The position numbers and the translations under genes were made by a program. From Bolinopsis microptera (Eukaryota > Ctenophora > Tentaculata > Lobata > Bolinopsidae): DNA of 60,000 bases. This document shows, piece by piece, positions 1 through 60,000 of this stretch. Under the pieces are notes generated by a model. That model was given only the letters and a program-made list of their open reading frames with translations. It was not told where the DNA came from and searched no databases. Position 1 is the first letter of the stretch. Every line of letters begins with the position of its first letter. The stretch lies in assembly GCF_026151205.1 (NCBI RefSeq), contig NW_026971773.1:64001-124000 (forward strand), written 5' to 3'.

Positions 1-817
1 TACACACGTTGTATGTGTTCGGGTCCCGCTCTAACACACACGACTCTGATAAACACAGTATACGCGGGGTCGCCTCCCCGAAACTAGAGAGCAGGTTAAC
101 ATTGAACTCTGACAGTGAGGTTTGGGACTGATCATCACTGAAATTCCCCCATCTGCCCTCCATGAAGTCCGCTTGGGAGATGATTTTCTTACTAGTGTTT
201 ATAACAATTGCCATCCCTTTCATTGCTTCCTTTTCCACGTTTTTCAGAAGTTCGTCCAGCTGATTAGTACCGAACAACACCATTCTCCCGATACTACCGT
301 ATATCATAGCAAACCCGCCAGGGTAATCCTGAACCCTTGCTATAGACTGCGTGTCTTTGTAGTTATAACTGTTGAGCAGTTTACCAGCTACAGTGTATTC
401 CTCAATAGAACAGGGGGTCAGTATCAGGTTCACTTCAACTCTGTGATCGGTGTGATCTATCATCACGCATCTGTACCGCGGGAACTCTATTGTCTGACTC
501 CCTGTGAACTTGGGGAAATACTTCAGTGCGTAAGTTAGCAATTCCAGTCTGTATTCGCAGGAGAATGTAACGTCTGTCTGCTGTGACTTGCCAGGGTTCT
601 TACGGACAAATAGTTTGAACTCGTTATTAGATTTGGGACTGGGAATGATAGAAAACACATCAGAATAGGGCCATATATTAGTTTGTTCGGAAGAGCCGGG
701 GTTGTAGGTGGAGAGGGCATGGGTACCGACTGTGAAAACTCTTTTGTACTTCCCGCGCCAGCTGTGTTTTGTGCAGTAGTAAGATACGATATCCCTGTTC
801 TTCTCTACCGAGACCAT
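1..817 (-). CDS. DNAJC13: DNAJC13 / RME-8, N-terminal part (runs off window)
   Basis: An open frame of 272 codons runs from an ATG at 817 to the left edge with no stop, all in one exon. The translation matches the N-terminus of DNAJC13/RME-8: near the start it has YYCTKHSWRGKYKRVF followed by VGTHALSTYNP, then IWPYSDVFSI, DYPGGFAMIYG, and ends with CLSESCVLERDPNTYN, which are conserved family blocks. RME-8 is a large J-domain protein (about 2,200 residues in animals) of the cytosolic face of early endosomes, where it works with Hsc70 and sorting nexins in retromer-linked sorting and clathrin removal. The J domain and the IWN repeats lie beyond this window. The ATG at 817 is chosen because the conserved block starts about ten residues after it. 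It lies downstream of PRIM2 on the same strand. The identification is by family recall, not a search. Confidence 0.9.
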   Translation of the reverse strand, partial: MVSVEKNRDIVSYYCTKHSWRGKYKRVFTVGTHALSTYNPGSSEQTNIWPYSDVFSIIPSPKSNNEFKLFVRKNPGKSQQTDVTFSCEYRLELLTYALKYFPKFTGSQTIEFPRYRCVMIDHTDHRVEVNLILTPCSIEEYTVAGKLLNSYNYKDTQSIARVQDYPGGFAMIYGSIGRMVLFGTNQLDELLKNVEKEAMKGMAIVINTSKKIISQADFMEGRWGNFSDDQSQTSLSEFNVNLLSSFGEATPRILCLSESCVLERDPNTYNVC

Positions 818-1986
818 TGCCTCCTGGGATAAAACAATTGTCAACTTTAACACGATAAAATAAAGTTACTTGAGGGCCGAATTGTTTTTAATGTGTGAAT
901 GATTTTTATTTCGATTGCTGGTGGTAAGAATATTCGTTTTAAAGTGTACGATACGAATTACGATCTCCGGTAAAAGCGGTTCACGATATTTTGATATTCC
1001 ATCATGCTCATCTATATAAGATTAATGCAGGGACATTTCTTTGGACGTAAAAGTAGGAGGAAACAGACGGTTACGGGTTTGACCAACGTCACATGATATT
1101 CTTCTGTTGGGAAGTTTCAAAAATTCTATAAAAGCGCGCTTAAAAACGCATGTGACGCGCGAAGAGGAGACCTTTTTCATAACAAATTTGTTTTCGCGCC
1201 CTACGTAAAACTACCTTCTCAATTTTAAATATTGTGTTCCTGAAATTGATACATTGATAAGAGATACATCTAGTTTTGTATTACATGTTCCGGGACTTTA
1301 AGCTATCCTACTGCACTAATTCAGTCTTATTTTTGCACCTGTTTATGTAAAATAAGCCGTTAAGGAAAATACAGTCGCCCAGTCGACATAGGATCTGAAT
1401 TGTGCCAAAATTGAGATGACTCAAAATCTACAACCGGAGAAAGTCAAGGTATTCACAATATACAACTGATATTCCAAGGTAAAGGTAAGTTAAAAGGTTT
1501 TCTAAGAAACTTACACTTGCTGGCAGAGTTCAGGTTATCATGTGCTAAAAGAGTGTTAACGTTAAAATCACATATTTAGAAATTTGCAGACGTGTCCTGT
1601 TTGGAATCAGTATCAATAACAAGGTAACAAGGTAAACATTAAACCTTAAATAAGTAATATTGCACATTTTTATATTAGTTTTTATGTTAGTTGAATAGCA
1701 GCGATTTAAAATCACATTCGAATTCACATTAATTATAAATATGTAGTAAACAAGGTTCAATAATCACGCGGACACGTATGTAGAGGTTGAAGCTAATAAT
1801 AACAATCGTTATTTTTGTCTGATACATGGATTGTAATGTAATTACTAAAAGATAATATTAACTAATAAATATTGTCAATATAGAATATCATAAAATTTCG
1901 TTGAAATGCGTTAAAATACATAAAAAGTAGTCGTGGGAAATCCAAGAATTCAATCCTAAATAAAGATTTAAGATTTACTGCCCTAA
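818..1986. other. Intergenic: DNAJC13 upstream region and PRIM2 3' flank
   Basis: AT-rich spacer between the PRIM2 stop (1987) and the DNAJC13 start (817). It must hold the PRIM2 3' UTR and the DNAJC13 promoter. I see no clear poly(A) signal for PRIM2 on the minus strand. GCGCGC-type palindromic bits occur near 1135-1200. No further gene is visible. Confidence 0.5.
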
Positions 1987-4900
1987 TCAGATATCGTCAA
2001 AATCCTCGTCCTCAGCCAATTCGTTCAACTCCTCTGGAGTTAAGATAGTGGCCACGTTACCAGTCTGGTTACCAAGGTTACCAGGCTGGGACACGTTACC
2101 AGGCTGGTTACCAAGGTTACCAGCCTGGGACACGTTACCAGGCTGGTTACCAAGGTTACCAGCCTGGGCCACGTTACCAGCCTGGTTACCAAGGTTACCA
2201 GGCTGGGACACGTTACCAGGCTGGTTACCAAGGTTACCAGCCTGGGCCACGTTACCAGCCTGGTTACCAAGGTTACCAGCCTGGGCCACGTTACCAGCCT
2301 GGTTACCAAGGTTACCAGGCTGGGACACGTTACCAGGCTGGTTACCAAGGTTACCAGACTGGGACACGTTACCAGGCTGAGACTGAGACCCTGGTATAGA
2401 CTGAGAGGACTGAGCGGAAGATTGAGAAGACTGGTAACCTTGCTTACCTACATTGACTTTGTTACCCAGTGCTTGTTGAGACTCCAAGAAGTACTGGTTA
2501 GGATGATTCAGTCCAAATGCAGCATCCCCCTTGTTGTGTGTAACCTCGTAGTACTTAGAACAGGCTATTTGGTAGTGTTGCCCTGCTACTAGACCTAGTA
2601 TCTCCCTGATATGTATCTTTGGAATCTTCCACGAGGACAGCTTCCTCTCCAAATTCTCCGCATCCATGTGTTTGAAGGGGCAGCCATGACAATCCCCGGA
2701 AGAGGGCCCTGACCCTGTTATTATCTTCATGCACCCGTAAGGTGTCTTATCTGATCTCTTCCCCTCCTTCCCAAACAAATGCCTGACCATGTAGTCGTGC
2801 CCACTTTTACCGTACGTCTCCGAGTCCATCTTCCTGCAAAACTCCTGTCTGAAATAAGTCCTGACATCCTCAATACTGAGCCCCAGTCCCTTGAGGAAGA
2901 GACAGAACTGCAACCTAGCTCCGTGCTTTATGTGATGTTGCTCGGTGAACACCTCGTAAATATTCCTCATGCAGGGAGGGAAGGAGGTTTTAGAGACAGC
3001 AGGTAGTTGAGACACAGAGACCTGGCCCTCTAACTTAGTGCTACTAAAGTCGTCCCCATTATACGCAGTAGTAAGCTCGTTCAGTATAGACATTATCCTC
3101 TCATCGTCACTAACAGCTGGCAGAGATCGCGCGCACTTTATCAGACACTTACTGAGATGTGCGCGGAACATGCCCGTTAGAATGGAAACAAGCTCAGTAT
3201 GCGGCACGTACGCCATCCCTGCCTCTACATATACACGCCTGTGTTTCACCAGCTCTAGAGCCTCAATGAAGGGCACTTTGTACACTGTTATCTTCTCCTT
3301 GTTGTGGTGGATCTGACTTGAGTCTCTTATCAGTTGCTGCTTATCTGCCACCTCGCTCTCTCCTACTTCCTCAAACTTTAGAGAGTTGTCCACTAGGAAC
3401 TGGTAGATCTCCTCTCTGTGCTCCTCTAATCGCAGTCTGAACAACTCCTTCTCGCAATCACAGAACCACTTCCTGTAACCATATTATGTTTACTTAGATA
3501 ACACGTGAGATAACACGTGAGATAACACGTGAGATAACACGTGAGATAACACGTGAGATAACACGTGAGATAACACGGGAGATAACACGGGAGACAACAC
3601 GGGAGACAACACATGAGATAACACGGGAGACAACACATGAGATAACACGTGAGATAACACGTGAGATAACACGTGAGATAACACGTGAGATAACACGTGA
3701 GATAACACGTGAGATAACACGTGAGATAACACGTGAGATAACACGTGAGATAACACGTGAGATAACACGTGAGATAACACGTGAGATAACACGTGAGATA
3801 ACACGTGAGAATACTATCCATCTTACCTCGGCTACCGGAAAAATATTTATAAACCTAATCAGTTTTAAACCTTGTTAACTTTAAAACAAAAACTTCACCA
3901 AATCGTTACTAACAAGAATTGCGCCCGTTGTTTCGTTTTGGCGGACGCTAGATTTCCATTTCACATTTACTATAAATTTAAGTATAAGCTCCAATCAGCT
4001 CACTTCAGACTCAGTCTTCATGATAATAATATTTATAAATTATGCATTAAGTACAGGAAAAACTTGAAATTCAGTTCAATTGCCAAAGAACTTAACTTGT
4101 AAAGCAAAGAACTTAAATTGTAAGCAAAGGTAAACTATACTCGAGTACACATCAATATACACTACGCGTGCCACGTACAAATTGGGCATAATATAACCTA
4201 ATATTATACATTATATCGTATACATTATAACACAGTTGCGCCGCGCATTCATAGATCACAGGCTATCTATACATCACATCTCCGCAAGCAATCCTCGCGC
4301 GCGCAACTTTTTCGTTGCATGGTTACTAACGGAAGGAACACGACATACTCAAACCCACCTACGTACTGCAATCTCCAAAATCCACGTTTTTCTGCAAAAA
4401 CGTCCATTCGTAACCTTTCACTATTGCCTTTTTTCAAAAGGGTGAAAAGGAAATAATCTAGAGAACACTTGGAAATTAAACTCTTACCTCGCTTCCTCAG
4501 TTCTACAATAAGCTAATCTCAGAAGAAAGTGCGAGATGTGATCCTTTCTTCTCTCCTCAGTTTTAGTTTTTGCGTTATTATCTGTCTCCTCCAGGACACT
4601 AGGTCTCAGAGGGAGGTGTGTTTTTATCTCAGAGGTAACAGTTTTCAGGTACATGTCACTACCTCGGTTATACTTAATACCGTTATTGTAGATAGACCGG
4701 AGAATTGTGAGCCTGTCGAGAGCTGTGCTGTAAAACTCAGTAGTGGTGATGTTACCTTGCGGAGGTAATGGTTAGTTGCTAGGTAATGGTTGGTTGCTAG
4801 GTAATGGTTAGTTGCTGGGTAAAGGTTAGTTGCTAGGTAATGGTTAGTTGCTAGGTAATGGTTAGTTGCTAGGTAATGGTTAGTTGCTGGGTAATGGTTA

Positions 4901-6325
4901 GTTGCTAGGTAATGGTTAGTTGCTGGGTAAAGGTTAGTTGCTAGGTAATGGTTAGTTGCTAGGTAATGGTTAGTTGCTGGGTAAAGGTTAGTTGCTAGGT
5001 AATGGTTAGTTGCTAGGTAATGGTTAGTTGCTAGGTAATGGTTAGTTGCTGGGTAATGGTTAGTTGCTAGGTAATGGTTAGTTGCTAGGTAATGGTTAGT
5101 TGCTGGGTAAAGGTTAGTTGCTAGGTAATGGTTAGTTGCTAGGTAATGGTTAGTTGCTAGGTAATGGTTAGTTGCTGGGTAAAGGTTAGTTGCTAGGTAA
5201 TGGTTAGTTGCTAGGTAATGGTTAGTTGCTAGGTAATGGTTAGTTGCTGGGTAAAGGTTAGTTGCTAGGTAATGGTTAGTTGCTAGGTGATGGTTAGTTG
5301 CTAGGGTGATGGTTAGTTGCTAGGTAATGGTTAGTTGCTAGGTAATGGTTAGTTGCTAGGGTAATGGTTAGTTGCTAGGTAATGGTTAGTTGCTAGGTAA
5401 TAGTTAGTTGCTAGGTAATGGTTAGTTGCTAGGTAATGGTTAGTTGCTAGGTAATGGTTAGTTGCTAGGTAATGGTTAGTTGCTAGGTAATGGTTAGTTG
5501 CTGGGTAAAGGTTAGTTGCTAGGTAATGGTTAGTTGCTAGGTGATGGTTAGTTGCTAGGGTGATGGTTAGTTGCTAGGTAATGGTTAGTTGCTAGGTAAT
5601 GGTTAGTTGCTAGGGTAATGGTTAGTTGCTAGGTAATGGTTAGTTGCTAGGTAATAGTTAGTTGCTAGGTAATGGTTAGTTGCTAGGTAATGGTTAGTTG
5701 CTAGGTAATGGTTAGTTGCTAGGGTAATGGTTAGTTGCTAGGGTAATGGTTGGTTGCTAGGTTATGGTTATTGGTTAGTTGCTAGGTAATGGTTAGTTGC
5801 TAGGTAATGGTTAGTTGCTAGGTAATGGTTAGTTACTAGGTAATGGTTAGTTGCTAGGTAATGGTTATTGGTTAGTTGCTAGGTAATGGTTAGTTGCTAG
5901 GTAATGGTTAGTTGCTAGGTAATGGTTAGTTGCTAGGTAATGGTTAGTTGCTAGGGTAATGGTTAGTTGCTAGGTAATGGTTAGTTGCTAGGTAATGGTT
6001 ATTGGTTAGTTGCTAGGTAATGGTTAGTTGCTAGGTAATGGTTATTGGTTAGTTGCTAGGTAATGGTTAGTTGCTAGGTAATGGTTAGTTGCTAGGTAAT
6101 GGTTAGTTGCTAGGTAATGGTTAGTTGCTAGGTAATGGTTAGTTGCTAGGTAATGGTTAGTTGCTAGGGTAATGGTTAGTTGCAAGGTAATGGTTAGTTG
6201 CTAGGTAATGGTTAGTAAGTGATGTTACCTTGCGGAGGGACTGTGTACATGGACAGTCTTGCGGAGTATTTCTCATCTGTGAGAGGGTTGAGTTTCCTCC
6301 TTCTCTTACTGAGACTGAAATCCAT
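1987..6325 (-). CDS. PRIM2: DNA primase large subunit, three exons
   Basis: Primase large subunit, partner of PRIM1 and of DNA polymerase alpha in RNA-DNA primer synthesis in the nucleus. Exons: 6325-6229 (32 codons + 1 nt), 4755-4488, 3472-1987; total 1,851 nt, 616 residues. The start MDFSLSKRRRKL resembles the vertebrate start. Exon 2 carries TTEFYSTALDRL and ERRKDHISHFLLRLAYC; exon 3 begins KWFCDCEKELFRLR. The four Fe-S cysteines are visible at about 289 (SFPPCMR), 369 (TPYGCMK), 386 (CHGCPFKH) and 426 (YQIACSKYYE), almost the same numbering as human 287/367/384/424. HPNQYF follows. The protein is about 100 residues longer than usual because of a C-terminal 13-residue repeat region (about 490-600), ending in an acidic tail. 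Both introns carry minisatellites. Phases match at both junctions and the exon-2 reading runs continuously into exon 3. Confidence 0.93.
2048..2380 (-). repeat. 39-bp coding minisatellite in PRIM2 C-terminus
   Basis: Tandem 39-bp units (13 codons) encode GNVSQPGNLGNQP and variants with A or S, about eight and a half copies. The unit length is a multiple of three, so copy-number change keeps the frame, and the acidic C-terminus (ELAEDEDFDDI) survives after it. The DNA is built on GGTTACC, a heptamer that also occurs in non-coding tandem runs elsewhere in the window (34827-34860, 51853-51917). Confidence 0.92.
3495..3811. repeat. 12-bp minisatellite in PRIM2 intron 2
   Basis: About 26 copies of a 12-bp unit, ATAACACGTGAG, within intron 2 (4487-3473). 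A central block has variants (GGGAG and CATGAG). Most units hold the E-box palindrome CACGTG. Open frames here are repeat artefacts because 12 bp keeps any frame open. Confidence 0.95.
4746..4765 (-). other. Duplicated splice junction, acceptor copy (PRIM2 intron 1)
   Basis: On the minus strand this reads CCTCCGCAAGGTAACATCAC, identical over 20 bp to 6219-6238. Here the internal AG serves as 3' splice site (exon 2 starts at 4755), while in the other copy the same AG|GT is the donor. Splicing between them restores one uninterrupted copy of the coding sequence (PPQGNIT). Confidence 0.85.
4762..6216. repeat. 18-bp minisatellite filling PRIM2 intron 1
   Basis: About 80 copies of an 18-bp unit, plus-strand GGTAATGGTTAGTTGCTA, with variants such as GGGTAAAGG and an inserted TATTGG. 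A longer-range duplication is visible: the block with two GGTGATGG variants at about 5284-5400 recurs at about 5538-5655, so segments of roughly 254 bp have been copied as a whole. It occupies essentially the entire intron between the duplicated junctions. Confidence 0.97.
6219..6238 (-). other. Duplicated splice junction, donor copy (PRIM2 intron 1)
   Basis: Second identical 20-bp copy of the sequence at 4746-4765. Exon 1 ends at 6229 and the intron starts GTAACA, a less than ideal donor, as expected if an exonic AGGT was co-opted. Confidence 0.85.
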
Positions 6326-6796
6326 TCTTACTGAGAGCTAGGTAATAGTTTTAGTAAGATATTTATATAATAAAACTGTTTATAAAGAGTTATCATCATA
6401 ATACACGATTTGATCTTTTGTTTAAATTCATATTATAGCACCATAGAAGGTATGTATATTTTTACAGTAATTTTAGGCAAAAACTATCGTCGAAAAAATA
6501 GTTGCATATTTACAATGGGTTATAAAAACAGAATAATTTCAAGTAAGCTGTTTTTGTGACGGAGGTAAGTATATACCCTTGATAACACATCATCTTATAA
6601 CAAATGCATATTAAAGACTAAAGAGTCATGTTACAATTACAATTGCACATAAATGAAAATGATGTAACTTTTTCCCATATTGTTCGAGAAATTTTGCTTC
6701 ACTTGAGCCTCCTGCCCAATGACAAAACTACAAGATCCGGGACTAAAGTCTCACTTTACAAACAGGAATTATTGTGTTCCTTACTACAAGCAACTT
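6326..6796. other. Spacer upstream of PRIM2
   Basis: AT-rich non-coding region between the PRIM2 start and the next satellite block. It probably holds the PRIM2 promoter. I see no distinct element, and the short open frame near 6628-6810 lacks any recognisable feature. Confidence 0.5.
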
Positions 6797-7485
6797 TAGT
6801 TGCTAGGTAATGGTTAGTTGCTAGGTAATGGTTAGTTGCTAGGTAATGGTTAGTTGCTAGGGTAATGGTTAGTTGCTAGGTAATTATGGTTAGTTGCTAG
6901 GTAATGGTTAGTTGCTAGGTAATAGTTAGTTGCTAGGTAATGGTTAGTTGCTAGGTAATGGCTAGTTGCTAGGTAATAGTTAGTTGCTAGGTAATGGTTA
7001 GTTGCTAGGGTAATACTTAGTTGCTAGGTAATGGTTAGTTGCTAGGGTAATGGTTAGTTGCTAGGTAATGGTTAGTTGCTAGGTAATGGTTAGTTGCTAG
7101 GTAATGGTTAGTTGCTAGGTAATAGTTAGTTGCTAGGGTAATGGTTATTGATTAGTTGCTAGGTAATGGTTAGTTGCTAGTTGCTAGGTAATGGCTAGTT
7201 GCTAGGTAATAGTTAGTTGCTAGGTAATGGTTAGTTGCTAGGGTAATACTTAGTTGCTAGGTAATGGTTAGTTGCTAGGGTAATGGTTAGTTGCTAGGTA
7301 ATGGTTAGTTGCTAGGTAATGGTTAGTTGCTAGGTAATGGTTAGTTGCTAGGTAATAGTTAGTTGCTAGGGTAATGGTTATTGATTAGTTGCTAGGTAAT
7401 GGTTAGTTGCTAGTTGCTAGGTAATGGCTAGTTGCTAGGTAATGGTTAGTTGCTAGGTAATGGCTAGTTGCTAGGGTAATGGTTT
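6797..7485. repeat. Second block of the GTTAGTTGCTAGG minisatellite
   Basis: Same 18-bp family as in PRIM2 intron 1, about 38 units, between PRIM2 and the BLOC1S4-like gene. A block of about 233 bp is repeated (about 6955-7160 and 7188-7400, both with the variants GGCTAG, TAATAG, TAATAC and TTATTGATTAG). It reaches to within a few bases of the BLOC1S4 stop codon, so that gene's 3' UTR would lie in the repeat. Confidence 0.95.
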
Positions 7486-7489
7486 AATG

Positions 7490-10109
7490 TCACCTCACTT
7501 CTCGTGGTGTGACATCACGTGACAGTAATGTTTGTGTGTTAAAAATTTGAGGAATTGTCACTTCGTCACTTTCTCTTTCAGAGCTCCCCTTGAAGAAACC
7601 AAACATCTTCTTAAGCGGATTGGAGTCTACTTGCTTATCTATTGCAGTGGCTGCTACCTCCAACTGAATTATATTACTTAAACTAAACATAAATACAAAA
7701 GTACATTACTTAATTTAAAATTGTTGAAAAAATATTCTTGATAATTCTGGTGTTTTTAGTTTATTTCGGTAGACTAATTAAGTTAATTCCGATTTCAACC
7801 GAGTTTCAAATGACCATTACCTGGGTGACATTAGAGGAGATGTTTCAAATGAACATTACCTGGGTGACATTAGAGGAGATGTTAGAAACTGCCTGATGGA
7901 TGATATCTATCTGTGTAAATAATGACTCCAGTTCTTTAGCTTTCTCAGAGAACAGAGTCAGTCTTGCATCCAGCACCTCCTTATTCGAGTCCTAGTAACA
8001 TGGTTATTAAATGATACACATACTGTGCATTCTTCTAACTGCAACTATAACTGCGTTTCACAGATAATTCGCTGACTGATTAAAAATGATTGCAAAAGAT
8101 ACAAACAATGTTACTAGTATTTTAGAATTCACTGAAACAGAACATGCACATTGTAGAGTAAGGAGAAAGGTACAGAACATGCACATTGTAGAGTAAGGAG
8201 AAAGGTATTTCAACAGAACCTGAAGAGTAAGGAGAGTGGTATAGAGTTCGTCCATCAGTTTCTGAATTCCATCCACTTCACAGTCTAGCTGGGTTAAGAG
8301 AGAACTATTATCCACCTCTAGGTAACCTGGGATTGTTTTTATAATAATAGCAATAAGAGAGAACTATTATCCACCTCTAGGTAACCTGGGATTGTTTTTA
8401 TAATAATAGCAATAAGAGAGAACTATTATCCACCTCTAGGTAACCTGGGATTGTTTTTATAATAATAGCAATAAGAGAGAACTATTATCCACCTCTAGGT
8501 AACCTGGGATTGTTTTTATAATAATAGCAACAAGAGAGAACTATTATCCACCTCTAGGTAACCTGGGATTGTTTTTATAATAATAGCAATAAGAGAGAAC
8601 TATTATCCACCTCTAGGTAACCTGAAATTGTTTTTATAATAATAGCAATAAGAGAGAACTATTATCCACCTCTAGGTAACCTGGGATTGTTTTTATAATA
8701 ATAGCAATAAGAGAGAACTATTATCCACCTCTAGGTAACCTGGGATTGTTTTTATAATAATAGCAATAAGAGAGAACTATTATCCACCTCTAGGTAACCT
8801 GAAATTGTTTTTATAATAATAGCAATAAGAGAGAACTATTATCCACCTCTAGGTAACCTGGGATTGTTTTTATAATAATAGCAATAAGAGAGAACTATTA
8901 TCCACCTCTAGGTAACCTGGGATTGTTTTTATAATAATAGCAATAAGAGAGAACTATTATCCACCTCTAGGTAACCTGGGATTGTTTTTATAATAATAGC
9001 AATAAGAGAGAACTATTATCCACCTCTAGGTAACCTGGGATTGTTTTTATAATAATAGCAATAAGAGAGAACTGTTATCCACCTCTAGGTAACCTGGGAT
9101 TGTTTTTATAATAATAGCAATAAGAGAGAACTATTATCCACCTCTAGGTAACCTGGGATTGTTTTTATAATAATAGCAATAAGAGAGAACTATTATCCAC
9201 CTCTAGGTAACCTGGGATTGTTTTTATAATAATAGCAATAAGAGAGAACTATTATCCACCTCTAGGTAACCTGGGATTGTTTTTATAATAATAGCAATAA
9301 GAGAGAACTGTTATCCACCTCTAGGTAACCTGGGATTGTTTTTATAATAATAGCAATAAGAGAGAACTATTATCCACCTCTAGGTAACCTGGGATTGTTT
9401 TTATAATAATAGCAATAAGAGAGAACTATTATCCACCTCTAGGTAACCTGGGATTGTTTTTATAATAATAGCAATAAGAGAGAACTATTATCCACCTCTA
9501 GGTAACCTGGGATTGTTTTTATAATAATAGCAATAAGAGAGAACTATTATCCACCTCTAGGTAACCTGGGATTGTTTTTATAATAATAGCAATAAGAGAG
9601 AACTATTATCCACCTCTAGGTAACCTGGGATTGTTTTTATAATAATAGCAATAAGAGAGAACTATTATCCACCTCTAGGTAACCTGGGATTGTTTTTATA
9701 ATAATAGCAATAAGAGAGAACTATTATCCACCTCTAGGTAACCTGGGATTGTTTTTATAATAATAGCAATAAGAGAGAACTATTATCCACCTCTAGGTAA
9801 CCTGGGATTGTTTTTATAATAATAGCAATAAGAGAGAACTATTATCCACCTCTAGGTAACCTGGGATTGTTTTTATAATAATAGCAATAAGAGAGAACTA
9901 TTATCCACCTCTAGGTAACCTGGGGTTGTTTTTATAATAATAGCAATGGTTGCAAAACAACACGATAGTCTTGCAACGGTACAAAGGTACACGATTATTG
10001 AATATTGACGTTAAGGAGTTCTTGGACCAGCTGAAACTTTCAAAATCATACCTGCATAACCTAAAGACACGTTTTCGTAAAGTTTGGCAGAGACTTCTGA
10101 ATCATCCAT
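7490..10109 (-). CDS. BLOC1S4: BLOC1S4 (cappuccino)-like, four exons
   Basis: Small coiled-coil protein resembling BLOC1S4, a subunit of the cytosolic BLOC-1 complex needed to make lysosome-related organelles. Exons: 10109-10052, 8317-8220, 7991-7860, 7663-7490; total 462 nt, 153 residues, with phases 1/0/0 all consistent. The N-terminus has LYENVSLGYAEVDNSSLLTQ. The middle is heptad-like (LDARLTLFSEKAKELESLF, then TQIDIIHQAVSNISSNVTQL), followed by NPLKKMFGFFKG. The spacing resembles the family's YxRID-LE-V core. It is shorter than the human protein (217 residues), mostly at the N-terminus. Exon 2 is flanked by tandem duplications on both sides and the exon 3 donor is duplicated; exon 1 has an identical second copy at 11925-11868. 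The family assignment is from memory of the pattern and could be another small BLOC-1-type coiled coil; the gene structure itself is firmer. Confidence 0.65.
7804..7881 (-). repeat. 39-bp tandem duplication of exon 3 end plus donor
   Basis: Two head-to-tail 39-bp copies differing at one base. Each contains the last 22 nt of BLOC1S4-like exon 3 (ending GTCACCCAG) followed by a GTAATG donor and intron bases. The upstream donor (exon end at 7860) gives the open frame; reading on to the second donor meets TGA. Confidence 0.88.
8127..8240 (-). repeat. Tandem copies of BLOC1S4-like exon 2 donor region
   Basis: Exon 2 ends TCTCCTTACTCTTCAG then GTTCTG. Just inside the intron are two near-identical copies of about 35 bp with CTCCTTACTCTACAATG and a following GTTCTG or GTACC. 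The copies align with the exon end, though the exonic copy lacks about 10 bases. The reading as copies of the donor region is by eye. Confidence 0.7.
8296..9946 (-). repeat. 59-bp array carrying the BLOC1S4-like exon 2 acceptor
   Basis: About 28 nearly identical 59-bp units. On the minus strand each unit contains ACCTAG followed by AGGTGGATAATAG and TTCTCTCTTA, which is the 3' splice site and first 23 nt of exon 2. The last unit (about 8296-8320) continues into the real exon; in all others the frame would hit TAA within the unit. The high identity suggests recent expansion or homogenisation. Confidence 0.93.
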
Positions 10110-10594
10110 TTCATTGCCACTATTACTAAATGTGTGAAATATAATCACCTTGGTTAAACTAAATAAAACGTAATTCTACTCTACAGTGTACCCAGTATTA
10201 TTGGCTGGGGAAGGAGCCCCCTTTTGTTTTAAAGAGAGACTGGACCTAGATGAGTCTACGAGAGGGTAGCATTTTTTTGAAAATTCAATTAATCATGTTA
10301 TATAATATATATAAATCAAGCGTTACATTTCAGCCAAAATTACAATGACATTATTTTGATATGTTACTAATGGAAAAATGGTACTGCAATATAAGTTGCA
10401 TACTGTGTGGTCGGATGACAACTTACTAAACTAGAAAAATATACTTGACTATATAATAATTAATTTGGATGAATCAACACAATGTCATAGCAAGAGCCAA
10501 ATTAACATTGGGGCCATCTACCACATTTGAGAATGACAAACAATAACAAAAAATCAAACATGACATAATATAATTTTGCTAATTAAAATTCTGT
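9824..10594. repeat. Segmental tandem duplication, copy 1
   Basis: From the last 59-bp units through BLOC1S4-like exon 1 to AAAATTCTGT at 10594, this is nearly identical to 11641-12410. It includes exon 1 and its likely promoter. Copy 1 is interrupted at 10595 by an insertion; its remaining tail resumes at 11462-11640. Confidence 0.92.
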
Positions 10595-11461
10595 TACAAC
10601 TGAAAACAAGAAAAAAATAAGGAAGACAAAAGGACAGGAAATCGGACGGACAGAATTAACAAGAAACTAATTTCTAGGAATCATATCTAAAGGCTGATGA
10701 GCTAATCTGGCCCAACTGTTAATGATATGAGGACACTATGCCTGCCTCTGGGGTATGGCAACCCTGTAAAGCTGTAAGGGGTTGCTGGAGATATCTATGT
10801 GGACTGCGAAGATGATGGAGGTAAGTGGCAAGTGATATAGGGGGATGAGTAGACGCCTTAGTGCCAAAAATATGAGGACCAAAGAGAAATGAAAGTAACG
10901 GGTGATGACAAAAAATGAGACTTTTTTCAATGGGCATTTTTGGGTCCAAATTTTATTTTTTTGCGAATGGTGTGAAGGCGTTTGTTCAGGTCACAGTGTC
11001 CCATCATATCAGTGGCGTAAGGAAGGGCCCCGCTGACCCCGTTGTGCGGAGGCGCCATCTTAGGGGGGCGCAAAATCGTCGTTTAAATGGGGGACAATTT
11101 TGAAAAACTTAACAAGGTACTGGCAAAACTGTGTGTTTTGCTCTAGAAACACACTTCTTTTAGAGATTTTACCGGCATATCCTCTAAAATCACCTGATTT
11201 CTTCAATTTTAGGGAGGGGCGCCAAAAGGGGAGGGGGTGCCAAAAGGGGAGGGGCGCCAACAGGGGGGCGCCAACAGGCAACGTTACACCACTGCGTCAT
11301 ATGGTGCACTCCAGTTCTGTATTTTTGTCAATTGTTGTTGAGTGTAGAGTTTTTGATAAGGGTGAACTGCTTGTTGTTTGGTGTGTCTGGGACCATCAGT
11401 TAACCAGTCCTCCTGGTTCAGTCTGAGCAACAAAACTTTTAAGGAAATATGACTATCTTCA
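10595..11461. mobile_element. Insertion of about 870 bp in duplication copy 1
   Basis: Present in copy 1 but absent at the equivalent place in copy 2 (about 12411-12452), so it either inserted after the duplication or was lost from copy 2. It contains a hAT-like MITE (11010-11294). A stretch at about 10739-10765 matches, in reverse orientation, 25481-25508 (shared CTCTGGGGTRTGGCAACC), so part of it is a dispersed repeat. I recognise no protein in it. Confidence 0.7.
11010..11294. mobile_element. hAT-like MITE with terminal inverted repeats
   Basis: Ends CAGTGGCGTAA and, reversed, CAGTGGTGTAA. It is flanked by an 8-bp target duplication with one mismatch (CATCATAT at 11002-11009, CGTCATAT at 11295-11302). 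Length 285 bp with no transposase frame, so non-autonomous. The 8-bp duplication and the CAGTGGCG end are typical of hAT elements. Confidence 0.78.
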
Positions 11462-12633
11462 AGCATTTTTACAATGCTATCGCTACCGCCCAATTTCACT
11501 GTCATTCACCAGATAAAAATACCAGCACGCATTCTTCAGACCATGTGTCGCTGCTCTAAATTTACTTCAAGAGATAAGAGTTATTTAATAATTTGTAATA
11601 GTACTGTTGTAGTATCTGTTGATGCAGATGGTGTTTCGAAGCAATAAGAGAGAACTATTATCCACCTCTAGGTAACCTGGGATTGTTTTTATAATAATAG
11701 CAATAAGAGAGAACTATTATCCACCTCTAGGTAACCTGGGATTGTTTTTATAATAATAGCAATGGTTGCAGAACAACACGATAGTCATGTAACGGTACAA
11801 AGGTACACGATTATTGAATATTGACGTTAAGGAGTTCTTGGACCAGCTGAAACTTTCAAAATCATACCTGCATAACCTAAAGACACGTTTTCGTAAAGTT
11901 TGGCAGAGACTTCTGAATCATCCATTTCATTGCCACTATTACTAAATGTGTGAAATATAATCACCTTGGTTAAACTAAATAAAACGTAATTCTACTCTAC
12001 AGTGTACCCAGTATTATTGGCTGGGGAAGGAGCCCCCTTTTGTTTTAAAGAGAGACTGGACCTAGATGAGTCTACGAGAGGGTAGCATTTTTTTGAAAAT
12101 TCAATTAATCATGTTATATAATATATATAAATCAAGCGTTACATTTCAGCCAAAATTACAATGACATTATTTTGATATGTTACTAATGGAAAAATGGTAC
12201 TGCAATATAAGTTGCATACTGTGTGGTCGGATGACAACTTACTAAACTAGAAAAATATACTTGACTATATAATAATTAATTTGGATGAATCAACACAATG
12301 TCATAGCAAGAGCCAAATTAACATTGGGGCCATCTACCACATTTGAGAATGACAAACAATAACAAAAAATCAAACATGACATAATATAATTTTGCTAATT
12401 AAAATTCTGTATTAGGCGGTAGCATTGTAAAAATGCTATCGCGGTAGCGATAGCATTTTTACAATGCTATCGCTACCGCCCAATTTCACTGTCATTCACC
12501 AGATAAAAATACCAGCACGCATTCTTCAGACCATGTGTCGCTGCTCTAAATTTACTTCAAGAGATAAGAGTTATTTAATAATTTGTAATAGTACTGTTGT
12601 AGTATCTGTTGATGCAGATGGTGTTTCGAAGTA
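11462..12633. repeat. Copy-1 tail and duplication copy 2
   Basis: 11462-11640 is the tail of copy 1. 11641-12410 repeats copy 1, including two 59-bp units and a second identical first exon (ATG at 11925, donor after 11868). 12452-12633 repeats the tail. The tandem join falls at 11640/11641, where the tail runs into a satellite unit. The second exon 1 could act as an alternative first exon. Confidence 0.9.
12415..12480. repeat. GGCGGTAGC inverted repeat
   Basis: Arms begin GGCGGTAGC and end GCTACCGCC, each with CATTGTAAAAATGC, separated by a few bases; the left arm lacks six bases. It looks like the two fused ends of a MITE with almost no interior. Only the right arm is present in copy 1 (11462-11490). 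Confidence 0.7.
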
Positions 12634-12754
12634 AGTCTAAGTTGTATTTTGAATTTTACAATTAGAAGTAGCATGCGCTGGGTCAATCTATTAACAATGG
12701 AAAAAGCTGGGATTGCAGTTGCTAAACCTCGCTGGTTGTTACTAATTTACTCAC

Positions 12755-13018
12755 CAGAGTACTATCACTTGACTTGTGTTTTAACCATTTGAAATGTAAA
12801 AAGTGTCTACCACGCCCTTGATTGTAAACTAGGTGCATACGTTTCCATGCGCCACAATGCCATAAGAAACACTGCTGCTTTATTCTTCTGAGAAGCAAAA
12901 TGTAAAGACGTAAGGATAGAACCAGCACTCCTGACAGTCCAACCAAGCTCATTGTCAAGGAAGACCAATACCCAGGATTAAGCCTGTCTTGATGTTGCAG
13001 CTGTCGGGTGTATGCACC
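12755..13018 (-). CDS. Possible exon of an unrecognised membrane protein
   Basis: An open stretch of 88 codons bounded by a good acceptor (pyrimidine-rich, ending TTTCAAAG) and a strong GTGAGT donor, both phase 0. The translation has LNPGYWSSLTMSLVGLSGVL followed by VLSLRLYILLLRRIKQQ, a single hydrophobic segment of about 25 residues with basic residues after it. I do not recognise the family and see no flanking exons. It may be one exon of a gene disrupted by the duplications, or chance. Confidence 0.3.
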
Positions 13019-13299
13019 CTTTGAAAGAACAGTGAAACAAATTTACAAATTAAAATTTACAAACACAAATACATTTAAGCCACTAGATAAGATCTATAGA
13101 AATCATGAGACAGAAAATAAATATATGTATGAAGAGAGAGTACTTCAGTCAGAGATTCTTCACAACCTCCGGAAGTGTGGGACCACTCTGCACTGTGTTT
13201 GTAGATCGGGTATCTGAGATGATAGCTGACCACAAAAAGAAGCCAAGAGTCAGGTCAAAAATCATATCAGAACACGATTCAGATTTGATCTGTTAAGAA
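13019..13299. other. Non-coding spacer
   Basis: AT-rich sequence with two short open frames that overlap in different frames and resemble nothing known. It ends in a short GTTAT run. Confidence 0.4.
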
Positions 13300-13560
13300 G
13301 TAGTTATGTTATGTTATGTTAAGTACACTCATTGCACTGGGGGGAATCTGAAGAAAATCAACAGCCCAGCATCTTGAACTGCAAGACGCAACGTTTCCTT
13401 CAACCTCGTCCCTCAGAAGGCGAGCTTTGAGGTATATTATTAACGTCTCCTAGATTTGTCTATGTACATTTTACTTTATTTTATTGTACTATTTTATATT
13501 GTATACAATTTTACGGACGAAATGATCCCAGGGGGGACCCCTTTACTTTACTTTACTTTT
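13300..13560 (+). mobile_element. Possible LINE 3' end relic
   Basis: A non-coding stretch ending in a simple TTTAC tail (about 13520-13560), preceded by a conserved-looking block with GACGAAATGATCCC. Microsatellite tails of this sort end many non-LTR elements. No RT sequence is attached, so the call rests on the tail alone. Confidence 0.35.
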
Positions 13561-13817
13561 CTGTTTTAACCATTTTGTCATTTGTAACCGAACGAAACGG
13601 TCTCACCGAAACTCTAACCCCATTAACACAGAACCCAAAGCTGATCCATAATCTAAGCCTAACCAAAAACCTTAACAAATCCTAGAGGAAGCCTTTATAA
13701 GGATATACTGGTTAAGTTTAGCAATGAACAATCCTTAAGCTGTCCCGGCCCTTTAAGCCACAACAAAGTTTGCATTTACAATTTACCTGGAACTTCTTAC
13801 TAAGGTCGCTTATCCCT

Positions 13818-14447
13818 TTAATTGACGATGTCACTTCTTTGCAGCTCCAAGCTTGACGAGGCCCCGTAGCGCATCTCGCCGATCTCTGTGGTTGCGAGAA
13901 GCATCATTGGATGCGCGGTACGGCCCAGTAACGCATTGCACTACAGCTTATTCTTATACTAAACGAGCTGAGGGGACCTCAGGCTTAACGTAATAGGTAT
14001 ACAATTCAACTTGCTCGGATTTTGGAACTTTTGTGTTAATGTTTTTTTGCAAATCTGACCTTTTTAATAATATCAACTTTGACGTATTTTTAAAGCTGGT
14101 GATTAATAAAAAAATTTTTAGTGTAATATTGGATATGTATGAAGTATATTCAATATTTAACGACGCTTTTGGAGATATAAAATTTGCTTTTATAGTTATT
14201 TCAGTAATAAAAAGTAACATAAGGATTATTTTTAAGAAAATTTTTGTGAAAAGGCCTTGAAGGTATAAAAGTAATTTGTAATTAAATTTGCTTCGGTGTA
14301 TTTTAGACGCCAATTCCGAATTTGTAGCGCGATGCGTTATTGGGCCATGCCGCGCATATCATTCAATAATGCTTCTTTTCGTTATATTGGCAAAATGAGC
14401 TACTGGTATTGGCGGCCTCGCCGAGCTGCGAAGAATTGACATCGTAA
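13818..14447. mobile_element. MITE-like element with long imperfect inverted repeats
   Basis: The outer 120 or so bases on each side are inverted copies: left has GATGTCACTTCTTTGCAGCT, GACGAGGCC and GGCCCAGTAACGCAT; right carries their complements (ATGCGTTATTGGGCC, GGCCTCGCC, AGCTGCGAAG). The interior is AT-rich with no recognisable protein. Related sequence lies at 17190-17440. Confidence 0.6.
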
Positions 14448-15632
14448 ATTCTTCGGGTAAAAATGCTTTCCTGAGTTATGGGGAATAAAAACTGTTTTGG
14501 TCATGTGATTGACCATTGTTAATGGTCTGGCCCGGCGCGCACTACTTCGTAGCACTTGCCATCGGGCCAATATTTCGAGAAGAAAGCGGCGCGCGCTACT
14601 TCGAAGAAATTTAGACGAGTAACATCCGTCAAATTAAAGTTATGGATAGCTTCGGAGGGTCAATTACGGTCAGTATTAGGGTCATGGGATTAGGGTTCAC
14701 CTAACCATGTGCTTTCGCGCCACTGCGGGCGCGCTTGTTTCACAAGCCGTGAGGCGGGCGCGCGCTACTGCAAGCGCAAGGGCTCTGGATAGAGCAAGGA
14801 TTAGGGTAGGGGGTGCACCATAAAAATAAACTTGCTCGGATTTTAAAATTTTTTGTATCATTGTTTTCTAGAGACTGTGAGAATTTTCACAATGCCAAAT
14901 TTGTCAAACCTTTTTAGAAAGATCAGTGAGTTTCGCCTAGGTGTCATATTTGATGGTGCGCGACTTTTGGAGCAAAATTAGCTGTAAAAGTCGCGTAATT
15001 TGACCAAATTTGACCAAATTCCAAATTCGTTGATTTTTGTCGTATTATTTGGATATATCTTCAGTTCCTTGAATGAGATCATTCTGAAAATTGGCGACAG
15101 TCGACAACCTTCCAATAGGGCTTTCACAACTGTCCGAAAAATTTGGTGGATATCGGAGTTGATATAGTAATCAAAATTGGGCAAAATAGGCTGCTTTTAG
15201 CTGTAACATAATGTCTGATGCAGTTGGATATGCTTTAAACTTTTCGGACACTTTCCTTGTAAGTCTATGAGTAAGCTTACCAATTTTTGTTGCAATCGGA
15301 GGTCGGGAAGGATACTTAATATCTATTTGTTTGAAGAAAATTGTGCTGGCCGAAATTAGCGCTAAAAAACCATCCTACAGTCGGCACGCGCGGCTCACTG
15401 TCGATGGCGCACTACTAGGTTGATCGCTTTTACTATAAACTCTCTAAAACTTTCTAAAACTGTTTAAAGCTGTTTATGGCTCAAAGGTAAAAAGGAAAAG
15501 ACCGGTACCACTAAATCGTTATGTATAACGTTTCTATATTATAAACGTTTATATCTGTAATTTAACCAAAACCCATAATCATGGGTAGAGTGTACCGCTG
15601 CCAGTGTCTCTCTTTTCCAAACAAAAGGAAAT
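14448..15632. other. Transposon-derived spacer
   Basis: Mixed-composition DNA with GCGCGC-rich patches (14530-14780). A segment near 14830-14845 (AACTTGCTCGGATTTT) recurs at 14007-14022. No supported gene. Confidence 0.45.
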
Positions 15633-15815
15633 GATATTAATTTGAGGAACCGTCCGCTAATGCAAATTGATACCGAGAATGAAATCGGTCGCTCGCTTTT
15701 CCCATTCATTCACGGCTTACGAATTGTAATAAAGCTTATTAAATGGGAAAAGCGAGCGACCGATTTCATTCTCGGTATCAATTTGCATTAGCGGACGGTT
15801 CCTCAAATTAATATC
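15633..15815. repeat. Perfect 74-bp inverted repeat with 35-bp loop
   Basis: Arms 15633-15706 and 15742-15815 are exact reverse complements over 74 bp by reading base for base; loop 15707-15741. The transcript would form a long perfect hairpin. No flanking target duplication is obvious. It could be a foldback transposon or MITE. Confidence 0.93.
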
Positions 15816-15840
15816 ACTAGCAGGAACCCGTCTAACCCTA

Positions 15841-15908
15841 AAGTGGTGTCAAGACTCGAGAGACTAAAATAATTATTACCTATTTAATTCGCGTTTTTGA
15901 CACCACTT
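15841..15908. repeat. Small 12-bp terminal inverted repeat element
   Basis: AAGTGGTGTCAA at 15841-15852 and its exact complement at 15897-15908. The interior is 44 bp and AT-rich. A related GTGGTGTCA occurs near 16069. Probably part of a decayed MITE. Confidence 0.5.
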
Positions 15909-16137
15909 GAGAGTCCAAATTTTGGGCACTAAAATTATTATTCCTTGGCCAATTTTTTATTTTTTCATGCTGATTTGAAGGCCATTAAAGCATTTGAACC
16001 AGTCAAAAAAGTTTCAGTTGTATATGTTTTACGGTTTTTGCGGAAAGTCGCGTTAAAGTTGATGCCGTGGTGTCAGTAAAATGGCACGGATATATACACA
16101 TATATATATCGTCTCGCTTTATATATAGTAAGATATA

Positions 16138-16476
16138 AATTTTTAGAACTTACTATCAGTATTTATAGGGGAAAGTTTTTTGTTAAACTTTATGACCAGA
16201 GGAACAATTCTAATTTTGATGTCATTAATTATCCCTTTTTAGATGGGAATATTCCCAAAGTCTTATGGTATATTTATTAGTCAGTTAGTTCGTTTAGCTC
16301 GTATTAATAGCTCTTTTAACAGTTTTATTTTGGATTGTAAAAATCTAGTTCGTAAACTTGCACGACAAAGTTTCAAAATTGCTGCCTTGCGCAAACGGTT
16401 TGAAATCTTTGTCGACAAGTATTTTATCATTTGGGGGAAATTTGGGATTAATTTAAATTCGGAATATGTATTTTAG
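16138..16476 (+). pseudogene. Frameshifted reverse-transcriptase fragment
   Basis: Frame one reads ISIYRGKFFVKLYDQR, then NYPFLDGNIP; near 16258 the match moves to another frame with SYGIFISQLVRLARI, then LVRKLARQSFK and FEIFVDKY, ending at a stop at 16476. This matches the conserved C-terminal part of a retroelement RT protein common in invertebrate genomes (YDKRDDF, FPFLDGNIP, YGVYISQLVRYAR pattern). The upstream catalytic RT domain is missing, so it is a truncated, frameshifted copy. Which retroelement clade it belongs to I cannot say. Confidence 0.72.
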
Positions 16477-17189
16477 CATACAGCATGACTGATGACGTGG
16501 CATTCCTTCTGTCTACCTGGGGACCCCAGGCTATTATGTTCATAAACATAATAAAGATTCGGCGGAATGACAGGCTGAGCGCCGCCCAGTAATCTTTTTG
16601 TTAGTTCAGTTCGTTTTCAATTTTAATCATAATTTTAATTTTCAGTACGTTTTACATAACAATATCATTTTTAGCTAGCAGAATGGTTTTCAGAGGGCAT
16701 TAATCATGGTTAATAAACAAAAATTTCAGTTTAACAAAAATTTCAGTTTAACAAAAATTTCAATTTTTTGCCATTTATTACAGATAAAACAAGTTTACAA
16801 TAATATATATAAATCAATTTGATATTTAACGGAATCCTAATTCAATGTGCAATATTAATGAAATATACTATTAGCTGGTCCCAAGTCCAGACGCCATTTT
16901 ATTCTTTGTAATTTTCAATAACCCTGTTTAGTCATTGACTACTAATAAAACCGTTTTGTTTGGCTGCAAAACTCCATAAAAACCAAAGTCACGTGATAAT
17001 TTTTGGGCGAGCGGATTAGTAAAAGCCTTTGATTGCGAAGACTCATGGCTATTATTTGTGAACGGAGTTGATATAATAGTTGTTTGATGAACGATGCCTC
17101 GCATGCCATGCAGTTCTTTTGCTAAATAGTGCAAGCTGCAACTTAACGCTTGATTAAGACAATGTCATTACGTTCCTATCGTTGCTTTA
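16477..17189. other. AT-rich spacer
   Basis: No gene supported. It includes a short repeat of AACAAAAATTTCAGTTT at 16716-16755. The short minus-strand frame at 16928-17134 has no recognisable feature. Confidence 0.4.
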
Positions 17190-17440
17190 GTCGAAGCAAA
17201 TTAGCAACTTGTAGCGCAATACCAGAATCCAAATGCACTAAATACTATACGCCGCGCATATATGGCATTTAATAATGCATTACTCAAAAAAAATGTGATA
17301 ATATAAGCGAGAATTCTCGCAACCATTTTGTTAGATCGTCGAGATGTACTAGCAATTGGCAATAGGTTGCGCTGTTGGCTGTGCTACTGGCTGCGAAGGA
17401 TTGACATTATCAACCAACGTCACGTTAGTGAGGTAATACC
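17190..17440. mobile_element. Relative of the 13818-14447 element
   Basis: Shares TGTAGCGCAAT, GCCGCGCATAT, TTTAATAATGCATT and CTGCGAAGGATTGACAT in the same order as the right end of the 13818-14447 element, with divergence. A partial, older copy. Confidence 0.5.
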
Positions 17441-17510
17441 AATTAGTACCAATTAGTACGCGAAGACACATGTGTCATGCATGTTTAATGATAATAAACA
17501 CATTCAACAT

Positions 17511-17936
17511 TGTAGGTTTATAACCTACCAAAACGCGCGCCGAGTTGGACTCGTCAACGGTCTTGGAACAAATATTTGAAACAAATATTTTACGGGTATC
17601 ACCCGTTAACTCTCACAGATATTTAAATATTGCAATTGCAATTTAATTAGAAGCCTTCGAAAAAAGTTTGTGCATAAGTGATATTAAAGGGTGATACTCT
17701 TAAGATATTTGTTTTAACTCGGCGCGCCTCCTGGTAGTTTATAAACCTACAAAAGTGATAGGGATAAGCGCGCTTGGTAATGTTTTAGCGGTGATATTGG
17801 ATATAGTTATGTAATAGCTCGAAGTATTTTACTTACATAATAACCAACAGAGACAATGTTTAACGGGTGATACTCGTAGAATATCTGTTCCACGAGTCCA
17901 ACTCGGCGCGCGTCCTGGTAGGTTTTAAACCTACAA
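17511..17936. mobile_element. MITE with TGTAGGTTTATAACCTAC ends
   Basis: Left end 17511 and inverted right end near 17936 share TGTAGGTTT, ACCTACCA, CGCGCGCCGAGTTGGACTCGT and a region with GTATCACCCGTTAA. The inner copy near 17715-17755 shows nesting or rearrangement. A third copy of the same end is at 25639-25735. No coding capacity. Confidence 0.65.
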
Positions 17937-18139
17937 GACAATGTCAGTGCAGCAACAACACTTAGTGGGAGTGAGCTTGTTAACAAGGACGATGATGGAG
18001 CAGAAAACACAGGGTATGGTGATGACTGCAATAGTTTTCTCCTCCACGACCAGCGTTAAAAATATTAAAATCACGCTACGTGGTGGAGGAGAAAGCAGCA
18101 GCTGAGGCGGAGAAGCGACCTTTGGAAAAAGAGTGGGCT

Positions 18140-18355
18140 TTGGGGCGATTGAAGAAACGGGAACAAGTGATCCTTGAGGCGATAGAAGAAACGGGAACAA
18201 GTGATCCTTGAGGTGATTGAAGAAACGGGAACAAGTGATCCTTGAGGTGATTGAAGAAACGGGAACAAGTGATCCTTGAGGTGATTGAAGAAACGGGAAC
18301 AAGTGATCCTTGGGGCGATTGAAGAAACGGGAACAAGTGATCCTTGAGGCGATAG
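18140..18355. repeat. 34-bp minisatellite
   Basis: About six units of 34 bp containing GAAACGGGAACAAGTGATCC and TTGAGGYGATTGAAG. Since 34 is not a multiple of three, open frames appear in all three phases; these are artefacts. It lies downstream of the TRPA-like gene. Confidence 0.92.
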
Positions 18356-18403
18356 AATATATTGAGAGGGGAAGAATAAGCGATAGACAGACTTAATCTT
18401 GAC

Positions 18404-18413
18404 TTTTATTTAT
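18404..18413 (-). other. Candidate poly(A) signals for the TRPA-like gene
   Basis: On the minus strand two overlapping AATAAA hexamers about 510 bases past the stop codon. Another AATAAA lies at about 18502-18507. Either could end the transcript. Confidence 0.45.
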
Positions 18414-18920
18414 TTTGGTACAGGGTAACTGCATGCCACAATTTAAATTCATTTTATATTTGTCACCTTAGGATTGGGATGATCGATTGCGACTGATTGT
18501 ATTTATTTTACACTTTAGTTCAATCGACAATAGACATGACATGTAATTTCCATTTAAATTATAGATCAATGCAAACATAGGTTAAGAATAAGAGTTAATG
18601 AATAGTGTTATAAAAGATACATAATATTTTAATACGCAAAAACATCTGTAGGTAAATATTTTTAAAACAAGCATGCATTTCTCAAAAGCAAGTTCGTGAT
18701 TAGTATCATGTTGTATTACTTAAAAACTTTAAAACAATCTTAAACTCGTAAAATATCGCAAAAGACTGATAAGTGCTAAAAAAATATAATGCAGTATAGT
18801 ATAGTAAGAGTATTCCCTTCTATCTTAAAAGTAAAGGTCTAAACATTCTTCTAGTTTAAATATATACCCGTTGTAAAATCTCTTTCCTTTCAAAAGAGCA
18901 AATAACCTTAAATCGTGAGT

Positions 18921-21665
18921 TTATTCACCTTTGTAATGTTTTTTATAAAAATCTGAAAATGGAATGACCACATTTTCAGATTTCTCTGTGCATTTCCCTG
19001 TGCATTCCTTTGTGCATATCTCTGATTTCTCTGCTTCCGTGTATTTCTCTGTACATGTTTCGATATATGCAAGTCGATCTTCCTTAAATCTCTTTGCTGG
19101 CATGTTTCGGAATCGTTTTTGATGTTCCAGAACGTTTAGAGCATTTCCACAAAAGATGGGTGTGGCGACCCACTGTATGAGATTCACTATTCTCTGTGCA
19201 TTATAGATGTGCTTGATTTTAAGTGCGTTTTTAGCCTTTTCCGCTCCACTTCGGATTGCATCCACATCTCCTATTGCCAGAGCAGTTGCAAGATTCAAGA
19301 AGAGAACTTGGACAAACAGAGCGAAAGCAATGAGACCCACCAGCGTTGTTGTTGGGTAAATCATTTCTTGGTCGGCGTAATCGTCGTATTCGACTCCAGA
19401 TACTCCCGCAGATAAGGTTTTGAAGATGGCATCTGCGGACAGTATGTTTCTAAAAACATTTGTGTGGCTCAACAGCATGTGGAATACCACCATAAAGGCG
19501 ATCAAGAAGAAAACTAGCAAGGATAATATCTTTGAAAGGAATGTCCAAGCTATTTTGAAGAACATGATGATGTATATTCCAATATTCGGGAATACTTGTA
19601 GAATAAGGAGGAGGTTAATAAAGCTGGTCAGAACGGAGAGAGATCCAATCTTCCAATGAAAAGGGGACATGACACTTTGCGGTTCCAGCACATTGAGAGA
19701 AAAGAACAGACAGCTGCCGTATAAGATAACCTCTAAATAGTTCTCAGGGTCAATAAGATAGTTCATCAAACCTTGTAACCACGCTTTGCCAGTTTCAAGA
19801 GGGCTGTTACTTCCACTATCAAGATCTGATCCATTAAAAAAAACATTATCTAGGAGATCCAGAAGCTCAAGAAATAGGCGAATAGCAGACATCACCAAAA
19901 GTATGTATCCAAAGATATCACTTTCTGCAGATTTCTCCTTTGAGCAGCCATCGGGAAATTCATCACAAGTATGGCTAGAATTTTCAATCCAGGATCTAAT
20001 AGCTTTATCATTTTCCAAAAGTTCAAATGGTTTGATTTGAGTGAACTGGTATCCCATCAGCACAGAGAAGAAGATAAGGTAAAGAAGGAAAGTGAAAATG
20101 TAGAAGTAAGTTCTGGCAAACTTTTCCCACTTTGTAACGATCAAAGCTTCTACCACTGGATGTGTGAGAAGATTATGATTCATCTTTGCCATGATCTGGA
20201 GTGGGTTTGAACCGTGCTTATAATATCCCGAAGTTAGAGGCTTTCCTGTTTCCTCCTCCTCTTTCTTGTCCCTCTCTTTCTCCTTCTTCGTCTTTTTCTC
20301 CTCCTCCTTCTCCTCCACATTGACAGTCACAAAAGGCTTCTTTTCATCTTCTTTTCCCAATACTTCGGAGTTGTTCGGTTCCTCTTCCTCCTCCTCTTCC
20401 TTTTCGCCGTAGTTTTCCAATGCTCCGAAGTCAACGATGACTCGCTGAATGTCTTCATGCTTATTTTCAGAACCTTTGCTACTTTCAGTGAGGATAGTAG
20501 TTTTAGTTCTGATTATCGATTTATCCAGGATTTCGAATACCAACTCTGGCATTTTAGTTATCATGATATTGATAGAAGTTTTGCCTTGACCGTTTGGCTT
20601 GTGATACTTGATAATGTGTTCATTCATTTTCTCAACATTTTTCACTGCCTCTTTCGTCCGCAATTTTCCAAATCTTCCACTGTCGGTTTCTTTTTCCATA
20701 TCTTGCGTGCCAGGATTTCGCCCAGGATGAACGAAATTAAATGTGTAAGTAAGAGGAGGACTGTATCTGATCATCATAGCACATGATTTTGTATGATAGC
20801 GTGTTGCGGCGAAAGTAAATGGAGTCTCATCGGCTTTGTTAGACATATTTATAGCAAGTCTCGCCTTAACTGGATTCTTAGCTGTGTTCAAGAGAATATC
20901 AATCGTGCTATCATGATCCCAATAAGCAGCAGCATGGAGCGGTGTATCGCCATCATTATCCTTCTGTGCTAGATCAATAAGTGTGTACTGACACAGCTCA
21001 TTCACAGTGTCTAACTCTCCAAAAGCAGCAGCTAGTTGGAGAGGGCCCCACGAGTATTCACCTTTTTCGTTTTTACCTTTTTTGTTAACCTTTTCTGTAG
21101 AGTATCCAAATTTGTTCTTTAAATCCTCCAGTCTTGAAAGAGTGTCCCTATCCCGGTGACCCTCTAAAACAGCAGTGAAATACTCTGTGTCTGTTGAAAT
21201 ATGTGCCATTGGTTTAACCACTGGTTCGCAAACTAGATTCGTATATTCTACTTCTGCGTGAGCTTCTTTATGATCATATCTAAGAGCTGCAGGACATACT
21301 GCCATTGCAGGCGGGGGTGCGTAAACCATTTTATATTGTGTTTGTTGTTCCACTTCATATTCTTCTTCATGAAGTACGTCTTGTTCATAATCATTTTCAC
21401 AATCTTTTTCATAATCAAGATTCGTTGCTTCACCATATTCACCATATCTGGTTATAATTGCACGTTCTACTTCTATAACTGGTTTCCGTTTATTATAATT
21501 AAACGCCGAAGGATCTACTCCCTCTACGTCAAACCTTAGTTCACTTTCAGGTGGTTCGTTATATATTGGTTCAAGATGATAAACTTCTTCACGTGGATTA
21601 ACTTCTTTTTCAGAATCTGTTTCATAATCAAGATTCGTTGCTTCACCATATTCACGCGACCCCAT
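18921..21665 (-). CDS. TRPA-like cation channel, intronless
   Basis: A single 914-residue frame encoding an ankyrin-repeat TRP channel. Residues 205-300 hold ankyrin-type repeats (PLQLAAAFGELDTV; DGDTPLHAAAYWDH). Residues 420-475 are a Glu/Lys-rich linker. The pre-S1 segment (HNLLTHPVVEALIVTKWEKF, 497-516) is typical of TRPA1/Painless. S1 is about 519-540, S2 583-603, S3-S4 645-690, S5 695-733, pore 745-760, S6 771-795 with VLFLNLATALAIGDV, matching the TRPA S6 pattern (LMNLLIGLAVGDI). It would sit in the plasma membrane and pass cations. It has far fewer ankyrin repeats than TRPA1. The N-terminus has an internal duplication (EYGEATNLDYE at 5-15 and 76-86). The C-terminus has a Cys/Lys/Glu-rich run (870-897). 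No introns, unlike its neighbours. Subfamily placement is by eye. Confidence 0.88.
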   Translation of the reverse strand: MGSREYGEATNLDYETDSEKEVNPREEVYHLEPIYNEPPESELRFDVEGVDPSAFNYNKRKPVIEVERAIITRYGEYGEATNLDYEKDCENDYEQDVLHEEEYEVEQQTQYKMVYAPPPAMAVCPAALRYDHKEAHAEVEYTNLVCEPVVKPMAHISTDTEYFTAVLEGHRDRDTLSRLEDLKNKFGYSTEKVNKKGKNEKGEYSWGPLQLAAAFGELDTVNELCQYTLIDLAQKDNDGDTPLHAAAYWDHDSTIDILLNTAKNPVKARLAINMSNKADETPFTFAATRYHTKSCAMMIRYSPPLTYTFNFVHPGRNPGTQDMEKETDSGRFGKLRTKEAVKNVEKMNEHIIKYHKPNGQGKTSINIMITKMPELVFEILDKSIIRTKTTILTESSKGSENKHEDIQRVIVDFGALENYGEKEEEEEEEPNNSEVLGKEDEKKPFVTVNVEEKEEEKKTKKEKERDKKEEEETGKPLTSGYYKHGSNPLQIMAKMNHNLLTHPVVEALIVTKWEKFARTYFYIFTFLLYLIFFSVLMGYQFTQIKPFELLENDKAIRSWIENSSHTCDEFPDGCSKEKSAESDIFGYILLVMSAIRLFLELLDLLDNVFFNGSDLDSGSNSPLETGKAWLQGLMNYLIDPENYLEVILYGSCLFFSLNVLEPQSVMSPFHWKIGSLSVLTSFINLLLILQVFPNIGIYIIMFFKIAWTFLSKILSLLVFFLIAFMVVFHMLLSHTNVFRNILSADAIFKTLSAGVSGVEYDDYADQEMIYPTTTLVGLIAFALFVQVLFLNLATALAIGDVDAIRSGAEKAKNALKIKHIYNAQRIVNLIQWVATPIFCGNALNVLEHQKRFRNMPAKRFKEDRLAYIETCTEKYTEAEKSEICTKECTGKCTEKSENVVIPFSDFYKKHYKGE

Positions 21666-22267
21666 TAGTTACCAGGACTGATTCTTTTTCAATAGAGGCT
21701 TAAAATAGAATTATAAGTTAAACCGAATATGGATTTCAACTATCGATACAAAAGGTAAAATAAATCTATATAACTTAGCCCATAATCAATTCAGGAATTC
21801 GATTTTAATTAAGGGATGGCTTAAATAATTCCCTTTGAATATTAAAACTAACGATATAGTAATTATATAGTGAAAATTTTTTTAAATGCGGAAATAAATA
21901 TAATCAAACTTAGATTTTTATAACTAACGTTAGTAATCAATAAATTATAGCGCAACAGTAAAAAGAGTTCAGAAATATAAATCATAAAACTCAGAGTTAA
22001 ATGCGAGCTAAATGACAGGGGAATGTTCGGATCACACGGAGCAATTAGCAACACAAACACACAGTCACACAATTATAACGAGTGGATAACAAAAGAACTT
22101 TGAAAGGAAACAAACACACTGGCACGCAATTTATACGTGTGGATAATATAAAGAGAGAAAGAGACCAACACGGAGAACTTTGAAAGGAAACACTGGCACG
22201 CAATTACATGTGAATGATACGAAACTGACACGAAACATTTCTGAAGTCCGTAATTTGATAAACAGAA
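21666..22267. other. Upstream region of the TRPA-like gene
   Basis: AT-rich, non-coding. It contains a duplicated stretch near 22095-22210 (GAACTTTGAAAGGAAACA and CACTGGCACGCAATT twice). It probably holds the promoter and 5' UTR. Confidence 0.45.
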
Positions 22268-22372
22268 ACCAATCAGGGCACATTATTCATATCACGTGAC
22301 ACACACTAACCAATCAGGGCACATTATTCATATCACGTGACACAAACTAACCAATCAGGGCACATTAAACAG
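22268..22372. repeat. CACGTG/CCAAT tandem motif upstream of the TRPA-like gene
   Basis: Two and a half copies of a 41-bp unit with ACCAATCAGGGCACATTATT, then ATCACGTGACACA. It combines a CCAAT box and a CACGTGAC E-box at fixed spacing, about 600-700 bp upstream of the TRPA-like start. The same motif family recurs at 36453-36530, 41316-41392, 46710-46763 and, in coding DNA, 47682-47826. Confidence 0.85.
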
Positions 22373-24069
22373 CGTGCAAAGACAAAAGAGTTAGTTTGGC
22401 GGAACTGAAATAAAAGTGGATCGGATATTAAGAACAAGCATTGTGTTTTTCATTTACAATGTAAACAGACTCGTGATGAAACCAAAGGAATTCTGTGACC
22501 AGAAATATAAGATTGGAGCGAAAGCTCATCCTATCTGAGCTTTCGCAATTAACTCCATTCTTATATATCACTACCTTAACCGTCACTGGCTAAAAACAAA
22601 TCCTTCGGCTTCCTGTAATTGGCTGGTTGCACTTGTGTAACAATGTGGCTGTTGGAATACTCCGAAGTAAAATAAGTGTCTTGATAAAAAAGAGGAAAAC
22701 CGAACCTTATTACGAACAGTAGTTCTAGTATTGCTCTTTAATCTTTATCACGTTTTATTATTATGATCCAGTTTTGGCTCCGAGTCAACTATTGTGCAGA
22801 CAGCAGACTGCTGTTTTCCTGTCTTATAGTGAAAACAATACAGTGATAAAATATGCTTGCATGTGAACCTGGGTACTATTGTGATCAGTACAGAATCGCT
22901 GGAGTAAAGTAGAATTAAAGAAAAGTAAAGTAGAGTGGAGTGAAAAGTAAAGTCGATATAAGACTAACTTGTCACTATATGGTGCTGTCACTATATTAAT
23001 ATAGTGCGTTTTGCACGTTATATAGTGACAAATATCAGCTGTAATTATAAAGTGCTTGTCACTATATAGTGTTGTCACTATATAGTGTGATTACCACTCT
23101 GCCCTTTTGACCCTCTATAGATGTGAAATCCGCAAGGCACAGTAATGGCTGGCCTCCCGTAAAAATCAAAATTTGACGGACAGGACTATCAACAGAAGAA
23201 GTGGAAGAATTATGATATATTAGTTGAACTTTATAATAGTCATAACTAAAACAAACTGGGATACTTCTAGTGTGGACCACAGTGTGGCACTTACAGTTAC
23301 AGTTACGGTTGTTAGATGAAATTTCAAATTATTGTCAATATAATTGTGACAGCTTATTTTTTAACAATCTTATTAATGACTCCTGATTGTTCAATAAACA
23401 AGTTCGACAGATCAAGATATTGAAAATGAAAGCAGACCGGATCAATGAACGAACAAAATTTCCAATCGGCTCCCAGTTGGCTCCTAGTTTGTAAACAACA
23501 GAATGAATAACAGGAAAATAAATATTAATTTAAATATGAAATCTTACAAGGAAAATATAATTAAATATGAACGTAAAATTCATAAGCGTGGTCGCAAACT
23601 ATTGTATTCTGAATAAATGCGTCTGGAAATGAGTAAAGCAGCATTTAAGACATTTCTCCTAAAAAGAAATTTTAAAAACTACCTTATGCGTGTAAAAATG
23701 TTGTGACAAATAAAACAGTGTGATGCTGCTTAAATATCAGTCACTGCTGTCTACCACTACCAGTTAGTGACTGTTCATATGTAAGCTCTCCTCCAAATAT
23801 GTGCGAGGGTTTATATACGGGCAACAATTTCGTCATCAAACGAAAGTTAAGAACTTTTGAGTTGCGGAGTTATTTGAAAAATGCCGGTCCTAGATAAATT
23901 TCGGTGACCTTGATCTGCTTTATATTATAATTGAATTTATTCTGCTCGAGATCAACGATCTGAAGAACTGACAAAGTTTTCCGATCTTCTTTTGCGGCAA
24001 CCTTATAATTACGGTGCAAATTAAATTTAGCCACCAAGACGCTACCACGATCTTATTAGTCAAAATAAC
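22373..24069. other. Non-coding spacer with short hairpins
   Basis: No gene supported. 22518-22546 is a perfect 11-bp hairpin (GCGAAAGCTCA, 7-nt loop). 22975-23095 holds repeated CACTATATAGTG palindromes and TGTCACTATA. The rest is AT-rich unique-looking DNA. Confidence 0.5.
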
Positions 24070-24212
24070 ATAGTTCTTTTATTCAAATTTCTGATTGTTT
24101 CTGAATAGACTCAGTGAAGACAGATTCTAATGGAAATAAATGGAAATTCCATTAGAATGTGTCTTCTTTGAGTCTATTCAGAAACAATCAGAAATTTGAA
24201 TAAAAGAACTAT
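24070..24212. repeat. Foldback element, near-perfect 67-bp arms
   Basis: The left arm starts ATAGTTCTTTTATTCAAATT and the right arm ends with its complement. About 67 bases pair with a few mismatches around a short loop near 24137-24145. The 15-mer CAAAATAACATAGTT occurs at the left boundary and again at about 24250. Confidence 0.88.
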
Positions 24213-24375
24213 CAAATCATGAGACTCAATAACACTACACGAATCCACCAAAATAACATAGTTAACAAAATGCAGTAAGAAAGAGTAAACTTGTGACGGC
24301 TCCACAACTTGTTTATTTGCATATCTTTTAATTTGTGTATTGTCAAGGGGCATAATCAAAATGGTAACACGACTC

Positions 24376-24417
24376 CTGTCCGACAGCGACGTCTGTCCGA
24401 CAGCGACATCTGTCCGA
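24376..24417. repeat. Short repeat of TGTCCGACAGCGAC
   Basis: Tandem copies of CTGTCCGACAGCGACRT. The same motif occurs in both orientations at 25259-25347, on the other side of the SINE. TGTCCGACA/TGTCGGACA half-sites form a near-palindrome. Confidence 0.75.
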
Positions 24418-24442
24418 CTCAGGGTACCAGAAAAAAAACGAC

Positions 24443-24505
24443 ATGGGGTGGCAAGTCCTCATACATCGTGGTCCGGTAGTTTCATTGCGTCCTAATATGT
24501 CCGAA
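24443..24505. repeat. Dispersed repeat, first copy
   Basis: Shares GGGTGGCAAGTCCYCATACA and TCGTRGTCCGRTAGTTTCA with 40106-40160 over about 55 bases. Two copies 16 kb apart, unknown family. Confidence 0.7.
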
Positions 24506-24856
24506 ATTGTGATCTGATTTTAATACGACACATTTCCAATTAGAGACATGAATTGAACTGTTACTTGCTAAGTTTTATACGTAACATTTCCAATTTGAGA
24601 TATGATCTGAGCCATAGTTTACTACCAGTACCATAGCTTATTTTCATTTGTGGTCGGGAGTCAGGAGGGAGAAACTAAAGATTGGTTGCCATAAGCCATT
24701 GTGGATTGCGATAACTGATCTCCATACCGCTGTCTTATATGTACTCATGTAGGCTGTGTCCTGTGATGTGATCGACAGCTTGTTAGTGCACGATATTGTC
24801 CTCAACTAGTCAATCACGTATCGATGGATCCAGGATCAGATCTCAATGGATCACAT

Positions 24857-25152
24857 ACAAGAAACAAGGGCAGGTCTCTCCCGAACGTTGGGATGGCCTG
24901 AGGTGCTTATCTCCTTTTCAGTAACCCTAAGCCACTCTGTGCCGAGGCAGTATACTAGCTGTAGGGGGGTTAGTCCTACGAGCCAGAGAGTGTGTATCAC
25001 CAGCCGAAGCTGTACCAAATCACAGCTTGGTAACTGGCCGACTTGCATCCGACCGGATTTGAACCTGGGTCTTCTGCTTGGGAGGCGATCGTGTTACCAC
25101 TACACCACCCGGCCAACACTACACCACCCGGCCAACACTACACCACCCGGCC
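24857..25152 (-). mobile_element. tRNA-derived SINE with 17-bp target duplication
   Basis: On the minus strand it starts with a tRNA-like head: box A TGGTGTAGTGG, a CTCCCAA anticodon loop (CCC, tRNA-Gly-like), box B GGTTCAAATCC. The 3' side cannot pair with the 5' acceptor arm, so it is a SINE and not a tRNA gene. The first 18 bases (GGCCGGGTGGTGTAGTG and one base) occur three times in tandem. The 17-mer ATCTCAATGGATCACAT flanks it on both sides (24840-24856 and 25153-25169), a perfect target site duplication that fixes the boundaries. Confidence 0.87.
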
Positions 25153-25169
25153 ATCTCAATGGATCACAT

Positions 25170-26063
25170 CAGCATTATAGAACAATGGGAGCAACGTCGC
25201 GAGATTACCCGTGAGCTTGTGAAATACGAAGGTGAACCGAAATTACAATATGATCCGAAATCGGACAAATGTCGCCGACAGCGACATCTGTCCGAAATCC
25301 CTAATTCGGCTGTCGGACAAATGTCGCTGTCGGACAGATGTCGCCCAATTTATTAAAATTACACTGTCCAGACTGTTGATAATGATATAAAACACTGCCC
25401 TAATAATAATAATGACTCATATAACAGCTTACACCATCCTCCACCAATCACTCTGATTTCACCGGCAACCTTCCCCAAGGTTGCCACACCCCAGAGGTAG
25501 GCAGAGCATCTTAATGCTATCCTCTCGTGGGCTATCTTGGCCCAGCCTCTCTTTAAAAAATTTTTTAAAAATTAAAAAAAACTGCCCTAATAACGAAAGT
25601 TTCATCATTGAATATTGATTGACGATGTCAACCTAAATTTGTAGGTTTATAACCTACCAGTACCAGGACGCTCGCCGAGTTGGACTCGTCGACGGTCCTA
25701 ATATTTGAAACAAAATATTTTACGAGTATCACCCGTTAACAACCCATCGAAATCGTTGCTTTGCGAAGCAGAGCAACGATCGACGATCGATACGAAGCAA
25801 AAATGCTAATTTGCGCGGCGAAGTCCTCCAAAACATAAACAAAGTGTGAAGGGCCTGATACACGCTTCCAGGCTTCCTGTTAGTGTTCAGGGAGCTTGAA
25901 ACGAGCGCCGCGCGCAGGGACCGGACGTACTGGCGTGCAGTAATGTATTCCGTGTAAAATTATTTTTATCCCGGTTGTTGCGACAAGTAAAAATGCTCTT
26001 ATTAGGGAAAGGATAAGCAGTAAGGTACAAGGTAAGTCGATAATGTTAAATTTCCCATAATAT
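25170..26063. other. Repeat-rich spacer
   Basis: 25259-25347: TGTCGGACA motif copies. 25455-25520: dispersed repeat shared with 10739-10765. 25639-25735: partial copy of the 17511-17936 MITE end. No gene supported. Confidence 0.5.
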
Positions 26064-27119
26064 ATGCTACTAGCTCTGCTACCGGACAGTATTGTAGATA
26101 TCATTAATCTTATCTATGTAAACAGTAACACGAAGGGCAAAGTTATAACACCAGATGGGGATACCGAGCTATTTGATATCCTGGCAGGAGCTCTTCAACT
26201 TCAAGGGGATACGTTAGCACCATACTTTTTCATTTTAGCCCTTGACTATTGCATGAGACAAGCTTTAAGCATGCACCCTGAAATAGGATTTATCATTAAC
26301 AATTAAGCCTTATCGGAGTAGGACAGTCAAGGCGGAGAAAATATCAGACACTGGTTTTGCAGATGACATTGCTCTGATAGCAGATACTGTGAAGGAGGCA
26401 GAGATGCTGATGCTAGAGGTAGAAAGGGTTGCTGCTACAGTGGGACTTAGAATGAATGAAGGGAAAACCAAATTCATTACTCATAACATCGAGAACCCTG
26501 ATACCATCAAGTCCCTGGGTAATAGTACAATAGAGCACGTGGAAGACTTTACCTATCTTGGTTCTAGAATCAGAGACAGTGAGAGATATCAGGGTTAGGA
26601 AAGGAAGAGCATGGGGAGCATGCCACACTCTCAAAAAACTTTGGAAATCTAATATTAGAAAGTCTATCAAGACCAGAGTGTTCACAGCACTAGTCGAGTC
26701 GGTGCTTCTATACGGTTCCGAGACTTGGACTATGACGAAAAGGCTAGAGAAGATGGTTGGTGGTTGCTATACAGTATACACGAATGTTACGAATGGCCCT
26801 TAACATCAATCAATATCGAGACCATGTCGGCAACCACAGCCTGTACGGTGATCTTCCCAAAGTTAGCTCCAAGATCACCCAACGAAGGCTCAGACTTGCA
26901 GGTCATGCTCACCGACATCCGGAGCTGACACTGAACAAACTGATCCTCTGGAAGGCGAGTCATGGGCATACTAACAGGGGGCGACCTTACTTAACACTAC
27001 TAGATAACCTAAAAGCAGATACTGGGCTGAAATCAGTAGATGAGATAGCTAGACTGATGAAGGACAGAAAGCTGTGGAGAACTGTTGCCAATGGATCTCG
27101 GGAATACTACTCGCCTTAA
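26064..27119 (+). pseudogene. Decayed LINE reverse transcriptase (3' part)
   Basis: Broken frames read in order: QGDTLAPYFFILALDYCMRQ, TGFADDIALIADTVKEAEML (RT catalytic FADD), FTYLGSRI, LYGSETWTMTKRLEKM, then MALNINQYRDHVGNHSLYGD, RRLRLAGHAHRHPEL and GRPYLTLLDNLKAD. This is the RT and C-terminal region of a non-LTR retrotransposon of the kind often annotated endonuclease-reverse transcriptase. At least three frame changes and the missing N-terminal half show it is dead. It ends in an AAGTCAAGT tail at about 27117-27136. Confidence 0.88.
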
Positions 27120-27136
27120 GTCAAGTAAGTCAAGTA

Positions 27137-27812
27137 GCTGCTAGCCAAACGGACTCACTTTTGGCTAGAAAAGACGGATCCAATCTATTAACTTATCCAA
27201 TTTTCTAACTTCTGTGATGCATGTATAATATATATATAGGATTGCTTGCGGAGATGTGATGTATAATTGTTGCAGTCACGCGAGAGTGCAGGTCGTTTTC
27301 TCATTTGGTTTTGTATTTTCACACTGTGTTTGCAGAGGACAAATAAAATAAATATCTAGTTAGTTGAAAATCCGTCTCAAAATGTTGAGTTAGTATAAAA
27401 CTGAGTGGCCTAAGACTCGATAAATTGCGTTATCATGTTAGTTTGAGCCTCAGGTTTTCTCTAAAACTCATTCAATATTGACATAAACGAAAGTTAATAC
27501 ATGCGAGGGATAAACTGAAAAAGCGAAAAGTTTCAAGATTAATTATAAAAGAAAACTTTTTGCATCCCAATAATATATATCCCAGAACAAAAGTAAGAAA
27601 AAAATAATAAATTATCTCGTAAAATGTACAAACATAACTATGGTTACCATTGTAACCATATCACTGGCGCGTCTCAAGTTTTCCAGTTCACAGTTTCTTC
27701 AAACTTCAATTTTCTTCTTTGCTATCCAAACTTCTCAATCAAAAAACATCTGAATCAGTCTCTGAGAATCTCTCAGTCTCTGAGAATCTCTAAGAGTTTC
27801 TGTGTTCTAGTT
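27137..27812. other. Spacer 3' of the zinc-finger gene
   Basis: AT-rich. It must include the 3' UTR of the zinc-finger gene; I see no further gene. A duplicated TCTCTGAGAATC occurs at 27759-27793. Confidence 0.4.
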
Positions 27813-34359
<6,547 letters not shown>

Positions 34360-36410
34360 CGCGCTATAAAATTAGAAGTTAGGTTATTTAGAAGTTAAAT
34401 GAACTTAAATCAGATTGTATAATTAATACATATATATATATAAAAAAATATGTATATTTTATATTTGTGAGTTGAAATTTTAACTCGGATTATCATTTGT
34501 AAAAGATTCAGCGAATAAGTCTTCAAAATGTTGAATTTGCTTTAAACTTATAATAGTCAAATGCTGAGCGAAAATATGGAAATAAAACAAAGCTTTCCAG
34601 ATGAGTAAGCTTTACAAAGTAGCTAGCTGAAAGTGAGGACAATAAGGAATACTATAACTATATATACTGGAACTTTAACAGCACCAGATAACGCGTTAGT
34701 AAAACTAGAATCAGTAAGACTGGTTATAGTATGCGGTAACTATAGAAACTGTAACCATAGCAACTGTAGTGCTTTTAGCTAGGTATACTGGTCTAACCGT
34801 TAGACCTGTTAAAAACCACTTGGTGGGTAACCATGGTAACCATGGTAACCATGGTAACCAGCACTACAGACCAATAAATAGGTAGGTAGGTAGTTAGTAG
34901 CTAAGCTAGATCAGTACTATTAATACTATCTTGTAAACTAAGGGTCCTATCAGTTGAGTATTAAAACAGATAACAGCTTAGACAATGAATAGAATACTCG
35001 GTCAAATTATCCCAATGATAGGTAAGTACTTATTGTTGAAGGGTTTTAATAGAAGGATCTATTATAAAGCAACTACTTTTATTATAAAGGAGCAACTACT
35101 TTACTAGGTAGCCCAGGTAAATACCTATGGGGGTCACTTGTAGACGTGATGTAGTGAAGGTAGGTTAGACCAGGCCAGGTTACTATGGGAACTGTAACCA
35201 TAACAACTACAACTACTAAACTGGTGGTTCAGTAGAATACTGCGCTTGAGTGCTCACTGTGTTCTACCTATTGCTCGACTACAACTACTCCTGCTTTGCT
35301 CGACGCGGACTTAAGTAGGCAGACAATTGGCGTGTCACGCGAGCAACTGTAACCCGGCCAATTGAAGTGCAGCAGCTTCTAAACTCCTTTATAAATATTA
35401 CCTTCTAAACTGAATAGACGCTTAATTTGAAAATCCTGAGTCAGATTGTCACTGCATGTTATAAAAACAGCGTTTAAATTGGTGCCGTTATAACGCAGAC
35501 TAGATTTGCGAGGATCTGGTAATTGTTTACAAGCACTGCTGAGTGGGACAGTGAGGGATTGGGAGAGTTATATTTATAAAGGAGTAACGTACTTAGCACA
35601 CATCTTCTAACTGTATACTTTTCAACAGTTTGCTTAACAATTGGAGCGCCTTCAAGCATAGGATCATTAAAAAACATTCACGTTTACAAAAGTGCGACAA
35701 GTCAGCTGAAGATGAGACAGTACATGTTGGATTGGACAAATAAGAAACGGGACTGTTCGTTACCAAAGGAAGAAGTTTCCATAGGAACAACAACTCGTAT
35801 CAATGTTGACTAGTTAGAGTTTGGGTGAAGGTATCAAGTTAGAAGTTAGAACGGGATAAAGCGTCAGGAACAGGTCGTTCTTCTCTTTTACAGATCAAAA
35901 GAGCAGGTTGGGCTGATATCGCAGATCAAAAGAACAAGTGATGGTCTGAGTCGAGGAAAGAAGTGATTTCACGGATTCAAGACAAGCAGTTGAGCGGACC
36001 GGAAGAGAAGGGCGAGTATTGCGTCATTAGTTATCATGGTTACAGTATTGCGTCATCTTAGTAAAAACAGGGCTAATGACGCATAACAAACAGATAAAGT
36101 AACTGTTTACCTGTTATTATTACTAACTGTTTGTTGACACAATGTCACGTGACAATAACAGTGGCTCAGGTTACACTAGGGGAGGCACTGTGAGGTGTAG
36201 AAACCCTGGTAACAACAAGAGGCGCTCCAACAAAACTACTTGAGACGGTGAAGTGACAGGTATTCAAATACTCGCCACTATGAACAGTCCTACTGATCCA
36301 GTGGTCAAATGTATTTATAAAGGAGTATATTTATAGAGATTGTTTCAAAAAGTAGGTGAGTAGGGACAATTACTGTTCCGATTGTTTATACAGGAGCAGG
36401 GGGGAGACAT
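34360..36410. other. Upstream region of the zinc-finger gene
   Basis: Non-coding. Contains GGTAACCAT tandem copies (34827-34860), TATATA (34430-34440), and TTTATAAAGGAGYA motifs at 35091, 35383 (reverse), 35571 and 36311. It probably includes the promoter. Confidence 0.5.
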
Positions 36411-36570
36411 GGGATTAGATTATCCGTCTAGATCAGCCAGGAGGGTAACAGCAGCCAATCAGAACACAGCACGTCACACCACGTGACACAAACTAACCAA
36501 TCAGAGCACAGTATTCACACCACGTGACGGGGGATTAGATTATCCGTCTAGATGAGGGAGAGGGTAACAG
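36411..36570. repeat. Duplicated GGATTAGATTATCCGTCTAG blocks around a CCAAT/CACGTG motif
   Basis: GGATTAGATTATCCGTCTAG occurs at about 36412 and 36532, both followed by AGGGTAACAGCAG. Between them are two copies of the AACCAATCAGARCACA and ACCACGTGACACA motif. Confidence 0.85.
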
Positions 36571-39479
36571 CAGCGCTGAGAGCTGGCTAATGAGCGGCTC
36601 TGATCATTGCCCTACTAGTTGAGACTGGGGGGAGATGAAAGCAAGCCGCTACAATAACTCGGCAAGATAAACCCAGTGCAGTGCGTCAAATCAGGGTGAA
36701 CTCATCAGCGGGCCTGAGAGGGGTCACGTTGAGTCCAGTCACATGTCTCACATGTTATTGTTTTTATAAAGGAGCTGGAGCTGTCGCCAGGCAACTGTAG
36801 TACTGTCACGTGACATTGCACCAGTCAGGACCTGATACAGAACCATAAAACTAGTCACATTCCTTGTTGTCATGGCAACACTCCTCTGCTGATGTTTTAC
36901 TTATAATAAGAAACAGTGTCACATTGTTCAGAAGAATCAATGACAATTATCTGACTCCATTTGTCAATTAAGTGAGTATCTGGTAGAGGGGACACTAAGG
37001 GACACTGAGCGGGACACTGAGCGGGACACTGAGGGACACTGAGGCTACTCACAGAAAGGGAAAATCCTTATATAGTGGTTATAGGAACCACTCTGAACAA
37101 AAACCAGAAACATTGAACAGCAGACATGCTAAAACACGCACTACAAAATCCCTTTTTACTTCTGCCGCCTCTACCTCGGATATGACTTGCTAAAACACGT
37201 TTGTATCACGATGTTTCTACTTTCACTCAACAGATTTATATTCAAGATTATAATCCTAGCGTAACCTGTAAACTAAAATATAATTGTTACCCTAACTACC
37301 CTGCTCCTTTGTAAAATATAATTGTTACCCTTACTACCCCTACTAATGATTCCCAGTTCGGTATATTATTGTGAGGTAGAGAACTTTTCGGCATATTGTC
37401 ATGCAGTGAACCACATTCATCACGTTACAGACAGCAGAGAGAAAGCTTTGTATCTGCTTTAAAATGAGTGACGTAATGAGCCCCCTATTTGTAGAGGAGG
37501 CGGAGGGGACAGCTACCCATGTAATTGTAAACAACGCGTCATCAGACAAACAGTCACCCCGCATTCCGCCGCATTCCACCGCTCGCCATTACAGCATGTG
37601 GTGCATATTTTACAGTCTCATTCCAGAGCGGAAACCAGGGTCCCTCTCATTCCAGGCCCCTGGAGCGGAAACTAGGGTCCCTGGCCAATTTGGGGCAGTT
37701 CTATAAAGGCTATTTCTGGATATGCTTGGGTGGGTTTATCAGCTTGTGCTATTTCAGGACTAATATTAATAAAGCAGTTTACGTAAGGACCCGTTACTCA
37801 CTTGCGTGAACGGACATTAAAATCAACGCTCGAATGGATTCATTTAATGTATTTAATTTAACTTAAACTACCTAGTCGGACTTGATTTGAACGGACATTA
37901 AAATGAACGCTAGGGCCTCCAGCATCTAATTAATGTCCATTCAAATATATTTGAAGGTATATTCTTGGTAAGCCAGTGAGAATTATGAGGGAATGATACT
38001 GAAACGATAGAGCATCTAAAAAACTATGGTGTTGTGAATAAAGTAAGGGTAATGATAAATGACAGAGCACAGTGAACAAACTAAAAAACAGCGTACCCAC
38101 TTTGAACTGAGTGCTTATTTATATCCGGAGCTAAGAAGCTGACAGGACACGTGACCTGACACGTGTCCTGCAGTGCGGAACTTAGTTTTAGTCACGTGGT
38201 GAATTAGGCGATTAATCCCCCTACACGCTGATTATTTAAATTAGATTAATGATATGTGTTGTTGCTATGGTAACTCAATTAAAAGTGTCACCTTAATTGG
38301 AGTTGGAACATGCGCTGATTAGAGATAAGGGTATTCAAATTTAAACCCTCAATCAGTTGATCAGCTTGGTTTCCTACATCCCCTTTCATTGGAAATGTTT
38401 ATAAAGGAGTATTATCTAATAGTTGAGATTGGGAACATAATCTCCTGGCCAATTTAAAAGTGTCAGCTGATTGGATAAGAGTTAATTAGTTTAGCAGGTT
38501 GAGCATGTTTTGAGCAATAAGTTGGGAAGATGATTTAGTGCGTACTGCAGAGTAGAAGAGATATTACAATTATAAACTCCTCCAGGCTACTTTATATGTG
38601 TGCTACAGAACTCCAATATAACGGGATCTAGAGTAACATTATTAGTTATCTTGGTATTTTCATAAAAACTGTTCTGATATTTCCAATAATATCACTGCTT
38701 TCAAGTTTCACTCTATACTCTATAATCAATAAATACCACGTGCTGTACAATAATAATATAATAAATAGCATAATAGTAAAATAAATACTGTAACCATGGT
38801 AACAGTGTAATCTGAACAAAGCTTCCTTGTTGGCCATTAATTACATTTATTTTATATTAATTGTATTTATCTTCTAAATTATATGCAAATTGCAAATTGG
38901 ACCCGAAGATTTTGATATTTGTACTTCTAGGCTTTGTCAAGGCACTGTAACCATGGTAACTATTGATTGAAAGCTACTGTTTGATCTGCAGATTTAGAGA
39001 GCGAAAACTTATTAAAATACTACAAAATAACTTTACGCGCATAATTTAATCTTTTTTGTTCATCATTCATATCTTGATCATCCCATTTTTCTAAAAAGGG
39101 CTTAATTTTGTATTTGTATTCGGTGTTTCTTTCACAAATTTTTCATTTAAGACGTAGTTACCGATGAGGTCAATAAAATAATTTCCATTTTCTCGCATAA
39201 CCTCATTAGTAAAGAACAATTGGACAGGAAATGAACAAGACTTAATCGGAAGTTATGATTTGATTTTACTATCTTTTCTTTATTTTTTAATTTTCCAAAT
39301 TCACTTGATCGTCCCAACTATCTCATTTTTATTCGACTCATACTTTCTACTGATAAGCAAGCGACAGTTTGTGCTTCTCAAACCACTCAAAACAATTTAC
39401 ACGGGTTCTGCAAACCAGCTGTAGATAGCATTGCTAGTAGGTGCCATCTACAGTAGTACATCTACTAGGCACTATCTAG
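36571..39479. other. Gene-poor spacer
   Basis: No gene supported. It holds a 13-bp GGGACACTGAGCG repeat (36990-37045), TTTATAAAGGAG motifs at 36764 and 38397, a duplicated GGAGCGGAAACYAGGGTCCC (37626 and 37661), and an E-box hairpin (38143-38170). Confidence 0.5.
38143..38170. repeat. Perfect 11-bp hairpin with two CACGTG boxes
   Basis: CAGGACACGTG, a 6-base loop, CACGTGTCCTG. Both arms contain the E-box core. Confidence 0.85.
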
Positions 39480-39487
39480 TAATTATA

Positions 39488-39562
39488 GTTGTGGCCATGG
39501 TAATAGTTGTGGCCATCGTAATAGTTGTGGCCATCGTAATAGTTGTGGCCATGGTAATAGTG
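39488..39562. repeat. 18-bp GTAATAGTTGTGGCCATS minisatellite
   Basis: Four 18-bp units alternating CATGG and CATCG. Confidence 0.9.
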
Positions 39563-40820
39563 GCTACCAGTTCAACCGAAGTGGCCAACCTTTTAATAGA
39601 TCCGAGATAAAAACAAAAGCATCGACAAAAACGGAAGTGCAGATTGCAGAATCGTTGTGGCCGAAATGTGTGACATTTGTATTTCCAGAAATCTTGATGA
39701 ATACACAACCGATTTTGATCTAGGATTGATTCAAATTTCCCGCGAATTATTCGTCAAGATAAGACGGCCATCTAGTAAAGATCGCATGCCATCTTCATCA
39801 ACCAATTATGTTATTATCGAGAAGTTTAGTAACTAGACTTGTTGTAGCCTTCTCTAAGCGCATCACTAGCAGTGATCAAATAAATATGATTATATGTAAC
39901 CAAGTTATGCACATACTAAAACTATCCAAAAGGTTATATTCAAGGTCATTCGTCGAGTTGAAAATTATGAAGCAGAAACAACAAAATCAGTGACAAACGA
40001 ATAAAAACGACAAGGGTGGATCCGATAATACCAGATCCCAGTTCAATTTGTAACGGAGTTAACAGGAAACGATGTAACTGAGTCAATATATTTTAATGTT
40101 GCCATAGGGTGGCAAGTCCCCATACATCGTAGTCCGATAGTTTCAATGCGTCATAATATTAAAGTTGACGGACAGAAATGATACCCGGCTAATTTAGTTA
40201 TGATTTGCTTAAACATGATACTTATAGTTTAGCAGCTCACCCCGTAGACCAGCACAAACTTTTTAATAGATCTGATTTTGAATTCACTAATCGTTGCTTC
40301 ATGTGTTATGTTTATAAAGGAGCAGTGCTTCACACCCCAAAAATATGTACTGCCCATTTTGTAAAGATTCAATTGGGACTTTTTGAAACTCATTCGTTGT
40401 CTGATTGCGGGTAATACTGATTATTGATCTACTATTTTTTCCTGGTAAAGATACTCGGCGGAGAGTATTAAGGAACCAGAGGAGACCAGATACTTATCAA
40501 CCAGAGCTGTTGACAAAAGATACCGTCAGTCCGTCAGGCAGGATGACGAGGAAACTTTACAATACTTCTGAACCAAACCCGGACAACAGACTAAAGCAAA
40601 TCTCATTTCCCGATAATCGAGGAAATAGAATCACGGAGCGATCTGAAATGTTACAAAAACGTCTATTAAGTTTATAAAGGAGCAGGTCGTGACTCCGCTG
40701 AGTCTCAGTAAACCAAATGTGTGATACCTTAATCCGCGGGGCAGATGAAATAATTTTCTCACAAAAACGGATCCGCAGTTAGAGTGTCTAGTTGAGGCGA
40801 GCCCAAACTCTCGTAATCAT
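39563..40820. other. Spacer with dispersed motifs
   Basis: 40106-40160 is the second copy of the 24443 repeat. TTTATAAAGGAGCAG occurs at 40311 and 40671. The 32-bp context around 40299-40330 recurs at 40815-40848. Short open frames here look non-coding. Confidence 0.5.
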
Positions 40821-41161
40821 GTGTTATGTTTATAAAGGAGCAGTGCTTTAGTAGGTTCATTAAATCATTATATTTGAACTAGACGCACGCTGGTTAATCG
40901 AGCTCAAGTGTTTAACAGTACACAATACTGTTGGAGCAGGGTGATAATTCGGGGAATGGAGCTGGAGTCAGGGGGTCGCATGATAACAATATGTGGCTGA
41001 GAGGAATGCGCTGCACATGGTGAGACCCCGCTCCAGTTGAGGGTGACACCTCGCTCTAAATCGGAAACACTCATCTTTCTTTCCACTAAAGTATTCTTAC
41101 CCCAGTAATCCTATTATTGGGGCCGATTAGTGGAGCACTGCTCCTTTATAAACATAACACA
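40821..41161. mobile_element. Candidate MITE with GTGTTATGTTTATAAAGGAG ends
   Basis: The left end GTGTTATGTTTATAAAGGAG with CAGTGCT is mirrored exactly at 41135-41161, giving 27-bp terminal inverted repeats around about 290 bp. No transposase. A clear target duplication is not visible, so this may be two chance copies of the dispersed motif in opposite orientation. Confidence 0.5.
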
Positions 41162-41778
41162 TAACGATTAGTGGCCATTATTTGCCCCCTGAATTGGGTT
41201 ACACATATTATTAACAAGTTGTTTTTATTGCCGTACCAGCACACTGGTTGACTGAGGAGCCGGAATGGTTCCTTGCGATTCTCGAGACTGGAAAGCCGGA
41301 AGGTCATCCGACTGCGTGAATACTGCGCTCTGATTGATTGGTTTATGTCACGTGATGTGAATACAGTGTCCTGATTGGTTGGTTCTTGTAGATCAGGTGA
41401 CCGGTTCCTGCAACAGGAACAATTCCCTCAGTCAGTAGCTGCGGCGGACTGGAGCTGGGGTTTAATGGGGATCTAATTGGCGGGGTAATGGTTCATCTGT
41501 TCCCCTCCCCTAGTAGGTAGCCTAGTAGTAACCATAGTAACCCACCAGGTTACTTGGTAACACACTCTGTGTTCACAACAATCCTGACAATCTCATTATC
41601 CCATCACTTCAATGGAATACTTTATTGTTTTCCAATTAAGATCTCATATCTTGTCGCCTCTTACAAAGTTAAATTGCTTTGGTTGTACATTACGCAGCTC
41701 TCTTATCTCTATTGATAAAACGGTATTACTCTGTGATAACCTTGTGTACAACGTGTGTAACTGTACAAGAAGTGTACA
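41162..41778. other. Spacer before the LINE
   Basis: Contains a CACGTG/CCAAT motif (41316-41392) in reverse orientation. The 5' end of the LINE probably lies here but I cannot fix it; no target duplication was identified. Confidence 0.4.
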
Positions 41779-43050
41779 ATGTCAGGCGATAACTCTAATG
41801 AACTGGCTATTGGGAACCTGCTTCTCCGTGCAGGAAGTAATGAAATTGTGAAACGTGTCATTTCAGTTTTTGACCACTCTGCAAAGCGTTCAGCAAATGT
41901 CAAGTCAATATCTGCTTTTAATCTTGATATGTTGGAACCGTGTGCAGAGTTTTTGAACATTGATTTAGCCGACTCAGACGGGAACAAACTGTATACAAAG
42001 GACAGTCTTGCCAATAGAATTCAGTTCGAGCTCCGTGCGTTCCTGCCATCAGAATGCTTGGAATGTAACGAAAAGTACACTGTTGAGTTTGAAGCCGATC
42101 AGAAACCCGTTTTTCACTGTCATATGTGTTTTCGGGGATCTCACAACTGTTCTGCTGTTACGAGTTTCCACGATGTTTTGACTAGTGCTACTCTTCTTTC
42201 TAGTTATGTTTGGTTGTGTAAATCATGCATGGAATCAAGCATTCCTATTAAACCACGAAAATCGAAGAGCCGGCATGATAGTACTGTGAACAAATCAGAT
42301 GATAATACTGTGAACAAATCAGATTCCGAATCTCAGCAACCCAAGCAGGATTTGATTGCGTCACAAATGTCCTCATCCGAGGAAATCACAGAACACTCCA
42401 CTTCTCAATCTAGTGTAGCAATTGACGATTCAGAGCTTCACGAGAAATCATCTGCTGCTGCGCAGGAGAGAATTTGTGAGAAGTACAAGCGTGGAAAGTG
42501 TCCTCATGGTCTCAAGGGGAAGAAGAAACATAATGGTCAGATTTGTGAGTTTGAACACCCGAAGTATTGTAACAGATTCTGTCAATACGGAAATCAGCAC
42601 AAGTTTGGTTGCAGTAAAGGTCCAGACTGCAAGTTTCTTCACCCTGTGTTGTGCAAGTTTTCAGTTAAGAATAAACTTTGCACGAAGTCTGACTGCACTT
42701 TTATTCATTTGAAGGGTACCCGCCGTCAGACAAGCAACTCTGCTGTTGGACACAAGAAAGGAAAAGCAGAGAATAAGAAATCCATGCCATCAAAAGGTGT
42801 AACGGCGGCGAATCAGGATTTTTTAGAGTTACGGAGACTGTTGGAAACGATGCAAACCAGGATCGGACTCCTATCAGAAATAGTCGACCACCGGTCCAGC
42901 CTCCCTCAAACTCAAATGCCCTACCACTACCCCAGACCACCTCCACCTCTTCAGCCAGGAACAGCGCTCCCACTATACCACTACCAGTACCCGCAGTTCC
43001 TACCGCCTCAGAGGACACACGTGCCCCTTATTCCTCATGCCTCGTCTTAA
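41779..43050 (+). CDS. LINE ORF1: zinc-finger RNA-binding protein
   Basis: 423 residues. About 90-155 forms a PHD-like Cys/His cluster (CLECNEKY; FHCHMCFRGSHNC; WLCKSCMES). A Ser/Lys-rich linker follows. About 232-315 has CCCH-type fingers (CEKYKRGKCPHG, CEFEHPKYC, CSKGPDCKFLHP, CTKSDCTFIHLKG). The tail is proline- and tyrosine-rich (PYHYPRPPPPLQPG). ORF1 proteins of LINEs bind the element RNA and form the particle that carries out reverse transcription; CCCH fingers fit this role. The ORF is intact. Its last 274 nt overlap an open reading frame continuous with ORF2. Confidence 0.88.
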   Translation: MSGDNSNELAIGNLLLRAGSNEIVKRVISVFDHSAKRSANVKSISAFNLDMLEPCAEFLNIDLADSDGNKLYTKDSLANRIQFELRAFLPSECLECNEKYTVEFEADQKPVFHCHMCFRGSHNCSAVTSFHDVLTSATLLSSYVWLCKSCMESSIPIKPRKSKSRHDSTVNKSDDNTVNKSDSESQQPKQDLIASQMSSSEEITEHSTSQSSVAIDDSELHEKSSAAAQERICEKYKRGKCPHGLKGKKKHNGQICEFEHPKYCNRFCQYGNQHKFGCSKGPDCKFLHPVLCKFSVKNKLCTKSDCTFIHLKGTRRQTSNSAVGHKKGKAENKKSMPSKGVTAANQDFLELRRLLETMQTRIGLLSEIVDHRSSLPQTQMPYHYPRPPPPLQPGTALPLYHYQYPQFLPPQRTHVPLIPHASS

Positions 43051-43061
43051 ATGTCCAGTCC

Positions 43062-46000
43062 ATGAATCCTAGTGCATCGAGTACGAGTAGATGGAAAGTG
43101 CCAGAAATCTCAGCTCTTATTCAGGATGAGAAATCCAGAAACCACTCGTTACCGTTTATAGCACTTACGGAAACGTGGCTCAAGTCCTATATGTCAGACG
43201 CACAACTGCAAATACCAGGCTATTCGGTATCTCGCAGCGACCGTGATGCAAGGGTGGGAGGGGGTGTTCTACTCTACTCTCATGTCAACTTACCGGTCAG
43301 TGAGTGTAACACGTTTGATGACGGCACGTGTGAGGGACTTTTCTGTAGTTTCAGCACTATAAAGACATGTGTTGCTGTGGCTTATCGTCCGCCTAATGCA
43401 TCCTTGTCAAGCTTTAAAGCACTCCTCAGTTTTTTCTCCGTATGTATCAGTAGTATTAATGACGACAGCTACGATATCATGATGACTGGAGACTTTAACT
43501 TACCCTCAATTGACTGGCAGACAAATTGTGTTCAATCTGGAGGCACGCAAGAAATTCAGCAGTCAGCACAGCATTTCTTAACTTTCATGTCTGATCATCT
43601 GCTGAGTCAGTACGTAATGTGTCCAACGAGAGGAAACAATGTTTTGGACCTGTTTATTACTAACAACAACCGAGTTGTTACAAATGTTGAATGCAAAACC
43701 ACAACAATGTCAGACCATCACGTGGTAGATGTTATGCTAGCATATAATCCACTTGAACAGGAGAAATCAGCAGTGCCGAAGTTTGATGAAAACTCGTACA
43801 GATGCCTTGATTTTCTCCAAGCAGACTTCAGCTCGCTCAGAGACGAGATAGAAGACACTAACTGGTCTCAACTTCGTTCTTCATGCTCTTTTGAAGACTT
43901 CCCAGCCTTGTTTACTGAGACCCTCTTTCAGATATGCTCGTCTCATGTTCCCCGCAAGGCTAAACCTTCTGGGCGCCCAAAACATACCAATGCTTTGCGG
44001 CGTAAAAGGAACCGACTCCAGGCAAGGCTGAATGCCTTAGTCAACAATGGTGCACCTGACGATCACATCAGAAATGTTAGGAACAAGGTTGCACTCCTAC
44101 AGTATGATATTCGATGTGCCCATACCAAGAGACTTGATGAAAAGGAATCCAGGGCAGTAGAAAAGATCAAAACAAATCCCAAGTTCTTTTTCAGTTATGC
44201 TAAGTCTCTGTCGAAGATCAAATCCAGTATTAACATGCTCTTTGATAGCAACCAGGAGATAACCACAGACCCCAAGAAAATGGCCGATCTGCTGCAGGAA
44301 CAGTTCAGCTCTGTGTTTAGCGATCCGACCTCTCCTGATGTTAAGGATCCGGTTTTCTCCCCTCCCTCTATCCAGCACCCACAAGAACTAGAGGACTTTA
44401 GAATTAGTGACGAAGATATCATTTCAGCTATAAAAAGTATCTCTACAGATTCTGCTTGTGGACCGGACGGAATACCTACAACTCTCTTGAAAAACTGTGC
44501 TAAGGAGTTGTGTTCTCCTATACGTATTATTTGGGAGGAATCATTTGAAAACGGTACAGTGCCATCGTTCTACAAAGACACCTACATTACACCACTATTT
44601 AAAAAGGGTGACAGGGCCAAGGCAGTCAACTACAGACCAGTTGCTCTCACTTCGCACATCATCAAAGTGTATGAACGTATCCTCCGTGGTGTTATGGTTG
44701 ATTTTATTGAGAAAAATCAGTTACTCTGCAACAACCAGCACGGGTTCCGCTCAGGAAGAAGCTGCCTTACCCAGCTGTTAAGTCACGTAGACGATATAGT
44801 TCAAGGTCTTACTAGAAATGCAGACACTGACGCTATATATCTGGATTTTGCCAAAGCCTTTGATAAGGTCGATCATCGGTTACTGCTTCTGAAAATGAAG
44901 AGATTGGGGTTTCATGAGAAGGTGGTAAACTGGATCCGATCCTTCCTGACTGAAAGGAAGCAATGTGTTGTGTTAAATGGTGTATCATCGTTTGCTGCCG
45001 CAATCCTCAGTGGAGTTCCACAAGGCACCGTTCTTGGGCCACTGTTATTCATTCTGTTCATAAATGATATGAAGCTATGTGTTAAAGGGTCTGTCATCAG
45101 ATTCTTTGCTGATGACACTAGGATTCTTAAGCATATCTACAGTTTGGCCGACAAAGATGTCCTGCAGGATGATCTCAACTCTGTTGTTAATTGGGCTAAG
45201 TGCAACAACATGGCCCTTCATGAGGATAAGTTCGAGCTTCTTGTTCACAAGCATTGTCCAAAGAATTCCTTGTTTGATCATCCATTCGCCATCCAAGCTC
45301 AAACATATGAAGTGTCTAACGGAAACATGCTGTACCCCACTCAAACGGTGAAAGATCTAGGAGTGACAGTTTCCGCTGATTTGTCCTGGACCCCACACGT
45401 CAACAGGATAGCTGAACGTGCAGGAAAAGTTGCTTCTTGGGTGCTAAGTGCGTTCAAAACGAGAGACAAAGCCACCATGATGACTCTGTACAAGTCTCTC
45501 GTTAGAAGCCATCTGGAGTATTGCTGTCCTCTGTGGAATTGCTCTAAGAACAAGGACATCCAACAGCTAGAAGGGATTCAGCGTACGTTTACATCGAAAA
45601 TAGATGGCACCCAGCACCTCAACTACTGGCAGAGATTAAAGGCCCTAGATCTGATGTCATTGCAAAGAAGAAGAGAACGGTATTTAATCATCAACATGTG
45701 GAAAATTCTGCATTGCAAGTGCCCTAATGATATTGGTATCCAGTTCTCGGTGACTCTCAGACATGGTCAAAAAGCAGTTGTGCCCAGTATAGCTAAGTCC
45801 AGCAGTCAACGTAATCAAGCACTACATGACAACTCATTTGCAGTCACTGGACCTCGATTATGGAATGTAATCCCAACACATATGCACACCATCGAGGATC
45901 CTATGCAATTCAAAGCGGCTTTAACGAACTTTGTGAAGTCATTTCCGGACGAGCCTCCAGCTCCAGGATACAGCCGTCGGAATGGAAACTCCTTGCTTGA

Positions 46001-46064
46001 TTGGAGTGGTGATAAAACAGTTTCTACACTGTCCGGGGGGTCGACTTTTTCGATGGCCCGATAG
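43062..46064 (+). CDS. LINE ORF2: endonuclease-reverse transcriptase
   Basis: 1,000 residues from the ATG at 43062. N-terminal apurinic-type endonuclease with FIALTETWL, GDFNLPSIDW (about 144) and SDHHVVDV (about 217). Reverse transcriptase with NYRPVALTS, YLDFAKAFDKVDH (about 593), GVPQGTVLGPLLFILFINDM and catalytic FADD (about 682). The C-terminal region (YKSLVRSHLEYCCPLWNC, NYWQRLKALDLMSLQRRRER) is typical of CR1/Jockey-like elements. All catalytic motifs are present with no stop, so it may be active. In the same frame LNVQS precedes the ATG, suggesting that the endonuclease starts further upstream, inside ORF1. Confidence 0.95.
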   Translation: MNPSASSTSRWKVPEISALIQDEKSRNHSLPFIALTETWLKSYMSDAQLQIPGYSVSRSDRDARVGGGVLLYSHVNLPVSECNTFDDGTCEGLFCSFSTIKTCVAVAYRPPNASLSSFKALLSFFSVCISSINDDSYDIMMTGDFNLPSIDWQTNCVQSGGTQEIQQSAQHFLTFMSDHLLSQYVMCPTRGNNVLDLFITNNNRVVTNVECKTTTMSDHHVVDVMLAYNPLEQEKSAVPKFDENSYRCLDFLQADFSSLRDEIEDTNWSQLRSSCSFEDFPALFTETLFQICSSHVPRKAKPSGRPKHTNALRRKRNRLQARLNALVNNGAPDDHIRNVRNKVALLQYDIRCAHTKRLDEKESRAVEKIKTNPKFFFSYAKSLSKIKSSINMLFDSNQEITTDPKKMADLLQEQFSSVFSDPTSPDVKDPVFSPPSIQHPQELEDFRISDEDIISAIKSISTDSACGPDGIPTTLLKNCAKELCSPIRIIWEESFENGTVPSFYKDTYITPLFKKGDRAKAVNYRPVALTSHIIKVYERILRGVMVDFIEKNQLLCNNQHGFRSGRSCLTQLLSHVDDIVQGLTRNADTDAIYLDFAKAFDKVDHRLLLLKMKRLGFHEKVVNWIRSFLTERKQCVVLNGVSSFAAAILSGVPQGTVLGPLLFILFINDMKLCVKGSVIRFFADDTRILKHIYSLADKDVLQDDLNSVVNWAKCNNMALHEDKFELLVHKHCPKNSLFDHPFAIQAQTYEVSNGNMLYPTQTVKDLGVTVSADLSWTPHVNRIAERAGKVASWVLSAFKTRDKATMMTLYKSLVRSHLEYCCPLWNCSKNKDIQQLEGIQRTFTSKIDGTQHLNYWQRLKALDLMSLQRRRERYLIINMWKILHCKCPNDIGIQFSVTLRHGQKAVVPSIAKSSSQRNQALHDNSFAVTGPRLWNVIPTHMHTIEDPMQFKAALTNFVKSFPDEPPAPGYSRRNGNSLLDWSGDKTVSTLSGGSTFSMAR

Positions 46065-46110
46065 AGGATTCTATGAAACCCTACAAAGTAACAAAGTAAG
46101 TAAGAACGAT

Positions 46111-46782
46111 TCGGTAAGGAAATTATGTTATTGAGACCCGTTCCACCCCAAGATTTTTACTGAATTTTTATGGATTTTATATTTTTAGTGGTGATTTGCA
46201 GTCTTACAGTCGTGGTTTAATAACGGAACATTCAAACAAAACCAACACCTTTTTATTGTATGTTACACCAACATCAAAATATAACTTTACATGACACATA
46301 CGTAAACATATTGAATTGTAGAATTGTAGAAAGTTAAATGACTTCTAACCTATCGAAAAGTTATCGGCCTTACGTTAAACTTAACACAGAACCGTTTACT
46401 GTCTCCAGATACTAAAGCTCACACCAGATTGTATCGTTACTGTCTCCAGATACTAAAGCTCACACCAGATTGTATCGTTATGAGTCCAGGAGGCTCATCT
46501 TGCTCCACACAACAGTCCTTATAGTTACTTACTTCAGGTTACTATAGTTGCACTGTATCTTACTCCACATTTCTCTGAGTTTCGCTCAATCCGAGGTGAC
46601 TCCGCAATTAAAGAAATACCAAGCTGGAGATATCACCAAATCATAAGGCCTAAAATCTGTGAAACGTCCAAAAACTCTGAAATAGAACGGCGAAGTATTT
46701 ACACATCCCATGCTCTGATTGGTAAGTTCGTGTCTTAATACTGTATTCTGATTGGTTGGCTCGTTTAATAGTGATCATCTAG
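46111..46782. other. Spacer between LINE and receptor gene
   Basis: Holds a 51-bp tandem duplication (46394-46480, TTACTGTCTCCAGATACTAA) and a CCAAT-type motif pair (46710-46763). It probably includes the receptor's 3' UTR. Confidence 0.45.
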
Positions 46783-46935
46783 TAACTAGTGGTAACTAGT
46801 GGTAACTAGTGGTAACTAGTGGTAACTAGTGGTAACTAGTGGTAACTAGTGGTAACTAGTGGTAACTAGTGCAAGTGGTAACTAGTGGTAACTAGTGGTA
46901 ACTAGTGGTAACTAGTGGTAACTAGTGGTAACTAG
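46783..46935. repeat. 10-bp GGTAACTAGT satellite reaching into a stop codon
   Basis: About 14 units of GGTAACTAGT. The end of the receptor ORF (Ser-Tyr-His-stop, AGT TAC CAC TAG) is made of satellite sequence on the minus strand. Confidence 0.93.
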
Positions 46936-49573
46936 GAGAAGTGAGCCCCTCTAAACTCTCGTAATCATTCTCTGCGGGAGAGAGGAAGCTCCTCTGAATC
47001 TCACTCAGTTCAAACGCCGACAAGAACAGGCCCACATTTTCTTCACAGTTCACTTCGCCGCTAGCTGATTGGTCAGCGTCCGTCGCACGGTAAGAATGCG
47101 GTGTTCTGATTGGTTGGTCTTCATCTGATAAGACTGACAAGCTGCCCTTCCCGACACAGTTGCCCCTCAAATCATTGCACCCTGAACACAGTGACAAGCT
47201 GCCCCTCCCGACACAGTTGCCCCTCAAATCATTGCACCCTGAACACAGTGACAAGCTGCCCCTCCCGACACAGTTGCCCCTCAAATCATTGCACCCTGAA
47301 CACAGTGACAAGCTGCCCCTCCCGACACAGTTGCCCCTCAAATCATTGCACCCTGAACACAGTGACAAGCTGCCCCTCCCGACACAGTTGCCCCTCAAAT
47401 CATTGCACCCTGAACACAGTGACAAGCTGCCCCTCCCGACACAGTTGCCCCTCAAATCATTGCACCCTGAACACAGTGACAAGCTGCCCTTCCCGACACA
47501 GTTGCCCCTCAAATCATTGCACCCTGAACACAGTGACTCAGTATCAAACTCCTTGTTACACTGCACCACTATCTCATCCAGCTCGTCCAGCAACTCCTTC
47601 TCGAAGGTTCCGTCCCAGGAGAGGTGGCGCGACAGTTTAGACTCTGGTGAGACGTCGAGAGACAGTGGAGACAGCTCATACTGCGCTCTGATTGGTTGGT
47701 TTGTGTCACGTGGTTCGTGCTGTGCTGTGATTGGTTGGTTTGTGTCACGTGGCTCGTGCTGGGCTCTGATTGGTTGGTTTGTGTCACGTGGTTCGTGCTG
47801 TGCTCTGATTGGTTGGTTTGTGTCTCCATCAAACGGGGGTGCTTCTTGATAGACCGGGGAGAATTTAACGTCTTTTATGGAGAGTCGTTTAGTCCCCCCT
47901 CTCCTCCTCTTCTGGACACGTGTTTTAGTGGTCAGGTATTTAAAAATTGATCTGATACTAGTAGTAGGAGAGCAGTGTGATTTCTTCTTCTTGTCAGAGG
48001 GTTTATCAGAGCAGGAGTCCACGCAGATAAGAAACAGCGCGTACAAAGTTACGAGCGAGAGGAAGGAGCCTCCTAACGCGGAGAAAAAGAGGAGAGCAGC
48101 TTTAGTGCTGGACATGGTGAGAGGCTCTGTAGAAGGGAGGAGGATAGCCCCAGTGGTTTGTGTGCAGTTCTCATAGTCACAGTCCTGCCACGCCACACAA
48201 AGCAACCTCGTGGGTTTGTTTACCGGCACAAACCGCCCTGTAACCAGAGTCTCCCTCTCTAGAGAGTCTTCGTCAGTGTCTCTAGCGGTAGTGTTACCAT
48301 GGTAACCACTATCAGTGTCTCTAGCAGTAGTGTAGGAGATGTAGGTGTCGTCTACTTTAAGGGACACCTGTATGGGGCTGGGAACTCCGGACCCTATACA
48401 CTTTACATAAGGGTGAGAACCCCTCCTCACGTGCAGTGTAGGGAGAGTGCTGTTACTATGGTTACTACTAGAGAGTGTGGTGTGTAGATCAGGGAGAGAT
48501 AAGAGGGAGATAACAGGTATCTGGAGGTAGAGGGAGAAGTTTGTGGAGCAGGGAACCTCCCCTCCTCTGGGAGCTGCAGAGCAGATGTAGGTACCAGCTC
48601 TGTCTCTTGCAGCTGTCAGTGTGTAGTGTAGAGTAAGGGTGTCTCCAGAGAGGGTCTGGTTAGAGGCGAGGAGAATATTGTTGTGAGTTAGAACGAGGAG
48701 AGAAGGAGGAGGGTAGCTGTCAGCTTCACACACTATCTCCACCTCTCCCCCCACTGTAACAGAAACCACCCCACCAGACACGACCCCACCTTCTGAAGCT
48801 AACCCTCCCCCCGGGGACATGGTCAGGGTCAGGTTCCTGGGAACTGATATACTCAGTGTTCTGTTCATGTGCTTCACACGGGATGGGTTGTCATGGTTAC
48901 TGAGATTCTGTGAGGCACGGCAAGTCAAGTTGACTCTATTCAGTAAGTCCTGTTTGCTGAGAGACCAGGTAGTTGATGTTCTGAACACTTTAGTGAGAGA
49001 ACTGCTGATGTTCACATATTGATGAGAGGTCACCTCACCAGTGTTATTGTAGCTCACTAATGTAGGGTTATATGTGAGTACTGTGAGAGAGAGTGCGGGA
49101 GGAGGGCTGCCCCCAGCACGGCACTCCACCTCCATCCTGCCTCCTGTAAACACGCTGCCCAGCTCCACCTCTGACATTACCTTCTCCACGTGCAACTCCG
49201 CAAGCATCTGGTTACACCACACTGCTCTGTCCTCTCCCTGTTGCAAGTCTGTTAACTCTAGCACTGATGAGAAATAAGGTTTAGGGTCGAATCTGACTCT
49301 GGTGTTTACCCGCAACTTGGTTCTAGAAGAGTTGAAATTGTCAGCACTAGAAGAGTTGAAATTGTCAGCACTAGATGAGTTGAAATTGTCAGCACTCCTC
49401 CAGATTGCTAGAGACCTGTTTACAGTCCGGTAAACTTTGCAAGTAAGGGAGATGTTGGTTCCTGGTAGAACTATCAGGTACTTGCCTGGTAATATAACTG
49501 ATAGTGGACCTCTCGAGGGTGTACAGTAGGAAACAGGAAACAAAAGTAAAATGAGGCAATATGAGTAGAGCAT
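46922..49573 (-). CDS. Ig-domain single-pass receptor, intronless
   Basis: 883 residues. Signal peptide 1-18 (MLYSYCLILLLFPVSYC). Ig-like domains: about 38-125 (SLTCKVYR ... AVWCNQM), 145-245 (VECRAGGSPPP ... NLTCRAS), 275-345 (IVCEADSYPPP ... AGTYICSAAP) and a weaker one 385-470. Many N-glycosylation sites (NSS, NLT, NHS). Transmembrane segment 492-517 (AALLFFSALGGSFLSLVTLY), then a basic stop-transfer. The cytoplasmic tail holds DTNQPIRAQHEPR repeats (about 584-632), a central segment with RHLSWDGTF, seven 19-residue CSGCNDLRGNCVG repeats (682-812), and END YESLEGL near the end. It is a plausible cell-adhesion or immune-type receptor. No orthologue recognised. Lack of introns is unusual for an Ig receptor. 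The satellite upstream starts a few bases before the ATG. Confidence 0.82.
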   Translation of the reverse strand: MLYSYCLILLLFPVSYCTPSRGPLSVILPGKYLIVLPGTNISLTCKVYRTVNRSLAIWRSADNFNSSSADNFNSSSADNFNSSRTKLRVNTRVRFDPKPYFSSVLELTDLQQGEDRAVWCNQMLAELHVEKVMSEVELGSVFTGGRMEVECRAGGSPPPALSLTVLTYNPTLVSYNNTGEVTSHQYVNISSSLTKVFRTSTTWSLSKQDLLNRVNLTCRASQNLSNHDNPSRVKHMNRTLSISVPRNLTLTMSPGGGLASEGGVVSGGVVSVTVGGEVEIVCEADSYPPPSLLVLTHNNILLASNQTLSGDTLTLHYTLTAARDRAGTYICSAAPRGGEVPCSTNFSLYLQIPVISLLSLPDLHTTLSSSNHSNSTLPTLHVRRGSHPYVKCIGSGVPSPIQVSLKVDDTYISYTTARDTDSGYHGNTTARDTDEDSLERETLVTGRFVPVNKPTRLLCVAWQDCDYENCTQTTGAILLPSTEPLTMSSTKAALLFFSALGGSFLSLVTLYALFLICVDSCSDKPSDKKKKSHCSPTTSIRSIFKYLTTKTRVQKRRRGGTKRLSIKDVKFSPVYQEAPPFDGDTNQPIRAQHEPRDTNQPIRAQHEPRDTNQPITAQHEPRDTNQPIRAQYELSPLSLDVSPESKLSRHLSWDGTFEKELLDELDEIVVQCNKEFDTESLCSGCNDLRGNCVGKGSLSLCSGCNDLRGNCVGRGSLSLCSGCNDLRGNCVGRGSLSLCSGCNDLRGNCVGRGSLSLCSGCNDLRGNCVGRGSLSLCSGCNDLRGNCVGRGSLSLCSGCNDLRGNCVGKGSLSVLSDEDQPIRTPHSYRATDADQSASGEVNCEENVGLFLSAFELSEIQRSFLSPAENDYESLEGLTSPSYH
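47135..47536 (-). repeat. 57-bp coding repeat, 7 copies (CSGCNDLRGNCVGRGSLSL)
   Basis: Seven nearly identical 57-bp units in the receptor tail, differing at one codon (K/R). Each adds three cysteines in a CxxC...C pattern. Length is a multiple of three. Confidence 0.96.
47682..47826 (-). repeat. 39-bp coding repeat matching the CACGTG/CCAAT motif
   Basis: Four units encoding HEPRDTNQPIRAQ. Minus-strand DNA contains CCACGTGACACAAACCAACC then AATCAGAGC, the same as the non-coding motif at 22268 and 36453. 39 bp equals 13 codons. The flanking codons near 47050-47115 also contain CCAATCAG-type pieces. Confidence 0.93.
49325..49397 (-). repeat. 24-bp coding repeat (SADNFNSS), 3 copies
   Basis: Three tandem 24-bp units in the first Ig domain between the B and later strands; each adds an Asn-Ser-Ser glycosylation sequon. 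Confidence 0.93.
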
Positions 49574-49574
49574 A

Positions 49575-51190
49575 GTGTTGGAGAGTAGTTGTACAGACTG
49601 TAGTAGAGACTGTAGCAGTAGAGACTAGTGTTGGAGAGTAGAAGTAGAGACTGTAGTAGAGACTGGTGTTGGAGACTGGTGTTGGAGAGTAGTTGTACAG
49701 ACTGTAGTAGTAGAGACTGTAGTAGAGACTGTAGTAGAGACTAGTGTTGGAGAGTAGTAGTAGAGACTGTAGCAGTAAAGACTAGTGTTGGAGAGTAGAA
49801 GTAGAGACTGTAGTAGAGACTGGTGTTGGAGACTGGTGTTGGAGAGTAGTTGTACAGACTGTAGTAGTAGAGACTGTAATAGAGACTGGTGTTGGAGAGT
49901 AGTAGTAGAGACTGTAGTAGAGACTAGTGTTGGAGAGTAGAAGTAGAGACTGTAGTAGAGACTGGTGTTGGAGAGTAGTTGTACAGACTGTAGTAGTAGA
50001 GACTGTAATAGAGACTAGTGTTGGAGAGTAGTAGTAGAGACTGTAGTAGTAGAGACTGTAATAGAGACTGGTGTTGGAGAGTAGTAGTAGAGACTGTAGC
50101 AGTAGAGACTAGTGTTGGAGAGTAGAAGTAGAGACTGTAGTAGAGACTGTAGTAGAGACTGGTGTTGGAGAGTAGTAGTAGAGACTGTAATAGAGACTGG
50201 TGTTGGAGAGTAGTAGTAGAGACTGTAGCAGTAGAGACTAGTGTTGGAGAGTAGTAGTAGAGACTGTAGCAGTAAAGACTAGTGTTGGAGAGTAGAAGTA
50301 GAGACTGTAGTAGAGACTGGTGTTGGAGAGTAGTTGTACAGACTGTAGTAGTAGAGACTGTAATAGAGACTAGTGTTGGAGAGTAGTAGTAGAGACTGTA
50401 GTAGTAGAGACTGTAATAGAGACTGGTGTTGGAGAGTAGTAGTAGAGACTGTAGCAGTAGAGACTAGTGTTGGAGAGTAGAAGTAGAGACTGTAGTAGAG
50501 ACTGTACATGTAGTAGAGACTAGTGTTGGAGAGTAGTAGTAGAGACTGTAGTAGTAGAGACTGTAATAGAGACTGGTGTTGGAGAGTAGTAGTAGAGACT
50601 GTAGCAGTAGAGACTAGTGTTGGAGAGTAGAAGTAGAGACTGTAGTAGAGACTGTAGTAGAGACTAGTGTTGGAGAGTAGTAGTAGAGACTGTAGTAGAG
50701 ACTAGTGTTGGAGAGTAGTAGTAGAGACTGTAGCAGTAAAGACTAGTGTTGGAGAGTAGAAGTAGAGACTGTAGTAGAGACTGGTGTTGGAGAGTAGTTG
50801 TACAGACTGTAGTAGTAGAGACTGTAATAGAGACTAGTGTTGGAGAGTAGTAGTAGAGACTGTAGTAGTAGAGACTGTAATAGAGACTGGTGTTGGAGAG
50901 TAGTAGTAGAGACTGTAGCAGTAGAGACTAGTGTTGGAGAGTAGAAGTAGAGACTGTAGTAGAGACTGTAGTAGAGACTGGTGTTGGAGAGTAGTAGTAG
51001 AGACTGTAATAGAGACTGGTGTTGGAGAGTAGTAGTAGAGACTGTAGCAGTAGAGACTAGTGTTGGAGAGTAGAAGTAGAGACTGTAGTAGAGACTGTAG
51101 TAGAGACTGGTGTTGGAGAGTAGTTGTACAGACTGTAGTAGTAGAGACTGTAGTAGAGACTGTAGTAGAGACTAGTGTTGGAGAGTAGAA
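49575..51190. repeat. Satellite upstream of the receptor gene
   Basis: About 1.6 kb of interleaved short units (GTAGTAGAGACT, GGTGTTGGAGAGTAG and GTTGTACAGACT) arranged in higher-order blocks. Minus-strand frames through it are artefacts. It occupies the position of the 5' UTR or core promoter of the receptor gene. Confidence 0.93.
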
Positions 51191-52205
51191 CTAGTAACCA
51201 CCGGAAATGCAGATTTCTACAATAATGCACTACTGGATATCACGGAAACTCCCAGAGCAGCAGTGGAACAGTAGTGGCTGTGTAGGTAAAGTGTTCCGTG
51301 TTGTTGTTGTAACTGGAAGCTGTAGAGTGGTAGTCCAGTAACTGTAACAATGCTAGTAATGATGCTTACAGCTTGTGTGCGGTATAATAGCTGGCTGATG
51401 ATGTCACTGAGAGAGAGTTACCTGGTTACCAGGTTACCTGAGAGACAGGCTCAGAGGCTCATATCCGGGGTCTGCTCCAATGTAGAGACTGGAGAGTAGT
51501 AGTACAGTAAACTGCTGTATAACGAGACTAATTAACAAAGACTAAAACTACGCGTTAACGAACGGAGTGAGGTGTTAATGCAGCCACTATTACCTGCTAA
51601 AAGAGAGCTAATTCTACTCACTATAACACTACACTAAACTACTCACAGTGAGCCTGCTTAAATCTACCTCCTAATTCTCTTTTCATCATAGAATTATACT
51701 ATCACTGCAGCAGTGTAGTAGTGTAGTAGTTATAGTAGTAATAATACTATCACTGCAGCTATTTATTGCTTTGAAAATCATCAAATATTCTACAATTTAC
51801 GAATATCTTCAGTAAAACGTGGTATAACTATAAAACAGTTACCTGTTTAACCATGGTTACCTGGTTACCTGGTTACCTGGTTACCTGGTTACCTGGTCAC
51901 CTAGGGTTACCTGGTTACCTAAACCAGAATAAGACATGAGATAAAAACGGACTGTCTCGATTTTACAAATATATTTGTTTCTACTATTACATACTACTAA
52001 CTCGAAGGTTACATTGTAACATGACACGACAGATTTGATTTACCCGAAGGAGACGGATCATAACAAGAAAGCAAAACAGAGTCGAGTTACTGATCAGCAA
52101 ATCATACCAACTTAAACTGATCGCAGCAAGTAAAATGATCGAGAAATCAAAGCAGCTCGGCAATATAAATAACACTAAATCATTATAAATAGTTACAAGA
52201 TTCCT
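51191..52205. other. Spacer
   Basis: AT-rich, no gene supported. 51853-51917 holds tandem GGTTACCT units, the heptamer also seen in PRIM2. Confidence 0.5.
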
Positions 52206-52325
52206 CGCGCGCACTTCCACGTGCCAAGTAAACGCGCGCACTTCCACGTGCCAAGTAAACGCGCGCACTTCCACGTGCCAAGTAAACGCGCGCACTTCCA
52301 CGTGCCAAGTAAACGCGCGCACTTC
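52206..52325. repeat. 24-bp satellite with CACGTG
   Basis: Five copies of a 24-bp unit with CGCGCACTTCCACGTGCCAA. The minus-strand frame of MRAFTWHVEV repeats is an artefact. Confidence 0.93.
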
Positions 52326-52822
52326 TCGTCTTAAAGCTCACTGGCAGCAAATTTTATATTTATAGACAATATACATATTACGAATATAAGTAGTATCCAC
52401 TGAAGAATCAGAAAACCAATTCATTTTTCTTAAATTTCCTTTTTAAATTGATATTTAATTTCGTTGTTTAACGAATTTTATTTGAGATATGAGCGAGTTG
52501 TCAGATAAGTCTGTCATTAAGGTTTAAAAAGAATGAAAAGCAGTTTTTCTCGCGCCTTAAACGCACAACAAGAGAAAAAAAAGTTAAAAAAGAAAAGTTT
52601 TAAAACCTCCGAGCAAATGTTAGAATATAACTTGGAATTAAAAACCACTGGGAAAACTTAACCCAAACTAGATGATAACCCAATCTGTAGAATATTGTTC
52701 AAATTTACAACTAAGGAAATGTCCGAACAATCCCAAAAGTCATACTAATACTATATACAAACGTAACGCTACTAGTTTCTATGATAAATCAAGGTATGTC
52801 ACGGTATTTTACGGCATTTTAC
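52326..52822. other. AT-rich spacer before the right-edge satellite
   Basis: A plus-strand open frame (52672-52887) runs into the first satellite units and stops at GTC AGG TAA. It may include a real exon ending at the first donor-like AG|GTAA, but I see no independent support. Confidence 0.35.
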
Positions 52823-55800
52823 GTCAGGTAAAAATGGACTGGATGATACAATATGTGACACTAAGTTCAGACCCCAATGTCAGGTAAACAAGACTGGATG
52901 GTACAATATGTGACACTAAGTTCAGACCCCAATGTCAGGTAAACAAGACTGGATGGTACAATATGTGACACTAAGTTCAGACCCCAATGTCAGGTAAACA
53001 AGACTGGATGGTACAATATGTGACACTAAGTTCAGACCCCAATGTCAGGTAAAACAAGACTGGATGGTACAATATGTGACACTAAGTTCAGACCCCAATG
53101 TCAGGTAAAACAAGACTGGATGGTACAATATGTGACACTAAGTTCAGACCCCAATGTCAGGTAAAACAAGACTGGATGGTACAATATGTGACACTAAGTT
53201 CAGACCCCAATGTCAGGTAAAACAAGACTGGATGGTACAATATGTGACACTAAGTTCAGACCCCAATGTCAGGTAAAACAAGACTGGATGGTACAATATG
53301 TGACACTAAGTTCAGACCCCAATGTCAGGTAAAACAAGACTGGATGGTACAATATGTGACACTAAGTTCAGACCCCAATGTCAGGTAAAACAAGACTGGA
53401 TGGTACAATATGTGACACTAAGTTCAGACCCCAATGTCAGGTAAAACAAGACTGGATGGTACAATATGTGACACTAAGTTCAGACCCCAATGTCAGGTAA
53501 AACAAGACTGGATGGTACAATATGTGACACTAAGTTCAGACCCCAATGTCAGGTAAAACAAGACTGGATGGTACAATATGTGACACTGAGTTCAGACCCC
53601 AATGTCAGGTAAAACAAGACTGGATGGTACAATATGTGACACTAAGTTCAGACCCCAATGTCAGGTAAACAAGACTGGATGGTACAATATGTGACACTAA
53701 GTTCAGACCCCAATGTCAGGTAAACAAGACTGGATGGTACAATATGTGACACTAAGTTCGGACCCCAATGTCAGGTAAAACAAGACTGGATGGTACAATA
53801 TGTGACACTAAGTTCAGACCCCAATGTCAGGTAAAACAAGACTGGATGGTACAATATGTGACACTAAGTTCAGACCCCAATGTCAGGTAAACAAGACTGG
53901 ATGGTACAATATGTGACACTAAGTTCAGACCCCAATGTCAGGTAAAACAAGACTGGATGGTACAATATGTGACACTAAGTTCAGACCCCAATGTCAGGTA
54001 AAACAAGACTGGATGGTACAATATGTAACACTAAGTTCAGACCCCAATGTCAGGTAAACAAGACTGGATGGTACAATATGTGACACTAAGTTCAGACCCC
54101 AATGTCAGGTAAAACAAGACTGGATGGTACAATATGTGACACTAAGTTCAGACCCCAATGTCAGGTAAAACAAGACTGGATGGTACAATATGTGACACTA
54201 AGTTCAGACCCCAATGTCAGGTAAAACAAGACTGGATGGTACAATATGTGACACTAAGTTCAGACCCCAATGTCAGGTAAAACAAGACTGGATGGTACAA
54301 TATGTGACACTAAGTTCGGACTCCAATGTCAGGTAAAACAAGACTGGATGGTACAATATGTGACACTAAGTTCAGACCCCAATGTCAGGTAAAACAAGAC
54401 TGGATGGTACAATATGTGACACTAAGTTCAGACCCCAATGTCAGGTAAAACAAGACTGGATGGTACAATATGTGACACTAAGTTCGGACCCCAATGTCAG
54501 GTAAAACAAGACTGGATGGTACAATATGTGACACTAAGTTCAGACCCCAATGTCAGGTAAAACAAGACTGGATGGTACAATATGTGACACTAAGTTCAGA
54601 CCCCAATGTCAGGTAAAACAAGACTGGATGGTACAATATGTGACACTAAGTTCAGACCCCAATATCAGGTAAAACAAGACTGGATGGTACAATATGTGAC
54701 ACTAAGTTCAGACCCCAATGTCAGGTAAAACAAGACTGGATGGTACAATATGTGACACTAAGTTCAGACCCCAATGTCAGGTAAACAAGACTGGATGGTA
54801 CAATATGTAACACTAAGTTCGGACCCCAATGTCAGGTAAACAAGACTGGATGGTACAATATGTGACACTAAGTTCAGACCCCAATGTCAGGTAAAACAAG
54901 ACTGGATGGTACAATATGTGACACTAAGTTCAGACCCCAATGTCAGGTAAAACAAGACTGGATGGTACAATATGTGACTCTAAGTTCAGACCCCAATGTC
55001 AGGTAAAACAAGACTGGATGGTACAATATGTGACACTAAGTTCAGACCCCAATGTCAGGTAAAACAAGACTGGATGGTACAATATGTGACACTAAGTTCG
55101 GACCCCAATGTCAGGTAAAACAAGACTGGATGGTACAATATGTGACACTAAGTTCAGACCCCAATGTCAGGTAAAACAAGACTGGATGGTACAATATGTC
55201 ACACTAAGTTCGGACCCCAATGTCAGGTAAACAAGACTGGATGGTACAATATGTGACACTAAGTTCAGACCCCAATGTCAGGTAAAACAAGACTGGATGG
55301 TACAATATGTGACACTAAGTTCAGACCCCAATGTCAGGTAAAACAAGACTGGATGGTACAATATGTGACACTAAGTTCAGACCCCAATGTCAGGTAAACA
55401 AGACTGGATGGTACAATATGTGACACTAAGTTCAGACCCCAATGTCAGGTAAAACAAGACTGGATGGTACAATATGTGACACTAAGTTCAGACCCCAATG
55501 TCAGGTAAAACAAGACTGGATGGTACAATATGTGACACTAAGTTCAGACCCCAATGTCAGGTACAACAAGACTGGATGGTACAATATGTGACACTAAGTT
55601 CAGACCCCAATGTCAGGTAAAACAAGACTGGATGGTACAATATGTGACACTAAGTTCAGACCCCAATGTCAGGTAAAACAAGACTGGATGGTACAATATG
55701 TGACACTAAGTTCAGACCCCAATGTCAGGTACAACAAGACTGGATGGTACAATATGTGACACTAAGTTCGGACCCCAATGTCAGGTAAAACAAGACTGGA

Positions 55801-58800
55801 TGGTACAATATGTGACACTAAGTTCAGACCCCAATGTCAGGTAAAACAAGACTGGATGGTACAATATGTGACACTAAGTTCAGACCCCAATGTCAGGTAA
55901 AACAAGACTGGATGGTACAATATGTGACACTAAGTTCAGACCCCAATGTCAGGTAAAACAAGACTGGATGGTACAATATGTGACACTAAGTTCAGACCCC
56001 AATGTCAGGTAAAACAAGACTGGATGGTACAATATGTGACACTAAGTTCAGACCCCAATGTCAGGTAAAACAAGACTGGATGGTACAATATGTGACACTA
56101 AGTTCGGACCCCAATGTCAGGTAAAACAAGACTGGATGGTACAATATGTGACACTAAGTTCAGACCCCAATGTCAGGTAAAACAAGACTGGATGGTACAA
56201 TATGTGACACTAAGTTCAGACCCCAATGTCAGGTAAACAAGACTGGATGGTACAATATGTGACACTAAGTTCAGACCCCAATGTCAGGTAAAACAAGACT
56301 GGATGGTTCAATATGTGACACTAAGTTCAGACCCCAATGTCAGGTAAAACAAGACTGGATGGTACAATATGTGACACTAAGTTCAGACCCCAATGTCAGG
56401 TAAAACAAGACTGGATGGTACAATATGTGACACTAAGTTCAGACCCCAATGTCAGGTAAAACAAGACTGGATGGTACAATATGTGACACTAAGTTCAGAC
56501 CCCAATGTCAGGTAAAACAAGACTGGATGGTACAATATGTGACACTAAGTTCAGACCCCAATGTCAGGTAAAACAAGACTGGATGGTACAATATGTAACA
56601 CTAAGTTCAGACCCCAATGTCAGGTAAAACAAGACTAGATGGTACAATATGTGACACTAAGTTCAGACCCCAATGTCAGGTAAAACAAGACTGGATGGTA
56701 CAATATGTGACACTAAGTTCAGACCCCAATGTCAGGTAAAACAAGACTGGATGGTACAATATGTGACACTAAGTTCAGACCCCAATGTCAGGTAAAACAA
56801 GACTGGATGGTACAATATGTGACACTAAGTTCAGACCCCAATGTCAGGTAAAACAAGACTGGATGGTACAATATGTGACACTAAGTTCAGACCCCAATGT
56901 CAGGTAAAACAAGACTGGATGGTACAATATGTGACACTAAGTTCAGACCCCAATGTCAGGTAAAACAAGACTGGATGGTACAATATGTGACACTAAGTTC
57001 AGACCCCAATGTCAGGTAAAACAAGACTGGATGGTACAATATGTAACACTAAGTTCAGACCCCAATGTCAGGTAAAACAAGACTGGATGGTACAATATGT
57101 GACACTAAGTTCAGACCCCAATGTCAGGTAAAACAAGACTGGGTGGTACAATATGTGACACTAAGTTCAGACCCCAATGTCAGGTAAAACAAGACTGGAT
57201 GGTACAATATGTGACACTAAGTTCAGACCCCAATGTCAGGTAAAACAAGACTGGATGGTACAATATGTGACACTAAGTTCAGACCCCAATGTCAGGTAAA
57301 ACAAGACTGGATGGTACAATATGTGACACTAAGTTCAGACCCCAATGTCAGGTAAACAAGACTGGATGGTACAATATGTGACACTAAGTTCAGACCCCAA
57401 TGTCAGGTAAAACAAGACTGGATGGTACAATATGTGACACTAAGTTCAGACCCCAATGTCAGGTAAAACAAGACTGGATGGTACAATATGTGACACTAAG
57501 TTCAGACCCCAATGTCAGGTAAAACAAGACTGGATGGTACAATATGTGACACTAAGTTCAGACCCCAATGTCAGGTAAAACAAGACTGGATGGTACAATA
57601 TGTGACACTAAGTTCAGACCCCAATGTCAGGTAAAACAAGACTGGATGGTACAATATGTGACACTAAGTTCAGACCCCAATGTCAGGTAAAACAAGACTG
57701 GATGGTACAATATGTGACACTAAGTTCAGACCCCAATGTCAGGTAAAACAAGACTGGATGGTACAATATGTGACACTAAGTTCAGACCCCAATGTCAGGT
57801 AAAACAAGACTGGATGGTACAATATGTGACACTAAGTTCAGACCCCAATGTCAGGTAAAACAAGACTGGATGGTACAATATGTGACACTAAGTTCAGACC
57901 CCAATGTCAGGTAAAACAAGACTGGATGGTACAATATGTGACACTAAGTTCAGACCCCAATGTCAGGTAAACAAGACTGGATGGTACAATATGTGACACT
58001 AAGTTCAGACCCCAATGTCAGGTAAAACAAGACTGGATGGTACAATATGTGACACTAAGTTCAGACCCCAATGTCAGGTAAAACAAGACTGGATGGTACA
58101 ATATGTGACACTAAGTTCGGACCCCAATGTCAGGTAAAACAAGACTGGATGGTACAATATGTGACACTAAGTTCAGACCCCAATGTCAGGTAAAACAAGA
58201 CTGGATGGTACAATATGTGACACTAAGTTCAGACCCCAATGTCAGGTAAAACAAGACTGGATGGTACAATATGTGACACTAAGTTCAGACCCCAATGTCA
58301 GGTAAAACAAGACTGGATGGTACAATATGTGACACTAAGTTCGGACCCCAATGTCAGGTAAAACAAGACTGGATGGTACAATATGTGACACTAAGTTCAG
58401 ACCCCAATGTCAGGTAAACAAGACTGGATGGTACAATATGTGACACTAAGTTCGGACCCCAATGTCAGGTAAAACAAGACTGGATGGTACAATATGTGAC
58501 ACTAAGTTCAGACCCCAATGTCAGGTAAAACAAGACTGGATGGTACAATATGTGACACTAAGTTCAGACCCCAATGTCAGGTAAAACAAGACTGGATGGT
58601 ACAATATGTGACACTAAGTTCAGACCCCAATGTCAGGTAAAACAAGACTGGATGGTACAATATGTGACACTAAGTTCGGACCCCAATGTCAGGTAAAACA
58701 AGACTGGATGGTACAATATGTGACACTAAGTTCAGACCCCAATGTCAGGTAAAACAAGACTGGATGGTACAATATGTGACACTAAGTTCGGACCCCAATG

Positions 58801-60000
58801 TCAGGTAAAACAAGACTGGATGGTACAATATGTGACACTAAGTTCAGACCCCAATGTCAGGTAAAACAAGACTGGATGGTACAATATGTGACACTAAGTT
58901 CAGACCCCAATGTCAGGTAAAACAAGACTGGATGGTACAATATGTGACACTAAGTTCAGACCCCAATGTCAGGTAAAACAAGACTGGATGGTACAATATG
59001 TGACACTAAGTTCAGACCCCAATGTCAGGTAAAACAAGACTGGATGGTACAATATGTGACACTAAGTTCAGACCCCAATGTCAGGTAAAACAAGACTGGA
59101 TGGTACAATATGTGACACTAAGTTCAGACCCCAATGTCAGGTAAAACAAGACTGGATGGTACAATATGTGACACTAAGTTCGGACCCCAATGTCAGGTAA
59201 AACAAGACTGGATGGTACAATATGTGACACTAAGTTCAGACCCCAATGTCAGGTAAAACAAGACTGGATGGTACAATATGTGACACTAAGTTCGGACCCC
59301 AATGTCAGGTAAAACAAGACTGGATGGTACAATATGTGACACTAAGTTCAGACCCCAATGTCAGGTAAAACAAGACTGGATGGTACAATATGTGACACTA
59401 AGTTCAGACCCCAATGTCAGGTAAAACAAGACTGGATGGTACAATATGTGACACTAAGTTCAGACCCCAATGTCAGGTAAAACAAGACTGGATGGTACAA
59501 TATGTGACACTAAGTTCAGACCCCAATGTCAGGTAAAACAAGACTGGATGGTACAATATGTGACACTAAGTTCGGACCCCAATGTCAGGTAAAACAAGAC
59601 TGGATGGTACAATATGTGACACTAAGTTCAGACCCCAATGTCAGGTAAAACAAGACTGGATGGTACAATATGTGACACTAAGTTCAGACCCCAATGTCAG
59701 GTAAACAAGACTGGATGGTACAATATGTGACACTAAGTTCAGACCCCAATGTCAGGTAAAACAAGACTGGATGGTACAATATGTGACACTAAGTTCAGAC
59801 CCCAATGTCAGGTAAAACAAGACTGGATGGTACAATATGTGACACTAAGTTCAGACCCCAATGTCAGGTAAAACAAGACTGGATGGTACAATATGTGACA
59901 CTAAGTTCAGACCCCAATGTCAGGTAAAACAAGACTGGATGGTACAATATGTGACACTAAGTTCAGACCCCAATGTCAGGTAAAACAAGACTGGATGGTA
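52823..60000 (+). repeat. 56-bp satellite array, runs off the window
   Basis: About 128 units of 55 or 56 bp containing CAAGACTGGATGGTACAATA, TGTGACACTAAGTTCAGACC and CCAATGTCAGGTAAA. Length variants differ by one A; point variants (TTCGGACC, TGTAACAC) recur along the array, which suggests block duplication. Each unit has a donor-like CAG|GTAAAA preceded by an open stretch reading DWMVQYVTLSSDPNV in one frame. The period is not a multiple of three, so the array is not coding as a whole. Confidence 0.97.

Follow-up and report, generated by a model that had tools for sequence, protein, structure and literature searches.

The first intron of the PRIM2 gene of the ctenophore Bolinopsis microptera probably originated when a minisatellite was inserted into a continuous coding exon with duplication of 20 bp of the target, yielding a fairly young spliceosomal intron. 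The duplication is exact, removal of the intron restores the conserved reading frame, the array that fills the intron is closely related to one nearby, and no exon-derived interior is detectable. Regarding the organism, one of two glutamate-receptor queries matched AMPA and kainate receptors among the 60 matches listed, and the other had as its first match ML032222a, an iGluR of Mnemiopsis (E = 1.1e-33). Positions given below refer to the window, that is, the whole stretch of 60,000 nucleotides that was analysed.

Gene structure and predicted splicing of PRIM2

PRIM2 lies on the minus strand; its first two exons and intron 1 correspond to C14:68488–70325. Exon 1, whose coding part is 97 nt long (6229–6325) and stops in phase 1 (...CCTCCGCAAG), was recognised from its translation and from how it aligns with solved primase large subunits. 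Exon 2 (4488–4755) was placed by the spliced frame and its primase match, and exon 3 (1986–3472) contains an in-frame 39-bp coding array at 2053–2379. Intron 1 (4756–6228, 1473 nt, GTAACA...CCGCAAG, phase 1 after 97 coding nt) is predicted from frame, conservation and the stop that is met when it is left in place, at codon 38; the spliced frame of three exons, 616 codons plus a stop, is open throughout. Intron 2 (3473–4487, GTAAGA...TTACAG) carries an unrelated 12-bp array at 3496–3810, and no two-copy 13-mer is present at its ends. The first 476 of the 616 residues match the Pfam family DNA_primase_lrg (PF04104; E = 8.5e-75, 252 bits, with the cut-off at 22.4) and give a near full-length match to solved primase large subunits (E = 1.4e-128). 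No second locus for exons 1 and 2 was found in the genome.

Splicing from 6229 to 4755 yields YTVPPQGNITTTEF, which aligns gap-free with YLQPPSENISLIEF of solved primase large subunits. This agrees with a previous sequence-only reading of the same DNA, which had claimed that the predicted junction restores conserved PRIM2 sequence. Both halves around the junction encode conserved sequence, and the alignments to solved primases cross it without a gap. With canonical ends and a restored conserved frame, intron 1 has the features of a spliceosomal GT-AG intron, and judging from the sequence the 6229/4755 junction is presumably the one used in RNA. Iso-Seq has gone into the annotation of B. microptera (PMC10232365). 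The acceptor, CAAG|G, has an A at position –3, which is uncommon in acceptors, so the site may be weak.

An exact duplication of exon sequence borders intron 1

The 20-mer CCTCCGCAAGGTAACATCAC occurs in the window in two exact copies, both on the minus strand, at 4746–4765 and 6219–6238, with zero mismatches between them. When up to three mismatches were allowed, no third copy was found in the whole window (0.00 expected from 100 shuffles). Genome-wide (264,652,675 bases in 232 contigs) there are two exact matches, one at each end of intron 1, and the reversed 20-mer, used as a control, had no match in the same 264.65 Mb. The earlier description of identical 20-bp copies bounding the intron is thus correct in range and sequence, with exact matches in both window and genome.

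Within the upstream copy (6219–6238), AAG|GTAACA forms the predicted 5′ splice site after 6229; within the downstream copy (4746–4765), CGCAAG|G forms the predicted 3′ splice site before 4755. The restored frame agrees with the assignment, also made in that reading, of the upstream AG|GT as donor and the downstream AG as acceptor. The 20-mer straddles the present end of exon 1 and start of exon 2 and is complete at each end of the intron. An uninterrupted exon must therefore have existed at the time when the 20 bp were duplicated, and it is consequently well supported that intron 1 was gained (or regained).

A minisatellite fills the intron and has a close relative nearby

The space between the two copies is occupied, as had been noted, by an 18-bp minisatellite; Tandem Repeats Finder and a census of units place it at 4763–6216, with 78.8 copies of the sense-strand unit CAACTAACCATTACCTAG. 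By our reading of the sequence, array occupies the whole insert and reaches both duplicates, and no inverted ends, poly(A) or other cargo were seen in it. On the sense strand the intron holds 77 CTAAC and 78 AG motifs and two GT, one of which is the donor. The last CTAAC (4771–4775, minus strand) is a candidate branch site on the basis of motif count and sequence: its second A is the 17th nucleotide back from the intron end, with no AG before that of the acceptor. More generally, in arrays of the GTTAGTTGCTAGGTAAY type one strand carries a CTAAC branch-like site and an AG in nearly every unit and hardly any GT, and the opposite strand carries GGTTAG and AGGTAA donors. As for the borders, inspection shows that AGG is common to the exon end and the array unit at the left junction, and that the right junction has two additional bases, AA; end-joining often leaves a few such extra bases at junctions.

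The closest relative found in the genome is a neighbouring array at 6796–7484, separated from the upstream 20-mer by about 0.56 kb; it repeats the same 18-bp unit and is oriented alike. An exact two-unit 36-mer had 36 matches in the 264.65 Mb, all on one strand, 30 of them in intron 1 and six in the neighbouring array, with none outside the two. These arrays have the main unit and two variants in common, and their longest common stretch is 89 bp. A search with a 72-nt consensus, in which 15 candidates were scored and the counts are lower bounds, identified C5 (94% over the full length) and C11 (95% over 38 nt); the C5 array (L001) has zero whole units in common with that of intron 1, and a common stretch of at most 28 bp. 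Looser relatives of the 18-bp unit are present elsewhere in the genome. The neighbouring array is probably the source of the minisatellite in intron 1, and copying presumably ran from this upstream array into the exon.

Similar arrangements in the genome

PRIM2 intron 1 was the only such case found in a sample of 260 kb, composed of 20 stretches of 10 kb and the window. Among the direct-repeat pairs of 16–60 bp listed, PRIM2 alone had an interval made up entirely of array, the runner-up reaching 0.50. A genome-wide wave was considered and rejected. Short direct-repeat pairs show no enrichment of AGGT: counted on both strands of the 260 kb, it occurred 13 times in 315 two-copy pairs of 11–40 bp outside arrays, and no other of the 12 possible orders of A, G, G and T had a lower rate, although the next one was close (91 versus 94 per 10,000 background).

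Arrays of at least 60 bp were also inspected at their ends, 119 in all (27 from the window, 74 random and 18 from nine chosen loci). The test takes the longest match per array, in exactly two copies and up to 40 bp outward, and can miss cases. A two-copy match of at least 11 nt was present near the ends of 19 of the 119 arrays; by reading of coordinates, it lay inside the array in 17 and flanked it in two, PRIM2 and L003. Exon-like copies in L005–L007 were not flagged by this test, and in the nine chosen loci, where exons were judged by eye, no array was seen that interrupts an exon and has a short duplication at its borders. We also dropped CTCCGCAA as a target motif: it had 35 matches in 16 bins of 3 kb versus 4.3 expected from base composition, and their contexts were mixed, partly arrays and partly what seems to be a dispersed repeat.

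Origin of the intron and alternative explanations

The sequence-only reading had taken the structure for the exact signature of intron gain by tandem duplication. Part of this stands, because an AGGT-containing exonic duplicate is found at both borders, as in the Rogers model, and the protein is unchanged. The strict signature is nevertheless unsupported, because that model builds the intron from a duplicated exonic segment and only 20 of the 1473 nt are such sequence; similarity stops after 20 bp and the rest is array. A longer, decayed duplication was considered and rejected, the alignment scores being ordinary on both sides. In anchored alignments, 353 of 1826 windows of the PRIM2 coding sequence scored equal or better for the 26 nt after the 20-mer and 890 of 1826 for the 26 nt before it; random 26-mers from the window, a pool that includes array DNA, did so for the 26 nt after it in 1044 of 5000 cases. 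A by-eye likeness of the first array unit to exon 2 (CTACTGAGTTTTACAGCA) was likewise removed by the anchored-alignment test. We therefore favour insertion with a 20-bp target duplication, which fits better than strict tandem duplication. It is rather unlikely that a short exonic AGGT segment was first duplicated head to tail and that the minisatellite grew or arrived later. Such a segment would contain AG|GT and leave the protein unaltered, and in the same genome L003 has about 55 bp of exon-end-like sequence, with a few mismatches, on both flanks of an array with a 17-bp unit that apparently spans a duplication junction (exon and junction were judged by eye), so that arrays may well grow after a duplication in this genome. 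However, the PRIM2 interior is not detectably exon-derived and its unit is common to the neighbouring array; moreover, a 20-bp intron is hardly spliceable, so this order of events calls for a further event at precisely that junction.

A mobile or retroposed insert, whether minisatellite RNA or a non-autonomous element, could have arrived by transposition or target-primed reverse transcription in the manner of an introner; we consider this quite unlikely. A duplication of 20 bp is of a size that LINEs produce at their targets, and a LINE-like reverse-transcriptase frame was identified by eye at 42777–46064. According to PMC9860276, introners often recruit their splice sites from target duplications, but these measure 3–9 bp. 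The PRIM2 insert consists of array up to both duplicates, in which reading revealed neither terminal inverted repeats nor any further element ends (families lacking such ends also count as introners in the same source), and no exact 36-mer copy lies outside this locus in the 264.65 Mb. That the intron is old and its ends later came to match the adjoining exons, for instance through cDNA-mediated conversion or through loss and regain at the site, is very improbable. Animal genes are intron-rich. Introns also favour AG|GT sites (PMC3443670). Yet an exact copy of 10 nt from the opposite exon would be needed at each end of the intron, and an unbroken 20-mer at either end requires an uninterrupted template; loss followed by regain would still count as gain. 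Tandem arrays are difficult to assemble, and the contig that carries the locus (C14, 198 kb) is not among the 13 large ones; it is nonetheless barely credible that an array was misplaced into the PRIM2 exon, since a misjoin is not expected to give a 20-bp duplication and clean restoration by splicing, and exons 1 and 2 have no match elsewhere in the genome.

Returning to the insertion that we prefer, the starting state would have been a continuous coding exon, with the insertion point at ...CGCAAG|GTAACA.... A staggered break with overhangs of about 20 nt may have been repaired with a copy of the neighbouring minisatellite; alternatively, by template switching, a polymerase may have moved from the exon to the array, copied it and returned to the exon 20 nt behind the place where it had left. 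Either event would leave 20 bp of exon flanking the insert on both sides. The AG|GT of the first copy would then serve as 5′ splice site and that of the second as 3′ splice site, and the repeat, lying in antisense orientation, would supply CTAAC branch-like sites and hardly any competing GT. With splice sites derived from the two exon copies, the spliced product would equal the old protein, and so the insertion would be tolerated. The gain was presumably recent. Several points count against this reading, among them the possibly weak acceptor, the absence of AGGT enrichment among direct-repeat pairs and the length of the duplication, which exceeds the 4–12 bp reported for Daphnia (PMC4202315). 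About 17% of randomly sampled bases are tandem repeat, so the array could have grown inside an intron of other origin. In Drosophila, flanking repeats of at least 5 bp accompany 25% of gained versus 26% of conserved introns (PMC3443670), so border repeats per se prove little.

Implications and comparison with known systems

How introns are born is still debated, largely because it is seldom that a gained intron still bears a legible footprint and that its source is known, and birthmarks as clear as those of PRIM2 intron 1 are rarely encountered. In PRIM2 the sequence itself shows what the empty site looked like, the 20-bp duplication supplies both splice sites, and the filler has a probable donor at a distance of half a kilobase. 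Confirmation in relatives would make the case a datable, testable intron gain for the ctenophores, and would suggest that a stretch of ordinary minisatellite is spliceable as soon as it lands in the right orientation. We raise one further idea as doubtful: GTTAGTTGCTAGGTAAY-type arrays might be ready-made intron cargo in this minisatellite-rich ctenophore lineage, with local copying into exonic AG|GT under short target duplication as a standing, transposon-free route of intron birth.

In a literature search that covered few subscription papers, none of the titles and abstract openings listed tells of a minisatellite insert using an exon duplication as splice sites. The staggered-break introns of Daphnia pulex likewise have a direct repeat of the exon at both borders and a foreign filler (PMC4202315, PMC3443670). 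Both features are found in PRIM2, where adjacent exon is repeated exactly, over 20 bp, at the opposite intron end, and where the filler presumably comes from outside, its unit being common to the array at 6796–7484 and the exact 36-mer occurring only at this locus. The Daphnia repeats are shorter, 4–12 bp (PMC4202315), and the PRIM2 filler has a probable source, the minisatellite about 0.56 kb away; PRIM2 intron 1 was analysed in a single genome. The ATP2A1, fission yeast and potato cases (PMC4974935) share with PRIM2 a twice-present exonic AGGT that serves as donor and acceptor, but the PRIM2 interior is not detectably duplicated exon. Introners resemble it in taking splice sites from the target-site duplication (PMC9860276); unlike them, PRIM2 intron 1 has no dispersed family of close copies that we could find, its insert is a tandem array, and its duplication exceeds 3–9 bp.

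Repeat DNA has also been tied to new introns in Cryptococcus CNN00420, where whole introns are repeated (PMC2395259), at human dual-specific sites (DSS), where one AG|GT sequence serves as donor and acceptor, and in human UBC, where AG|GT lies within each repeat unit (PMC10809524), as well as in human internal tandem repeats, where cryptic sites are activated (PMC2812944). In contrast to CNN00420, UBC and the human repeat cases, PRIM2 intron 1 takes its splice sites from exon sequence that is present in two copies outside the array.

Splicing and coding context of PRIM2 intron 1

The three exons of PRIM2, the DNA primase large subunit gene, lie on the minus strand (6325-6229, 4755-4488 and 3472-1986) and read as a single open frame of 616 codons plus stop. 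The N-terminal 476 residues match Pfam DNA_primase_lrg (E 8.5e-75), and residues 8-469 of the query match solved primase large subunits (E 1.4e-128), the best-matching chains being, we presume, human. This alignment spans the exon 1/exon 2 junction without a gap (YTVPPQGNITTTEF versus YLQPPSENISLIEF) and, with the open frame, bears out the proposal of the sequence-only reading that splicing restores conserved sequence. If intron 1 (6228-4756) stays unspliced, codon 38 is a stop, and a genome-wide search revealed no second locus for exons 1 and 2. Taken together, these features of the predicted gene strongly imply splicing at 6229/4755. The coding last exon also contains an in-frame 39-bp array (window 2053-2379), seen as GNLGNQ...GNVSQ repeats near the C-terminus.

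A 20-bp duplication records an apparent intron gain

The elements from which the sequence-only reading had built its case were all recovered. Two exact copies of the exonic 20-mer CCTCCGCAAGGTAACATCAC occupy minus-strand positions 6238-6219 and 4765-4746. They bound 1473 nt, of which the first two are the GT of the upstream copy and the last two the AG of the downstream copy; the space between is filled by a minisatellite with an 18-bp unit, for which Tandem Repeats Finder gives 78.8 copies. No third copy was present in the window at up to 3 mismatches, and an exact search of the 264.65-Mb assembly likewise gave these two alone. Of that assembly, 258.07 Mb (97.5%) falls in thirteen contigs of 15-26 Mb, and one glutamate-receptor stretch in it has ML032222a iGluR as its top match. 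Within each copy the last bases of exon 1 run directly into the first bases of exon 2, and such a piece could have been duplicated only from a template with the exons joined. Because each 20-mer holds both exon edges unbroken, the intron-free state can be read in the PRIM2 locus itself, and we infer that intron 1 is a gain, or a regain if an older intron at the same site had been lost before.

The intron interior resembles a neighbouring minisatellite

The tandem-duplication model, whose exact signature had been claimed for this intron, predicts an interior copied from exon sequence. In an anchored alignment we compared intron and exon over the 26 nt after and the 26 nt before the 20-mer. Scores equal to or better than those observed were obtained by 353 of 1826 PRIM2 coding windows for the stretch after it and by 890 of 1826 for the stretch before it; for the former, 1044 of 5000 random window stretches, from a pool that includes array DNA, were also as good or better. 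Therefore, no intron-exon likeness was detected past 20 bp on either side by this alignment. The defining feature of the model fails here, the interior belonging instead to an array family, and the claim of an exact signature is not upheld.

The intron array has its nearest relative found in an array with the same orientation that lies ~0.56 kb upstream of the 20-mer (6796-7484); the two arrays share not only the main unit but also two variants and a stretch of 89 bp. A two-unit 36-mer has 36 exact matches in the genome assembly, all on one strand, with 30 in the intron, 6 in the 6796-7484 array and none elsewhere. The array at L001 on contig C5 has no whole unit in common with the intron array and shares at most 28 bp with it. 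The simplest account suggested by these comparisons would be a single event, in which a repair or template-switch tract of the neighbouring minisatellite was placed into the PRIM2 exon, leaving a 20-bp target duplication around it. Small clues that fit this insertion come from its borders: exon end and array unit have AGG in common at the left junction, and the right junction carries two additional bases.

The rival in which duplication came first is kept alive by cases at other exon-like borders, where we judged exons and splice sites by eye; some of them come from nine fetched places with looser relatives of the 18-bp unit. In one of these places, L003 (405-738; contig C8:16851900 onward), a 17-bp array is flanked left and right by an exon-like end of ~55 bp, with a few mismatches, and the array unit seems to run across a tandem-duplication junction. 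In L005, L006 and L007 (contig C13, ~14.785-14.818 Mb), an exon-like end plus donor occurs in 4, 2 and 9 copies in the fetched stretches, standing between arrays of a related unit on one chromosome; the gene is transporter-like, SLC7-like by eye, and these are possible pseudo-exon arrays. In the gene upstream of PRIM2 (7803-7883, minus strand), a donor-like ACCCAG|GTAATG is doubled by a 39-bp tandem duplication, a spacing of 39 nt that keeps the copies in frame. In the same gene, a 59-bp unit is repeated 28 times (8295-9947) over the acceptor-like CCCAG|GTTACCTAGAGG (CCCAG|GTTACC), of which the whole window holds 28 copies on the minus strand. All these cases look to be located at existing exon borders, which suggests that short duplications and arrays often coincide at splice sites in this genome. 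Elsewhere the window carries a tandem duplication with a 1816-bp period (9926-12410; identical stretches of 29, 15 and 620 bp), a 56-bp array of ~128 copies reaching the window end (52823-60000) and a long open frame with, by eye, a LINE-type endonuclease and reverse transcriptase look (42777-46064).

As for the capacity of the minisatellite to be spliced, the sense strand of intron 1 contains 77 CTAAC, 78 AG and 2 GT motifs, one GT being the donor, and thus the array in its present orientation would supply branch-like sites with almost no rival donors. The second A of the last CTAAC lies 17 nt ahead of exon 2, that A counted, with no AG between this motif and the acceptor. In reverse orientation the main unit would present GGTTAG and AGGTAA. 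A point against efficient splicing is the acceptor, CAAG|G, which is not strong.

PRIM2 intron 1 is a single clean case

We assessed rarity in a 260-kb sample comprising the window and 20 arbitrary 10-kb stretches, where tandem repeats, whatever their length, account for 16,792 of 60,000 and 33,318 of 200,000 bases, respectively. The sample contains 101 arrays of 60 bp or more. When the 40 bp outward of each was examined, keeping one longest match per array and allowing exactly two copies, a test that can overlook cases, the PRIM2 array was the sole one found flanked by a short duplication outside the array. AGGT was not enriched among direct-repeat pairs in the sample, so PRIM2 intron 1 is one clean case and not evidence of a wave. 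Two sequences exceed the base-composition expectation in this sample: CACGTGAC (30 of 104 bins versus 4.2 expected) and CTCCGCAA (35 hits in 16 bins versus 4.3 hits expected).

Comparison with known modes of intron gain

The closest footprint is that of Daphnia staggered-break repair introns, whose border repeats are given as 4-12 bp (PMC4202315); for gained introns of this type the filler source is seldom found (PMC4974935). The tandem-duplication model likewise uses one AG|GT as both donor and acceptor, but its interior is exon-derived. An introner with target-site duplication works alike, but the 36-mer search of the assembly found no family of close copies here. Collectively, PRIM2 intron 1 is a variant on known modes of intron gain.
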